Shown here: positions 1 through 35,976 of the stretch, piece after piece
Numbering within the stretch: position 1 is the first letter of the stretch
How the letters are laid out: each line of letters begins with the position of its first letter
Assembly: GCA_028688375.1 (NCBI GenBank)
Contig: JAQTYG010000009.1
Span: forward strand, 1-35,976
DNA: 35,976 nt
Direction of reading: 5' to 3'
From: Patescibacteria group bacterium
GTDB taxonomy: Bacteria > Patescibacteriota > Patescibacteriia > Magasanikbacterales > GWA2-37-8
The notes under the pieces: generated by a model
Database searches by the model: none
What the model saw: only the letters and a program-made list of their open reading frames with translations
What the model was told of the DNA's origin: nothing
Translations under genes and position numbers: made by a program

Positions 1-203
1 CGCTGTTGATGATACGGCCCATCCCCGGGCAGGAAGAAGCCAACGCGCGTTTTGTGGAAAAAAATAATTACGGCCGTTTGATCGTCGATGAAAACAAAAT
101 AGCCGACGCAGTGAACGAAGTTCTGCGTCGGCCGGATATTTTTACTTCCGCCGAACTGCCGGCCAATCCCAATGAAAAAATTCTCGCGATTGTCTTATCC
201 TGA
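1..203 (+). CDS. C-terminal fragment of a MurG/MGDG-synthase-like glycosyltransferase (5' truncated)
   Basis: Open at left edge; PIPGQEEANARFVEKNNYG resembles the C-terminal donor-site region of MurG/MGD1-like glycosyltransferases. Confidence 0.6.
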   Translation, partial: LLMIRPIPGQEEANARFVEKNNYGRLIVDENKIADAVNEVLRRPDIFTSAELPANPNEKILAIVLS

Positions 204-207
204 ACTT

Positions 208-633
208 CTACGGAGTAAACGGCTGACCGGCGCCGGGAGAGGTGCCGACAGGCACCGTATTATTCCGACCGCCCATCGCCATCCAAGTAACGAAATAAGT
301 GATGGAATAAGCGGAAAAAATAATTATCAGGCCAATCACCGAGGCCTTGATGATATTTTTTGCTTTGGTAATTTGCTCTTCATTGCCTCCGGCCGTCATC
401 CATAAAGCGCCAGCATAAATGGTCAGAACTAAAAACACCATGCCAATTACACTTAGCGCCGTTCGAATGATAGTGCTGATAGCGAGGCGCGGATCCTGGG
501 CGGCGGCAAAACCGGCGCCCTGTTCGGCCGCGGCTTGCAACTGACCTTGCATTTCACCGACAGCGGCAAAAGCCGCTACGCCGGAAAATAAACTGACGGT
601 AATGACGGCGGAAAGAATGAATTTTTTGAACAT
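208..633 (-). CDS. T4SS pilin-like two-TM protein (start refined to MFKKFIL)
   Basis: Signal-like N-terminus plus SVIGMVFLVLTIYAGALWMTAGGNEEQITKAKNIIKASVIGLIIIFSAYSITYFV. Confidence 0.75.
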   Translation of the reverse strand: MFKKFILSAVITVSLFSGVAAFAAVGEMQGQLQAAAEQGAGFAAAQDPRLAISTIIRTALSVIGMVFLVLTIYAGALWMTAGGNEEQITKAKNIIKASVIGLIIIFSAYSITYFVTWMAMGGRNNTVPVGTSPGAGQPFTP

Positions 634-637
634 ATTT

Positions 638-1240
638 TTAAAGTGACACTTCAAATTCACAGCCGGTATTTTGAGTAATATAGGGCGTACAGGATTCACC
701 GGGATACCAAATAGCACCTTCCCATTTGGTCGTACACGACCCGACCGAAGCTGTTTGGGTGCATTTATCTTTATTTGGCATTTTTACGCAACAGCCCATT
801 TTGGCCGATGGACTATTATAACTCCCGCCGGTATCGGAACTTGGTGCCTGCGCACCGACTACAAAATTCATTACTAAAGCTGTCACGCCATAAGACAATA
901 CCACGATAATCAAACCAATCACCGCGGCTTTTATTATCCCCGTGGCTTTAGTGACCTTCTCTTCATTGCCGGCGGCTGTCATCCACAAGACTCCGGCGTA
1001 GATGGTCAACACCAAAAATATTACCCCGATCACCGACAGCACGGATTTAATGATACTGCCGACTGTGCGGGAAAGAGAGTACTCATCTTGACCGACCTCG
1101 TAACCGGCTTTTTGGGCGATACCACCGGTTAAACTGCCTTGGCCGACGATATCAACAGCCGAAGCGTAGGTGATTATCATCAGCGTTCCGACAAAAATTG
1201 CCAAAAGGCCGACAAAAAGAATTTTTTTATTTTTTACCAT
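638..1240 (-). CDS. T4SS pilin-like protein with Cys-rich C-terminal tail
   Basis: SVIGVIFLVLTIYAGVLWMTAAGNEEKVTKATGIIKAAVIGLIIV; tail MGCCVKMPNKDKCTQ... Confidence 0.75.
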   Translation of the reverse strand: MVKNKKILFVGLLAIFVGTLMIITYASAVDIVGQGSLTGGIAQKAGYEVGQDEYSLSRTVGSIIKSVLSVIGVIFLVLTIYAGVLWMTAAGNEEKVTKATGIIKAAVIGLIIVVLSYGVTALVMNFVVGAQAPSSDTGGSYNSPSAKMGCCVKMPNKDKCTQTASVGSCTTKWEGAIWYPGESCTPYITQNTGCEFEVSL

Positions 1241-1242
1241 AA

Positions 1243-1602
1243 TTACACATTAACACGATTTAAGATAAAAGTGGTAAGAGCGTAAGATGACATGATCACC
1301 GCCAAACCAACCACGGCTGTTACGATAATTCTTTTGGCGCGCTTAACTTCTTCCTCGCGACCGGCCGCTTTAATCCACACGATACCGCCGTAAATCATCA
1401 AGGCAAGAAAAATTGTGCCCAACACATAAAGTCCGCCCGCCATCGCCGAGGAGGCCGTGCCGGCGAAATCCGCGCTCAACCCGCTTTTCGCCTGAACATT
1501 GCTGAGCTTCCCGCCGGCGTCTTTCAGGCCTTGGGCCTGCACTAATAACGGCGCGAAAACACCGGATAGAAAAAAAGTTAATCGTTTGATAAAGGTGGGC
1601 AT
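1243..1602 (-). CDS. T4SS pilin-like two-TM protein (start refined to MPTFIKR)
   Basis: VLGTIFLALMIYGGIVWIKAAGREEEVKRAKRIIVTAVVGLAVIMSSYALTTFIL. Confidence 0.75.
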   Translation of the reverse strand: MPTFIKRLTFFLSGVFAPLLVQAQGLKDAGGKLSNVQAKSGLSADFAGTASSAMAGGLYVLGTIFLALMIYGGIVWIKAAGREEEVKRAKRIIVTAVVGLAVIMSSYALTTFILNRVNV

Positions 1603-1609
1603 AAAAAAA

Positions 1610-2110
1610 TTATTTTGAATCTGTTGTACAACAATATGTACCTTCAGCGCAACTCTCCCCAGCTCTTGCCGAGTGTCCAGCGCCACCGCAACCTATCATA
1701 CTATCAGCGCACTTCCAACACGAATTCTGCGTGCTGTTCGGCGAACCTTGGCCTCCAGCTGCCCCGCTCAACCGACTACCGACAAAATAAGTGATGGTAT
1801 AAGCGGAAAGCACGATTATCAAACCGATTACCGCGGCCACGATAATATTTCGGGCTTTGGTAATTTTTTCCTCATTCCCGCCGGCCGTCATCCACATCAC
1901 CCCGGCGGCAATGGTTAAAACTAAAAAGATCGTGCCGATTACGGCCAGCACCGAACTGATAATATTAGCGGCGGTGCCCTGCAAATCATTGGACAAACCG
2001 GACTTCCCGACTGATTCGTTCAATAAACCAGCGCCCAAAGCATCGGCTGAAACCGCTACCGGCGCGACCAGCAGAAGAGAAAACGTTAAAAAAACGATAA
2101 TTTTTTTCAT
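1610..2110 (-). CDS. T4SS pilin-like protein with Cys-rich tail
   Basis: AVIGTIFLVLTIAAGVMWMTAGGNEEKITKARNIIVAAVIGLIIVLSAYTITYFV; tail CWKCADSMIGCGG...CAEGTYCC. Confidence 0.75.
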   Translation of the reverse strand: MKKIIVFLTFSLLLVAPVAVSADALGAGLLNESVGKSGLSNDLQGTAANIISSVLAVIGTIFLVLTIAAGVMWMTAGGNEEKITKARNIIVAAVIGLIIVLSAYTITYFVGSRLSGAAGGQGSPNSTQNSCWKCADSMIGCGGAGHSARAGESCAEGTYCCTTDSK

Positions 2111-2128
2111 AAGATAAAAAATAAAAAA

Positions 2129-3079
2129 TTATTTTTCCCAGTACTCTTTTACTTCACCGAAACAACATTTAAAATCTTCCGCGGCAAACGCGCCAAAACA
2201 ATACCCGGATTTCAATTTAGTTTCCGGCTCGCAGCGTTGGGACTCTTGCGTGTTGGTAACTTGGATACAAACGCCTCCGGCCTGCTGGCAAGATTTGCAA
2301 CAAACTTCACCTTTGGCGCAACCGCCAACCTGGCCGGCTTTGCCGTTTTGGTTGGTACAGCCGGCTACGGTCGAACAAAAACCGCCGCTTTTGACACAGG
2401 CGTTCTCGGCAGGCGGTTCGTTTGTTCCGCCACTCCCGCCGGAACCGCTATCGGGCGATGAATTGACCGCGCTATATTCCGCGTCAGACACGCAACATTT
2501 CATGTTCGCGCCACCAGGGCAAAGTCCGCTTAAAATTTTCCCATCGCATTGGCCGCTTTCCAAATCCATACATTTGGCATCCGGATAAATATATTTGCAC
2601 TCCTCCACACAACCTTTGCTCGCCCCGCATACTTTGCCATCTTTAACGCAATCAGCCGAACGAGAGCCGGGCGCGGCCGTACCGCTGGCGCAACCGCCGC
2701 TGGAAACCGAAAGGAAACTTTCAAAAATAAAACCGGCAATGGCGTAAGCGGCCAGCACGATAATCAAACCGATAAAAGCCGACTGCATTTTATTTTTCGC
2801 TTGAGTAACTTTTTCCGTGGAGCCGGCGGCCGTCATCCAGGTCAGACCGGCGATTAAAATGAGAACGAAAAAATAAACGCCCACCAAAGATAAGGCGACG
2901 GAAACTATCTGGCCGATCACCCGAGGGATATCACCGGTTCGGCTGATGGCGTTGGAGGAAAGACCGGAAACTTGAGCCGCGGTATTTAAACCATAACTTG
3001 ACGCTGACCACGCATTTACGGCAAAGCCAAGCCCGATAATGACCGCGAGAAATAAAATGTATTTTCCAAATTTTAGCAT
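2129..3079 (-). CDS. T4SS pilin-like protein with long multi-segment Cys-rich C-terminal region
   Basis: SLVGVYFFVLILIAGLTWMTAAGSTEKVTQAKNKMQSAFIGLIIVLAAYAIAGFIF followed by repeated C...CC segments. Confidence 0.75.
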   Translation of the reverse strand: MLKFGKYILFLAVIIGLGFAVNAWSASSYGLNTAAQVSGLSSNAISRTGDIPRVIGQIVSVALSLVGVYFFVLILIAGLTWMTAAGSTEKVTQAKNKMQSAFIGLIIVLAAYAIAGFIFESFLSVSSGGCASGTAAPGSRSADCVKDGKVCGASKGCVEECKYIYPDAKCMDLESGQCDGKILSGLCPGGANMKCCVSDAEYSAVNSSPDSGSGGSGGTNEPPAENACVKSGGFCSTVAGCTNQNGKAGQVGGCAKGEVCCKSCQQAGGVCIQVTNTQESQRCEPETKLKSGYCFGAFAAEDFKCCFGEVKEYWEK

Positions 3080-3086
3080 ATTTTAA

Positions 3087-3641
3087 TTACGGTGTTTCTT
3101 CGCACGTCCCATAGACAACGGAGCCCTTAAAATCATTTTGACACATAGTCCATTGTTCTTCCGTGTCGGAAATCGGCGAACAAGTGACTGACCCGTCGGT
3201 CTCGTCAGTGACTTGGCACCAGGTTTCTTGCCCGCTATTGCCACCGGCGCCGGCATTGGGGTCTTCTCCGGTTTGCAGACGAGTAAAAATAAAACTGGAA
3301 ATAGCGAAAGAAGCGGCGGTAATAAGCAAGCCAATTAAAGCGGTTTCCAAAATAGTTTTGGCTTCATTTATTTTATCGGTCGCGCCCATGGCCGTCATCC
3401 ATTTTAAACCGGCATACAAAATCAGCAGAAAAAAAATCGTACCGACAAAAAATAAAACCGTCCTGACGATGGTGGCGGCCAAACTCTCCGGCGTCTCGTT
3501 GCTAAGGGACATGGAAGCGAGCGGAGTGTTTCTGGCCGTATTTTGCAAACCATATTTATCCGCCGCGGAAAAAACAAAAATCGGCGCGAACAACATCGCC
3601 CCAAAAATCACTCCCACTATCATCCGGCGCGCTTTATTCAT
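3087..3641 (-). CDS. T4SS pilin-like two-TM protein
   Basis: FFVGTIFFLLILYAGLKWMTAMGATDKINEAKTILETALIGLLITAASFAISSFIF. Confidence 0.75.
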   Translation of the reverse strand: MNKARRMIVGVIFGAMLFAPIFVFSAADKYGLQNTARNTPLASMSLSNETPESLAATIVRTVLFFVGTIFFLLILYAGLKWMTAMGATDKINEAKTILETALIGLLITAASFAISSFIFTRLQTGEDPNAGAGGNSGQETWCQVTDETDGSVTCSPISDTEEQWTMCQNDFKGSVVYGTCEETP

Positions 3642-3721
3642 AACTTGCTAAACTTATCGGCTTACCGGCTTATTATTTAACTTCGGTCTTGTTTCTTTTT
3701 TGTAAACAAACGAGGCCAAAA

Positions 3722-3762
3722 TTGCTGTCAGGGGGTTGCGCGCGCGAACCCCCTGACAGCAA
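3722..3762 (-). terminator. Strong hairpin (perfect 16-bp stem, 9-nt loop) between pilin paralogs; terminator/attenuator candidate
   Basis: ttgctgtcagggggtt / gcgcgcgcg / aaccccctgacagcaa. Confidence 0.55.
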
Positions 3763-3765
3763 ATT

Positions 3766-4182
3766 TTACGGCGTTCCTGTCGCCAATGTCAATTGTGTGA
3801 TAATGAAACTGGCCAAAGCATAGGCCGACAAAATAATGACCAAACCGATAACACCGGAGAAGATCCATTTTTTTGCCTCGCCCACTTGCTCTTCGTTTCC
3901 GCCGGCAGTCATCCATTTGAAACCGCCGATCAAGATTATAACCACGGCCACGATACCCAACAGACCCATGGCTACTCTAATAATTCTGGCTACGGTGGTG
4001 CGCACGTCGGTACTGCTTAAACCGGTTGCCGCGCCATAACTCAGGCCCAAATCCTCGGTCCCAAGCGGGGTAACATCAGTAGTGACCTCTTCATCTACCG
4101 CGTAAGCCGGAACCGCCAAGAGGCAGAAAAAACCGCCGGCCACCATCGCGAATGTCGCCACAAATAGTGAAATTTTACTCAT
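3766..4182 (-). CDS. T4SS pilin-like two-TM protein (start refined to MSKISLF)
   Basis: GLLGIVAVVIILIGGFKWMTAGGNEEQVGEAKKWIFSGVIGLVIILSAYALASFII; SD-like GGAAAGGGGG upstream. Confidence 0.75.
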   Translation of the reverse strand: MSKISLFVATFAMVAGGFFCLLAVPAYAVDEEVTTDVTPLGTEDLGLSYGAATGLSSTDVRTTVARIIRVAMGLLGIVAVVIILIGGFKWMTAGGNEEQVGEAKKWIFSGVIGLVIILSAYALASFIITQLTLATGTP

Positions 4183-4291
4183 ATTTTCACCCCCTTTCCA
4201 TGAAATATAATACATTTTTTCATAAAAAATAGTTGCGCCTCGCACTTTGTTCCTGTGGGTTTATTTTATCAAAATACCACCGAGAAAGCAA

Positions 4292-4804
4292 TTACTGCGA
4301 CGCGCCGGACAAGAATTTCAGGAAGGTGTCAACCAGCAAAAAGCTGGCTAAAACCAAAACTAAACCAATTATCGCCCACAACATGGTCTGACTGCCCTTT
4401 TTCACTTTTTCCTGATTACCGGCTGAGACCAACCATTGGAAACCGCCCCAAACCGTCATCGCCAAAGCCAAACCGCCAATCAAACCAAGGGCAGATTTTA
4501 TTATCAAGCCGATGATGGTGGACGGGCTAGCCCCGACATTAAGCGGATTTTCTAAACTAACGGTGCTGGCGCCGGAATTTCCGCCGCCGTTATTGGTTTC
4601 ACCACCTGTTTCTGCCGTACAATCCTCGGTCACTACGGTGCCGTTGCTCACGTCTTTGCACATATTGCGGTCAACTTCCGTATCGTTAATGACCGCGCAA
4701 AATTTCTCACCATCTTGAACAAAAGAACACCAAACCGCGGCGCCGGCTATTCGTGGTATCACCAGGGCTGTTAAAATAATAATTGTCACCAGAATTTTTT
4801 TCAT
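4292..4804 (-). CDS. T4SS pilin-like two-TM protein (start refined to MKKILVT)
   Basis: GLIGGLALAMTVWGGFQWLVSAGNQEKVKKGSQTMLWAIIGLVLVLASFLLVDTFL. Confidence 0.72.
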   Translation of the reverse strand: MKKILVTIIILTALVIPRIAGAAVWCSFVQDGEKFCAVINDTEVDRNMCKDVSNGTVVTEDCTAETGGETNNGGGNSGASTVSLENPLNVGASPSTIIGLIIKSALGLIGGLALAMTVWGGFQWLVSAGNQEKVKKGSQTMLWAIIGLVLVLASFLLVDTFLKFLSGASQ

Positions 4805-4806
4805 AT

Positions 4807-5715
4807 TTACCCTATTTTTTCCAATACAGTTTTTATTATCATATAGCTCGCGCCCATGGCCAAAGCGCCCAAAGTGGTCCAAACCAAAATTCTTTTGGCT
4901 TTGTCAACTCTTTCCGCATTACCCGAAGCCGACATCCAGATAAAACCGGCAAAAATATATAGAACCAAAGCAATGGAGCCCATGAAAGCCATCATTAAAT
5001 TAATCCCGCGGGTAAAAAGAACGGACGGCGAACCGATATCCATGGGATTTAAATTGGTAGCGCCTTTTTTCAATTCACTTATCCCGCCCTTGGGCTGTTC
5101 CGCCGGCTTGGTGCCGACGGTTTCATTATTTAGGGTTGGATCAATGGTTTGTTGTTGATCACAAGGATCTTCAGATAAAATTCCTAAACAAGAATCGCCA
5201 TTTAATATAGCCCGACAATCGCCGGCAATCGTTGAAGCGCACCAGCACCCTTCTGTGTTTGTACAAGTAAGGACATCGTCACCCTCTGTTTGAGCATACG
5301 CCGTTTCCACCCAACTAATTCTTTTTTCCGCTTTAACGCCGATGGTGTTGCTCAAAAACGTAATCAGAGCATAAGCGCTAAAGGAGATAACCAAGCCAAT
5401 AATCGCCGCCGTCATCGCCCCGGTCCCCTGTTTTATTTTTTCTTGATTACCTTGCGACATGATTAAAATAAAACCGCCGTAAACAAAAAACAACAGCGCT
5501 AAAGCGCCGATAAAACCGAATAAATAGGTGCCGACATTGATTGCCAACCAAATAAAGACGTTAACATTGTCGCAATTCGCGTCGATCTGCGCGCCGAGCA
5601 AACACTGCGGAATAAAAGCGCTCTCTTTGGCTTCACCTTGAGCGTACGCCGGCCCAGCCGATACCAAACCGCCGAGCAAAGCGACGAAGACGACCATGGC
5701 GTAAAAAAAACGCAT
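4807..5715 (-). CDS. Double-module T4SS pilin-like protein
   Basis: Two separate two-TM modules: FIGALALLFFVYGGFILIMSQGNQEKIKQG... and FMGSIALVLYIFAGFIWMSASGNAERVDKAKRIL... Confidence 0.75.
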   Translation of the reverse strand: MRFFYAMVVFVALLGGLVSAGPAYAQGEAKESAFIPQCLLGAQIDANCDNVNVFIWLAINVGTYLFGFIGALALLFFVYGGFILIMSQGNQEKIKQGTGAMTAAIIGLVISFSAYALITFLSNTIGVKAEKRISWVETAYAQTEGDDVLTCTNTEGCWCASTIAGDCRAILNGDSCLGILSEDPCDQQQTIDPTLNNETVGTKPAEQPKGGISELKKGATNLNPMDIGSPSVLFTRGINLMMAFMGSIALVLYIFAGFIWMSASGNAERVDKAKRILVWTTLGALAMGASYMIIKTVLEKIG

Positions 5716-5718
5716 ATT

Positions 5719-7116
5719 TTATTTTAGAGTTTGATTAATTTTTGACGCCCCGCGATTCAAGACATCCGCCTGCCATTGAGGCACGCGGTCTTCAAATTTC
5801 AACGGCACGTTAAGCCACTCGGCGGTCATATCTTTAATCGCCTGCGCCGCGGCGGCATAGTCACCACCGCGATACCAGCTGTCGGCCACCAAAATCTGAC
5901 TGACAAAAGGCGCCAACTCAATATTTTCTTTTTGTTTGTTAACTAAATTGCGCAAAGCAGTCGGACGTTTAGTTTGCGTCAAATATTCTTCAGTCGCGCT
6001 GGAGCGGGTCAAATAATTCAACAGCCCCCAGGCCTCATTTTGCTTGCCTGATTTAGCCACCACGCACTGCAACCAGTAGTTGGCCACATTGACCGATTTT
6101 TCCGGATCCAATTGCAACATCGGCAAAATGCCATAATTCAACTGCGGGGCGCGCGCTTTGATTTGAGAGTTATTAAAACTGTAACCAAAATAAAAAGCAG
6201 TCTCGCCTTTGACAAAACTGTCCAGCGAATCATCCATACCTTCATTCCAAGTGTAAGTATCGCGCGCCGGATTGGCGAAGTCGGTATAAAAATCCATCAC
6301 CGAAGCGGCGGCGGCTCCGCCCGCGGCGGCCGTGTTAAACACGGCGCGGTTGTTGCTGGAAATAAAATCCACTCCGCTTTGCTTGAACAAGATATATAAA
6401 ATGTCATCCGCGTTGGCGATGTTGTTGCCGGTGCCCAGCGCCGCGCCGGCTTGTAAAATTCTGGTTTTATCTTTATCCAATTTTACAATTTTCCGCACCG
6501 CTTCCTGAAATTGTTCCCAGGTGGTCGGTGGCTCGGCCACGTCCGAACGATCCAGCAGGTCTTTATTGTAATAAATCGCCATGGTATCCAAGGAGAGCGG
6601 CAAGCAATAAATTTTACCGCCGATTATCGCGTCCTTTTTTACCGTTTGCACAAACTCGCGGTCAATTTGAAAAACCGTCGGCAAGGCTACTGCTTGTGTG
6701 GTGATAATTGTTTCTACTTGACCGACAATATTTTTTTGCGTGCGTACGATCGTGTCGCTAACGCTCGGCAACATCGGCGCGAGCTTGCTTTGGAACGCCC
6801 GTAAATCACGCGCTTGCACGGAAATAATGTCCGGCCCTTTGTCCTCGGCCAATGCTTCCACTAAACGGGAATAAAGCTCGTCCGAACGCAACTGGCGCAA
6901 ATTAACGGTTAAATAGGGGCGCTCAGCGCGATATTTAACAATCTGGGCATTCAACGCGTCGACGTCGTCATAAACCGTCCAATACTCCAAAGACACCGGT
7001 TTGGTGGCTTGCTGTTGTTCGGCGGTGATGCCTTTGCAACCGAAACCCATCACCGTTAACGCGCCTACAATAAGAAAAAAGACGCTGAATTGTTTAAAAA
7101 ATTTTATTTTTTTCAT
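5719..7116 (-). CDS. Extracellular solute-binding lipoprotein (family 1-like)
   Basis: Lipobox-like VMGFGC; SLEYWTVYDDVDALNAQI...DIISVQARDL...IYYNKDLLD; start refined to MKKIKFF. Confidence 0.8.
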   Translation of the reverse strand: MKKIKFFKQFSVFFLIVGALTVMGFGCKGITAEQQQATKPVSLEYWTVYDDVDALNAQIVKYRAERPYLTVNLRQLRSDELYSRLVEALAEDKGPDIISVQARDLRAFQSKLAPMLPSVSDTIVRTQKNIVGQVETIITTQAVALPTVFQIDREFVQTVKKDAIIGGKIYCLPLSLDTMAIYYNKDLLDRSDVAEPPTTWEQFQEAVRKIVKLDKDKTRILQAGAALGTGNNIANADDILYILFKQSGVDFISSNNRAVFNTAAAGGAAAASVMDFYTDFANPARDTYTWNEGMDDSLDSFVKGETAFYFGYSFNNSQIKARAPQLNYGILPMLQLDPEKSVNVANYWLQCVVAKSGKQNEAWGLLNYLTRSSATEEYLTQTKRPTALRNLVNKQKENIELAPFVSQILVADSWYRGGDYAAAAQAIKDMTAEWLNVPLKFEDRVPQWQADVLNRGASKINQTLK

Positions 7117-7248
7117 AATTTTTAAAATCCCAATAACCAAATCCCAATTTCCAAAAAAGTTCCAAGCCCCAATTCACAAAAATCGGTTATTGAGATTTGT
7201 GATTTGGAATTTGTTTGGTCATTGGATATTGGAGTTTGGTCATTCCAA

Positions 7249-8112
7249 TTATACCACACTTTTCAGGTATTTTCTAAACTCTTTGGCCAATTTCGGGTCG
7301 CGCAAAGCAAAATCCACGTTAGCTTTCAAATAGCCGAATTTGGAACCGGTGTCATAATATTCGCCGTCAACTACTTTGGCGTAAATCGGGCGTTTCTTCA
7401 ATACTTTAGCGTTCGCGTCCGCCAGCCACAATTCCCCGTCTTTGCCGAGTTTGGTGTGTTCCAGCGCCTCAAAAATATCCGGGGTCAAAATAAACCCACC
7501 CAAACAAGCCAAGCGCGACGGCGCTTTCTCCGGGCCGGGTTTTTCCACGATTGATTTCACTTGGTAAACCCCCGGCTCCACCTGAACGCCGTCAATCACG
7601 CCGTACTTTCTGGTGCCGGCGGCGTCAACCACGCGAGTGGTGATAACCGGATCACCATATTTATCAAAAACTTCAATCAATTGTTTAAGCTGAGATTTTT
7701 TTGGCGCGTAAAAAAATTCATCGCCCCACATCACGGCAAACGGCTCGTTGCCGACAATCGGCTTGGCGCAAAGCACCGGCGTGCCGTTACCGTAGGGTCC
7801 TTTCTGACGGATAAAAATAAAATTGGCCAAGTCGGCGATTTTTTTCACCTCTTCAGCCACGTCAATCTTATTTTGTTTTTTTAACAAATTCACCAATTCG
7901 TAATTCGGGCTGAAATGGTCTTCCACCGCCCGCTTGGACGGACCGGTGATAAAAATGATATCAGTAATGCCGGCACGCACCGCGTCTTCCACCACATATT
8001 GGATAATCGGCTTATCCACTACCGGTAACATTTCTTTGGGCTGGGCTTTAGTGGCGGGTAAAAACCTAGTGCCTAAACCGGCGACGGGAATGACGAGTTT
8101 TTTGATGGACAT
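7249..8112 (-). CDS. galU: UTP-glucose-1-phosphate uridylyltransferase
   Basis: VIPVAGLGTRFLPATKAQPKEMLPVVDKPIIQYVVEDAV; FAVMWGDEFF; VEKP; start refined to MSIKKLV. Confidence 0.93.
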   Translation of the reverse strand: MSIKKLVIPVAGLGTRFLPATKAQPKEMLPVVDKPIIQYVVEDAVRAGITDIIFITGPSKRAVEDHFSPNYELVNLLKKQNKIDVAEEVKKIADLANFIFIRQKGPYGNGTPVLCAKPIVGNEPFAVMWGDEFFYAPKKSQLKQLIEVFDKYGDPVITTRVVDAAGTRKYGVIDGVQVEPGVYQVKSIVEKPGPEKAPSRLACLGGFILTPDIFEALEHTKLGKDGELWLADANAKVLKKRPIYAKVVDGEYYDTGSKFGYLKANVDFALRDPKLAKEFRKYLKSVV

Positions 8113-8308
8113 AAAATAAAAATTTTTAATTTTTAATTTCCAATTTTTAATCAATTTCTAATTTTCAATTTACAAATTTTGAAAATTTTTTCATTGAAAA
8201 TTCAATGAAAATTGTAAATTGACAATTGAAAATTTAACGGTTTAATTATAGCACCCGCGCCCTTCACATAGCAAACGCCCCTTTGGCACAATCCCGTGTC
8301 AAAATAAG

Positions 8309-9691
8309 CTAGTTCACTTCTTCCCAGGTAATCAAATTATACTCCGAACCGACCGGAAAAGACGGCGGCGGACCATAGGTCAGGTTGGTATCATAGGTCA
8401 TGGACGTGCTGACGTAACCGGAGGTAACCTGCCCGCTGGCGTTGGCCCAGCTCCAAGTCCAAACACCGGAGGAAATAATCGAACCGTAAACCAATAAACT
8501 GGTTTTTTTGTCGCTCGGATAATAATACCGCTTGGCCGCGCCTTTTTGCGCCAACATGGCCGCGTTAATCTCCATATATTCCGGAGAATTGTGCGGGATA
8601 AGGATGTTTTGTTCGGCCATCAAACCAATGCAATGGCTGCCGTCTTTGGCCAGATAAGTTAAATTGTCGTAAATAATAATGGATTTACCGGCCGCGGTGC
8701 CAACAGTAACTCGGCCATTAACCACACCTTCCACCCACACCGTATCTGCCACAAAAATATAACTGCTGGTGGGCATGCCGTAAGTGGTGGTTGATCCGAG
8801 CGTTTTTATATCCACGCAATAGTCTACGTATTTATTGGAATTGACGTCTTTGCCTCGTTCGCAAGTAACCGAATTAACTTTGTTTATATCAATTTTCCCA
8901 TCGGCGCGAAATTTTAAACGCCAGCCAGAGGCGCCGGACGAAGAAAGATAAATACCGCCGTTTTCCGGATCAGCCCCCTCTTCCACATCAGCCAATTTGG
9001 CCGTGACCACGGTAAAATCCTTGCGGGGCACGGGAAAACTCCAATATTCTTTCGGCCCGCCATCACCCCAAATCCCCGGTTTCACTTGATTGGAACAACT
9101 GTGATACTCCTTGCAAAGATAGGAGGAAGTGGCGCTGGTGATCGGCGCGTCGCCCAGGCCGTCATAGCGGATACCGCCATTGGCATGAAACTTGCCATGC
9201 GTTTTCTCTTCATCTCCAATCCATACATCAACATCAGTTAAGATGGAAAAATCGGCCATAGAAGGAAAGCCCAGCCTCGCTCGAATGGTGCGCCGACTGG
9301 CCGGCTGAGAATCCAGCCAACCGGTTGACTCAATCGTCACCACGCTGGAACCGGTGAGGGGCGGGGTGATACTTAAAGAATACCGGCCGATCACGTTGCC
9401 CTCTTTATCTTCGTAGGTGTGGATGTAAGGGCCGGAGGTGGCAGTACCATCAAAAAAGTCTTCTTTATTGTGCGCCAGATGCCAACGATAATAATTGACG
9501 CCAGCTTCGGCGATTTGAAAAGCCATCTCTCGACCATGTTTATAAACCGAAGCGCGATTTTCCGAAATAGCGTAACCGGATACGGCCGCCACCACCACGG
9601 AAAAAGCCAGCACGCCGAAAATCGTGGCGTACAAAATTATACTACCCTTATTATTTAACCGGAATTTGGAGGGGAGAAAAATTTTTTTCAT
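8309..9691 (-). CDS. PilX-like pilus assembly/prepilin-associated protein
   Basis: NNKGSIILYATIFGVLAFSVVVAAVSGYAISENRAS...AFQIAEAGVNYYRW. Confidence 0.6.
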   Translation of the reverse strand: MKKIFLPSKFRLNNKGSIILYATIFGVLAFSVVVAAVSGYAISENRASVYKHGREMAFQIAEAGVNYYRWHLAHNKEDFFDGTATSGPYIHTYEDKEGNVIGRYSLSITPPLTGSSVVTIESTGWLDSQPASRRTIRARLGFPSMADFSILTDVDVWIGDEEKTHGKFHANGGIRYDGLGDAPITSATSSYLCKEYHSCSNQVKPGIWGDGGPKEYWSFPVPRKDFTVVTAKLADVEEGADPENGGIYLSSSGASGWRLKFRADGKIDINKVNSVTCERGKDVNSNKYVDYCVDIKTLGSTTTYGMPTSSYIFVADTVWVEGVVNGRVTVGTAAGKSIIIYDNLTYLAKDGSHCIGLMAEQNILIPHNSPEYMEINAAMLAQKGAAKRYYYPSDKKTSLLVYGSIISSGVWTWSWANASGQVTSGYVSTSMTYDTNLTYGPPPSFPVGSEYNLITWEEVN

Positions 9692-9852
9692 GAAAAAAGA
9701 ATCAAGGCGATAAAATCCTGCTCGAAAACCCCAAAACCCAATGACCAATGACCAAATAAACTACGAAACCACAAATCACAATATCCAATTTCTGTAAATT
9801 GGGGCTTGGGGCTTTTTTGGGAATTGGGATTTGGGAATTGGTCATTTTCGTA

Positions 9853-10482
9853 TTAGTTGCTTTTCAAATTTCTGATTTCGGCCTTAGCCTGAATGGTAAA
9901 CGGCACCGGCGAAAATCTCGGATCTTCTTCTAAAATCAACTGGACGCCAACCATGCGAATCAGCGTGGTGGTCACCGGCGAGGCCAACGGCGTGCCGGAG
10001 ACAGAACCGGTGTAGGTTTGGTCAAAATAAGTAAAAATCGGGGTGGATGAATTATTGGCCACATCATGGGCGATGGTGGTGATGGCTTCAGTGCTGGTGT
10101 TGTAAGTTAACGGATTCCCTGCCGGCTTGGTCACACCTTTTTTAAAATCGGTGGCGGATAAAAAATATCTGATTCTTTCCCGATATGAATCCGAATCAAT
10201 ATTAGAAAAGAAAATCAGTTGGTTGCTCTCGGCTTTTTCTATGGTATAGGCGCCGACCGATGATTGATTGGCGCTGCGCAATTCATTGACGAAAACCTGG
10301 ACCACTAACCGGCCCTCGTTTTGCGTCACCAGCTGTTCCCAGATAATATTCCGCGAAGAAAAACTAAATAACAAAATCGCGGTCAGACCGCCGACCACCA
10401 ATAAAAAAATGCTCATGGACACTATCATTTCCAACAAAGTAAAGCCCTTTCTGTCGGAAAAAATTTTAGGCAAGAAAAACAT
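9853..10482 (-). CDS. Type IV pilin-like protein (PilW/PulJ-like, prepilin N-terminal methylation motif)
   Basis: RKGFTLLEMIVSMSIFLLVVGGLTAILLF. Confidence 0.75.
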   Translation of the reverse strand: MFFLPKIFSDRKGFTLLEMIVSMSIFLLVVGGLTAILLFSFSSRNIIWEQLVTQNEGRLVVQVFVNELRSANQSSVGAYTIEKAESNQLIFFSNIDSDSYRERIRYFLSATDFKKGVTKPAGNPLTYNTSTEAITTIAHDVANNSSTPIFTYFDQTYTGSVSGTPLASPVTTTLIRMVGVQLILEEDPRFSPVPFTIQAKAEIRNLKSN

Positions 10483-10560
10483 ATGTACTTACATATAAGC
10501 TCCTCGACTCGGAAATGAAAACTTGCATTTTCATTTCGCTCGTCTGCGTTCGCTTATAAA

Positions 10561-12363
10561 TTACTCGGTGGCTAAATTAACCGTGTAAATCGTATTACCG
10601 GCCACATCCACGGTCCCACTGGCGCTGGTGTAACCGGCGCGCGAAATGGCATATTCAAAAGTGGAAGTAGACGAACCCAGATCACCAAAATAACTTTGGC
10701 CCGGCGGGACACAGGTGCTGGTAAACGTAAAGGCGATTTCGGATAAATGCGGGGTGAATTTATCATCGGCCGTGCTTAAAAATACCCGATAACGGAGATA
10801 GCGCTGATCATCGTGGTCGGCGTGAATCACTGTGCTGGTGGCCGTATAATAGCTGCTTCCCGTGCCGTCCGGACCTTTGAAATCCCAACTGGCCGGCGAA
10901 CTGCTATTGCTGGTGGCGATTTGAAAACGCAAGGAATTACCACCCGTTTCTTCGTCCTGGTCCAGCGGTTCAAAAATTATATTTTGAAAATTAACCGCGC
11001 TGCCGATATCAAACGTAGATGATTCCAGCCAGCCATCGGTCGCGTAATCCCCGCCGGTTCTTTTCAATTTAATGTCACCTTCCGGAGAATCAAGATCCAG
11101 ATTATCGCTGTCGGCAAAATATTTCGTTTCATCGTCGTAAGCAATTTGGCCATTACCGCCCGACCAGTCGGTTTGGCGCATATAACCGAGCCCGGTTAAA
11201 ATCGTTTGGTCGTAGCCGGTTTTAAACAAGCGCACGCTGGCGCCCGAAAGCGGTAAAAGCGTGCCGGAATCATTCACATTCAATAAAAGCGACTGCTCGG
11301 AATACGGTTTCACCACCAACGACACTGATTGGTCAGCGCCGGCGGTTAAATTCACCGGCAACATCGGGATCGTACCGCCGATGGTCCAGGCCGAACTCGG
11401 CACGCTAAACCAATACTTATCCCATTCCGCGTTGGGAATGGCGATAGCCCCGCCGTCGGTGGTAAATGTTTCGCTGTATTTCGGCGTGTCCGGCGTCACC
11501 TCCGGCTCACCGCGAGCGATTATTTTTTCGCCCCAAATATTAAACGACCGATTCTCGGCGAAACTGCAATTCGGATTGATAGTGCTAATATTAAGCGCGC
11601 CCACCCGATCAATGGAAAAATAAATTTCAGTCACATTTTGGCTGGTCACCGTGGACGGCGGTTTTACCGAGCCGGACATAGGAATGGTGTAATCGGTAGA
11701 ATAGCCGTCTTTAGTCACGGAAATATTATAACTGATGGTGGAGGTGGGCACGTCTACGATACGCAGCCAGCCATCATTGTCCGTAACATCGTTTAAAAAA
11801 ATATTGGGGAGAACGGCCGTATTGGAAACACTGACATTGGCGCCGGAGACAGGCGCGCCATTAGCATCAAACACATTAATAAATAAAGAACCGTTGTTGG
11901 TGGCAGTCTCTAAATTTTTTGGCGCGATAATTGTGCTTAAAATCACCGGCTGTTTTTGCAGACAAGCGTTACAAACAATAGACATCTCCACCAATTTGTA
12001 ATCGGCCGGCGCCGTATCAATCGGCACGGTGCCGGTCGCCAAGCCGTCAAAAGCATCGTCGATATTGCGCACGGTACTAATGATGGTAAAGGGCATGCCA
12101 TTGCGCATAACTGTTTTGGAGTAAGGCAACACGCCAGCTGGCACACCGCCGGAAATGCCGATGTCGCTATAGGCCAGGTTGCGGGCCACTTCCAGTTCTT
12201 CGCTCAAAACCGCGGTCTCCAAAATCCTGACGCGCGAAATATAGACCACTTTATAAATATAACGCACGCCCTCGTAAATCCCGAGCGCGAATAACGCAAA
12301 AATAGCCACTGCCACTATCACCTCAACCAAGGTGAAGGCCTTGCGGTTTAGAAATATTTTCAT
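10561..12363 (-). CDS. Large type IV pilin-like protein with carboxypeptidase-regulatory-like (Ig-type) domain
   Basis: RKAFTLVEVIVAVAIFALFALGIYEG; LFINVFDANGAPVSGANVSVSN. Confidence 0.75.
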   Translation of the reverse strand: MKIFLNRKAFTLVEVIVAVAIFALFALGIYEGVRYIYKVVYISRVRILETAVLSEELEVARNLAYSDIGISGGVPAGVLPYSKTVMRNGMPFTIISTVRNIDDAFDGLATGTVPIDTAPADYKLVEMSIVCNACLQKQPVILSTIIAPKNLETATNNGSLFINVFDANGAPVSGANVSVSNTAVLPNIFLNDVTDNDGWLRIVDVPTSTISYNISVTKDGYSTDYTIPMSGSVKPPSTVTSQNVTEIYFSIDRVGALNISTINPNCSFAENRSFNIWGEKIIARGEPEVTPDTPKYSETFTTDGGAIAIPNAEWDKYWFSVPSSAWTIGGTIPMLPVNLTAGADQSVSLVVKPYSEQSLLLNVNDSGTLLPLSGASVRLFKTGYDQTILTGLGYMRQTDWSGGNGQIAYDDETKYFADSDNLDLDSPEGDIKLKRTGGDYATDGWLESSTFDIGSAVNFQNIIFEPLDQDEETGGNSLRFQIATSNSSSPASWDFKGPDGTGSSYYTATSTVIHADHDDQRYLRYRVFLSTADDKFTPHLSEIAFTFTSTCVPPGQSYFGDLGSSTSTFEYAISRAGYTSASGTVDVAGNTIYTVNLATE

Positions 12364-12403
12364 GGGTATATTATATCACAAAAAACCGATTCCGGGTGAG
12401 GGG

Positions 12404-12432
12404 TTGAAAAAAACGCCCGGGCTTGATATGCT
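12404..12432 (+). promoter_or_regulatory. Sigma70-like promoter, TTGAAA-N17-TATGCT
   Basis: ttgaaa aaaacgcccgggcttga tatgct upstream of ORF 12470. Confidence 0.5.
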
Positions 12433-12469
12433 ATGAAACGTATAAGGCCTAAAAACCATACTTAATTAT

Positions 12470-12781
12470 ATGAATATCGACAGCGAAGAGCAAAAACTAA
12501 TAAAAATAAATCAGGAAATTGAGGAGTTAAATAGAATTATCGCGGAAAAATCCCGAACGCTGACCGAGATGGAGCATGAGCACAAAGCAAGCATCGGCCC
12601 CGATACCGGCGAAGAAAAAATAATACTGCAAATAATGACCGAGGACAGAATGAAAGAGCCGGTTTTTGAATTGCAAAAACGCGTCAAAGAGCTGGAAGAA
12701 GCAAAAAGCTTATCGGAAGATATGATAAGGGCGATGAAAGAAGCGAGAGATTCAAAAAGAGGGCCCCTCAGAATTGTTTAA
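12470..12781 (+). CDS. Small coiled-coil hypothetical protein
   Basis: 103-aa charged ORF with a promoter-like element upstream. Confidence 0.6.
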   Translation: MNIDSEEQKLIKINQEIEELNRIIAEKSRTLTEMEHEHKASIGPDTGEEKIILQIMTEDRMKEPVFELQKRVKELEEAKSLSEDMIRAMKEARDSKRGPLRIV

Positions 12782-12797
12782 TTGACAAAACAACAAC

Positions 12798-12879
12798 GGT
12801 CCGGTGGTGAAACTGGTATACACGAGGGACTTAAAATCCCTTGCCGCAAGGCGTGTGGGTTCGATTCCCACCCGGACCA
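12798..12879 (+). tRNA. tRNA-Leu (anticodon TAA)
   Basis: ggtccgg...ccggacc acceptor; anticodon loop cttaaaa; T-arm gtgggttcgattcccac. Confidence 0.9.
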
Positions 12880-13014
12880 CAAGAGCAACGCAATAATTTG
12901 CATTGCGAGTGGGGATCGAACGGCGGACCCCGCACGTTGCGGGGGAGCCGGTGGCCAGACCGCCGAGTCGGAAGACGAGGCGAGTCGAGGCCGACTCCCA
13001 CCTGGACCACAATC

Positions 13015-13092
13015 CCCCACCACTTTTTTATAAAAATAACGCCTGCGAAAACAGTCGTTATTTTTATTGATAATTATAAAAAAGTGGTGGGA
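13015..13092. terminator. Large dyad (about 18-bp outer arm cccaccacttttttataa/ttataaaaaagtggtggg plus inner aaaaataacg/cgttattttt)
   Basis: Inverted repeat read directly between tRNA-Leu (+) and nrdG (-). Confidence 0.55.
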
Positions 13093-13094
13093 GA

Positions 13095-13787
13095 TCACCG
13101 CCACGAACATTCCGCCACCAGCGGACGAATCTGTTCGCAAATTTTTTCAAACTCCTCGTCGCTATAAGTAGTCATCTCCATAAAAGCCGGGTCCAGCGTT
13201 TTGGTCGGCAAAAATCTTTGCAAAATATATTTCTTCGCGCCGGCGATATGCCTGACGATTTCCATGATATCTTCCGGCGTCAGTTGTTCCTTCACCACCG
13301 TGGTGCGAAATTCATAATCCAGCCCGGAATTCATCGCCAAAGCCGCGCTCAAACGCACATCGGCCGCGTCCACCGTGGAATTAATATGCGTCTGGTACTT
13401 CCGCCACGGCGCTTTAATATCCATGGCTAAATAATCAACCAGGTTTTGTCTCAGGGCCTCGGCCAGCACTCCCGGCCGACTGCCGTTGGTGTCCAATTTT
13501 ATCGCGAAACCCATGGTTTTCAACCGCGCCATAAAATCTAACAAGTCCGGTTGCAAAGTTGGCTCACCGCCGGTAATCACCACCCCGTCCAATTTCCCCC
13601 GGCGCGTTTCCAAAAACTCAATCACCTCGTGTTCGGTGACTGGCGCGAACATGCCCTGCGACAAGTTAATCAATTCCGGATTGTGACAAAAAGGGCAACG
13701 AAAAGGACAGCCCTGCGTGAACAAAATCGCGCTGGTCCGTCCGGGAAAATCTATGAGAGAAAATTTTTGCCAACCGCCGAAAATCAT
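13095..13787 (-). CDS. nrdG: Anaerobic ribonucleoside-triphosphate reductase activating protein (radical SAM)
   Basis: CPFRCPFCHNPEL (CxxxCxxC); VVITGGEPTLQPDL; adjacent to nrdD. Confidence 0.9.
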   Translation of the reverse strand: MIFGGWQKFSLIDFPGRTSAILFTQGCPFRCPFCHNPELINLSQGMFAPVTEHEVIEFLETRRGKLDGVVITGGEPTLQPDLLDFMARLKTMGFAIKLDTNGSRPGVLAEALRQNLVDYLAMDIKAPWRKYQTHINSTVDAADVRLSAALAMNSGLDYEFRTTVVKEQLTPEDIMEIVRHIAGAKKYILQRFLPTKTLDPAFMEMTTYSDEEFEKICEQIRPLVAECSWR

Positions 13788-16700
13788 ACATCAAGAGGTA
13801 GGATCGTTTTAAACGTCCTCCTCATGGTAAACTCGGCGCGCTTGCCTTTATTCCATTGGTCCACCGGGCGCAAATAGCCGACGACGCGAGAATACACCTC
13901 GCACTTGGCTTGGCACTCCGGACATTTGAAATGTTCGCCGGCGATATAACCGTGGGTCGGACAGACGCTGAAAGTCGGCGAGAAAGTGAAGTAGGGCAAT
14001 TTGTAATTGGTACAGATTTTCTTAACCATGTTCTTGACCGCGTTCGGATCGGAAATTTTTTCACCGACAAACAAGTGTAACACCGTGCCCCCGGTATATT
14101 TGGTTTGCAAATTATCCTGCAAATCAAGCGCTTCAAAAATATCATCCGTGTAATTGACCGGCAATTGCGTGGAATTGGTATAGAACGGATCCACGTGAGT
14201 TTTTTTGTAAATTTCTTCATTGGCCACGATAATATCCGGATATTTTTCTTTATCTTTTTGCGCCAGACGGAAAGAGGTGCCTTCGGCCGGAGTCGCTTCC
14301 AAATTGTAATTGTTGCCGGTCTCCTTTTGGAAATCAATCATTTTATCACGCATGAAATCCATCACTTTTTCGGCAAAAGCGCGCCCCTTGGTCGTGGTGA
14401 TAGTCTCCCCCGGCATCAAATTAACAATCGCCTCGTTCATGCCGAGAATGCCGATGGTATTAAAATGATTCTTCCAATAACAGCCGTGGCGCTCTTTCAT
14501 GTTGCGCAAATAATATTTGGAATAGGGATAAAGATTTTTGTCGGTAAAATTTTCCAGCACCTTGCGTTTTAACTCCAAACTTTCCTTGGCCAGTGTCATT
14601 AAATCACCCAGCTTCTTCAAAAAGGTCTTTTCGTTTTTAGCCGTATAGCCCAAGCGCGGCAAATTCAGGGTCACCACGCCGATGGAGCCGGTCAACGGAT
14701 TGGCGCCAAACAAACCGCCCCCGCGCCGTTCCAACTGGCGATTATCAATGCGCAGACGACAGCACATGGAGCGGGCGTCTTCCGGACTCATATCCGAATT
14801 GATAAAATTGGAAAAATAGGGCACGCCGTATTTGCCCGTGATTTCCCAAAGCGCTTTCAGTTTCGGGTTATCCCAATCAAAATCTTTGGTAATGTTGTAG
14901 GTCGGAATGGGAAAAGTAAAAACCCGCCCTTTGGCATCGCCGGCCATCATCACTTCGAAAAATGCCTTGTTCAATAAATCCATTTCTTTTTGGAAATCGC
15001 CGTAACATTCTTTCTGCGGTTTGCCCCCAATCAGCACCGGCTGGTCTTTGTAATAGCTCGGCACGTTCAAGTCCATGGTGATGTTGGTGAACGGAGTATT
15101 GCCGGTAATAAAAATTTTGCCATTGCGCCGGGCGATTACGGTTTCATTGTCAGTATTGGGACACCAAATCACGCCCTGATAATCAATTTGCTTAACCTCA
15201 TTGATGTAGGTATCTGTGTGTTTGATCAAGCGAATGATATAACGATCTTTTTTTGACAATTCATTATCCGGCTTTCTGACCAAAACTGTCGCGCCATAAC
15301 CGGCATTAGCCGCCGTCATCATCAAACCGTCTTTGATGGCCGCCGAAGCGGTGGTTATTTTGCATTCGTCGTGGCCGTCGCCCCTAATATATGTTTCCAA
15401 AAATAATCTGGCGGTCTCAGTGTCGGCCGATAAAATTTCCCGCGGCACAAACTTGATACCGGCCGATTTATCGCCGCCGAAAAATGCCAAAATCTTTTTG
15501 GTAGAAGTGGCATCAAAACGCAAAACTTGACAATCAGCGCCCAAACCGGACTGCGTTCTTTCGGTATAAGACAAGCTCAACTCTTCGCTTAAGGCCTTAA
15601 TTTCTTCATATTCGCTCGGTTTAATTTCGCGAGATTGATAAATACTGACGCGGCCGGCGCCCTTCTCGCCTTTATCCAATGTGCCCTCGGCTATCACCCA
15701 AGCTAAAAATTTAACCCAAGCGTCGCTTAGGGCGCTTTGCCCTTTAACATTGCCGAGCGAACCGACCGGTACGATAAACGGGGATTTTAATTTCAAAACT
15801 TTTTCAATCGGCTCCAAAACATAACTACCGCCGTTAAATTGTTTTCTGACGACTCTGTGTTCCGGAGAGATCAACTGGTCGGTGATGCGGTTTTTTAAAT
15901 TATACATTTTGCCTTTATACTCGCGGGCAAAAATCCGCTTGACCGGCAGATATTCGATAACGCCGGACTCAACGTTAAAAGTGGCGATAACATCTTTTTC
16001 CTTAACACCTTTATAACCTTTCCAACCTTCGGCCGTTAAAATTTCCGTGTCTTCCGACATACATTGAAAGCCCACCCGGGTCGGTACATTCATGTTAAAC
16101 AAAAATTCCTGCAGGGCCTGTTTGGTTTCTTCGTAAGTTAGATTGTCGTAACGAATAAACGGCGCGAGCAAAGTATCGAAATTGGAGAAGGCTTGCGCGC
16201 CGGCCGCTTCGCCCTGCAAAGTATAGAAAAAATTCACCACCTGGCCGAGAGCGCTGCGCAAATGTTTCGGCGGTTTTGATTCGATTTTCCCGGGCACGCC
16301 TTTGAAACCTTCCAACAACAAATCGTGCAAGTCCCAACCAACGCAATAAACCGACAAAATATTCAAATCATGAATATGCATGTCACCGGTCAGGTAAGCT
16401 TCTTTAATTTCTTTGGGATAAATTTTATTCAGCCAGTAGGCCTTGCTGATTTCGGATGAAATATAGTTGTTCAAGCCCTGCAGAGAAAAAGTCATGTTGC
16501 TATTTTCGTTCACCTGCCAGTCCAGCTGGTCCAAATACTGATCCACCAGATTAACATTCGCCCGATTATTCAGCTCGCGCAGTTGAGCGTGCTGGTCGCG
16601 GTAAATAATAAAGGCCTTGGCGGTTTTTTTGTACGGCGAGCTAAGCAAAACCTCTTCCACCAAGTCCTGAATGTCTTCCACGTTGGGAATTTTGGCCTTA

Positions 16701-16861
16701 ATCAAATCGCCGGCCATGGCCAACGCTTTGGCGGTAAGTTTTTGGGCGATTTTTTCGTCAAATTCACCGGTGGCCACGCCGGCTTTGGCGATCACCCGGG
16801 TAATTTTGGCAGCGTCAAACTTTACCACCCGGCCGTCTCTCTTTTTTATTTGCTTGAACAT
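13784..16861 (-). CDS. nrdD: Anaerobic ribonucleoside-triphosphate reductase, interrupted by an intein
   Basis: ATP-cone N-terminus; GDMHIHDLNILSVYCVGWDL; CPTHGYIAGEHFKCPECQAKCEVYSRVVGYLRPVDQWNKGK (Zn site and Gly-radical loop). Confidence 0.95.
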   Translation of the reverse strand: MFKQIKKRDGRVVKFDAAKITRVIAKAGVATGEFDEKIAQKLTAKALAMAGDLIKAKIPNVEDIQDLVEEVLLSSPYKKTAKAFIIYRDQHAQLRELNNRANVNLVDQYLDQLDWQVNENSNMTFSLQGLNNYISSEISKAYWLNKIYPKEIKEAYLTGDMHIHDLNILSVYCVGWDLHDLLLEGFKGVPGKIESKPPKHLRSALGQVVNFFYTLQGEAAGAQAFSNFDTLLAPFIRYDNLTYEETKQALQEFLFNMNVPTRVGFQCMSEDTEILTAEGWKGYKGVKEKDVIATFNVESGVIEYLPVKRIFAREYKGKMYNLKNRITDQLISPEHRVVRKQFNGGSYVLEPIEKVLKLKSPFIVPVGSLGNVKGQSALSDAWVKFLAWVIAEGTLDKGEKGAGRVSIYQSREIKPSEYEEIKALSEELSLSYTERTQSGLGADCQVLRFDATSTKKILAFFGGDKSAGIKFVPREILSADTETARLFLETYIRGDGHDECKITTASAAIKDGLMMTAANAGYGATVLVRKPDNELSKKDRYIIRLIKHTDTYINEVKQIDYQGVIWCPNTDNETVIARRNGKIFITGNTPFTNITMDLNVPSYYKDQPVLIGGKPQKECYGDFQKEMDLLNKAFFEVMMAGDAKGRVFTFPIPTYNITKDFDWDNPKLKALWEITGKYGVPYFSNFINSDMSPEDARSMCCRLRIDNRQLERRGGGLFGANPLTGSIGVVTLNLPRLGYTAKNEKTFLKKLGDLMTLAKESLELKRKVLENFTDKNLYPYSKYYLRNMKERHGCYWKNHFNTIGILGMNEAIVNLMPGETITTTKGRAFAEKVMDFMRDKMIDFQKETGNNYNLEATPAEGTSFRLAQKDKEKYPDIIVANEEIYKKTHVDPFYTNSTQLPVNYTDDIFEALDLQDNLQTKYTGGTVLHLFVGEKISDPNAVKNMVKKICTNYKLPYFTFSPTFSVCPTHGYIAGEHFKCPECQAKCEVYSRVVGYLRPVDQWNKGKRAEFTMRRTFKTILPLDV
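15098..16063 (-). mobile_element. Intein (322 aa) with LAGLIDADG-type endonuclease motifs inside NrdD
   Basis: Junctions GFQ|CMSEDTEILTAEGW ... NGKIFITGN|TPFTN; motifs FLAWVIAEGTL and FLETYIRGDGH; 966 nt in frame. Confidence 0.92.
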
Positions 16862-16918
16862 ATGGGGAAAATATAAGGTTTTTTTAAAAAAATTTGTATT
16901 TTTACGATTTTTTGGCTA

Positions 16919-16966
16919 CCACTACATCTAGTGATACAACCTTATTCCGAACACAAGATGTTGTAT
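16919..16966. promoter_or_regulatory. Candidate tandem NrdR boxes upstream of nrdD
   Basis: CACTACATCTAGTG and ACACAAGATGTTGTAT resemble acaCwAtATaTwGtgt; centres about 32 bp apart. Confidence 0.55.
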
Positions 16967-17165
16967 TTTTGCGAGCCGTTTAATTATAGCACTTTTTGTC
17001 AAACGGCGCCAAATGGCTTTTTTTTCTCTCAACCCAGCCAAGTCTTTGGCCGGCCAAAAAAGTTATCCACAGAAAAAAATTTTGCAAACAAGATATTTTT
17101 TTATCCGGGTGACTCTCGGACAATTTATGGACTTTTCCGGCGCCATATACTACAATACCGACACT

Positions 17166-18194
17166 ATGCATGAAGAATTTGACAGCGAAAACTTAACCGC
17201 GCCCTCGGCCCAAGCCGAAGAGGTAGTGTTTGAGAACACTCTCCGCCCGGCCGAGCTCAAGGATTTTGTCGGCCAGGAACAAATCAAACAAAACCTAAAT
17301 ATTTCCATCCAGGCGGCCAAAAAACGGGCCGAACCGCTGGAGCATATTTTACTTTACGGCAATCCCGGCCTGGGCAAAACCACTCTCGCCCACATTATCG
17401 CCAAAGAAATGAACGCGGGCGTCAAAGTTACCTCCGGCCCGGCCCTGGAAAAGGTCGGGGACCTGGCGGCCATCCTCTCCAACCTGGAAGCGGGCGAAGT
17501 TTTGTTCATTGACGAAATTCATCGGTTGAATAAAACCATCGAAGAGGTGCTTTACCCGGCCATGGAAGATTATTCCCTGGATATTATCATCGGTTCCGGT
17601 CCGGCCGCCCGCACCATTCGCATGCCTTTGAACCGTTTTACCCTGATTGGCGCCACCACCAAGATGAGCATGTTGTCCGGGCCCCTGCGCGACCGCTTTG
17701 GCCACAGTTTCCATCTGAATTTTTACGAGCAAGGCGATATTGAAAAAATCTTGGCGCGCAACGCGCAAATTTTGAATGTGTCCATCGACCCGGAATCCAC
17801 GGCGCTCATTTCCAGCCGAGCGCGCCGAACGCCTCGCGTGGCCAATCGTCTGCTCAAGCGCGTCCGCGACTTCGCCGAAGTCCACAACAACGGCGCGATT
17901 GACCCGACCGCCGCCAAAAGCGCCTTAGCGCTTCTGTCCATTGACGAATACGGCCTGGATGACATTGACCGCCGATTGCTGGCGACCATGATAGAAAAAT
18001 TTGCCGGCGGGCCGGTCGGACTAAACACTCTGGCCGCGGCCGCGGCCGAGGAAATGGATACGATTGAAGATGTCTATGAACCGTACCTGTTGCAAACCGG
18101 ATTTTTGGAGCGCACTTCGCGCGGACGCAAGGCCACGCCGCTCGCCTACAAACACTTAGGTTTTGAGGAACCAAAAAATAATACGCTGTTTTAA
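17166..18194 (+). CDS. ruvB: Holliday junction branch migration helicase RuvB
   Basis: RPAELKDFVGQEQIKQNL; LLYGNPGLGKTTLAHIIAKEM; GATTKMSMLSGPLRDRFG; start refined to MHEEFDS. Confidence 0.97.
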   Translation: MHEEFDSENLTAPSAQAEEVVFENTLRPAELKDFVGQEQIKQNLNISIQAAKKRAEPLEHILLYGNPGLGKTTLAHIIAKEMNAGVKVTSGPALEKVGDLAAILSNLEAGEVLFIDEIHRLNKTIEEVLYPAMEDYSLDIIIGSGPAARTIRMPLNRFTLIGATTKMSMLSGPLRDRFGHSFHLNFYEQGDIEKILARNAQILNVSIDPESTALISSRARRTPRVANRLLKRVRDFAEVHNNGAIDPTAAKSALALLSIDEYGLDDIDRRLLATMIEKFAGGPVGLNTLAAAAAEEMDTIEDVYEPYLLQTGFLERTSRGRKATPLAYKHLGFEEPKNNTLF

Positions 18195-18312
18195 CAATCC
18201 GAAATTTTTAATTTTTGAATTTTTAAATAATTTTTAATGTCTTAATTTTTAAACATTAAAAATTAGAGATTATTTATAAAATTAAAAATTATAAAATTAA
18301 AAAATTTTCGTT

Positions 18313-18585
18313 ATGCTCACCCTTCCTCTTTACGTTTTTCTCATCATCTATTTTGTTTTCCTATTTTTCTTCGGCCTGTTTTTCTTAATTAATATCGCCC
18401 ATCTTTATCAAACCGCCGCGCTTACTGTCGCCAGTTTTATCGTTACTTTAATTATGCTGGCGGCCATCGCCATTATTATTTGGGCCACCTGGTATTTATT
18501 GCAAAACACCGATTGGACGCAAACCGTCACTCTTTTTGATTCTTCTTGGTTTAGCGGCCTTTTGTCTTTTAATCAAACAATCTAA
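18313..18585 (+). CDS. Small hypothetical membrane protein
   Basis: Hydrophobic 90-aa ORF in tandem with the downstream membrane gene. Confidence 0.6.
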   Translation: MLTLPLYVFLIIYFVFLFFFGLFFLINIAHLYQTAALTVASFIVTLIMLAAIAIIIWATWYLLQNTDWTQTVTLFDSSWFSGLLSFNQTI

Positions 18586-18596
18586 ATTTTCACACT

Positions 18597-19151
18597 ATGG
18601 GCATTGATTCTTTCATCCACACAAAAGATTACGAAAAAATTTTATATCGCCTGCGCCGGCATCCTTTTACTTTTATCCCGGCCATATTGCTGTTATTAGT
18701 TTTGCTGGCTCTACCCCTCGGTCTCTACTGGATGCTAACAGTCAATTTTACCGCCTGGCTGGCCAGCCCGATCGGTCTGACGATTTTAATACTATTCGCC
18801 AGTATTTATTATCTTTCGGTTATTCTTTATTTCTTCACTTATTTTATTACTTTTTATCTGGACGTGCTGATTGTCACCAATGACCGCCTGGTGGATGTTG
18901 ACCAAAACAGTTTGTTCTCCCGCGTCGTGGCCGAAGTGGATTTATTTCAAATTCAAGACGCCACTTCGGAAATAAAAGGAATTTTTCCCACCATGTTTAA
19001 TTACGGCAACGTACTGATCCAAACCGCCGGCACCGTGCCGAAATTTTCTTTGCATAACATCCCCCGCCCGCATGATATCCGACAAATGTTGCTGGATTTA
19101 TCCGCCGAAGATAAAAAATACCATAGTGAGTTGGTGAATAAAAAGGAGTAA
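18597..19151 (+). CDS. Membrane protein with PH-like (DUF304/YdbT-type) domain
   Basis: TM pair followed by VLIVTNDRLVDVDQNSLFSRVVAEVDLFQIQDATSEIKG. Confidence 0.65.
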   Translation: MGIDSFIHTKDYEKILYRLRRHPFTFIPAILLLLVLLALPLGLYWMLTVNFTAWLASPIGLTILILFASIYYLSVILYFFTYFITFYLDVLIVTNDRLVDVDQNSLFSRVVAEVDLFQIQDATSEIKGIFPTMFNYGNVLIQTAGTVPKFSLHNIPRPHDIRQMLLDLSAEDKKYHSELVNKKE

Positions 19152-19206
19152 GCCCCGACGCAAGGTCGGGGTCCCGACTCCGCCGGCTGGCGGACGTCGG
19201 GAGAAT

Positions 19207-19243
19207 AAAAAAACCGCTCTGACGTAGCATCGGGGCGGTTTTT
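19207..19243. terminator. Bidirectional terminator between the PH-like gene (+) and RT (-)
   Basis: aaaaaaccgctc...ggggcggtttttt. Confidence 0.65.
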
Positions 19244-19246
19244 TAA

Positions 19247-20320
19247 TTATTTTTTGGTAATCCAATAATCCATCAATAATTTCTGCCGCAACTTAAAAGC
19301 GTTCCCGTGCTTCAACATGCCCAAGTAAGACTGCACTGCTTCCTCTTTTGAGTTTTCATCTATCCGCGCAAACATCCTTTGCTTTGTCGCCCGCCGCAAA
19401 ACACGATGGCCGGGGAAGTTAACCCAGCCGAGAAAATCCACGCCGGATGAATATGTTTGGATAAAAACTTTTTTGTCGTGCAAACGCAATTTCAGCCGCA
19501 ACTCTAAAAATTCAGCAATTCGCGGAATAATATTTTCCAGCCAATCCCTGTCCGCCGACAAAATAGCAAAATCATCGGCATAACGGATATATTTTTTCGC
19601 GCGCAAATTATGTTTCACCCATTGGTCTAATTCATTCAAATATACATTGGCGAATAATTGCGAAGTCAAATTGCCGAGTGGCAGGCCGACTTTGTCATCC
19701 CCGTGAAAACGGGGATCCAACGGCGACTGGATTCCCGCCTGCGCGGGAATGACAAACGAGTGTGGACAACGCGCGGTTTCAAAACTCCCCACCACCTCCC
19801 CCAGCAACCACAAAACATTCACATCCGCAACATGCTCGCCCAAAATCCCCAGCAAAACATCATGGTCAATACTGGCGAAAAACTTACGAATATCGCCTTT
19901 CAATACCCAGCAGGTCCGATGATCATTTCGGCTTTCGCTCCGCGCCATCTGATTGAATCGCTTCACCGCCTTGTGTGTGCCTTTGTCCAGTCGGCACGAA
20001 TACGAATCGGCAATAAATATCCGGTCAAAAAACGGATATAACACGCGGTAAATGGCGTGATGTAGAAGACGGTCGCGCACGCTGGCTTTGTGAATCTGGC
20101 GCGGTTTTGGGTCGCTGATATTAAACGCTTCGTATGGTCCGTGCCGATAAGTCCGATTGGCCAAATCCTCGTGAAGAGATTTAATATTGTCGGCCAGAGT
20201 ATATTCAAACGCCAAAACATCCAGTTTCCTTTTTTTACCGACAACAAACTCGCCCCAGGCGAGAAATAAATTTTTCATTGAAATTATATCTTCAAAACTA
20301 TGGACCAATCTACTCTTCAT
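19247..20320 (-). CDS. DGR-type reverse transcriptase
   Basis: KGDIRKFFASIDH, GLPLGNLTSQLFANVYLNELDQW, KYIRYADDFAIL; linked to TR/VR pairs and avd. Confidence 0.93.
   Translation of the reverse strand: MKSRLVHSFEDIISMKNLFLAWGEFVVGKKRKLDVLAFEYTLADNIKSLHEDLANRTYRHGPYEAFNISDPKPRQIHKASVRDRLLHHAIYRVLYPFFDRIFIADSYSCRLDKGTHKAVKRFNQMARSESRNDHRTCWVLKGDIRKFFASIDHDVLLGILGEHVADVNVLWLLGEVVGSFETARCPHSFVIPAQAGIQSPLDPRFHGDDKVGLPLGNLTSQLFANVYLNELDQWVKHNLRAKKYIRYADDFAILSADRDWLENIIPRIAEFLELRLKLRLHDKKVFIQTYSSGVDFLGWVNFPGHRVLRRATKQRMFARIDENSKEEAVQSYLGMLKHGNAFKLRQKLLMDYWITKK
19691..19756. repeat. 66-bp palindromic repeat inserted in frame in the RT ORF
   Basis: tttgtcatccccgtgaaaacgggg...cccgcctgcgcgggaatgacaaa; minus strand translates as FVIPAQAGIQSPLDPRFHGDDK, a translation typical of dispersed palindromic repeats. 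Confidence 0.85.
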
Positions 20321-20701
20321 ATAAAAACAAATCTCTCAACCCCCCCCCAAGGCAATTTAGACGCAAGCAAACTTCCGATAGTAATTAAACTAAGCGTGAG
20401 TTATAAACAATGGCACGAATATTTAATCGCCCTCCCCCGCCACACGCGCTTTACCATCGGCAGTAAAATTGACAGTTTGTTCGCCGACTGTTTGGAACTT
20501 TCGCTCATGGCCGGATACGCCCCGCGCGATAAAAAATCAGAAGTGGCGCGACGCTTAAGCGTAAAATTTGACGCCTTAAAATTTTTTCTGAAACTGCTTT
20601 GGGAAATAAAAGGGCTGGATAATAGAAAATATACCACGCTCTCGCCACACCTAAACGAAATCGGCAAAATGATCGGCGGGTGGATGAAAATGCTTGGATA
20701 A
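20300..20701 (+). CDS. avd: DGR accessory variability determinant-like four-helix-bundle protein
   Basis: RFTIGSKIDSLFADCLELSLMAGYA...SVKFDALKFFLKLLWEIKGLDNRKYTTLSPHLNEIGKMIGGWMKM matches the Avd/four-helix-bundle pattern. Confidence 0.85.
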   Translation: MDQSTLHIKTNLSTPPQGNLDASKLPIVIKLSVSYKQWHEYLIALPRHTRFTIGSKIDSLFADCLELSLMAGYAPRDKKSEVARRLSVKFDALKFFLKLLWEIKGLDNRKYTTLSPHLNEIGKMIGGWMKMLG

Positions 20702-20716
20702 TTTTTTTATACGCAA

Positions 20717-20736
20717 AAGGGTGCTCGCGCACCCTT
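20717..20736. terminator. Hairpin between avd and TR
   Basis: aagggtgc-tcgc-gcaccctt; minus-strand loop is GCGA (GNRA), followed by TTTT. Confidence 0.5.
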
Positions 20737-20754
20737 GTTATATTTTCCCACCAT

Positions 20755-20868
20755 CAGCGGGAAGACGCCCAAGTTGTCGTTGCGGTTGTCGTCCCAGTTG
20801 TCGTTGCAGTTGAGCCCGGTCTCATCGAAGTCACCGAGGTTGAGCCGGTTGCCGTCCGAGTTGCGGGT
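20755..20868 (-). repeat. DGR template repeat (TR), 114 bp, rich in AAC codons
   Basis: Minus strand acccgcaactcggacggcaaccggctcaac...aacttgggcgtcttcccgctg; aligned by eye to VR1 and VR2 with differences only at TR adenines. Confidence 0.97.
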
Positions 20869-21146
20869 CATAATATGCCGTCAATCATCCAGAACACCAC
20901 CTTTTGTCCGCATAATGCCAATCAACAGAAGCAGACTCAAGATTGAATATAATTTGAAATCTAAAATTTACTAACTAACGGCACGGGGTGTGAAAATAAT
21001 ACAAAGATAATTAATATGCCGGGGCAATCCTTGAACGGCTCCGTTCGAATTATTTATCTTTGGCAACTGCCGGCCGGCATCCGTGAACGCCGGCATCTTG
21101 CGACGCAGTGGGTATATTATAATGAAAAAATAAAAATTAAAAAAGG

Positions 21147-21176
21147 GCCCGAGATACCGAAGTACCAAGGGCCCAA
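21147..21176 (-). terminator. Rho-independent terminator of DGR target 1
   Basis: Minus strand gggcccttggtac-ttcg-gtatctcgggcccttttttaatttttatttttt. Confidence 0.75.
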
Positions 21177-21182
21177 GCGAAG

Positions 21183-21218
21183 CCCCGCACCGACCGCCGA
21201 AAGCGGTCTGGTGCGGGG
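21183..21218 (-). promoter_or_regulatory. DGR-type hairpin/cruciform downstream of VR1
   Basis: Minus strand ccccgcacc-a-gaccgc-tttcg-gcggtc-ggtgcgggg (15 bp plus one bulge); identical copy downstream of VR2. Confidence 0.75.
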
Positions 21219-21242
21219 GACCTAACGAAAGAGCCAAGCGTC

Positions 21243-21956
21243 CTAGGAACCAAGCTCCACCCCCAGCGGGAAGACGCCCAAGGAGCCGTAGCGGTGGTCG
21301 TCCCAGGTGACGTAGCAGTGGAGCCCGGCCTCATCGAAGCCACCGAGGTGGAGCCGGGAGCCGACCGAGTAGCGGGTATCCGTCCGCACCCAGTCGGTGT
21401 TGAGCGGGGCGCGCTCACCCGTGCGCTTGAAGTGCGCCATGATGAGACCGGCGACGAGAGCCGCCGAGCCGAACGAGGCGCAGTGGCTCGCGGGCAAACC
21501 GTACTTCTCGCGAAGCTCGACGAGCGCCTGCATCTGCTCCTCGGCGTTCTTCTTCGTCGCGACCATGCGCGGGATGAAGAACACCAAGCAGTCGACCGTG
21601 GGCTCGTCGTTCTTGAGCTCCCAGTCCTGTAGGTAGCTGAACTTCTCGTAGCAGGGGCCGGCGAGGGGGGCGTGCAACTTCAGGGTGAAGCCGGCCTTCA
21701 CTGCCCAGAGGACCGGGCCGGTGTAGCCCAGGTCGCTCGCGAGCTTGCGCCACTTCGCGACCGCGCCCACGAGGTGGGCCGGAGCGTCCTTGTCGTCGAC
21801 GTGCGTGAAGAAGGTGTTCTCCACGGCCGCGCGGACCAGACCAGCGACGAACTCCTTGAACTCCTTGCCCTTCTCCACCAACACGGATTGCTCCTCATCA
21901 GAGAGACCGGTGATGATGGCGGCGATGGCGTTGAACGAAGCCTTGCGGTTTGCCAT
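21243..21956 (-). CDS. DGR target (variable) protein 1
   Basis: Start refined to MANRKAS after AAGGAG SD; VR at the 3' end of the gene; paralogous to target 2. Confidence 0.93.
   Translation of the reverse strand: MANRKASFNAIAAIITGLSDEEQSVLVEKGKEFKEFVAGLVRAAVENTFFTHVDDKDAPAHLVGAVAKWRKLASDLGYTGPVLWAVKAGFTLKLHAPLAGPCYEKFSYLQDWELKNDEPTVDCLVFFIPRMVATKKNAEEQMQALVELREKYGLPASHCASFGSAALVAGLIMAHFKRTGERAPLNTDWVRTDTRYSVGSRLHLGGFDEAGLHCYVTWDDHRYGSLGVFPLGVELGS
21264..21377 (-). repeat. DGR variable repeat VR1 (114 bp)
   Basis: Same length as TR; 16 substitutions, all at TR adenines (7 to T, 6 to C, 3 to G). Confidence 0.97.
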
Positions 21957-22107
21957 GACAGACTCCTTTCCCAAAGTGGGATTTTCTCTCAACCGAAGTG
22001 GCCGAGAGGATTGCTAGGATTGTTTATTCCCAGCCTTCTTTTGGTCAATTTGGCTAAGTTGACCCAAAGAAAGCCAGGATATTGAAAAGAACGGTATTTA
22101 ACAAAGT

Positions 22108-22136
22108 AGTATAGCACAAAAACGCCCTTTTGTCAA
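22108..22136 (-). promoter_or_regulatory. Sigma70-like promoter of DGR target 1: TTGACA-N17-TATACT
   Basis: Minus strand ttgaca aaagggcgtttttgtgc tatact. Confidence 0.75.
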
Positions 22137-22222
22137 CCCCGACGTAAAAAGTCAGGGTCCCGACCCCCAAAAGGGGCGTCGGGAGGGTCTTTCTGGGCTA
22201 AGATAAGCCATTTTTATATTTT

Positions 22223-22250
22223 AAAAAGCCCATATTTCAGGGCTTTTTAT
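22223..22250 (-). terminator. Terminator downstream of the SpoIID-like gene
   Basis: aaaaagccctgaaatatgggcttttt on the minus strand. Confidence 0.65.
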
Positions 22251-22279
22251 TCTTTGTTAATTGTTCTTTGCTCATTCCT

Positions 22280-24160
22280 CTAATACACCCTCGCCACTTC
22301 CGTGCCGGTGTAATAATACCGGAGCAACTGGTCGTAAGTCCAAGCGTCTTTGTCGGCGCGGTTGGCGGCGTCCTGCGCGCTCATGCCGACGCCGTGGCCG
22401 AACATGCTCTGGCCGGCGTCGTATGTGCATTCCACGCTTTGTAGCCACGGCTTATCCGTCCCGCCCCAGACCTGCACCCAAGTGCGCGTCCGCCCATCGG
22501 AATGACCGAAGTACGGCGTGATGACCGGCGTATTGGAATACAACACCATCTCGCCATAAGTCGCTCGCGCCGCTTGCACCACTCTCGGCATCAGCACTTC
22601 GGAATTATATCCCAAATACAATTGGTCGGCCGTGGTCGCCACCACATCGTAGGTGCGCTGGTCGGCCGGGGTGCCGTTATTTATTTGATAATACGCGTAG
22701 GAACGCGCCGCCACGAGTAGCGCCTTGATATATTCCATAGCCGCGCCATTGGAGGTTTCAGCGATGCCGGCGACGTATTCATCCAACAATAATTCGTTTA
22801 CCACCCAAGGCAAAGCGCTTTTGGTGGAAAATTTGTATTCCATCACGTTGCGGTAAGCGTTAAAATTTTTACTGCCTTTCCAGCTGACCAAACGGCTGTA
22901 ACCCGGCAAAGTAAAATAACCGCCCGCTTCCACCGGCACAAAACGCACCGGGTCGCGGACGACAAAACTTAACGAGGCGGCGGTGAAAGTATAAAGTCCG
23001 TCAAAATATTTCACTTCCGCCAGTTCATTGGCGGGAAGAAATCCTTTCAGAATTTCGCCGACATAAATTTGATATTCAAACGGCGATTGAAATTTTACCG
23101 GGTCGTCGGTTTTATACAACCCCACGCGAATTTTCGGTTCGGCAATCAGGGCGCGCGGTCCGGTGTTGAACACCGGTTCGGTATAGCCGATGGGCGCGTC
23201 AGCCGTGACCGTCACCGGCAATTCCAAAGTCCCGCCATCCAAAGTATGGCCATTGGCCGTCAATTGAAAGCGAGCGATGTACGCGCCTTGTTTGGCCGGA
23301 GCGCGAAAATTAAAATTTATTTCCGTCACACCGCCCGGGGTAATTGTTTCTGTTTTCTCAAAAATCTTTTTTTCATTTATCCACGACTGGTCGGCCAGCG
23401 CCACTCGCGTTACTTCGGCAATGGAGACATCGCCTTGCGGACTGCTTCCGGCCTCTTGCCACAAATAATTATTCCAAATCAAAGTGCCGTTATTTATGTA
23501 GCGCACTTTAAAATTAATCTGGTCGCCACCCGGCGCCGAGACGCTTCGCGCGGAAAAGGCCAGCAGATTGGCCTGATACTCTTTGCTCACTTCTTCGGCT
23601 TGGTCATTGGTGCCGGCGGCGGAATTGCCCTCGGCGCTTTCGTCGGCGGCCGGAGTCACGACGGTGGCCGGAATGACTTTGAATTTAATATAAAAATAAC
23701 TGGACTTAATCCATGTTTTATTTTCCGCGGCCAAATAAAAATCCTCGCGGTAATTTCCCGTTTTACTCGGGGCGGTGAATTTTATTTTTATTTCCGCGAT
23801 TTGTCCCGGTTTGGCGGTGGCGGAAATTTTCGCCGGATGGTCTTTGCCGAGCCAGTTGGCGGAAGCGAACGCGCTGGCCCGATAATTTTTATTTACCGTA
23901 TAAGCGGAAACATAATTCGCGCCGGTGGCATACCAGGTCGCCTTGCCGATATTTTTTATTTTAATCGTTACTTCTTTTGTTTGCCCGGCTTGAATCGTAA
24001 TCGGGTCGGGCACTGACTGGCCGGCATAGGCGCCGACATAAGTTAAGTCCTTGAATGGCGGAGGGGTAAAATCAATAGCCAGGACTTTTTCCGCGCCAAA
24101 AAACAAGGCAAAAACCATTGCCAGTGAAAAAAATATTGTACGCTTAAAGGCCATATACAT
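22280..24160 (-). CDS. SpoIID/LytB-domain secreted protein with Ig-like N-terminal domains
   Basis: LLDEYVAGIAETSNGAAMEYIKALLVAARSYAYYQ; PVITPYFGHSDGRTRT; MFGHGVGMSAQDAANRA. Confidence 0.9.
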   Translation of the reverse strand: MYMAFKRTIFFSLAMVFALFFGAEKVLAIDFTPPPFKDLTYVGAYAGQSVPDPITIQAGQTKEVTIKIKNIGKATWYATGANYVSAYTVNKNYRASAFASANWLGKDHPAKISATAKPGQIAEIKIKFTAPSKTGNYREDFYLAAENKTWIKSSYFYIKFKVIPATVVTPAADESAEGNSAAGTNDQAEEVSKEYQANLLAFSARSVSAPGGDQINFKVRYINNGTLIWNNYLWQEAGSSPQGDVSIAEVTRVALADQSWINEKKIFEKTETITPGGVTEINFNFRAPAKQGAYIARFQLTANGHTLDGGTLELPVTVTADAPIGYTEPVFNTGPRALIAEPKIRVGLYKTDDPVKFQSPFEYQIYVGEILKGFLPANELAEVKYFDGLYTFTAASLSFVVRDPVRFVPVEAGGYFTLPGYSRLVSWKGSKNFNAYRNVMEYKFSTKSALPWVVNELLLDEYVAGIAETSNGAAMEYIKALLVAARSYAYYQINNGTPADQRTYDVVATTADQLYLGYNSEVLMPRVVQAARATYGEMVLYSNTPVITPYFGHSDGRTRTWVQVWGGTDKPWLQSVECTYDAGQSMFGHGVGMSAQDAANRADKDAWTYDQLLRYYYTGTEVARVY

Positions 24161-24279
24161 CTAATTACGGCTGACACGGAAATACATGACGGCGAAAGAT
24201 ATTATAGCAGAGAATGAAATAAAAAAAAGGCCCGGGCGCCAAAACGCCAGGACCTGGAGAAACCAGAGAGGAAGAATAC

Positions 24280-24648
24280 CTACTGCAATATGGATACCTC
24301 TGAGATGGTAGTGATTGTCGTGCGACCATCGTTCCATTTAATTTGCAGCTTGAAAGGTGCGCATTCTCCTCTACCAGGAGCTCTGTTCCAAACATCCGCG
24401 CGAGTACGAGCGTGCGGCACGACCACGACCCCTGACGAACCATCCCGGTTCCTCAAGACTCTTGCGCCGCACCACTTTTTCCAATACGAATGCGCTAACG
24501 ATATGCGCTCTTCAATCGTACTGCCTTTTGTGCAATTCCCTTTGAGAATATAGCTGATCAAGCGCGCGCATGCGACTTTGGTCGTTGGCACAACCGTTAT
24601 TTTGAATTTACCTAATAGCGCAATCTGCTTTTCTGTCGGGCTTGTCAT
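24280..24648 (-). CDS. Hypothetical protein (122 aa) between the two DGR targets
   Basis: SD gggaggaat upstream; promoter TTGACA-N17-TATTTT; terminator-like ggcgcccgggcctttttttt downstream. Confidence 0.65.
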   Translation of the reverse strand: MTSPTEKQIALLGKFKITVVPTTKVACARLISYILKGNCTKGSTIEERISLAHSYWKKWCGARVLRNRDGSSGVVVVPHARTRADVWNRAPGRGECAPFKLQIKWNDGRTTITTISEVSILQ

Positions 24649-24773
24649 TTGGTATTCCTCCCAGGCTCTTCGGGTTTCTTATTTAAAAAATGAACGATAT
24701 GAATTAATAACCGAGTTAAAATAACACTATTCCGCCTTTTTGTCAATCCCCCCGCATAAGGAGTAAGCCCCGA

Positions 24774-24795
24774 CCTGCCTCGCCGGCAGGCGGGC
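24774..24795. repeat. Short palindromic repeat CCTGCCTCGCCGGCAGGCGGGC, copy 1
   Basis: Second copy at 24945-24966. Confidence 0.7.
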
Positions 24796-24944
24796 GCAAG
24801 GTTGGGGTCCCGACTCCGCCGACTGGCGGACGTCGGGAAATAAGGAGTAAGGAGCGAATGTAAAACTAGGTTGTCTCCCCCTCTTTGAGGGGGAGAATAA
24901 GAGGGGGAGGAATGAATTCGCGAAAAGGCCTCCCCACCTTAATC

Positions 24945-24966
24945 CCTGCCTCGCCGGCAGGCGGGC
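24945..24966. repeat. Short palindromic repeat CCTGCCTCGCCGGCAGGCGGGC, copy 2
   Basis: Same sequence as 24774-24795. Confidence 0.7.
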
Positions 24967-25050
24967 TCCCCTCAAAGAGGGGAGGAAAACGTCCTGCAAA
25001 AAAAATAAAAAGGCCCGAGATACCGCGAAGTACCAAGGGCCCAAGCGAAG

Positions 25051-25086
25051 CCCCGCACCGACCGCCGAAAGCGGTCTGGTGCGGGG
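25051..25086 (-). promoter_or_regulatory. DGR-type hairpin downstream of VR2
   Basis: Identical 36-nt hairpin to 21183-21218. Confidence 0.75.
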
Positions 25087-25110
25087 GACCTAACGAAAGA
25101 GCCAAGCGTC

Positions 25111-25860
25111 CTAGGAACCAAGCTCCACCCCCAGCGGGAAGACGCCCAAGTTGTCGTCGCGGCTGCCGTCCCAGTCGCCGTCGCAGCCGAGCCCGGTCTC
25201 ACCGAAGTCACCGAGGCCGAGCCGGTCGCCGCCCGAGTGGCGGGTATCCGTCCGCACCCAGTCGGTGTTGAGCGGAGCGCGCTCGCCCGTGCGCTTGAAA
25301 TGCGCCAGGATGAGGCCGGACACGAGAGCCGCCGAGCCGAACGAGGCGCAGTGGCTCACGGGCAGACCGTACTTCTCGCGGAGCTCGGCCAGTGCCAGCA
25401 TCTGCTCCTCGGCGTTCTTCTTCGTCGCGACCATGCGCGGGATGAAGAACACCAAGCAGTCGACCGTGGGCTCGTCGTTCTTGAGCTCCCGGTCCTGCAG
25501 GTAGCTGAACTTCTCGTAACAGGGGCCGGCGAGGGGGGCGTGCGATTTCAGGGTGAAGCCGGCCTTCACTGCCCAGAGGACCGGGCCGGTGTAGCCCAGG
25601 TCGCAGGCGAGCTTGCGCCACTTACTTCTTGCTTCAATGAACGCGATTGGGACTTCCTCATCAGCAAGAGAGATGACGAACTCTTTCTTCTCTCTTCCCT
25701 TTCTTCTTTTTTCTGGCGACTTCTTCGGCCAGACAACGCCCGCCGGCATCGGCCCGCCTTTGAGAAACAGGCCGAGGTCGTGCGCGAACTCATCGCCGTT
25801 TTTCCCGGCCAAGCGTTCTCTCACCTCACCTACCAGATTCCACGCTGTTTTGTAGTCCAT
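25111..25860 (-). CDS. DGR target (variable) protein 2
   Basis: Shares its C-terminal part with target 1 (KWRKLA.DLGYTGPVLWAVKAGFTLK...); VR at the 3' end; different N-terminal domain. Confidence 0.93.
   Translation of the reverse strand: MDYKTAWNLVGEVRERLAGKNGDEFAHDLGLFLKGGPMPAGVVWPKKSPEKRRKGREKKEFVISLADEEVPIAFIEARSKWRKLACDLGYTGPVLWAVKAGFTLKSHAPLAGPCYEKFSYLQDRELKNDEPTVDCLVFFIPRMVATKKNAEEQMLALAELREKYGLPVSHCASFGSAALVSGLILAHFKRTGERAPLNTDWVRTDTRHSGGDRLGLGDFGETGLGCDGDWDGSRDDNLGVFPLGVELGS
25132..25245 (-). repeat. DGR variable repeat VR2 (114 bp)
   Basis: 14 substitutions versus TR, all at TR adenines (13 to G, 1 to C). Confidence 0.97.
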
Positions 25861-25993
25861 TTTTTCCTTTCCGCCAACGGCATTGATTGAGACAACCCAT
25901 TTTAGGCCGGCTCAGTCATTCACCAATTGGCAAAAATTTCCGGCGGACTTGCCGGAGGTTGGGGTTTTCCAAAGAACCCGTTTGTGTAAGTAA

Positions 25994-26022
25994 AGTTAAG
26001 CATATTTTTTCGCTTTTGTCAA
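25994..26022 (-). promoter_or_regulatory. Promoter-like TTGACA-N17-TTAACT upstream of DGR target 2
   Basis: Minus strand ttgaca aaagcgaaaaaatatgc ttaact. Confidence 0.45.
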
Positions 26023-26137
26023 TGGTATGGTATAATTAGCGCAGAATAACGACACAATGCACATAACAAATAGCACGATACGCCTCTGCACGAAAGATGA
26101 GACGTGTTATCTGCATCATGAGTCGTGTCAAACATTT

Positions 26138-27550
26138 ATGTCAGAGATAAGAAAAATCGCCCACAACACTGCCTGGCAAATCGCCGGCAAAATAATCAGC
26201 ACCGGCCTCGGCCTGGTGGCCATCGCCATCATGACCCGTTCGCTCGGCGTGGAACAATTCGGCTGGTACGCCACCGCCGTCGGCTTTTTGCAATTCATCG
26301 GCATTTTTACCGACTTCGGTTTTACCGTCATCACTTCCAGCATGCTGTCCGAGCCGGCGCACGACAAAAGCAAACTACTCGGCAATCTTTTCACCTGGCG
26401 CATGACCACGGCCATCATCACTCAAGGTCTCATTCCGCTCACTATTTTCTTTTTTCCCTATCCGGCGCCGATTAAATGGGCAGTCATCATCATGGCCTTG
26501 TCTTTTATCGGTGTCTCGCTCAACCAGGTACTGATCGCCTACTACCAAACCAAACTCGCCCTGCATATCCAAGCTATTGGCGAAGTGCTTGGACGCGTCG
26601 TCTTGGTCGCCGGCCTGGCGCTGGTCTCGGCCGGCCATTTGGGATTTTTGCCGATGATGGTCGTGATTACTCTCGGCTCATTCGCCTACACCGGTTATCT
26701 CTGGTACCGCGCCGAACCGATCCGATGGCAATTTGACCGCGACATTGGCAAGGCCATCTTCAAAAAAATCTGGCCGGTGGCGTTGGCGGTTATTTTCAAT
26801 TGTTTTTATCTGCAGGGCGACCGTTTAATTCTGCCGTTGTTCGCCACGCAGACCGAAGTCGGTTTGTACGGCGCCGCTTACCGAGTGATTGATATCGCTC
26901 TGCAAATCTCCGCCATGCTGATGGGCATGCTTTTGCCCCTCATCGCTTTCGCCTGGTCGCGCGGGTTGAAAGACGATTTTAAAAAACAAGCCCAGCGCGG
27001 TTTTGACTTAATGTCTTTGTTTATTATTCCGATTGTCGCCGGAGCGCTGGCCTTGGCCCAGCCGATTATGACTTTTGTCGCCGGCGCGGATTTTGCCGGC
27101 TCCGGCGCGTTTTTGCGCATCCAAATTCTGACTATGCTCGGCATTTTGTTCGGTACGGTTTTCGGCCACATCAATCTGGCCATCGGCCGACAAAAGTATT
27201 CGCTGTGGATCTATGTGTTGGACGCGATTTTAGCCGTTATCGCCTATTTTATTTTCATCCCCCTGCTTGGCGGGGTTGGCGCCGCCTGGGTGCGCGTCGG
27301 TTCGGAGATTTTTGCCGGAGTCGGGCTGATGCTAATGGCCGGAATTTTCTCCGGCTTTTGGCCCCGCTTGGGCGCTTTCGCCAAAATCATTCTGGCCAGC
27401 GCGCTGATGGGCTGGCTGGTCTGGTGGCTTCAGCCGCTTAATATTATTCTTTCGGTCTTTATCGGTTTGGCGGTCTACGCCGTGCTGGTTCTCACTTTTA
27501 AAGTTATTTCCCGACAAACCATCCGCGAAGTGTTAAGCCGGGATAAGTAA
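26138..27550 (+). CDS. Wzx-like polysaccharide flippase/oligosaccharide exporter
   Basis: NTAWQIAGKIISTGLGLVAIAIMTRSLGVEQFGWYATAVGFLQF and multiple TM segments; start refined to MSEIRKI. Confidence 0.88.
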   Translation: MSEIRKIAHNTAWQIAGKIISTGLGLVAIAIMTRSLGVEQFGWYATAVGFLQFIGIFTDFGFTVITSSMLSEPAHDKSKLLGNLFTWRMTTAIITQGLIPLTIFFFPYPAPIKWAVIIMALSFIGVSLNQVLIAYYQTKLALHIQAIGEVLGRVVLVAGLALVSAGHLGFLPMMVVITLGSFAYTGYLWYRAEPIRWQFDRDIGKAIFKKIWPVALAVIFNCFYLQGDRLILPLFATQTEVGLYGAAYRVIDIALQISAMLMGMLLPLIAFAWSRGLKDDFKKQAQRGFDLMSLFIIPIVAGALALAQPIMTFVAGADFAGSGAFLRIQILTMLGILFGTVFGHINLAIGRQKYSLWIYVLDAILAVIAYFIFIPLLGGVGAAWVRVGSEIFAGVGLMLMAGIFSGFWPRLGAFAKIILASALMGWLVWWLQPLNIILSVFIGLAVYAVLVLTFKVISRQTIREVLSRDK

Positions 27551-27669
27551 TTGCTTGATTAAGCGATTTTTGGTAAAATATAGCCGTAACAGTTTACTGG
27601 TTTATCGGTTAATTGGTTTACTGGTCCGAACAAATTAACTATTAAACTAATAAACAATTAAACTTTTTT

Positions 27670-28722
27670 ATGGACTTTTCCAAAATGCGCAACTTCCTTT
27701 TCCTGGCTTTGCTGGCGGTGGTGACCGTCGCTTTTCTTTGGATAATTAAAACATTCGCCTATCCGATTTTTTGGGCGGCGATTATCGCGGCGATATTTTA
27801 TCCGGTTTACAAAGCCATTGACCGAAAATTGAAAGTGCCCAATCTAAGCACGGCCATCACCATGATGATAGTTTTGGTTATTATCGTAGTACCGCTAACC
27901 CTGGCCAGTATTTTAGTGGTGGGAGAATCATTCGACCTCTACAACTCCATTACCAACAACAGCGGACACATTAACGAGAGCATTCGTCAGGCCGTGGAGT
28001 GGGTTAAAAACAACCCCTATACCGCTCAGCTGAACATCAACCAGGAGTTTTGGACGGAAAAATTTTCCGATTTGACCAAGGGCATCACCGGTTTTCTTTT
28101 GAACAGCGCCAAAGAATTTACGCAAAATTCCATCATTTTCGTGATCATGTTTTTCATCACTTTTTACACCTTATTTTTCTTTATCCGCGATGGCGAAAAA
28201 TTGCTGAAAAAATTAATGCACCTCTGCCCGCTGGGTGATGACCATGAAAAAATTCTCTATGACAAATTCGCCTCAACCACGCGGGCGACCGTCAAGGGAT
28301 CGCTGATTGTCGGCTTAATCCAGGGTACGCTGGGCGGGGCGATGTTCGCCGTGGCCGGCATAGACGGGGCGGTGGTTTGGGGTATTTTAATGGTGTTGCT
28401 CTCCTCGGTGCCGGGTATTGGGCCGTATTTTATCTGGTTGCCCGCGGCGCTTATCATGTTGTTGATCGGCCACACTTGGACCGGCATCGGCATGATCCTA
28501 TTCGGCGCGCTGGTGATTGGCACGATTGATAATTTTCTGCGTCCGATTTTGGTCGGCAAGGATTCGCAGATGCACCCGCTGTTGGTGTTGCTGTCTACAC
28601 TGGGTGGCATCGCCGTGTTTGGCATCTCCGGTTTTATCATCGGTCCGATTATCGCTTCGCTGATGCTGGCGTTCTGGGATATGTACGAACATTATTATCG
28701 GAAAGAGCTGGATAAAAATTAA
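27670..28722 (+). CDS. AI-2E family transporter/PerM-like permease
   Basis: FFIRDGEKLLKKL; VKGSLIVGLIQGTLGGAMFAVAGI; SSVPGIGPYFIWLPAAL. Confidence 0.92.
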   Translation: MDFSKMRNFLFLALLAVVTVAFLWIIKTFAYPIFWAAIIAAIFYPVYKAIDRKLKVPNLSTAITMMIVLVIIVVPLTLASILVVGESFDLYNSITNNSGHINESIRQAVEWVKNNPYTAQLNINQEFWTEKFSDLTKGITGFLLNSAKEFTQNSIIFVIMFFITFYTLFFFIRDGEKLLKKLMHLCPLGDDHEKILYDKFASTTRATVKGSLIVGLIQGTLGGAMFAVAGIDGAVVWGILMVLLSSVPGIGPYFIWLPAALIMLLIGHTWTGIGMILFGALVIGTIDNFLRPILVGKDSQMHPLLVLLSTLGGIAVFGISGFIIGPIIASLMLAFWDMYEHYYRKELDKN

Positions 28723-28737
28723 AAAGAATAAATTTAA

Positions 28738-28768
28738 AATCCGTCCGCCTTAGGCGGACGGATTTTTA
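28738..28768 (+). terminator. Rho-independent terminator of the AI-2E transporter gene
   Basis: aaatccgtccgccttaggcggacggattttta. Confidence 0.75.
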
Positions 28769-28824
28769 ATTCTGGCCGAACGGCCGACGAGTCCTAATGT
28801 GTTGCGGGGCCCGGACTTGAACCG
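28768..28824 (+). repeat. 57-bp direct repeat (copy 1) containing a 3' tRNA-fMet fragment
   Basis: aattctggccgaacgg..cgagtcctaatgtgttgcggggcccggacttgaaccg; 2 mismatches to 35868-35924. Confidence 0.85.
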
Positions 28825-28899
28825 ATTCACGAAAAATTGGATTAGCCGCCTGTGCGGCGCAAATACAAAAGGACAGTGTTAACTGCCCCTTCGCACTTC

Positions 28900-29144
28900 G
28901 TTGAATATATTGGACGAAGTGCGAAAATTTTACGAAACTGGGGGAGCTAATGTGTCCGCCTCCGGCGGACAAGATTAATCTTATATGGGCGGGCAAAAAG
29001 GAAGGGGTTGGGGGAGGGAATTTTTGCCCGCCCTTCTTCGCCCGCCCGTTTACCCGCCACAGCCCCGCCTCTGCGGGGCGACGGCTGGGCCTCTTTTCCG
29101 CCCTGGGGTGGTTTTTCGTATTCGCTATCGCGAATGCGCCGCCG
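28900..29144. repeat. Left arm of imperfect inverted repeat (B segment)
   Basis: gttgaatatattggacgaagtgcg...attcgctatcgcgaatgcgccgccg; reverse complement at 33980-34244. Confidence 0.85.
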
Positions 29145-29157
29145 GAAATTTTTTTAA

Positions 29158-30021
29158 TTAACTGCCTGTTTTAAACTCCATCCGCCGTTGTTCAATTAGT
29201 TTCAACGATTGGATGAAAACATGATCTCGCAGACCACCTCTATAAGTTGTCGTCACATTTATCTCAACCCAATGCCCCAATAGGCCGTGCATATCAATAG
29301 ACGTTCTAAGATGTTCATCTAGGGTGGCTGGTATCGAATTGCCTTCTCCATCGACTTTGAAACCGAGATGCCTTTTTGTCGCGTCAAGATCAACACGATT
29401 GATCCACCCTTGCAAAATCTCAAAATGGTCGCCATCTATTTCCTGAGTCGTCTCTGCATCATCGGCTAGGGCAGTAAATTGTTTTTTATCTTCAAATTTT
29501 ATCGTTGTGGTAGTGTTGCCTGGTACGCCACAGGTAAATTCATCCCCCGTTTGCTCAAGCGGATTTATAACATTTGTAACTGATTTAATGAACTCTGAAT
29601 TTTGTAAAAGCTCGATTTTTACCTGATCACCAATTTCTGTCATAAGCTGGGGTGATAAAGTTTTTAATTCGGTAGCACCTTTTTGCTGAACCAAAGTAAA
29701 CACCATCACAATCAAAACTCCCAAATTAATAATACCTTGATAGTCATTTAATGATTTAACGGATTTAAAGACAATCTTAACTCTTTTTTTGAATGAACCT
29801 TTTTGAAACGCTTCAATCAATATCTGAACGTCCTTTGGACTAAAATTGATTTTTTTATGTTTTGATAATATTCGCGTCGCAATCAAAATAGCATCTTCGA
29901 GCCCAATAATTTCATTTTTCAAAGCGCTTATTTCCATCGTGCCATTAAAAGATGGACCCTTATAAGCAAGGTCGAATAAATAATCGGGAAATTGTCTTGC
30001 CGGAAAAAGCGTATCGTTCAT
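29158..30021 (-). CDS. Hypothetical protein with one predicted TM segment
   Basis: 287-aa ORF; YQGIINLGVLIVMVFTLVQQ. Confidence 0.7.
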   Translation of the reverse strand: MNDTLFPARQFPDYLFDLAYKGPSFNGTMEISALKNEIIGLEDAILIATRILSKHKKINFSPKDVQILIEAFQKGSFKKRVKIVFKSVKSLNDYQGIINLGVLIVMVFTLVQQKGATELKTLSPQLMTEIGDQVKIELLQNSEFIKSVTNVINPLEQTGDEFTCGVPGNTTTTIKFEDKKQFTALADDAETTQEIDGDHFEILQGWINRVDLDATKRHLGFKVDGEGNSIPATLDEHLRTSIDMHGLLGHWVEINVTTTYRGGLRDHVFIQSLKLIEQRRMEFKTGS

Positions 30022-30071
30022 AAAATTCCTATAAATTTGGGCGGCGGATGATCAGGCCGCCGCCGCCGTGA

Positions 30072-30272
30072 TTAACTCCTATTGTAGGGCGACTGGTTCG
30101 TGGGTTGTAAACTAATCCCCAACTCATATGCTTTTGCCCTTATCGCTTCTTCGGTCCTACCCAACTTAAGTCCAATTACTCTGGTTGGGGTGTTCTTCTT
30201 AGCCAGTATCCTCAACTGCACTACTTCTTGGGCAGTCCATTGTTTACCAGTATTCCTTGTGTAGAATACCAT
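30072..30272 (-). CDS. Small SANT/Myb-like helix-turn-helix protein
   Basis: KQWTAQEVVQLRILAKKNTPTRVIGLKLGRTEEAIRAKAYELGISL. Confidence 0.7.
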   Translation of the reverse strand: MVFYTRNTGKQWTAQEVVQLRILAKKNTPTRVIGLKLGRTEEAIRAKAYELGISLQPTNQSPYNRS

Positions 30273-30289
30273 ATATTTAGTTGTTTTTT

Positions 30290-30440
30290 TAACGCATCTA
30301 TGATATATTTAAAATACCTCAGATGGTTCTGCAGACACAAAGCTGTCCCGACTATAGGCTATACCATGGTTTTTAGCGAACAGCGTCCGCAGATATATTA
30401 TGCCTTAACCTCCGCTCGAACGGAGGTTTTGGTTTTTTGT
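30290..30440 (+). ncRNA. Candidate structured ncRNA ending in a Rho-independent terminator
   Basis: Long stem TCTGC-A-GAC-ACAAA-GCTGT ... ACAGC-GTC-C-GCAGA plus aacctccg/cggaggtt hairpin and T-run. Confidence 0.45.
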
Positions 30441-30442
30441 TT

Positions 30443-30826
30443 TTATTTTATTTTTTTATCTAACTGGATTACAAATATTTTGCCAAAGTTTGGGTGACTA
30501 ATTTCTTGCGGCAAATATTGCCCAGACAATTCATTGCATTTTAAATCATAATTTGAAAAAAACGATCTGCAGGTTACTCCTCCCGATGTTTTATTTTCAG
30601 AATGCGTAATGGTAAACCGGCCGTTTACTTCATTGTTAGAAAATAAAAATCCTATTGAATTTTCTTGTTTATTATAAAAAAGGACTACAAATTTAAAACC
30701 TTCGATATTGTTGCGGTGGTAAAAGCCGGAATTAAAACCAAAACTGTGTGCCTTATTTATACTGATATTATTATTACTCAACTTAGTGCCTGTTTTTGTG
30801 AATTGTTCAAATTGAGATATATCCAT
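30443..30826 (-). CDS. Hypothetical protein
   Basis: 127-aa ORF with normal composition. Confidence 0.55.
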   Translation of the reverse strand: MDISQFEQFTKTGTKLSNNNISINKAHSFGFNSGFYHRNNIEGFKFVVLFYNKQENSIGFLFSNNEVNGRFTITHSENKTSGGVTCRSFFSNYDLKCNELSGQYLPQEISHPNFGKIFVIQLDKKIK

Positions 30827-31030
30827 ATAGATTTTTTAAATTTAAAATTTAACCTTATTATTATAGCACAAGTAAAGAAAAATTGTCAAGCAATTAATCG
30901 GGCGAATATTTTACAACTTGCCCAGATTTAGATATTCCAACAATTTATTTGCCCCAATACTATAACATAAAGAAGTAAATTTGTCAATAGGAGATTATTA
31001 AAATATGACTATTTAGCTTAAAATAAACAA

Positions 31031-31055
31031 AAAACCGCAACATCGAGCGGTTTAT
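31031..31055 (-). terminator. Terminator downstream of the R-M operon
   Basis: Minus strand aaccgctcgatgttgcggttttttg. Confidence 0.65.
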
Positions 31056-31078
31056 TTTGCTACTCTGTGGATAACTTT

Positions 31079-32149
31079 TCATTTGGCGTCTCTACAAACT
31101 ACGTAGTGCAAAAACTCTAAAGTGTTTTCCGCTTTATAATCACGGCCGCTGTCCGCTTTAAATCTATTGTATTTTTTGGTAAAAAAACCATATTTTCCGC
31201 GTACGCCCATAATTTCCTTAATATCGCCTGGCGTCATTAAACCCTCATTATTGTAACTCAAAAATATGTATTTTACATTTGCGTTATCAATCAAATCTTT
31301 AAACGCCTTTTTCACCTGCGGCCGAGAACAATAGGCGGATTTTTGATCTGCATAATCGCGTAGCCCTGTTTTTCCATGAATATTGGGACTATCATATTTT
31401 GCGATTGTTTCCAAAATGTGATAATTCGTCGCATACTGTCTTTGGTTATATGGCGGATCCAAATACAAGACGTCTCCTTTAACTGTCTTGATCAGCTTGT
31501 TTATATCTTCATTGTAAACTTTATGGTCCTGATCGTTGACGATTAACTCTGCTGGTTTCAATAAAAACAATTTTTGTGCTGACTTTTTTATTTGTTTTAA
31601 AAAAGCGCCATAAACAGAAGCGGTATTCGCGCATTTATCAACCGACTCAACCAGGCTTGTCAATAAAAAATAATATTCTCCATCCGTTATTATTTTCTTT
31701 TCTTTCCACCTCTCAATTCTCTGTCTTATGGCATCGCACTTTTTGCCATTTTCGTCGGAAAAATATTGCCGCTGCTCTTTTTTATTTTTGGTACCGCCGG
31801 GGCAATAATTTTTATATATAAATCCTTCTACTCCAACCATTTTGGACAAATAATCACATACTACATCTTTTCGCTCTGATAATTTTATATTTTTTAGTTC
31901 CGGCACGGTATCGACTAATCCTTCAAATTTTAGTACACGATGATTTTCTATATAATGTTTGTTTAAAACGTAGCTATAATATTGTAAGTCGTTAGAAATT
32001 ATACTATACCCTTTCTTTTTAAAATACGCGCCCACCGCACCAGTACCAGCGAATAGGTCACAAAAAACATGGCTGTTCTTATCTACGACTTTGTTAATTG
32101 ATTCTTCCAAAAATTTGAGCAGGGATAATTTTGAACCAATATAATTCAT
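31079..32149 (-). CDS. D12-class DNA adenine-N6 methyltransferase
   Basis: NYIGSKLSLLKFL; FCDLFAGTGAVGAYF; VLYLDPPYNQRQYATNYH. Confidence 0.9.
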   Translation of the reverse strand: MNYIGSKLSLLKFLEESINKVVDKNSHVFCDLFAGTGAVGAYFKKKGYSIISNDLQYYSYVLNKHYIENHRVLKFEGLVDTVPELKNIKLSERKDVVCDYLSKMVGVEGFIYKNYCPGGTKNKKEQRQYFSDENGKKCDAIRQRIERWKEKKIITDGEYYFLLTSLVESVDKCANTASVYGAFLKQIKKSAQKLFLLKPAELIVNDQDHKVYNEDINKLIKTVKGDVLYLDPPYNQRQYATNYHILETIAKYDSPNIHGKTGLRDYADQKSAYCSRPQVKKAFKDLIDNANVKYIFLSYNNEGLMTPGDIKEIMGVRGKYGFFTKKYNRFKADSGRDYKAENTLEFLHYVVCRDAK

Positions 32150-32151
32150 AT

Positions 32152-32838
32152 TTATTCTGTTTCTTCTGGATATAATTTTTTAAATACTTGTTCTACAGCC
32201 TCATTTGCTGACAGCTCGCTTATCTTCCTTACAATAACCTTTCTATATTCAACCGGATCATACTGGTAACACCCTTTGCACCCCAATTCCTCAGAATAAT
32301 TTTCATCCCCTACATAAAAATCATACGGGTTGCCTTTAATATTTTTTGCGCTCCAGCGTCTGTTAGTTTCCTTACATTTTTTACAAATTTGTCTTTTAAT
32401 ATCATTAGCCGCTTTTGAAAGTGGTTGAAAATCAGCTATTTTTTGCGCTGCTAAATTTGAAAGTCTATGGTCATCTTTTCTGCCAGCCTTATGGTCAATT
32501 TCAATCTTTGTGTTTTCAGAATTACCATTAACTCCCAACATTACACAATTTTGCGTTTTATAAAAATCTTTTATATCTTTTCTAATGTTTTGATTTAAAA
32601 TTTTTTTATTGTTGAACCCAGATAAACGAATTCTGTCGATAGAATTTCCATTTGTTTTACTTTTATCAAATTCAACAATATATTGCTTTGCCAAACTAGA
32701 ATTAGCCCGACACCAACTTCCACCATTTCCAAGTTGAAGTTGTTTGTATTTACCAACGAATTCTAATACCGAAACCCAACGACTTATACCTTTTTGGCTG
32801 GGCATTCCAAGTTCTAAAAATAATTCCTTTTTTGTCAT
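32152..32838 (-). CDS. Putative HNH-type restriction endonuclease
   Basis: KIEIDHKAGRKDDHRLSNLAAQKIADFQPLSKAANDIKRQICKKC; lies between two methyltransferases. Confidence 0.72.
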   Translation of the reverse strand: MTKKELFLELGMPSQKGISRWVSVLEFVGKYKQLQLGNGGSWCRANSSLAKQYIVEFDKSKTNGNSIDRIRLSGFNNKKILNQNIRKDIKDFYKTQNCVMLGVNGNSENTKIEIDHKAGRKDDHRLSNLAAQKIADFQPLSKAANDIKRQICKKCKETNRRWSAKNIKGNPYDFYVGDENYSEELGCKGCYQYDPVEYRKVIVRKISELSANEAVEQVFKKLYPEETE

Positions 32839-32839
32839 A

Positions 32840-33622
32840 TTAATATTTGAAAATTAGAATGTATTCGTGTTTAAAAATATAATAATCACTGGAAAGAGCC
32901 CGGTAGCGCCAAATAGCTTCTTTGTTTAACTTAGCGCGGTTACCTTCCATATTCTTTATAACAATACTTTTAAGAACTAGGCCCAACTTCATCATCTCAT
33001 TTATACAGTAAAAATTCAAAGGAATCCACCGACCTTGAGAATATTTATCACCGATAACTACCACAACATACCGTCCATGTTCCAAAATCGATAAAGTGTT
33101 TTTAACAACTTTTGCGAATTTATCCAAAAAATCTTTTAAAGAAACGGCATTTGAGAGATCCTCTTTTTTATCACTAAACTTGACAATATCAGCATACGGC
33201 GGGTGCAGTATCGCCAGTTGCACGAATTGTCTACGGTGCTTCTTCAAGGCTTCCTTAACACTATCAAAAGTCTTTTCCTTAATGCTATCACCTGATATAA
33301 ATTCAAAAAAATTCTTTTTTGAGTCAATTTTCCCTCTGACAAATTCAACCATCTTGGACTGGATATCCACGCCCACACAATTACGGCCCAGTGTTTCGGC
33401 TTCAAAAGCGGTAGTACCACTGCCAACGAAAGGATCAAAAATAACATCATTTTTCTTAGTGTACCTTAAAATTAATTGGCGAGGAATTTGCGGAACAAAA
33501 TTTCCGTGATAAAAATTACTATGTTTACCTGTTTTGTCCCTCTCACTAATTAACCACAAACTATCTGTCCAAATTTCCGAACTTTTCCAATTGTCCAAAT
33601 CGACGTCATTAAATTTGGGCAT
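32840..33622 (-). CDS. DNA methyltransferase (N4/N6 amino-MTase, HPPY motif)
   Basis: LAILHPPYADIVKFSD; FDPFVGSGTTAFEAETLGRNCVGVDI. Confidence 0.88.
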   Translation of the reverse strand: MPKFNDVDLDNWKSSEIWTDSLWLISERDKTGKHSNFYHGNFVPQIPRQLILRYTKKNDVIFDPFVGSGTTAFEAETLGRNCVGVDIQSKMVEFVRGKIDSKKNFFEFISGDSIKEKTFDSVKEALKKHRRQFVQLAILHPPYADIVKFSDKKEDLSNAVSLKDFLDKFAKVVKNTLSILEHGRYVVVVIGDKYSQGRWIPLNFYCINEMMKLGLVLKSIVIKNMEGNRAKLNKEAIWRYRALSSDYYIFKHEYILIFKY

Positions 33623-33623
33623 A

Positions 33624-33836
33624 TCAATTTAATAAATCATCCACCTTAACATCTAGCGCCTTGGCAATCTTTGAAATTGTATCAACCGTCGGATTGGTAT
33701 TGGCCCCTGATTCAATTTTAATAATCGTGTTATAGGTAACATCGGCCAATTTGGATAAACGATCCTGCGAAACGCCAATTTTATTACGGTACTTTTTTAT
33801 ATTTTCAGCGATAACAGATTTGCCACTTGACGACAT
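33624..33836 (-). CDS. XRE-family HTH regulator (R-M controller-like)
   Basis: IGVSQDRLSKLADVTYNTIIKIESGANTNPTVDTISKIAKALDVKVDDLL; first gene of the R-M operon. Confidence 0.85.
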   Translation of the reverse strand: MSSSGKSVIAENIKKYRNKIGVSQDRLSKLADVTYNTIIKIESGANTNPTVDTISKIAKALDVKVDDLLN

Positions 33837-33979
33837 AGTAATAGATTACTATAATTATATTATTAGTATCCGACCACCCATAATCTGTTGTGATTATATC
33901 AAAAAATCAACCATCCGTAAAATCTCAAGGGAGCTACAATTGCGCGCGCACGGGAGGGTGGGGCAAGCGCAAAACGGTT

Positions 33980-34244
33980 CGGCGGCGCATTCGCGATAGC
34001 GAATACGAAAAACCACCCCAGGGCGGGAAAGTGGCCCAGCCGTCGCCCCGCAGTGGCGGGGCTGTGACGGGTAAACGGTCGGGCGCGTGAGGGCGGGCCA
34101 CGCCAAAGGCGGACGGGCAAAAATTCCCTCCCCCAACCCCTTCCTTTTTGCCCGCCCATATAAGATTAATCCTGTCCGCCGGAGGCGGACACATTAGCTC
34201 CCCCAGTTTCGTAAAATTTTCGCACTTCGTCCAATATATTCAAC
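33980..34244. repeat. Right arm of inverted repeat (B segment, inverted)
   Basis: Reverse complement resembles 28900-29144. Confidence 0.85.
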
Positions 34245-34333
34245 ACATTAGGACTCGCCGACCGTTCGGCCAGAATTTGGTAAGGTTTTTTCCACAACCA
34301 CGCCACTTTTTGGCCAGCGAGGCGGCGGTTCGT
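34241..34333. repeat. 93-bp perfect inverted repeat, left arm (Y segment)
   Basis: Exact reverse complement of 35812-35904 by hand check. Confidence 0.95.
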
Positions 34334-34443
34334 GGTCGCCACGGGCGACCCGGGCGTAAATACGCCCGCTAATTTTTTCCACATTTCGCGACAGCGAAAA
34401 ACAAAGCCAATTTTCACCACGCTTTACATTTAACCCAAGGAGT

Positions 34444-35976
34444 ATGAAAATCAAATATTTTCTCTATGCCCGAAAGTCCACCGAGGACGAGGAACGCCAA
34501 GTAATGAGCATAGAGGCGCAATTGTCGGAGTTGGCTGATTATGCCAAACGCGAAAATATTGTTATCGCCGAGAAATTTATAGAAAGCAAAAGCGCAAAGA
34601 AACCCGGGCGAGAAATTTTTAATGAAATGATAGAAAAAATCCACAACAGCAAAGAGCCAATAGGAATTATGGCTTGGCATCCTGATCGTCTCGCCCGAAA
34701 CAGCATGGACGGCGGGCAGATAATCTACCTCGTGGACACGGACAAGATAGTTTCTTTGCGCTTTCCCACTTTTTGGTGCGAGCCAACTCCGCAAGGTATG
34801 TTTATGCTTCAAGTGGCTTTCGGGCAGAGTAAATATTATTCCGATAATTTATCGGAAAATGTAAAGCGTGGTTTTCGCCAAAAACTCAAGCGTGGCGAGT
34901 GGCTAAACATGGCTCCGTTTGGCTATATCAACAATCCCAAAACCCGGAATATTGAGCCCGACCCGACAAAAAGCAGAATCGTATTAAAAGCGTTTGAGGA
35001 ATTTGCCACCGGACAGCATACATTGGAGAGTTTGGCGCACCGCTTGAGTTTTTGGGGCGTGGTGGGCAAGTACGGAAAAAACTTTGTAAAATCGCAAGTC
35101 CAAGCAATGCTTACGAACCATGCCTATCTGGGGCTTATTAAATTCAACGGAGAGCTGTTTGAAGGCAAATTTCAACCAATTGTTCCCATGGCGACTTTTG
35201 AAGCCGTGCAAGCGATATTAAAGAACAGGGCCAAGCCGAGAAAAAGCAAAAAACTACATAATTTCCCTTTCCGTGGGCTTATGACTTGCGGTGAGTGCGG
35301 AGCCGCCATAACCGCGCAATATGCCCACGGAAACGGAGGCACATATATTTATTATCGCTGTACTAAACGGCTTGGCCCCTGTTCGCAAAAATATTTGCGT
35401 CAGGATCAAGTGACCGAGCAGATTAAAGAACGGCTTCAACAAGTCGCCATCGCTGATGAAACAAAAGAGTCAATGCTGGCCCGAGTGGCGCAATGGGAAA
35501 AAGAGAACAATTCGTCGCAAGAAACCTACGCCCAAAATCTACAAGGCCAAACAAAAGACACGGAGCAAAAATTGGACAGACTAGTCAACGCTTTTTTAGA
35601 TGGCAGTATTGAAAAAGAAACATATCTGCTAAAAAAGGAGGAATTGATAAAAACAAAAACAGACCTTGCGGAACGAAAGTCTGATTTTGGGCGTAGGGGG
35701 AACAATTGGTTTGAACCAATCCGCGATTTTATTTTCACGGCCCACCACGCGGAAAAATTGGCTTTGTCCAACGATTTGACCGAGATCAAATCGTTGGTGG
35801 AAAAAATTGGAACGAACCGCCGCCTCGCTGGCCAAAAAGTGGCGTGGTTGTGGAAAAAACCTTACCAAATTCTGGCCGAACGGTCGGCGAGTCCTAATGT
35901 GTTGCGGGGCCCGGACTTGAACCGGGAACCTTCGGGTTATGGGCCCGACGAGCTGCCAATTGCTCTACCCCGCTAT
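34444..35976 (+). CDS. Large serine recombinase (open at window end; not in supplied ORF track)
   Basis: AAGGAG SD then MKIKYFLYARKSTEDEERQVMSIEAQLSEL; WHPDRLARN; MAPFGYINNPKT; zinc ribbon CGECGAAI...YYRCTKRLGPC; 511 codons without a stop. Confidence 0.93.
   Translation, partial: MKIKYFLYARKSTEDEERQVMSIEAQLSELADYAKRENIVIAEKFIESKSAKKPGREIFNEMIEKIHNSKEPIGIMAWHPDRLARNSMDGGQIIYLVDTDKIVSLRFPTFWCEPTPQGMFMLQVAFGQSKYYSDNLSENVKRGFRQKLKRGEWLNMAPFGYINNPKTRNIEPDPTKSRIVLKAFEEFATGQHTLESLAHRLSFWGVVGKYGKNFVKSQVQAMLTNHAYLGLIKFNGELFEGKFQPIVPMATFEAVQAILKNRAKPRKSKKLHNFPFRGLMTCGECGAAITAQYAHGNGGTYIYYRCTKRLGPCSQKYLRQDQVTEQIKERLQQVAIADETKESMLARVAQWEKENNSSQETYAQNLQGQTKDTEQKLDRLVNAFLDGSIEKETYLLKKEELIKTKTDLAERKSDFGRRGNNWFEPIRDFIFTAHHAEKLALSNDLTEIKSLVEKIGTNRRLAGQKVAWLWKKPYQILAERSASPNVLRGPDLNREPSGYGPDELPIALPRY
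35812..35904. repeat. 93-bp perfect inverted repeat, right arm; encodes the recombinase C-terminus
   Basis: Exact reverse complement of 34241-34333. Confidence 0.95.
35868..35924 (+). repeat. 57-bp direct repeat (copy 2) overlapping tRNA-fMet
   Basis: 55/57 identical to 28768-28824. Confidence 0.85.
35902..35974 (-). tRNA. tRNA-Met, probably initiator fMet (anticodon CAT)
   Basis: agcggggtagagcaattggcagctcgtcgggcccataacccgaaggttcccggttcaagtccgggccccgcaa; unpaired 1:72 (A:A), GGG/CCC anticodon stem; CCA not encoded. Confidence 0.85.

What the first reader, a model, noticed from the sequence alone, without database searches (positions are those of the whole stretch)
19247..25860. Complete DGR with one TR and two active-looking target genes about 3.8 kb apart
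RT, avd, a 114-bp TR and two 114-bp VRs are all readable. TR translates as TRNSDGNRLNLGDFDETGLNCNDNWDDNRNDNLGVFPL, VR1 as TRYSVGSRLHLGGFDEAGLHCYVTWDDHRYGSLGVFPL, VR2 as TRHSGGDRLGLGDFGETGLGCDGDWDGSRDDNLGVFPL. All 16 (VR1) and 14 (VR2) nucleotide differences fall on TR adenines, the hallmark of mutagenic retrohoming. DGRs are known to be abundant in CPR bacteria, so the class is described, but the layout here is unusual (see other findings).
Basis: partly seen in the sequence, partly recalled or inferred. Interest (0 to 1): 0.85.

Follow-up and report, generated by a model that had tools for sequence, protein, structure and literature searches.

The report
Two-target protein-diversifying retroelement (CPR type)
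This stretch of a tiny uncultured bacterium's genome holds a complete machine that copies one template, with errors at its A's, into the ends of two different genes; comparing it with about 125 relatives shows a backwards helper gene and an apparently undescribed repeated DNA signal beside nearly every rewritten gene, which may tell the machine where to write.

Summary
RT 19247-20320(-), avd 20300-20701(+), TR 20755-20868(-), VR1 21264-21377 and VR2 25132-25245(-) form a complete diversity-generating retroelement (DGR). All 16 and 14 TR/VR differences are at TR adenines, and the TR has no other match in the 969-kb genome. Both VRs match the TR at every non-adenine site, although the modules around them differ by 5.6%, so each was rewritten from the TR.

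The layout is not odd for its lineage. In Patescibacteria/CPR DGRs avd is inverted, head-to-head with RT (77 of 78 loci; 70/70 in a second, partly overlapping set), while 15/15 BPP-1-type viral relatives have it co-directional.

Two clade-wide features look undescribed. First, a degenerate 7-8-nt tandem array (about CTTRGRYC, ~7 units) directly follows the VR (z about 28; held-out z about 19), specific to VRs and absent after TRs and in BPP-1-type DGRs. Second, a directional terminator-like hairpin lies ~12 nt after the TR (61/72).

The target modules fill two intergenic slots around a conserved SpoIID gene, both empty in a congener. Verdict: a real, probably active CPR-clade DGR; the array is the new lead, its function inferred. 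Paul 2017 and Wu 2018 could not be read.

The parts
19247..20320 (-). DGR reverse transcriptase, 357 aa, catalytic YADD and GLPLGNLTSQ motifs intact
19694..19771 (-). in-frame palindromic-repeat insert in the RT (about residues 184-209), between motif A and motif B'
   Evidence: about 30 partial copies in the genome; absent from the closest RT, G003; predicted disordered; same site carries inserts in other CPR RTs
20300..20701 (+). avd accessory gene, inverted, head-to-head with and overlapping the RT start
20717..20736 (-). hairpin 11 nt 3' of the TR homology, followed by TTTT: terminator-like end of TR RNA (also terminator-like for avd in this locus)
20748..20754 (-). IMH*-like extension of the TR (ATGGTGG; VRs have GGGGTGG)
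20755..20868 (-). template repeat (TR), 28 adenines
21145..21174 (-). terminator-like hairpin after target 1, GGGCCC..GGGCCC then T-run (approximate ends)
   Evidence: Sequence
21182..21219 (-). GC-rich hairpin after the VR1 array (approximate ends)
   Evidence: Sequence
21224..21254 (-). octamer array after VR1: CTTGGTTC CTAGGACG CTTGGCT CTTTCGTT
   Evidence: score 17.3 against a shuffled 99th percentile of 14.8
21243..21992 (-). target gene 1 (249-aa ORF from TTG; a later ATG, about 236 aa, is the likelier start); C-terminal ~170-aa module shared with target 2
21264..21377 (-). VR1
22280..24160 (-). SpoIID-domain cell-wall protein between the two targets; conserved host gene, not part of the DGR
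24280..24648 (-). 122-aa ORF of unknown family in slot 2, next to target 2
25092..25122 (-). octamer array after VR2, same sequence as after VR1
25111..25860 (-). target gene 2, 249 aa, N-terminus unrelated to target 1
25132..25245 (-). VR2

Best explanation
A CPR-clade DGR that rewrites two genes from one template. A short RNA carrying the TR is transcribed on the minus strand and probably ends at the hairpin just past the TR (inferred). RT plus Avd copies it, inserting wrong bases opposite A (the adenine-only footprint is shown; the enzymology is inferred from BPP-1). The cDNA replaces the VR of target 1 or target 2 by retrohoming that starts at the shared IMH. The VRs, and not the TR, are marked by a 7-8-nt tandem array just downstream, which I infer is the recipient signal in this clade, taking the role of the GRNA-loop hairpin in BPP-1 (my probability for that step about 0.55; the confidence below is for the two-target DGR itself). 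The targets are two modular proteins with the same variable C-terminal module and different N-termini, which would give two functions displaying variants drawn from one library.
For: Adenine-only differences at both VRs. TR unique apart from its two VRs in a genome rated 100% complete. Intact RT motifs; RT nearest BPP-1 bRT in sequence and in predicted fold. Recognised avd. Both VRs identical to the TR at all 86 non-A sites although the adjacent shared module differs at 21/375 nt, with 13 synonymous codon changes; about 5 non-A differences per VR would otherwise be expected. Same architecture in about 125 CPR loci, with 1229 adenine against 32 other TR/VR differences in 72 of them. Array: 253 motif hits vs 61 +- 7 expected; held-out set 176 vs 49 +- 7; spacing 7-8; confined to the 60 nt after the VR; four-unit chains essentially only beside VRs in 1.05 Mb; TR flank and BPP-1-type DGRs negative.
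Against: No reads or population data were available, so present activity is not shown. The array could serve the target mRNA rather than homing. The window has only 4 units, fewer than the median 7. The target fold could not be modelled (pLDDT 41) and no database family matches it. The RT carries a repeat insert, which could lower activity.
Confidence: 0.9

Rival explanations
1. The DGR is a recently dead relic: the repeat insert broke the RT, and the TR/VR pattern is the footprint of past activity.
For: The RT insert of about 26-28 aa is absent from the closest relative G003 and is a genomic palindromic repeat.
Against: The frame and all catalytic motifs are kept. The insert sits in a loop predicted disordered where about a fifth of the clade's distinct RT segments are 12 or more residues longer than the mode, some with the same repeat family. 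All non-A sites of both VRs still equal the TR, so no drift has accumulated there.
Confidence: 0.12
2. Only target 1 is served by the DGR; target 2 is a duplicate that inherited a diversified VR and is no longer rewritten.
For: Target 2 lies in a separate slot behind the SpoIID gene; the 3' flanks of the two VRs are nearly identical, pointing to a fairly recent duplication. The substitution spectra differ sharply (3/16 vs 13/14 A>G).
Against: VR2 keeps TR adenines where VR1 is changed, so it cannot descend from the present VR1. It matches the TR at all non-A sites while the flanking module has drifted 5.6%. It keeps the IMH and the array.
Confidence: 0.15
3. The post-VR octamer array is a 3'UTR element of the target mRNA (stability, termination or localisation) and not a homing signal.
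For: In most loci it lies between the stop codon and the terminator; it is only weakly structured (mean z about -1.6).
Against: In 1.05 Mb of flanking CPR sequence four-unit chains occur almost only beside VRs (18 there, one more 91 nt from a VR, one elsewhere; shuffled 2). Some arrays begin inside the target ORF before the stop (L117, L182). It is absent from BPP-1-type DGRs, which mark VRs differently.
Confidence: 0.35

Closest known systems
BPP-1 DGR (Bordetella phage; mtd, avd, TR, brt)
   Same: RT homologous to bRT (E 2.4e-41 to 8ub7), Avd, TR/VR with adenine mutagenesis, IMH/IMH* at the 3' end, C-terminal VR
   Different: avd inverted between TR and RT; no co-directional spacer (Sp) between TR and RT but a terminator-like hairpin about 12 nt after the TR; octamer array after the VR; two targets
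CPR/Patescibacteria DGRs (Roux et al. 2021 clade 2, PMC8144416; Paul et al. 2017, not held, known only by citation)
   Same: RT 55-76% identical to CPR homologs; same VR-TR-(avd reversed)-RT order and spacing, hairpin and array
   Different: two VRs; a target family found in only 7 of 389 sampled phylum genomes and not alignable to a profile of twelve typical CPR targets
Multi-VR DGRs (e.g. Vibrio cholerae 1311-69, PMC6642488)
   Same: one TR, VRs at the C-termini of two related targets
   Different: here the two targets sit in separate slots around a conserved host gene and have unrelated N-termini
DUSEL4 nanoarchaeal DGRs (PMC4372165)
   Same: G-rich IMH (TGGGGT there, GGGGGTGG here) with a base-changed IMH*
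   Different: those have a GRA-loop hairpin inside the target gene; here an array follows the VR, with a GC hairpin further on

Membership tests
Diversity-generating retroelement | TR/VR pair whose differences are confined to TR adenines | tested here: met
   16/16 and 14/14
Diversity-generating retroelement | RT of the DGR lineage, not a group II intron RT or retron | tested here: met
   PHROG 1423 3e-105; best PDB sequence and fold match is BPP-1 bRT; 138 bits against a 300-bit cut-off for the group II model; in the CPR DGR clade. No group II or retron rows were in the tree.
Diversity-generating retroelement | Accessory protein Avd | tested here: met
   bAvd above Pfam cut-off; NF033474 71 bits, below its cut-off of 80
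Diversity-generating retroelement | VR at the C-terminus of an intact target ORF with IMH/IMH* at its 3' end | tested here: met
Diversity-generating retroelement | Target with C-type-lectin fold | tested here: inconclusive
   Model pLDDT 41; no Pfam match
Diversity-generating retroelement | Mutagenic retrohoming observed in cells | not testable with these tools
   No reads or experiments
BPP-1-type DGR | avd co-directional, upstream of TR, with a spacer RNA between TR and RT | tested here: not met
   avd inverted between TR and RT; the viral relatives used as comparison do meet it
BPP-1-type DGR | GRNA-loop hairpin directly after the VR | tested here: inconclusive
   The window has a GC hairpin about 37 nt after the VR homology with TTTC on the sense strand and GAAA on the other; most CPR loci show the array instead
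CPR DGR clade | RT within the CPR clade and inverted avd | tested here: met
CPR DGR clade | 7-8-nt array after the VR (as defined here) | tested here: met
   4 units, score 17.3 vs 99th percentile 14.8

The most novel reading that the evidence does not exclude
CPR DGRs use a target-recognition system unlike the known hairpin type: a degenerate tandem array of 7-8-nt units (about CTTRGRYC, roughly seven) directly after each VR marks it as recipient, perhaps by repeated contacts with the RT-Avd complex (Avd from BPP-1 is a pentameric ring, from memory), while the template RNA is a separately terminated short transcript. One array-bearing module can be copied behind new N-terminal domains to recruit further targets, as seems to have happened here.
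Probability: 0.5. Interest if true: 0.78.

Novelty: new variant of a known kind. Interest (0 to 1): 0.6.

Why it matters
How a DGR tells the recipient VR from the donor TR is understood only for BPP-1-like systems. CPR bacteria are among the richest in DGRs, and 141 of 389 sampled phylum genomes have a matching RT. A conserved, VR-specific array that can be scrambled or transplanted gives a direct test, and could yield a new addressing signal for targeted diversification. The window also suggests how a second target is recruited: a C-terminal module with its array and terminator, placed behind a new N-terminus in a neighbouring intergenic slot.

Tried and rejected
Spacer RNA hidden in antisense avd: synonymous-codon conservation along avd shows no strong excess at its 3' end apart from the last few, poorly aligned codons, so not pursued. 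Target fold: AlphaFold with 4 sequences gave pLDDT 41 and was not searched; Pfam, PHROGs, NCBIfam and PDB gave nothing usable; hhalign to twelve typical CPR targets gave probability 5%. Further VRs for this TR elsewhere in the genome: none. Viral homologs of the target: none. First genome-contig scan with the target: none. Remote TR for the G003 orphan target: none. A simple hairpin within 60 nt of CPR VRs as the conserved element: weak and inconsistent, which led to the array. VR2's A>G excess as a unique oddity: 5 of 72 first-listed VRs are at least 90% A>G, so unusual but not unique. Paul 2017 and Wu 2018: not held, so whether they describe the inverted avd or the array is unchecked.
Full report
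OBSERVATION. TR against VR1: 16 differences, all at TR adenines (7 A>T, 6 A>C, 3 A>G). TR against VR2: 14, all at adenines (13 A>G, 1 A>C). The 86 non-adenine sites are identical in all three copies. A search of the window's whole genome (969 kb, 33 contigs, rated 100% complete) with the TR finds only TR, VR1 and VR2. The genome carries two more DGR RTs with their own TR/VR pairs, on contigs 15 and 17.

PROTEINS. The RT matches PHROG 1423 (3e-105) and, among solved structures, BPP-1 bRT first, by sequence (2.4e-41) and by predicted fold (Foldseek 1.9e-21, TM 0.72/0.78; model pLDDT 79.5). Avd is recognised by bAvd (above cut-off) and by NF033474 (71 bits, below its cut-off of 80). The tree of 103 RTs puts the window RT beside G003 (100/100) within a group of mostly Magasanikbacteria, inside a CPR clade separated from the BPP-1-type viral RTs (100/100).

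BOTH TARGETS WERE REWRITTEN. The two target genes share a C-terminal module (from residue 81 to the end) but not their first 80 residues. Outside the VR the shared module differs at 21 of 375 nt (13 synonymous and 8 non-synonymous codons). At that rate about 5 differences would be expected in the 86 non-A sites of each VR; there are none. VR2 keeps TR adenines at positions changed in VR1 and the reverse, so neither VR descends from the other as it now stands. The simplest reading is separate homing events from one TR into two genes.

LAYOUT IS LINEAGE-TYPICAL. Minus-strand order is target 2, SpoIID gene, target 1, TR, avd (reversed), RT. Among the window and 80 named CPR loci, avd was found in 78 and is reversed and directly upstream of RT in 77; 3 near-CPR viral contigs agree. 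In 15 of 15 BPP-1-type viral relatives (about 32% RT identity) avd is co-directional and the TR lies between avd and RT. A second set of 70 loci, partly overlapping the first, gives 70/70 reversed. TR at about -540 to -405 and VR at about -1000 from the RT start are equally regular. Two VRs in one locus are uncommon among those fetched: the window among the CPR loci with a TR/VR (72 rows including two near-CPR viral contigs), plus the near-CPR viral contig L192 and two loci met earlier (L079, L081).

TR 3' FLANK. In 61 of 72 loci a strong hairpin starts about 12 nt after the TR, with 59 different stem sequences and a T-run on its TR-sense side only (6.7 T of 9, against 1.3 on the other side; shuffled flanks reach that hairpin score in 4%); mean folding z about -3.8. 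It looks like an intrinsic terminator of a short TR RNA. The BPP-1-type relatives instead have 120-190 nt between TR and RT with no such hairpin seen. In the window the hairpin is at 20717-20736 and is terminator-like in both directions.

VR 3' FLANK: A TANDEM ARRAY. The 60 nt after the VR show a strong 7-8-nt periodicity across 72 CPR-clade loci (autocorrelation z 11.3 at lag 7 and 16.8 at lag 8, with harmonics at 15-16), absent 60-140 nt downstream and absent after the TR. CT[TCA]NG occurs 253 times against 61.5 +- 6.9 in shuffles, mostly spaced 8 or 7. A fitted unit is C T T (G/A/T) G (A/G) (C/T) C, with about 7 units from about +6 to +63; 65 of 72 loci exceed the 99th percentile of shuffles (the unit model was fitted on the same 72 loci). 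Chains of four or more units occur beside VRs in 18 loci and only twice elsewhere in 1.05 Mb, one of these 91 nt from a VR. In 53 held-out, non-redundant loci the pre-set count is 176 against 49.3 +- 6.8, with z 14.3 and 12.7 at lags 7 and 8, and the TR flank is again negative (34 vs 45.6). BPP-1-type relatives lack it. An orphan relative of the window's targets in G003, 160 kb from that genome's DGR and without a detectable TR, still carries it. In the window both VRs are followed by CTTGGTTC CTAGGACG CTTGGCT CTTTCGTT. It lies next to recipients and not donors, which suggests a recipient signal, but no experiment shows this. I found no description in the papers that could be searched; two key surveys are not held.

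GENOMIC SETTING. In the congener G001, which lacks a matching DGR RT, the genes bPH, SpoIID and flippase follow each other with gaps of about 80 and 105 nt. In the window the first gap holds RT, avd, TR and target 1, and the second holds a 122-aa ORF and target 2. G009 carries a DGR in the same first gap, but its target is of the common CPR type. The closest RT relative, G003, also has a different target type at its DGR. So RT/avd and TR/target appear to be exchanged as separate modules (inference).

RT INSERT. Residues about 184-209 are a copy of a palindromic repeat family with about 30 matches in the genome, absent from G003. The same site, between motifs A and B', carries at least 12 extra residues in 20 of 101 distinct RT segments; some are recognisably the same repeat family read in another frame, which suggests repeated insertion at a tolerant loop.

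HOW IT PROBABLY WORKS. Shown by sequence: adenine-specific rewriting of two VRs; intact RT and avd; conserved cis elements. Inferred from BPP-1: RT-Avd copies a TR RNA with errors at A and the cDNA replaces the VR. Inferred here: the TR RNA ends at the hairpin; the array marks the recipient. Target function is unknown; modular N-termini with one variable C-terminus suggest two proteins displaying variable binding surfaces from one library.

VERDICT. A genuine, probably active CPR-clade DGR. As a locus it is a new member of a known kind. The clade-wide array and the terminator-like TR end make it a variant with a testable new feature. Interest 0.6.

Noticed in passing
window 19694-19771 and RT loci L025, L026, L030, L109, L130: Palindromic-repeat insertions recur in frame at the same RT loop (motif A to B') in several CPR DGR RTs, in different reading frames; 20 of 101 distinct RT segments are 12 or more residues longer than the mode there.
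   Followed up: partly
window 25132-25245; also L141, L144, L147, L151, L166: Some VRs have almost only A>G changes while others from the same clade, or the same TR (VR1 here), are mixed; the spread looks wider than expected from binomial sampling.
   Followed up: partly
G003: L062 and L063: The closest RT relative (76%) has a different target type at its DGR, and 160 kb away an orphan relative of the window's targets with an array but no detectable TR.
   Followed up: partly
G000 contigs 15 and 17 (L081, L080): The same genome has two further DGRs; L081 has its TR and two VRs, one on the opposite strand, on a 5.5-kb contig.
   Followed up: partly
target genes, window and 70 loci: Target genes are GC-rich relative to their RT (0.67 vs 0.46 in the window; mean 0.52 vs 0.38 over the loci, 59 of 70 higher by more than 0.05).
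   Followed up: partly
window 28768-35924: 57-bp direct repeats (96%), one overlapping the 3' part of a tRNA-Met gene (35901-35974), bracket about 7 kb with a large serine recombinase (34444) and methylase-like genes: probably an integrated mobile element; long inverted repeats (28900-29153 vs 33971-34244) lie inside it.
   Followed up: no
window 13784-16861: Anaerobic ribonucleotide reductase (NrdD) reading frame that appears to carry an intein-like insert before the main NRDD match.
   Followed up: no
window 208-5715: A run of about nine tandem short membrane-protein genes with the same two-helix pattern (pilin/TrbC-like paralogs by eye).
   Followed up: no

Follow-up and report, generated by a model that had tools for sequence, protein, structure and literature searches.

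Why should two VRs copied from one TR differ so strongly in the bases that have replaced adenine? A sequence-only reading of the window (the whole 35,976-nt stretch of DNA analysed here, contig JAQTYG010000009.1 of a Patescibacteria group bacterium) raised this question for a locus whose second VR is changed almost exclusively from A to G, and it suggested that this VR had been diversified by a different process or has an unusual history. The locus is composed of the following features.

19247–20320, minus strand: DGR reverse transcriptase (RT), 357 aa, with motif 4 GLPLGNLTSQ and YADD (Pfam RVT_1, 2.7e-20)
19691–19762, minus strand: in-frame insert of 24 aa in an RT loop, HSFVIPAQAGIQSPLDPRFHGDDK, directly before motif 4
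20300–20701, plus strand (opposite to RT and TR): avd, encoding the accessory protein (Pfam bAvd, 43.1 bits, cut-off 40)
20717–20736, minus strand: short hairpin directly 3' of the TR, predicted by folding
20748–20868, minus strand: template repeat (TR), with 28 adenines in its diversified stretch
21132–21755, minus strand: duplicated block, copy 1 (C-terminal domain, VR and 3' hairpin), 92% identical to 24998–25623
21183–21219, minus strand: G+C-rich, target-site-like hairpin 3' of VR1, predicted by folding
21243–21956, minus strand: target gene 1, an ORF with VR1 at its 3' end, aligned with the targets of relatives
21257–21377, minus strand: VR1, from alignment with the TR, with 7 A>T, 6 A>C and 3 A>G; an outlier in its clade
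24998–25623, minus strand: duplicated block, copy 2 (C-terminal domain, VR and 3' hairpin), 626 bp
25051–25087, minus strand: predicted hairpin 3' of VR2, the same as that 3' of VR1
25111–25860, minus strand: target gene 2, an ORF with VR2 at its 3' end and an N-terminus that differs from that of target gene 1
25125–25245, minus strand: VR2, from alignment with the TR, with 13 A>G and 1 A>C

Judged from its sequence, this locus is a canonical DGR of a Magasanikbacteria-like Patescibacterium. The RT is of the DGR type and carries the SQ form of motif 4, which aligns with that of phage DGR RTs; within the diversified stretch, every TR/VR mismatch falls on a TR adenine (16/16 for VR1 and 14/14 for VR2); both VRs lie at the 3' ends of target ORFs; Avd is present; and a GG/AT difference from the TR that is common to the VRs marks a putative IMH, with hairpins predicted downstream. 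The DGR of the Bordetella phage BPP-1 also has a hairpin downstream of its VR. For the C-type-lectin fold looked for in the target variable domain, the predicted structure is of low confidence (pLDDT 58) and gave no fold match. The variable domain had no sequence match in the PDB, an Rfam search gave no match, and neither did a scan of viral contigs with the window RT.

Relatives of the RT occur in 45 of 95 related genomes. The insert in the window RT is repeat-like (FVIPAQAGIQSPLDPRFHGDD) and, in the RT alignment, is missing from the closest relative (L049). Insertions favour this loop in other RTs too: about 20 of them carry unrelated inserts at the same place, including those of loci L043, L044, L047, L101-L103, L107, L114, L116 and L126, which makes the loop a hot spot for insertion. 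The avd gene is encoded on the strand opposite to the RT in 145 of 146 related Patescibacteria DGR loci and is placed between the RT and the TR. The starts of RT and avd overlap divergently, by a median of ~30 nt. The full avd antisense sequence would be part of any transcript running from TR to RT; in the phages examined, avd is on the RT strand. A limited literature search found no description of the opposite-strand arrangement. The 626-bp duplicated block is joined to two different N-termini, a case of target-module shuffling. In the 0.97-Mb genome (G000) as a whole, contigs C11 (that of the window), C15 and C17 encode three separate DGR-type RTs, each with its own TR/VR-like repeat pair.

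We aligned the TR, VR1 and VR2 without gaps over the intervals listed above, and left out of the counts the AT (TR) versus GG (both VRs) difference at TR positions 20753–20754, which the two VRs share in identical form and which is located towards the IMH. VR1 is changed at 16 of the 28 TR adenines (7 A>T, 6 A>C, 3 A>G) and VR2 at 14 of 28 (13 A>G, 1 A>C); with the common AT/GG difference set aside, these are exactly the counts of the sequence-only reading. At non-A positions within the 28-adenine stretch, the TR does not differ from either VR. The Fisher comparison that the same reading had called for indicates that the contrast is real (G versus non-G, p=5.6e-5), and a three-category chi-square test agrees (p=2.3e-4). 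At CAA adenines, changes to G number 0/8 in VR1, and the CAA sites of VR2 now hold 6 G, 2 A and 1 C; in VR1, the second adenine of AAC has become C in all three cases where it is changed. Eight sites are altered in both VRs, as many as chance predicts, and at no such site do the two VRs carry the same base, indicating that VR1 and VR2 are independent products. No further copy of the TR was found in the 969-kb genome.

We then asked which of the two VRs is unusual for its clade. From ~160 loci around related RTs, TR/VR pairs were obtained by self-alignment and an adenine-bias filter, giving a comparison set of 131 VRs of related Patescibacteria DGRs besides the two in the window; the set comes from draft genomes in which each VR is a single assembled haplotype, and the window pair was selected for looking extreme. 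The pooled changes of the 131 VRs are 62% A>G, 22% A>T and 16% A>C. The preference for A>G is mutational rather than selected, since it is also present at third-codon-position adenines (61 of 90 changes, 68%). It depends on context: the second A of AAC goes to G in 79% and to C in 2% of changes, the first A of CAA goes to G in 49%, and A>C accounts for 3% of changes at NAC sites in the clade versus 3/8 in VR1. In a leave-one-locus-out context model, VR2 has a z score of +2.75 (rank 132 of 133; +2.49 with a simpler model) and VR1 a z score of -3.61 (rank 2 of 133, the second lowest; -3.85 with the simpler model), and five other VRs of the 131 also have at least 90% A>G. A>G is therefore normal for the clade, VR1 is the stronger outlier, and VR2 lies in the upper tail. 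The sequence-only reading is supported in that the two VRs were written under different spectra, but not in that VR2, which follows the clade norm more closely than VR1, is the odd copy needing a different process.

The spread between VRs extends beyond the window. Among the 131 relative VRs and those of the window, the variance of the context-corrected z scores is 1.94, where 1 is expected (chi-square p=7e-10), and restricting the set to pairs that have 95% or more, or 100%, of their mismatches on A leaves a similar overdispersion. The premise of the sequence-only reading, that one TR and one RT should give similar spectra, holds in phages: no heterogeneity is seen among the 19 distinct VRs of hankyphage-type phages, whose TRs are almost identical (p=0.38; p=0.21 by within-site permutation), or among the VRs within each of 24 viral-contig DGRs that have several VRs (within-DGR p=0.34; p=0.66 on raw counts), and the smallest of 32 pairwise Fisher p values in multi-VR phage DGRs is 0.11. 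The window pair, however, breaks it. In a within-DGR test for which the scores were copied by hand from earlier result tables, VR1 and VR2 are 3.9 within-DGR standard deviations apart (p=9e-5; 0.003 when corrected for 34 multi-VR DGRs), and they are the most extreme of all pairs found. Nine multi-VR Patescibacteria DGRs besides the window also show a within-DGR excess (p=0.037), which comes largely from locus L077, where three VRs of one TR (4502–4623, 7393–7518 and 8361–8488) have A>G in 8/18, 9/19 and 18/20 of their changes (p=0.005). L077 is a second case of VR contrast within one Patescibacteria DGR. At locus L159, 13 of the 16 changes in the VR at 8287–8400 (TR at 10275–10388) are A>T, and the second VR written from that TR likewise has few changes to G (2/14).

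Scores are coherent along individual VRs. They covary between alternate 6-nt blocks of one VR (r=0.36, p=3e-5), between the first A of AA and the other As within a VR (r=0.41), and between the As in Asn codons and those that stand alone in other codons (r=0.32, p=5e-4), suggesting that the state behind the spectrum is VR-wide. Scores of nearest-RT neighbours, by contrast, are uncorrelated (r=0.00; Moran's I p=0.90). Because close RTs disagree in score, a cause specific to the RT is disfavoured, and we rejected an RT-specific spectrum for want of any RT-phylogenetic signal. Three other candidates were also set aside: local G+C does not correlate with the spectrum; A>C changes at NAC sites are not concentrated in certain VRs, which would have pointed to a second error mode (p=0.30); and an older version of the TR is an improbable source of VR2, given that relatives' TRs, 69–83% identical, by eye mostly keep A at the common sites.

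The explanation that we find best supported, and to which we give about an even chance, is that the misincorporation state changes from one retrohoming event to the next. VR1 and VR2 would be independent retrohoming products of one TR, whose adenines are misread by the RT. The error preferred in the clade would be insertion of C across from A, which appears as A>G in the VR, and the proportions in which C, A and G are placed at template adenines would shift with each reverse-transcription event, across the whole cDNA. VR2 would have been written near the clade-typical, C-misincorporating extreme, and VR1 in a state that places A and G opposite A (giving A>T and A>C). The shifting state may be the dNTP balance or the state of RT and Avd at the time of homing. 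In favour of this explanation we count the clade spectrum, the excess variance among VRs, the coherence within VRs, the absence of a tie to the RT, the second contrast at L077, and the lack of a deaminase candidate and the published spectra of bRT (for both, see below). Against it, the Patescibacteria DGRs with several VRs number just nine besides the window and their excess is mostly that of L077; changes to G are scarce in the two VRs of L159 alike, which suggests an effect at the level of the DGR; and selection for binding residues could yield part of the covariation.

Two markers were tested in this genome, which is rated 100% complete, and both of them, purF and pyrB, are missing. Their absence suggests that the organism probably scavenges nucleotides, which would make changing nucleotide pools plausible. 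It is possible, though rather unlikely, that each VR in nucleotide-scavenging Patescibacteria records the dNTP balance or RT state at its last retrohoming, such that the amino-acid spectrum explored is set by physiology and changes per event. If the error spectrum belongs to the event and is not fixed by the RT, then the repertoire sampled (Gly/Asp-rich versus Tyr/His/Ser-rich) depends on the state of the cell, and one VR is insufficient for inferring the error profile of an RT.

Selection on VR1 is the main rival to an error state that shifts between events, and we regard it as possible though distinctly less probable. VR1 would encode an expressed, selected binder rich in Tyr, His, Ser, Thr and Val, and VR2 would be near raw, unselected RT output. 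The clade error model predicts 6.0±1.7 such residues, against 13 in VR1 (0 of 5000 simulations) and 5 in VR2, the latter in line with the model; in addition, the three A>C changes of VR1 at second As of AAC are of a kind hardly ever met in the clade (2% of the changes at such sites). However, these residues arise automatically from changes to T and C, making the spectrum a confounder of the enrichment, and covariation of scores across codon types and along the VR is not predicted by site-specific selection. As to VR2, its product is indeed Gly/Asp-rich, as had been described, because A>G at AAC and GAC codons yields Gly and Asp automatically. Under the clade error model, 12.5±1.7 Gly plus Asp residues are expected from the TR, versus 16 in VR2 and 8 in VR1, and the selection for Gly/Asp codons that had been proposed for VR2 is therefore unnecessary.

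That one of the genome's other DGR-type RTs wrote VR1 (or VR2) in trans is unlikely. The RTs on C15 and C17 are candidates, and the spectrum is mixed for the C17 repeat pair (5 A>G, 4 A>C, 4 A>T) and G-rich for those on C15 (11/1/7 and 17/2/3 for G/C/T), but each of these RTs has its own repeat pair and no other copy of the window TR was found. Sampling from a single fixed spectrum is quite unlikely to account for the difference: the changes are just 16 and 14 in number and the pair was chosen as extreme, but the Fisher test and the separation within the DGR, which survives correction for the 34 multi-VR DGRs, argue against it. An alteration of the RT between the two events, for example gain or loss of the insert beside the fidelity motif 4, is very unlikely; the insert lies directly before that motif and is missing in the closest relative, but among relatives insert length has no association with spectrum (rho=-0.05, p=0.60), and we rejected the insert as a cause. 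We find it highly improbable that VR2 is an assembly consensus in which the commonest base of a diversified population was kept at each site. The assembly is a draft of 33 contigs, the closest relatives are MAGs and G is the commonest change, but VR2 sites of equal context are not uniform (as at CAA), metagenomic phage VRs show no consensus-like effect, and such a consensus leaves VR1 unexplained. Finally, adenosine deamination of the TR RNA, suggested in the sequence-only reading and expected to yield pure A>G, is hardly credible: proteins of PF14437 and PF00383, both of which match in 12 of 14 control genomes, are absent from this complete-rated genome, which thus offers no candidate among the TadA/cytidine-deaminase families (PF02137 matched neither here nor in any control genome), and the mutated fraction of VR2 is normal (14/28), leaving no sign of an extra editing layer.

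By host and RT similarity, the window DGR appears to belong to the Patescibacteria DGRs of clade 2 (Roux et al. 2021, PMC8144416), which it resembles in its RT, Avd, TR, 3'-terminal VRs, adenine-specific changes, hairpin 3' of the VR and cellular host; what sets it apart is that two VRs of one TR occupy opposite extremes of the spectra found in the clade. It shares adenine mutagenesis from a TR with BPP-1, for which A>G is commonest in E. coli (PMC12875486), but misincorporation of G (A>C) is common at NAC in BPP-1 and rare there in the window's clade, VR1 excepted. For bRT, misincorporation of C dominates in E. coli (59%) and that of A in vitro (43%), and dNTP pools were named as a possible but secondary, partial cause, sequence context being given more weight (PMC12875486). 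In DiGReF, a collection of 155 DGRs, A>G was commonest, with wide variation from VR to VR, and VRs of one DGR were said to show drastically different patterns (data not shown; Schillinger et al. 2012, PMC3521204). That study, which had neither a context model nor a test of coherence within VRs, concluded that substitutions are essentially random. Since it had reported differing VRs of one DGR, the window is a strong example of a phenomenon noted earlier: it is an ordinary DGR with an unusually strong VR contrast. Our analysis adds a test that corrects for sequence context, the finding that spectra are coherent along a VR, the absence of an RT signal and the contrast with phages.

Two other regions of the window drew our attention. 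The ORF at 13784–16861 (minus strand) appears, from inspection of its translation, to encode an NrdD-like anaerobic ribonucleotide reductase interrupted by an intein, and is followed by an NrdG-like ORF. At 208–5715 (minus strand), about eight small paralogous ORFs encode putative membrane proteins that share a motif like IYAG..WMTAxGNEE and look pilin-like by eye.

Follow-up and report, generated by a model that had tools for sequence, protein, structure and literature searches.

Why should a serine recombinase gene that runs into a tRNA gene lie between two copies of a perfect inverted repeat, one of which forms its own 3' end? The question is raised by the window, a stretch of 35,976 nucleotides from a Patescibacteria group bacterium, which is the complete contig C11 of a genome of 969 kb in 33 contigs. 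In the initial annotation, perfect 93-bp inverted repeats were described around the recombinase, with two C-terminal readings from the two junctions, and a self-inverting integrase or the product of an intramolecular att reaction was put forward. Both descriptions were borne out: 34241-34333 and 35812-35904 are exact reverse complements over all 93 nt (93/93), and translation of both junctions gave the two readings. The match breaks off immediately at the outer ends (AATATATTGG vs CGGGGCCCGG) and just as sharply at the inner ends; a perfect match of 93 nt is far beyond chance expectation.

Anatomy of the element

Two further repeat pairs, absent from the initial annotation, were found: an inverted pair, 28900-29144 and 33980-34244 (90% identical overall, 99% over the first 131 bp), and a direct repeat, 28768-28824 and 35868-35924 (55/57 identical). 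Taken together, they outline an integrative element of ~7.0 kb at tRNA-fMet (28904-35904), whose leftward reach to about 28904 had likewise not been recognized. The element carries two DNA methyltransferases, an ICEA-family protein, an XRE regulator, and the serine integrase. Features are listed from left to right; B and B' denote the halves of attB, P and P' the arms of attP.

28768..28824, plus strand: direct repeat of 35868-35924; last 37 bp of the P arm and 20 bp of the tRNA-fMet 3' end
28880..28930, plus strand: attL (B.P'), left element end; core GTTG at 28900-28903, P' from 28904
28900..29144, plus strand: P' arm at the left cargo end; inverted repeat of 33980-34244
29158..30021, minus strand: cargo ORF of 287 aa; no Pfam match
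31079..32149, minus strand: cargo D12-class adenine methyltransferase (Pfam PF02086, E=3e-47)
32152..32838, minus strand: cargo ICEA-family protein (Pfam PF05315, E=1.5e-116)
32840..33622, minus strand: cargo N6/N4 DNA methyltransferase (Pfam PF01555, E=2e-25)
33624..33836, minus strand: cargo XRE-type regulator (Pfam PF01381)
33980..34240, minus strand: inner P' arm; its minus strand codes the native integrase tail, NILDEVRKFYETGGANVSASGGQD and a stop
34241..34333, minus strand: upstream copy of the P arm, 93 bp, core 34241-34244; with 33980-34240 it forms an intact inverted attP (P.P')
34444..35904, plus strand: large serine integrase gene; resolvase, recombinase, and zinc-ribbon domains
35812..35904, plus strand: P arm within the integrase 3' end, 93 bp, core GTTG at 35901-35904; joined to the tRNA it forms attR (P.B')
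35901..35974, minus strand: tRNA-fMet, anticodon CAT (ARAGORN); its 3' end is the attB half B'

The position of attL is given by the junction it has in common with the other two att sites and by the agreement of its P' arm with the family consensus. The ICEA-family protein is presumably a restriction enzyme partner, judging from general knowledge of the family. Among relatives of the element, the cargo includes MamI-, ScaI-, and GmrSD-like endonucleases with methylases, as well as a NucS-like nuclease, a phosphotransferase, a radical-SAM protein, and a transporter.

To the left of the element, the fragment at 28768-28824 is probably what is left of an attR-like site from a previous insertion. 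Between it and attL lie ~75 bp of other DNA (28825-28899), and the whole arrangement (28768-28899) looks as though an earlier element had entered the same tRNA.

Elsewhere in the window, visual inspection of the ORF list picked out a reverse transcriptase (19247-20320, minus strand) and two similar proteins of ~249 aa with alike C-termini (21243-21992 and 25111-25860, both minus strand), which together resemble a diversity-generating retroelement and its two targets. Also by eye, about nine small paralogous membrane proteins in tandem show a pilin/VirB2-like pattern (208-5715, minus strand), and a protein of 1025 aa resembles an anaerobic ribonucleotide reductase with an apparent intein (13784-16861, minus strand).

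Integrase and attachment sites

All tests made place the protein among the large serine integrases. Its Pfam domains are PF00239, PF07508, and PF13408 (resolvase, recombinase, and zinc ribbon, respectively); the catalytic serine motif YARKST is invariant across the family alignment; a PDB profile search matched the A118 integrase (4kis, E=3.5e-20).

The attL (28900), inverted attP (34241), and attR (35904) of the window have only GTTG in common. The three-site comparison covered about 15 elements whose left end is complete; in these, the left end (B.P'), the upstream inverted site (P.P'), and the right end (P.tRNA) likewise share only 3-10 bp. The P' arm is present twice, in inverted orientation, with one copy at each cargo end, in the window and in relatives. 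In a consensus of 58 elements, P' reads tgTnTtTTnAAcnAAgTnCGAACntATTTT and the tRNA arm cGGgggnnGGAtTCGAACCc; CGAAC occupies positions +19..23 relative to the core in P' and +14..18 in the tRNA arm. Measured from the core, the zinc-domain motif of attB is thus 5 bp nearer than that of attP; this is the shift established structurally for the att sites of serine integrases (PMC3783163), and it marks P.P' as attP and the tRNA end as attB. It also points to recognition of the tRNA T arm by the zinc domain; in tRNA-fMet, this arm bears the motif TTGAACC. We regard this att anatomy, as read from the aligned sequences, as close to certain.

A terminal-repeat transposon was considered for the integrase segment and rejected: its outer flanks are fixed, always a conserved P' arm and a tRNA 3' end, and the repeats do not end at variable target DNA with target duplications. 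In G021, a genome of the same genus as G017, the tRNA-Asn locus is free of the element that G017 carries (only the right flank was matched); this unoccupied locus is consistent with integration and excision activity.

C-terminal tails of the integrase

The attP site lies inside the 3' end of the integrase gene. As assembled, the integrase reads ERSASPNVL-RGPDLNREPSGYGPDELPIALPRY (followed by VG and a stop), and the open frame continues through tRNA-fMet; across the other junction it reads ERSASPNVL-NILDEVRKFYETGGANVSASGGQD and a stop. Contig C20 shares exactly 127 bp with the end of the window, and then runs through tRNA-fMet to tRNA-Gly; followed into C20, the integrase frame reaches a stop just beyond tRNA-fMet.

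When the frame was read over P.P', the tail motif [IVA]RT[FYH]F was found in 59/79 elements, against 2 and 4 of 79 in the shifted frames and 0/79 in the integrated reading, where antisense tRNA stands instead. The second tail, ascribed initially to an inverted state, was therefore read correctly and its status misjudged: it is the native, conserved tail, and the assembled one is antisense tRNA gained at integration. Single-contig and near-complete genomes concur on the tail across attP, and we consider an exchange of tails upon integration highly probable.

Measured from the conserved IGSN codons, the tail lies at more than 20 different distances, and the reading frame is kept; in several tail codons (e.g., T, V/I/A) the third position is the most variable. 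The binding motif in P' overlaps the RT-F codons, so that constraint on DNA and constraint on protein are mixed here, and conservation of the tail motif may be partly due to DNA binding; a coding role of the tail is favored by the upkeep of the frame and by the L/Y positions that are closer to the core. The tail falls outside the stretch aligned to solved integrases.

Conservation in Patescibacteria

Homologs of the integrase were drawn from samples of 192, 380, and 379 genomes and fetched with their flanks. Loci with at least 400 bp upstream and at least 300 bp downstream were taken as well-flanked (74 of 121 loci, the window included), and a repeat was counted when inverted, at least 35 bp long, and present with one copy upstream of the gene and the other over its end. 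The repeat was found in 61/74 loci of the first set and an antisense tRNA end in 64/74; with 21 more genes, mostly from near-complete genomes, these counts became 75/90 and 79/90, and among forty further genes each of the two features was counted in 25/29 well-flanked loci. In total, an inverted repeat (35 to ~160 bp) is present in 100/119 loci, and the gene ends at an antisense tRNA 3' end in 104/119. These frequencies hold for the family of the window integrase only, as homologs were picked by their likeness to it. The sequence of the repeat varies from element to element; its gene-side outer end lies a few bases within the tRNA 3' end in most. In the phylum-wide sample, the family is present in 101/379 genomes.

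The proposal of an intramolecular att reaction was right as to the involvement of att sites; a local by-product of such a reaction does not fit, as an intact attP is kept family-wide. A local leftover of a second element as origin of the upstream copy is likewise ruled out by conservation across the phylum.

The two P copies of one element agree at 99.1% over 75 bp; when elements with 80-96% identical integrases are compared, P is mostly 71-87% identical (~78%), with two pairs higher. In the window and in G019 (integrases 80% identical in amino acids), the repeat has diverged in sequence, and its length of 93 bp and its spacing from the start codon are unchanged. It follows that the copies are ancient and have been homogenised; on sequence comparison, they evolve in concert. 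Two elements with 96% identical integrases, L056 (G125:C13) and L058 (G143:C4), lie at tRNA-Arg and tRNA-Leu, respectively, and their P arms are 78% identical, which hints at target switching with both P copies changing together.

A second related element in the genome of the window, L100 (G000:C21), has a disrupted integrase with nine in-frame stops in the aligned stretch; its repeats are perfect over 120 bp (P) and 204 bp (P').

About 22 relatives (including L063, L064, L072, L073, L075, L086, L088, L092, and L132) carry, on the cargo-side flank of the inner P', a contiguous mosaic of ~70 bp made up of three pieces copied from the integrase gene of the same element: 20 bp from codons ~47-52, the 28 bp that directly precede the repeated P arm, and 17-29 bp of leader. 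The mosaic is antisense to the integrase gene on its coding strand, and the copies track each element's own gene.

Orientation and free forms

The segment is surrounded by inverted recombination sites, as an inversion switch would be. The integrase gene is directed at the tRNA in essentially all 119 well-flanked homologs. There are two exceptions. G401:C8 is rearranged, with tRNA-Ala at either outer end of the integrase segment. In G197:C40, the only locus with a reversed gene, the contig stops 2 bp beyond a repeat of 148 bp; this reversal may be the assembler's choice. In the genome assembly of the window, no alternative orientation was seen; the assembly crosses both 93-bp copies unbroken, which argues against an abundant inverted or circular form.

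The break between C11 and C20 was examined by reasoning on shared 127-mers. An inversion within the population would branch at 35812-35938 and an empty site at 35901; the 127-mer actually shared is 35850-35976, by which inversion was rejected as the cause of the break, and strain variation is more likely.

In a search for free or circular forms, a first scan of viral contigs gave no relative; a profile search then turned up five distant relatives among these contigs, none with a tRNA or a native tail. The best plasmid matches were recombinases of <30% identity only.

A possible role for the inverted site

From the att anatomy we infer a circle, an activity for each tail, an inversion, and a switch function, as follows. 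In a free circular state, the gene would read over attP and end in the conserved native tail, and the integrase segment would lie between two inverted attPs. Insertion via the attP at the gene end would couple the gene to the tRNA, with residues from antisense tRNA replacing the tail, and would give the stable, tail-swapped form found in genomes. The upstream attP, upside down, comes through integration intact and stores the missing tail. Should the integrase segment then be inverted between these sites, by the integrase or by homologous recombination, the native tail would come back in frame, the gene would be co-directional with the tRNA, and the element would be reactivated; attP x attR and attP x attP are not normal reactions for serine integrases (PMC3783163). 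A gene pointing toward the tRNA would thus mark a locked state and a gene pointing toward the cargo an active, excision-competent one, and the inverted attP would be a built-in reset for a self-disrupting integrase.

Such a reset switch is plausible from the sequences; the reversed gene of G197:C40 and the rearranged G401:C8, where the inverted attP seems to have reacted, speak for it, and the near-uniform orientation of the gene speaks against it. The account as a whole, a tRNA-targeted element with attP inside its integrase gene and an inverted spare attP as reset, is the one toward which we lean, by a modest degree. Inversion as the function of the repeat is somewhat less likely than not, and more tentative still is the general form of the proposal, in which self-disrupting serine integrases with a heritable reset would be widespread in bacteria, a flip would toggle the elements between locked and mobile, and direction would depend on which form the integrase takes and not on a separate factor.

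The two attPs might instead be interchangeable, the opposite site giving a second chance to integrate, with no flip in the chromosome and with the other outcome unstable. The sites are identical over the whole attP, and one intact inverted attP is always kept in the integrated form. In G401:C8 (L151, 6799-8595), tRNA-Ala abuts both outer ends of the integrase segment and P' is replaced on one side, a sign that a tRNA can be a partner for the inverted attP as well. Equal sites predict both orientations, however, and essentially one is seen, so that added selection or dynamics would be needed; we consider this explanation unlikely.

A role at the level of RNA appears improbable: inward antisense copies would fold onto the gene ends and silence the integrase mRNA, or insulate it from read-through. 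A transcript coming from the cargo would indeed bear antisense of the gene end, and the mosaic of about 22 relatives adds antisense to three other parts of the gene; against this, the repeat ends coincide exactly with the att junctions, the P' side is duplicated too, and the mosaic is absent from the window element.

Slightly less probable again is an ancient passive duplication without function, held identical by gene conversion. It would account for the 120-bp perfect repeat that persists in L100 beside a broken integrase; it fits poorly with a repeat kept phylum-wide in small genomes, always as a complete attP and with the tail in frame.

An assembly artefact at the repeats, the error allowed for in the initial annotation, has a negligible chance of being the source and was discarded: repeats do trouble assemblers (45/142 contigs stop within 400 bp upstream of the gene, vs 9 downstream; these ends were not counted in favor of inversion, as the P and P' repeats account for them), but the 93-bp repeat here is shorter than the 127-bp contig overlap, and the same layout recurs at about 100 independent homologous loci in other genomes, single-contig ones included, with unrelated repeat sequences.

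Relation to known systems

With large serine integrases of phages and integrative elements (A118/LI, SPbeta, and phiC31 type), the present family has in common the domains, the catalytic motif, the short att core, and the 5-bp shift; it differs in the position of attP within the coding region of the integrase, in the retention of a second, inverted attP, in the use of the 3' ends of many different tRNAs as attB, and in the tiny size of the elements. In archaeal suicidal (SSV-type) integrases, attP also lies in the integrase gene and the product is changed by integration into a tRNA, as here (59/79); they belong to the tyrosine recombinases and their gene is split in two, whereas here a serine integrase loses only its tail, of which a spare copy is stored alongside. 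In Hin/Gin/Pin switches and self-inverting loci, as here, inverted sites bound a recombinase-bearing segment with two C-terminal readings; in contrast to these, there is no small invertase here, the sites are the attP and attR of an integrase, and the layout is known from essentially one orientation. No description of such an architecture was found in the mainly open-access literature covered by the search.

The family is a bacterial serine counterpart of the archaeal self-disrupting integrases, which have been called exclusive to archaea and whose survival has been called paradoxical (2021 review, PMC8371274). As the lost part has an evident storage place here, the paradox of survival becomes testable. 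The zinc domain appears to read the universal T-arm sequence TTCGAAC, a simple reason for the broad targeting of tRNAs, and the family is a rich source of integrases whose att sites at tRNAs are defined. Given its presence in 101/379 genomes, it is probably a main carrier of restriction-modification and other cargo in Patescibacteria.
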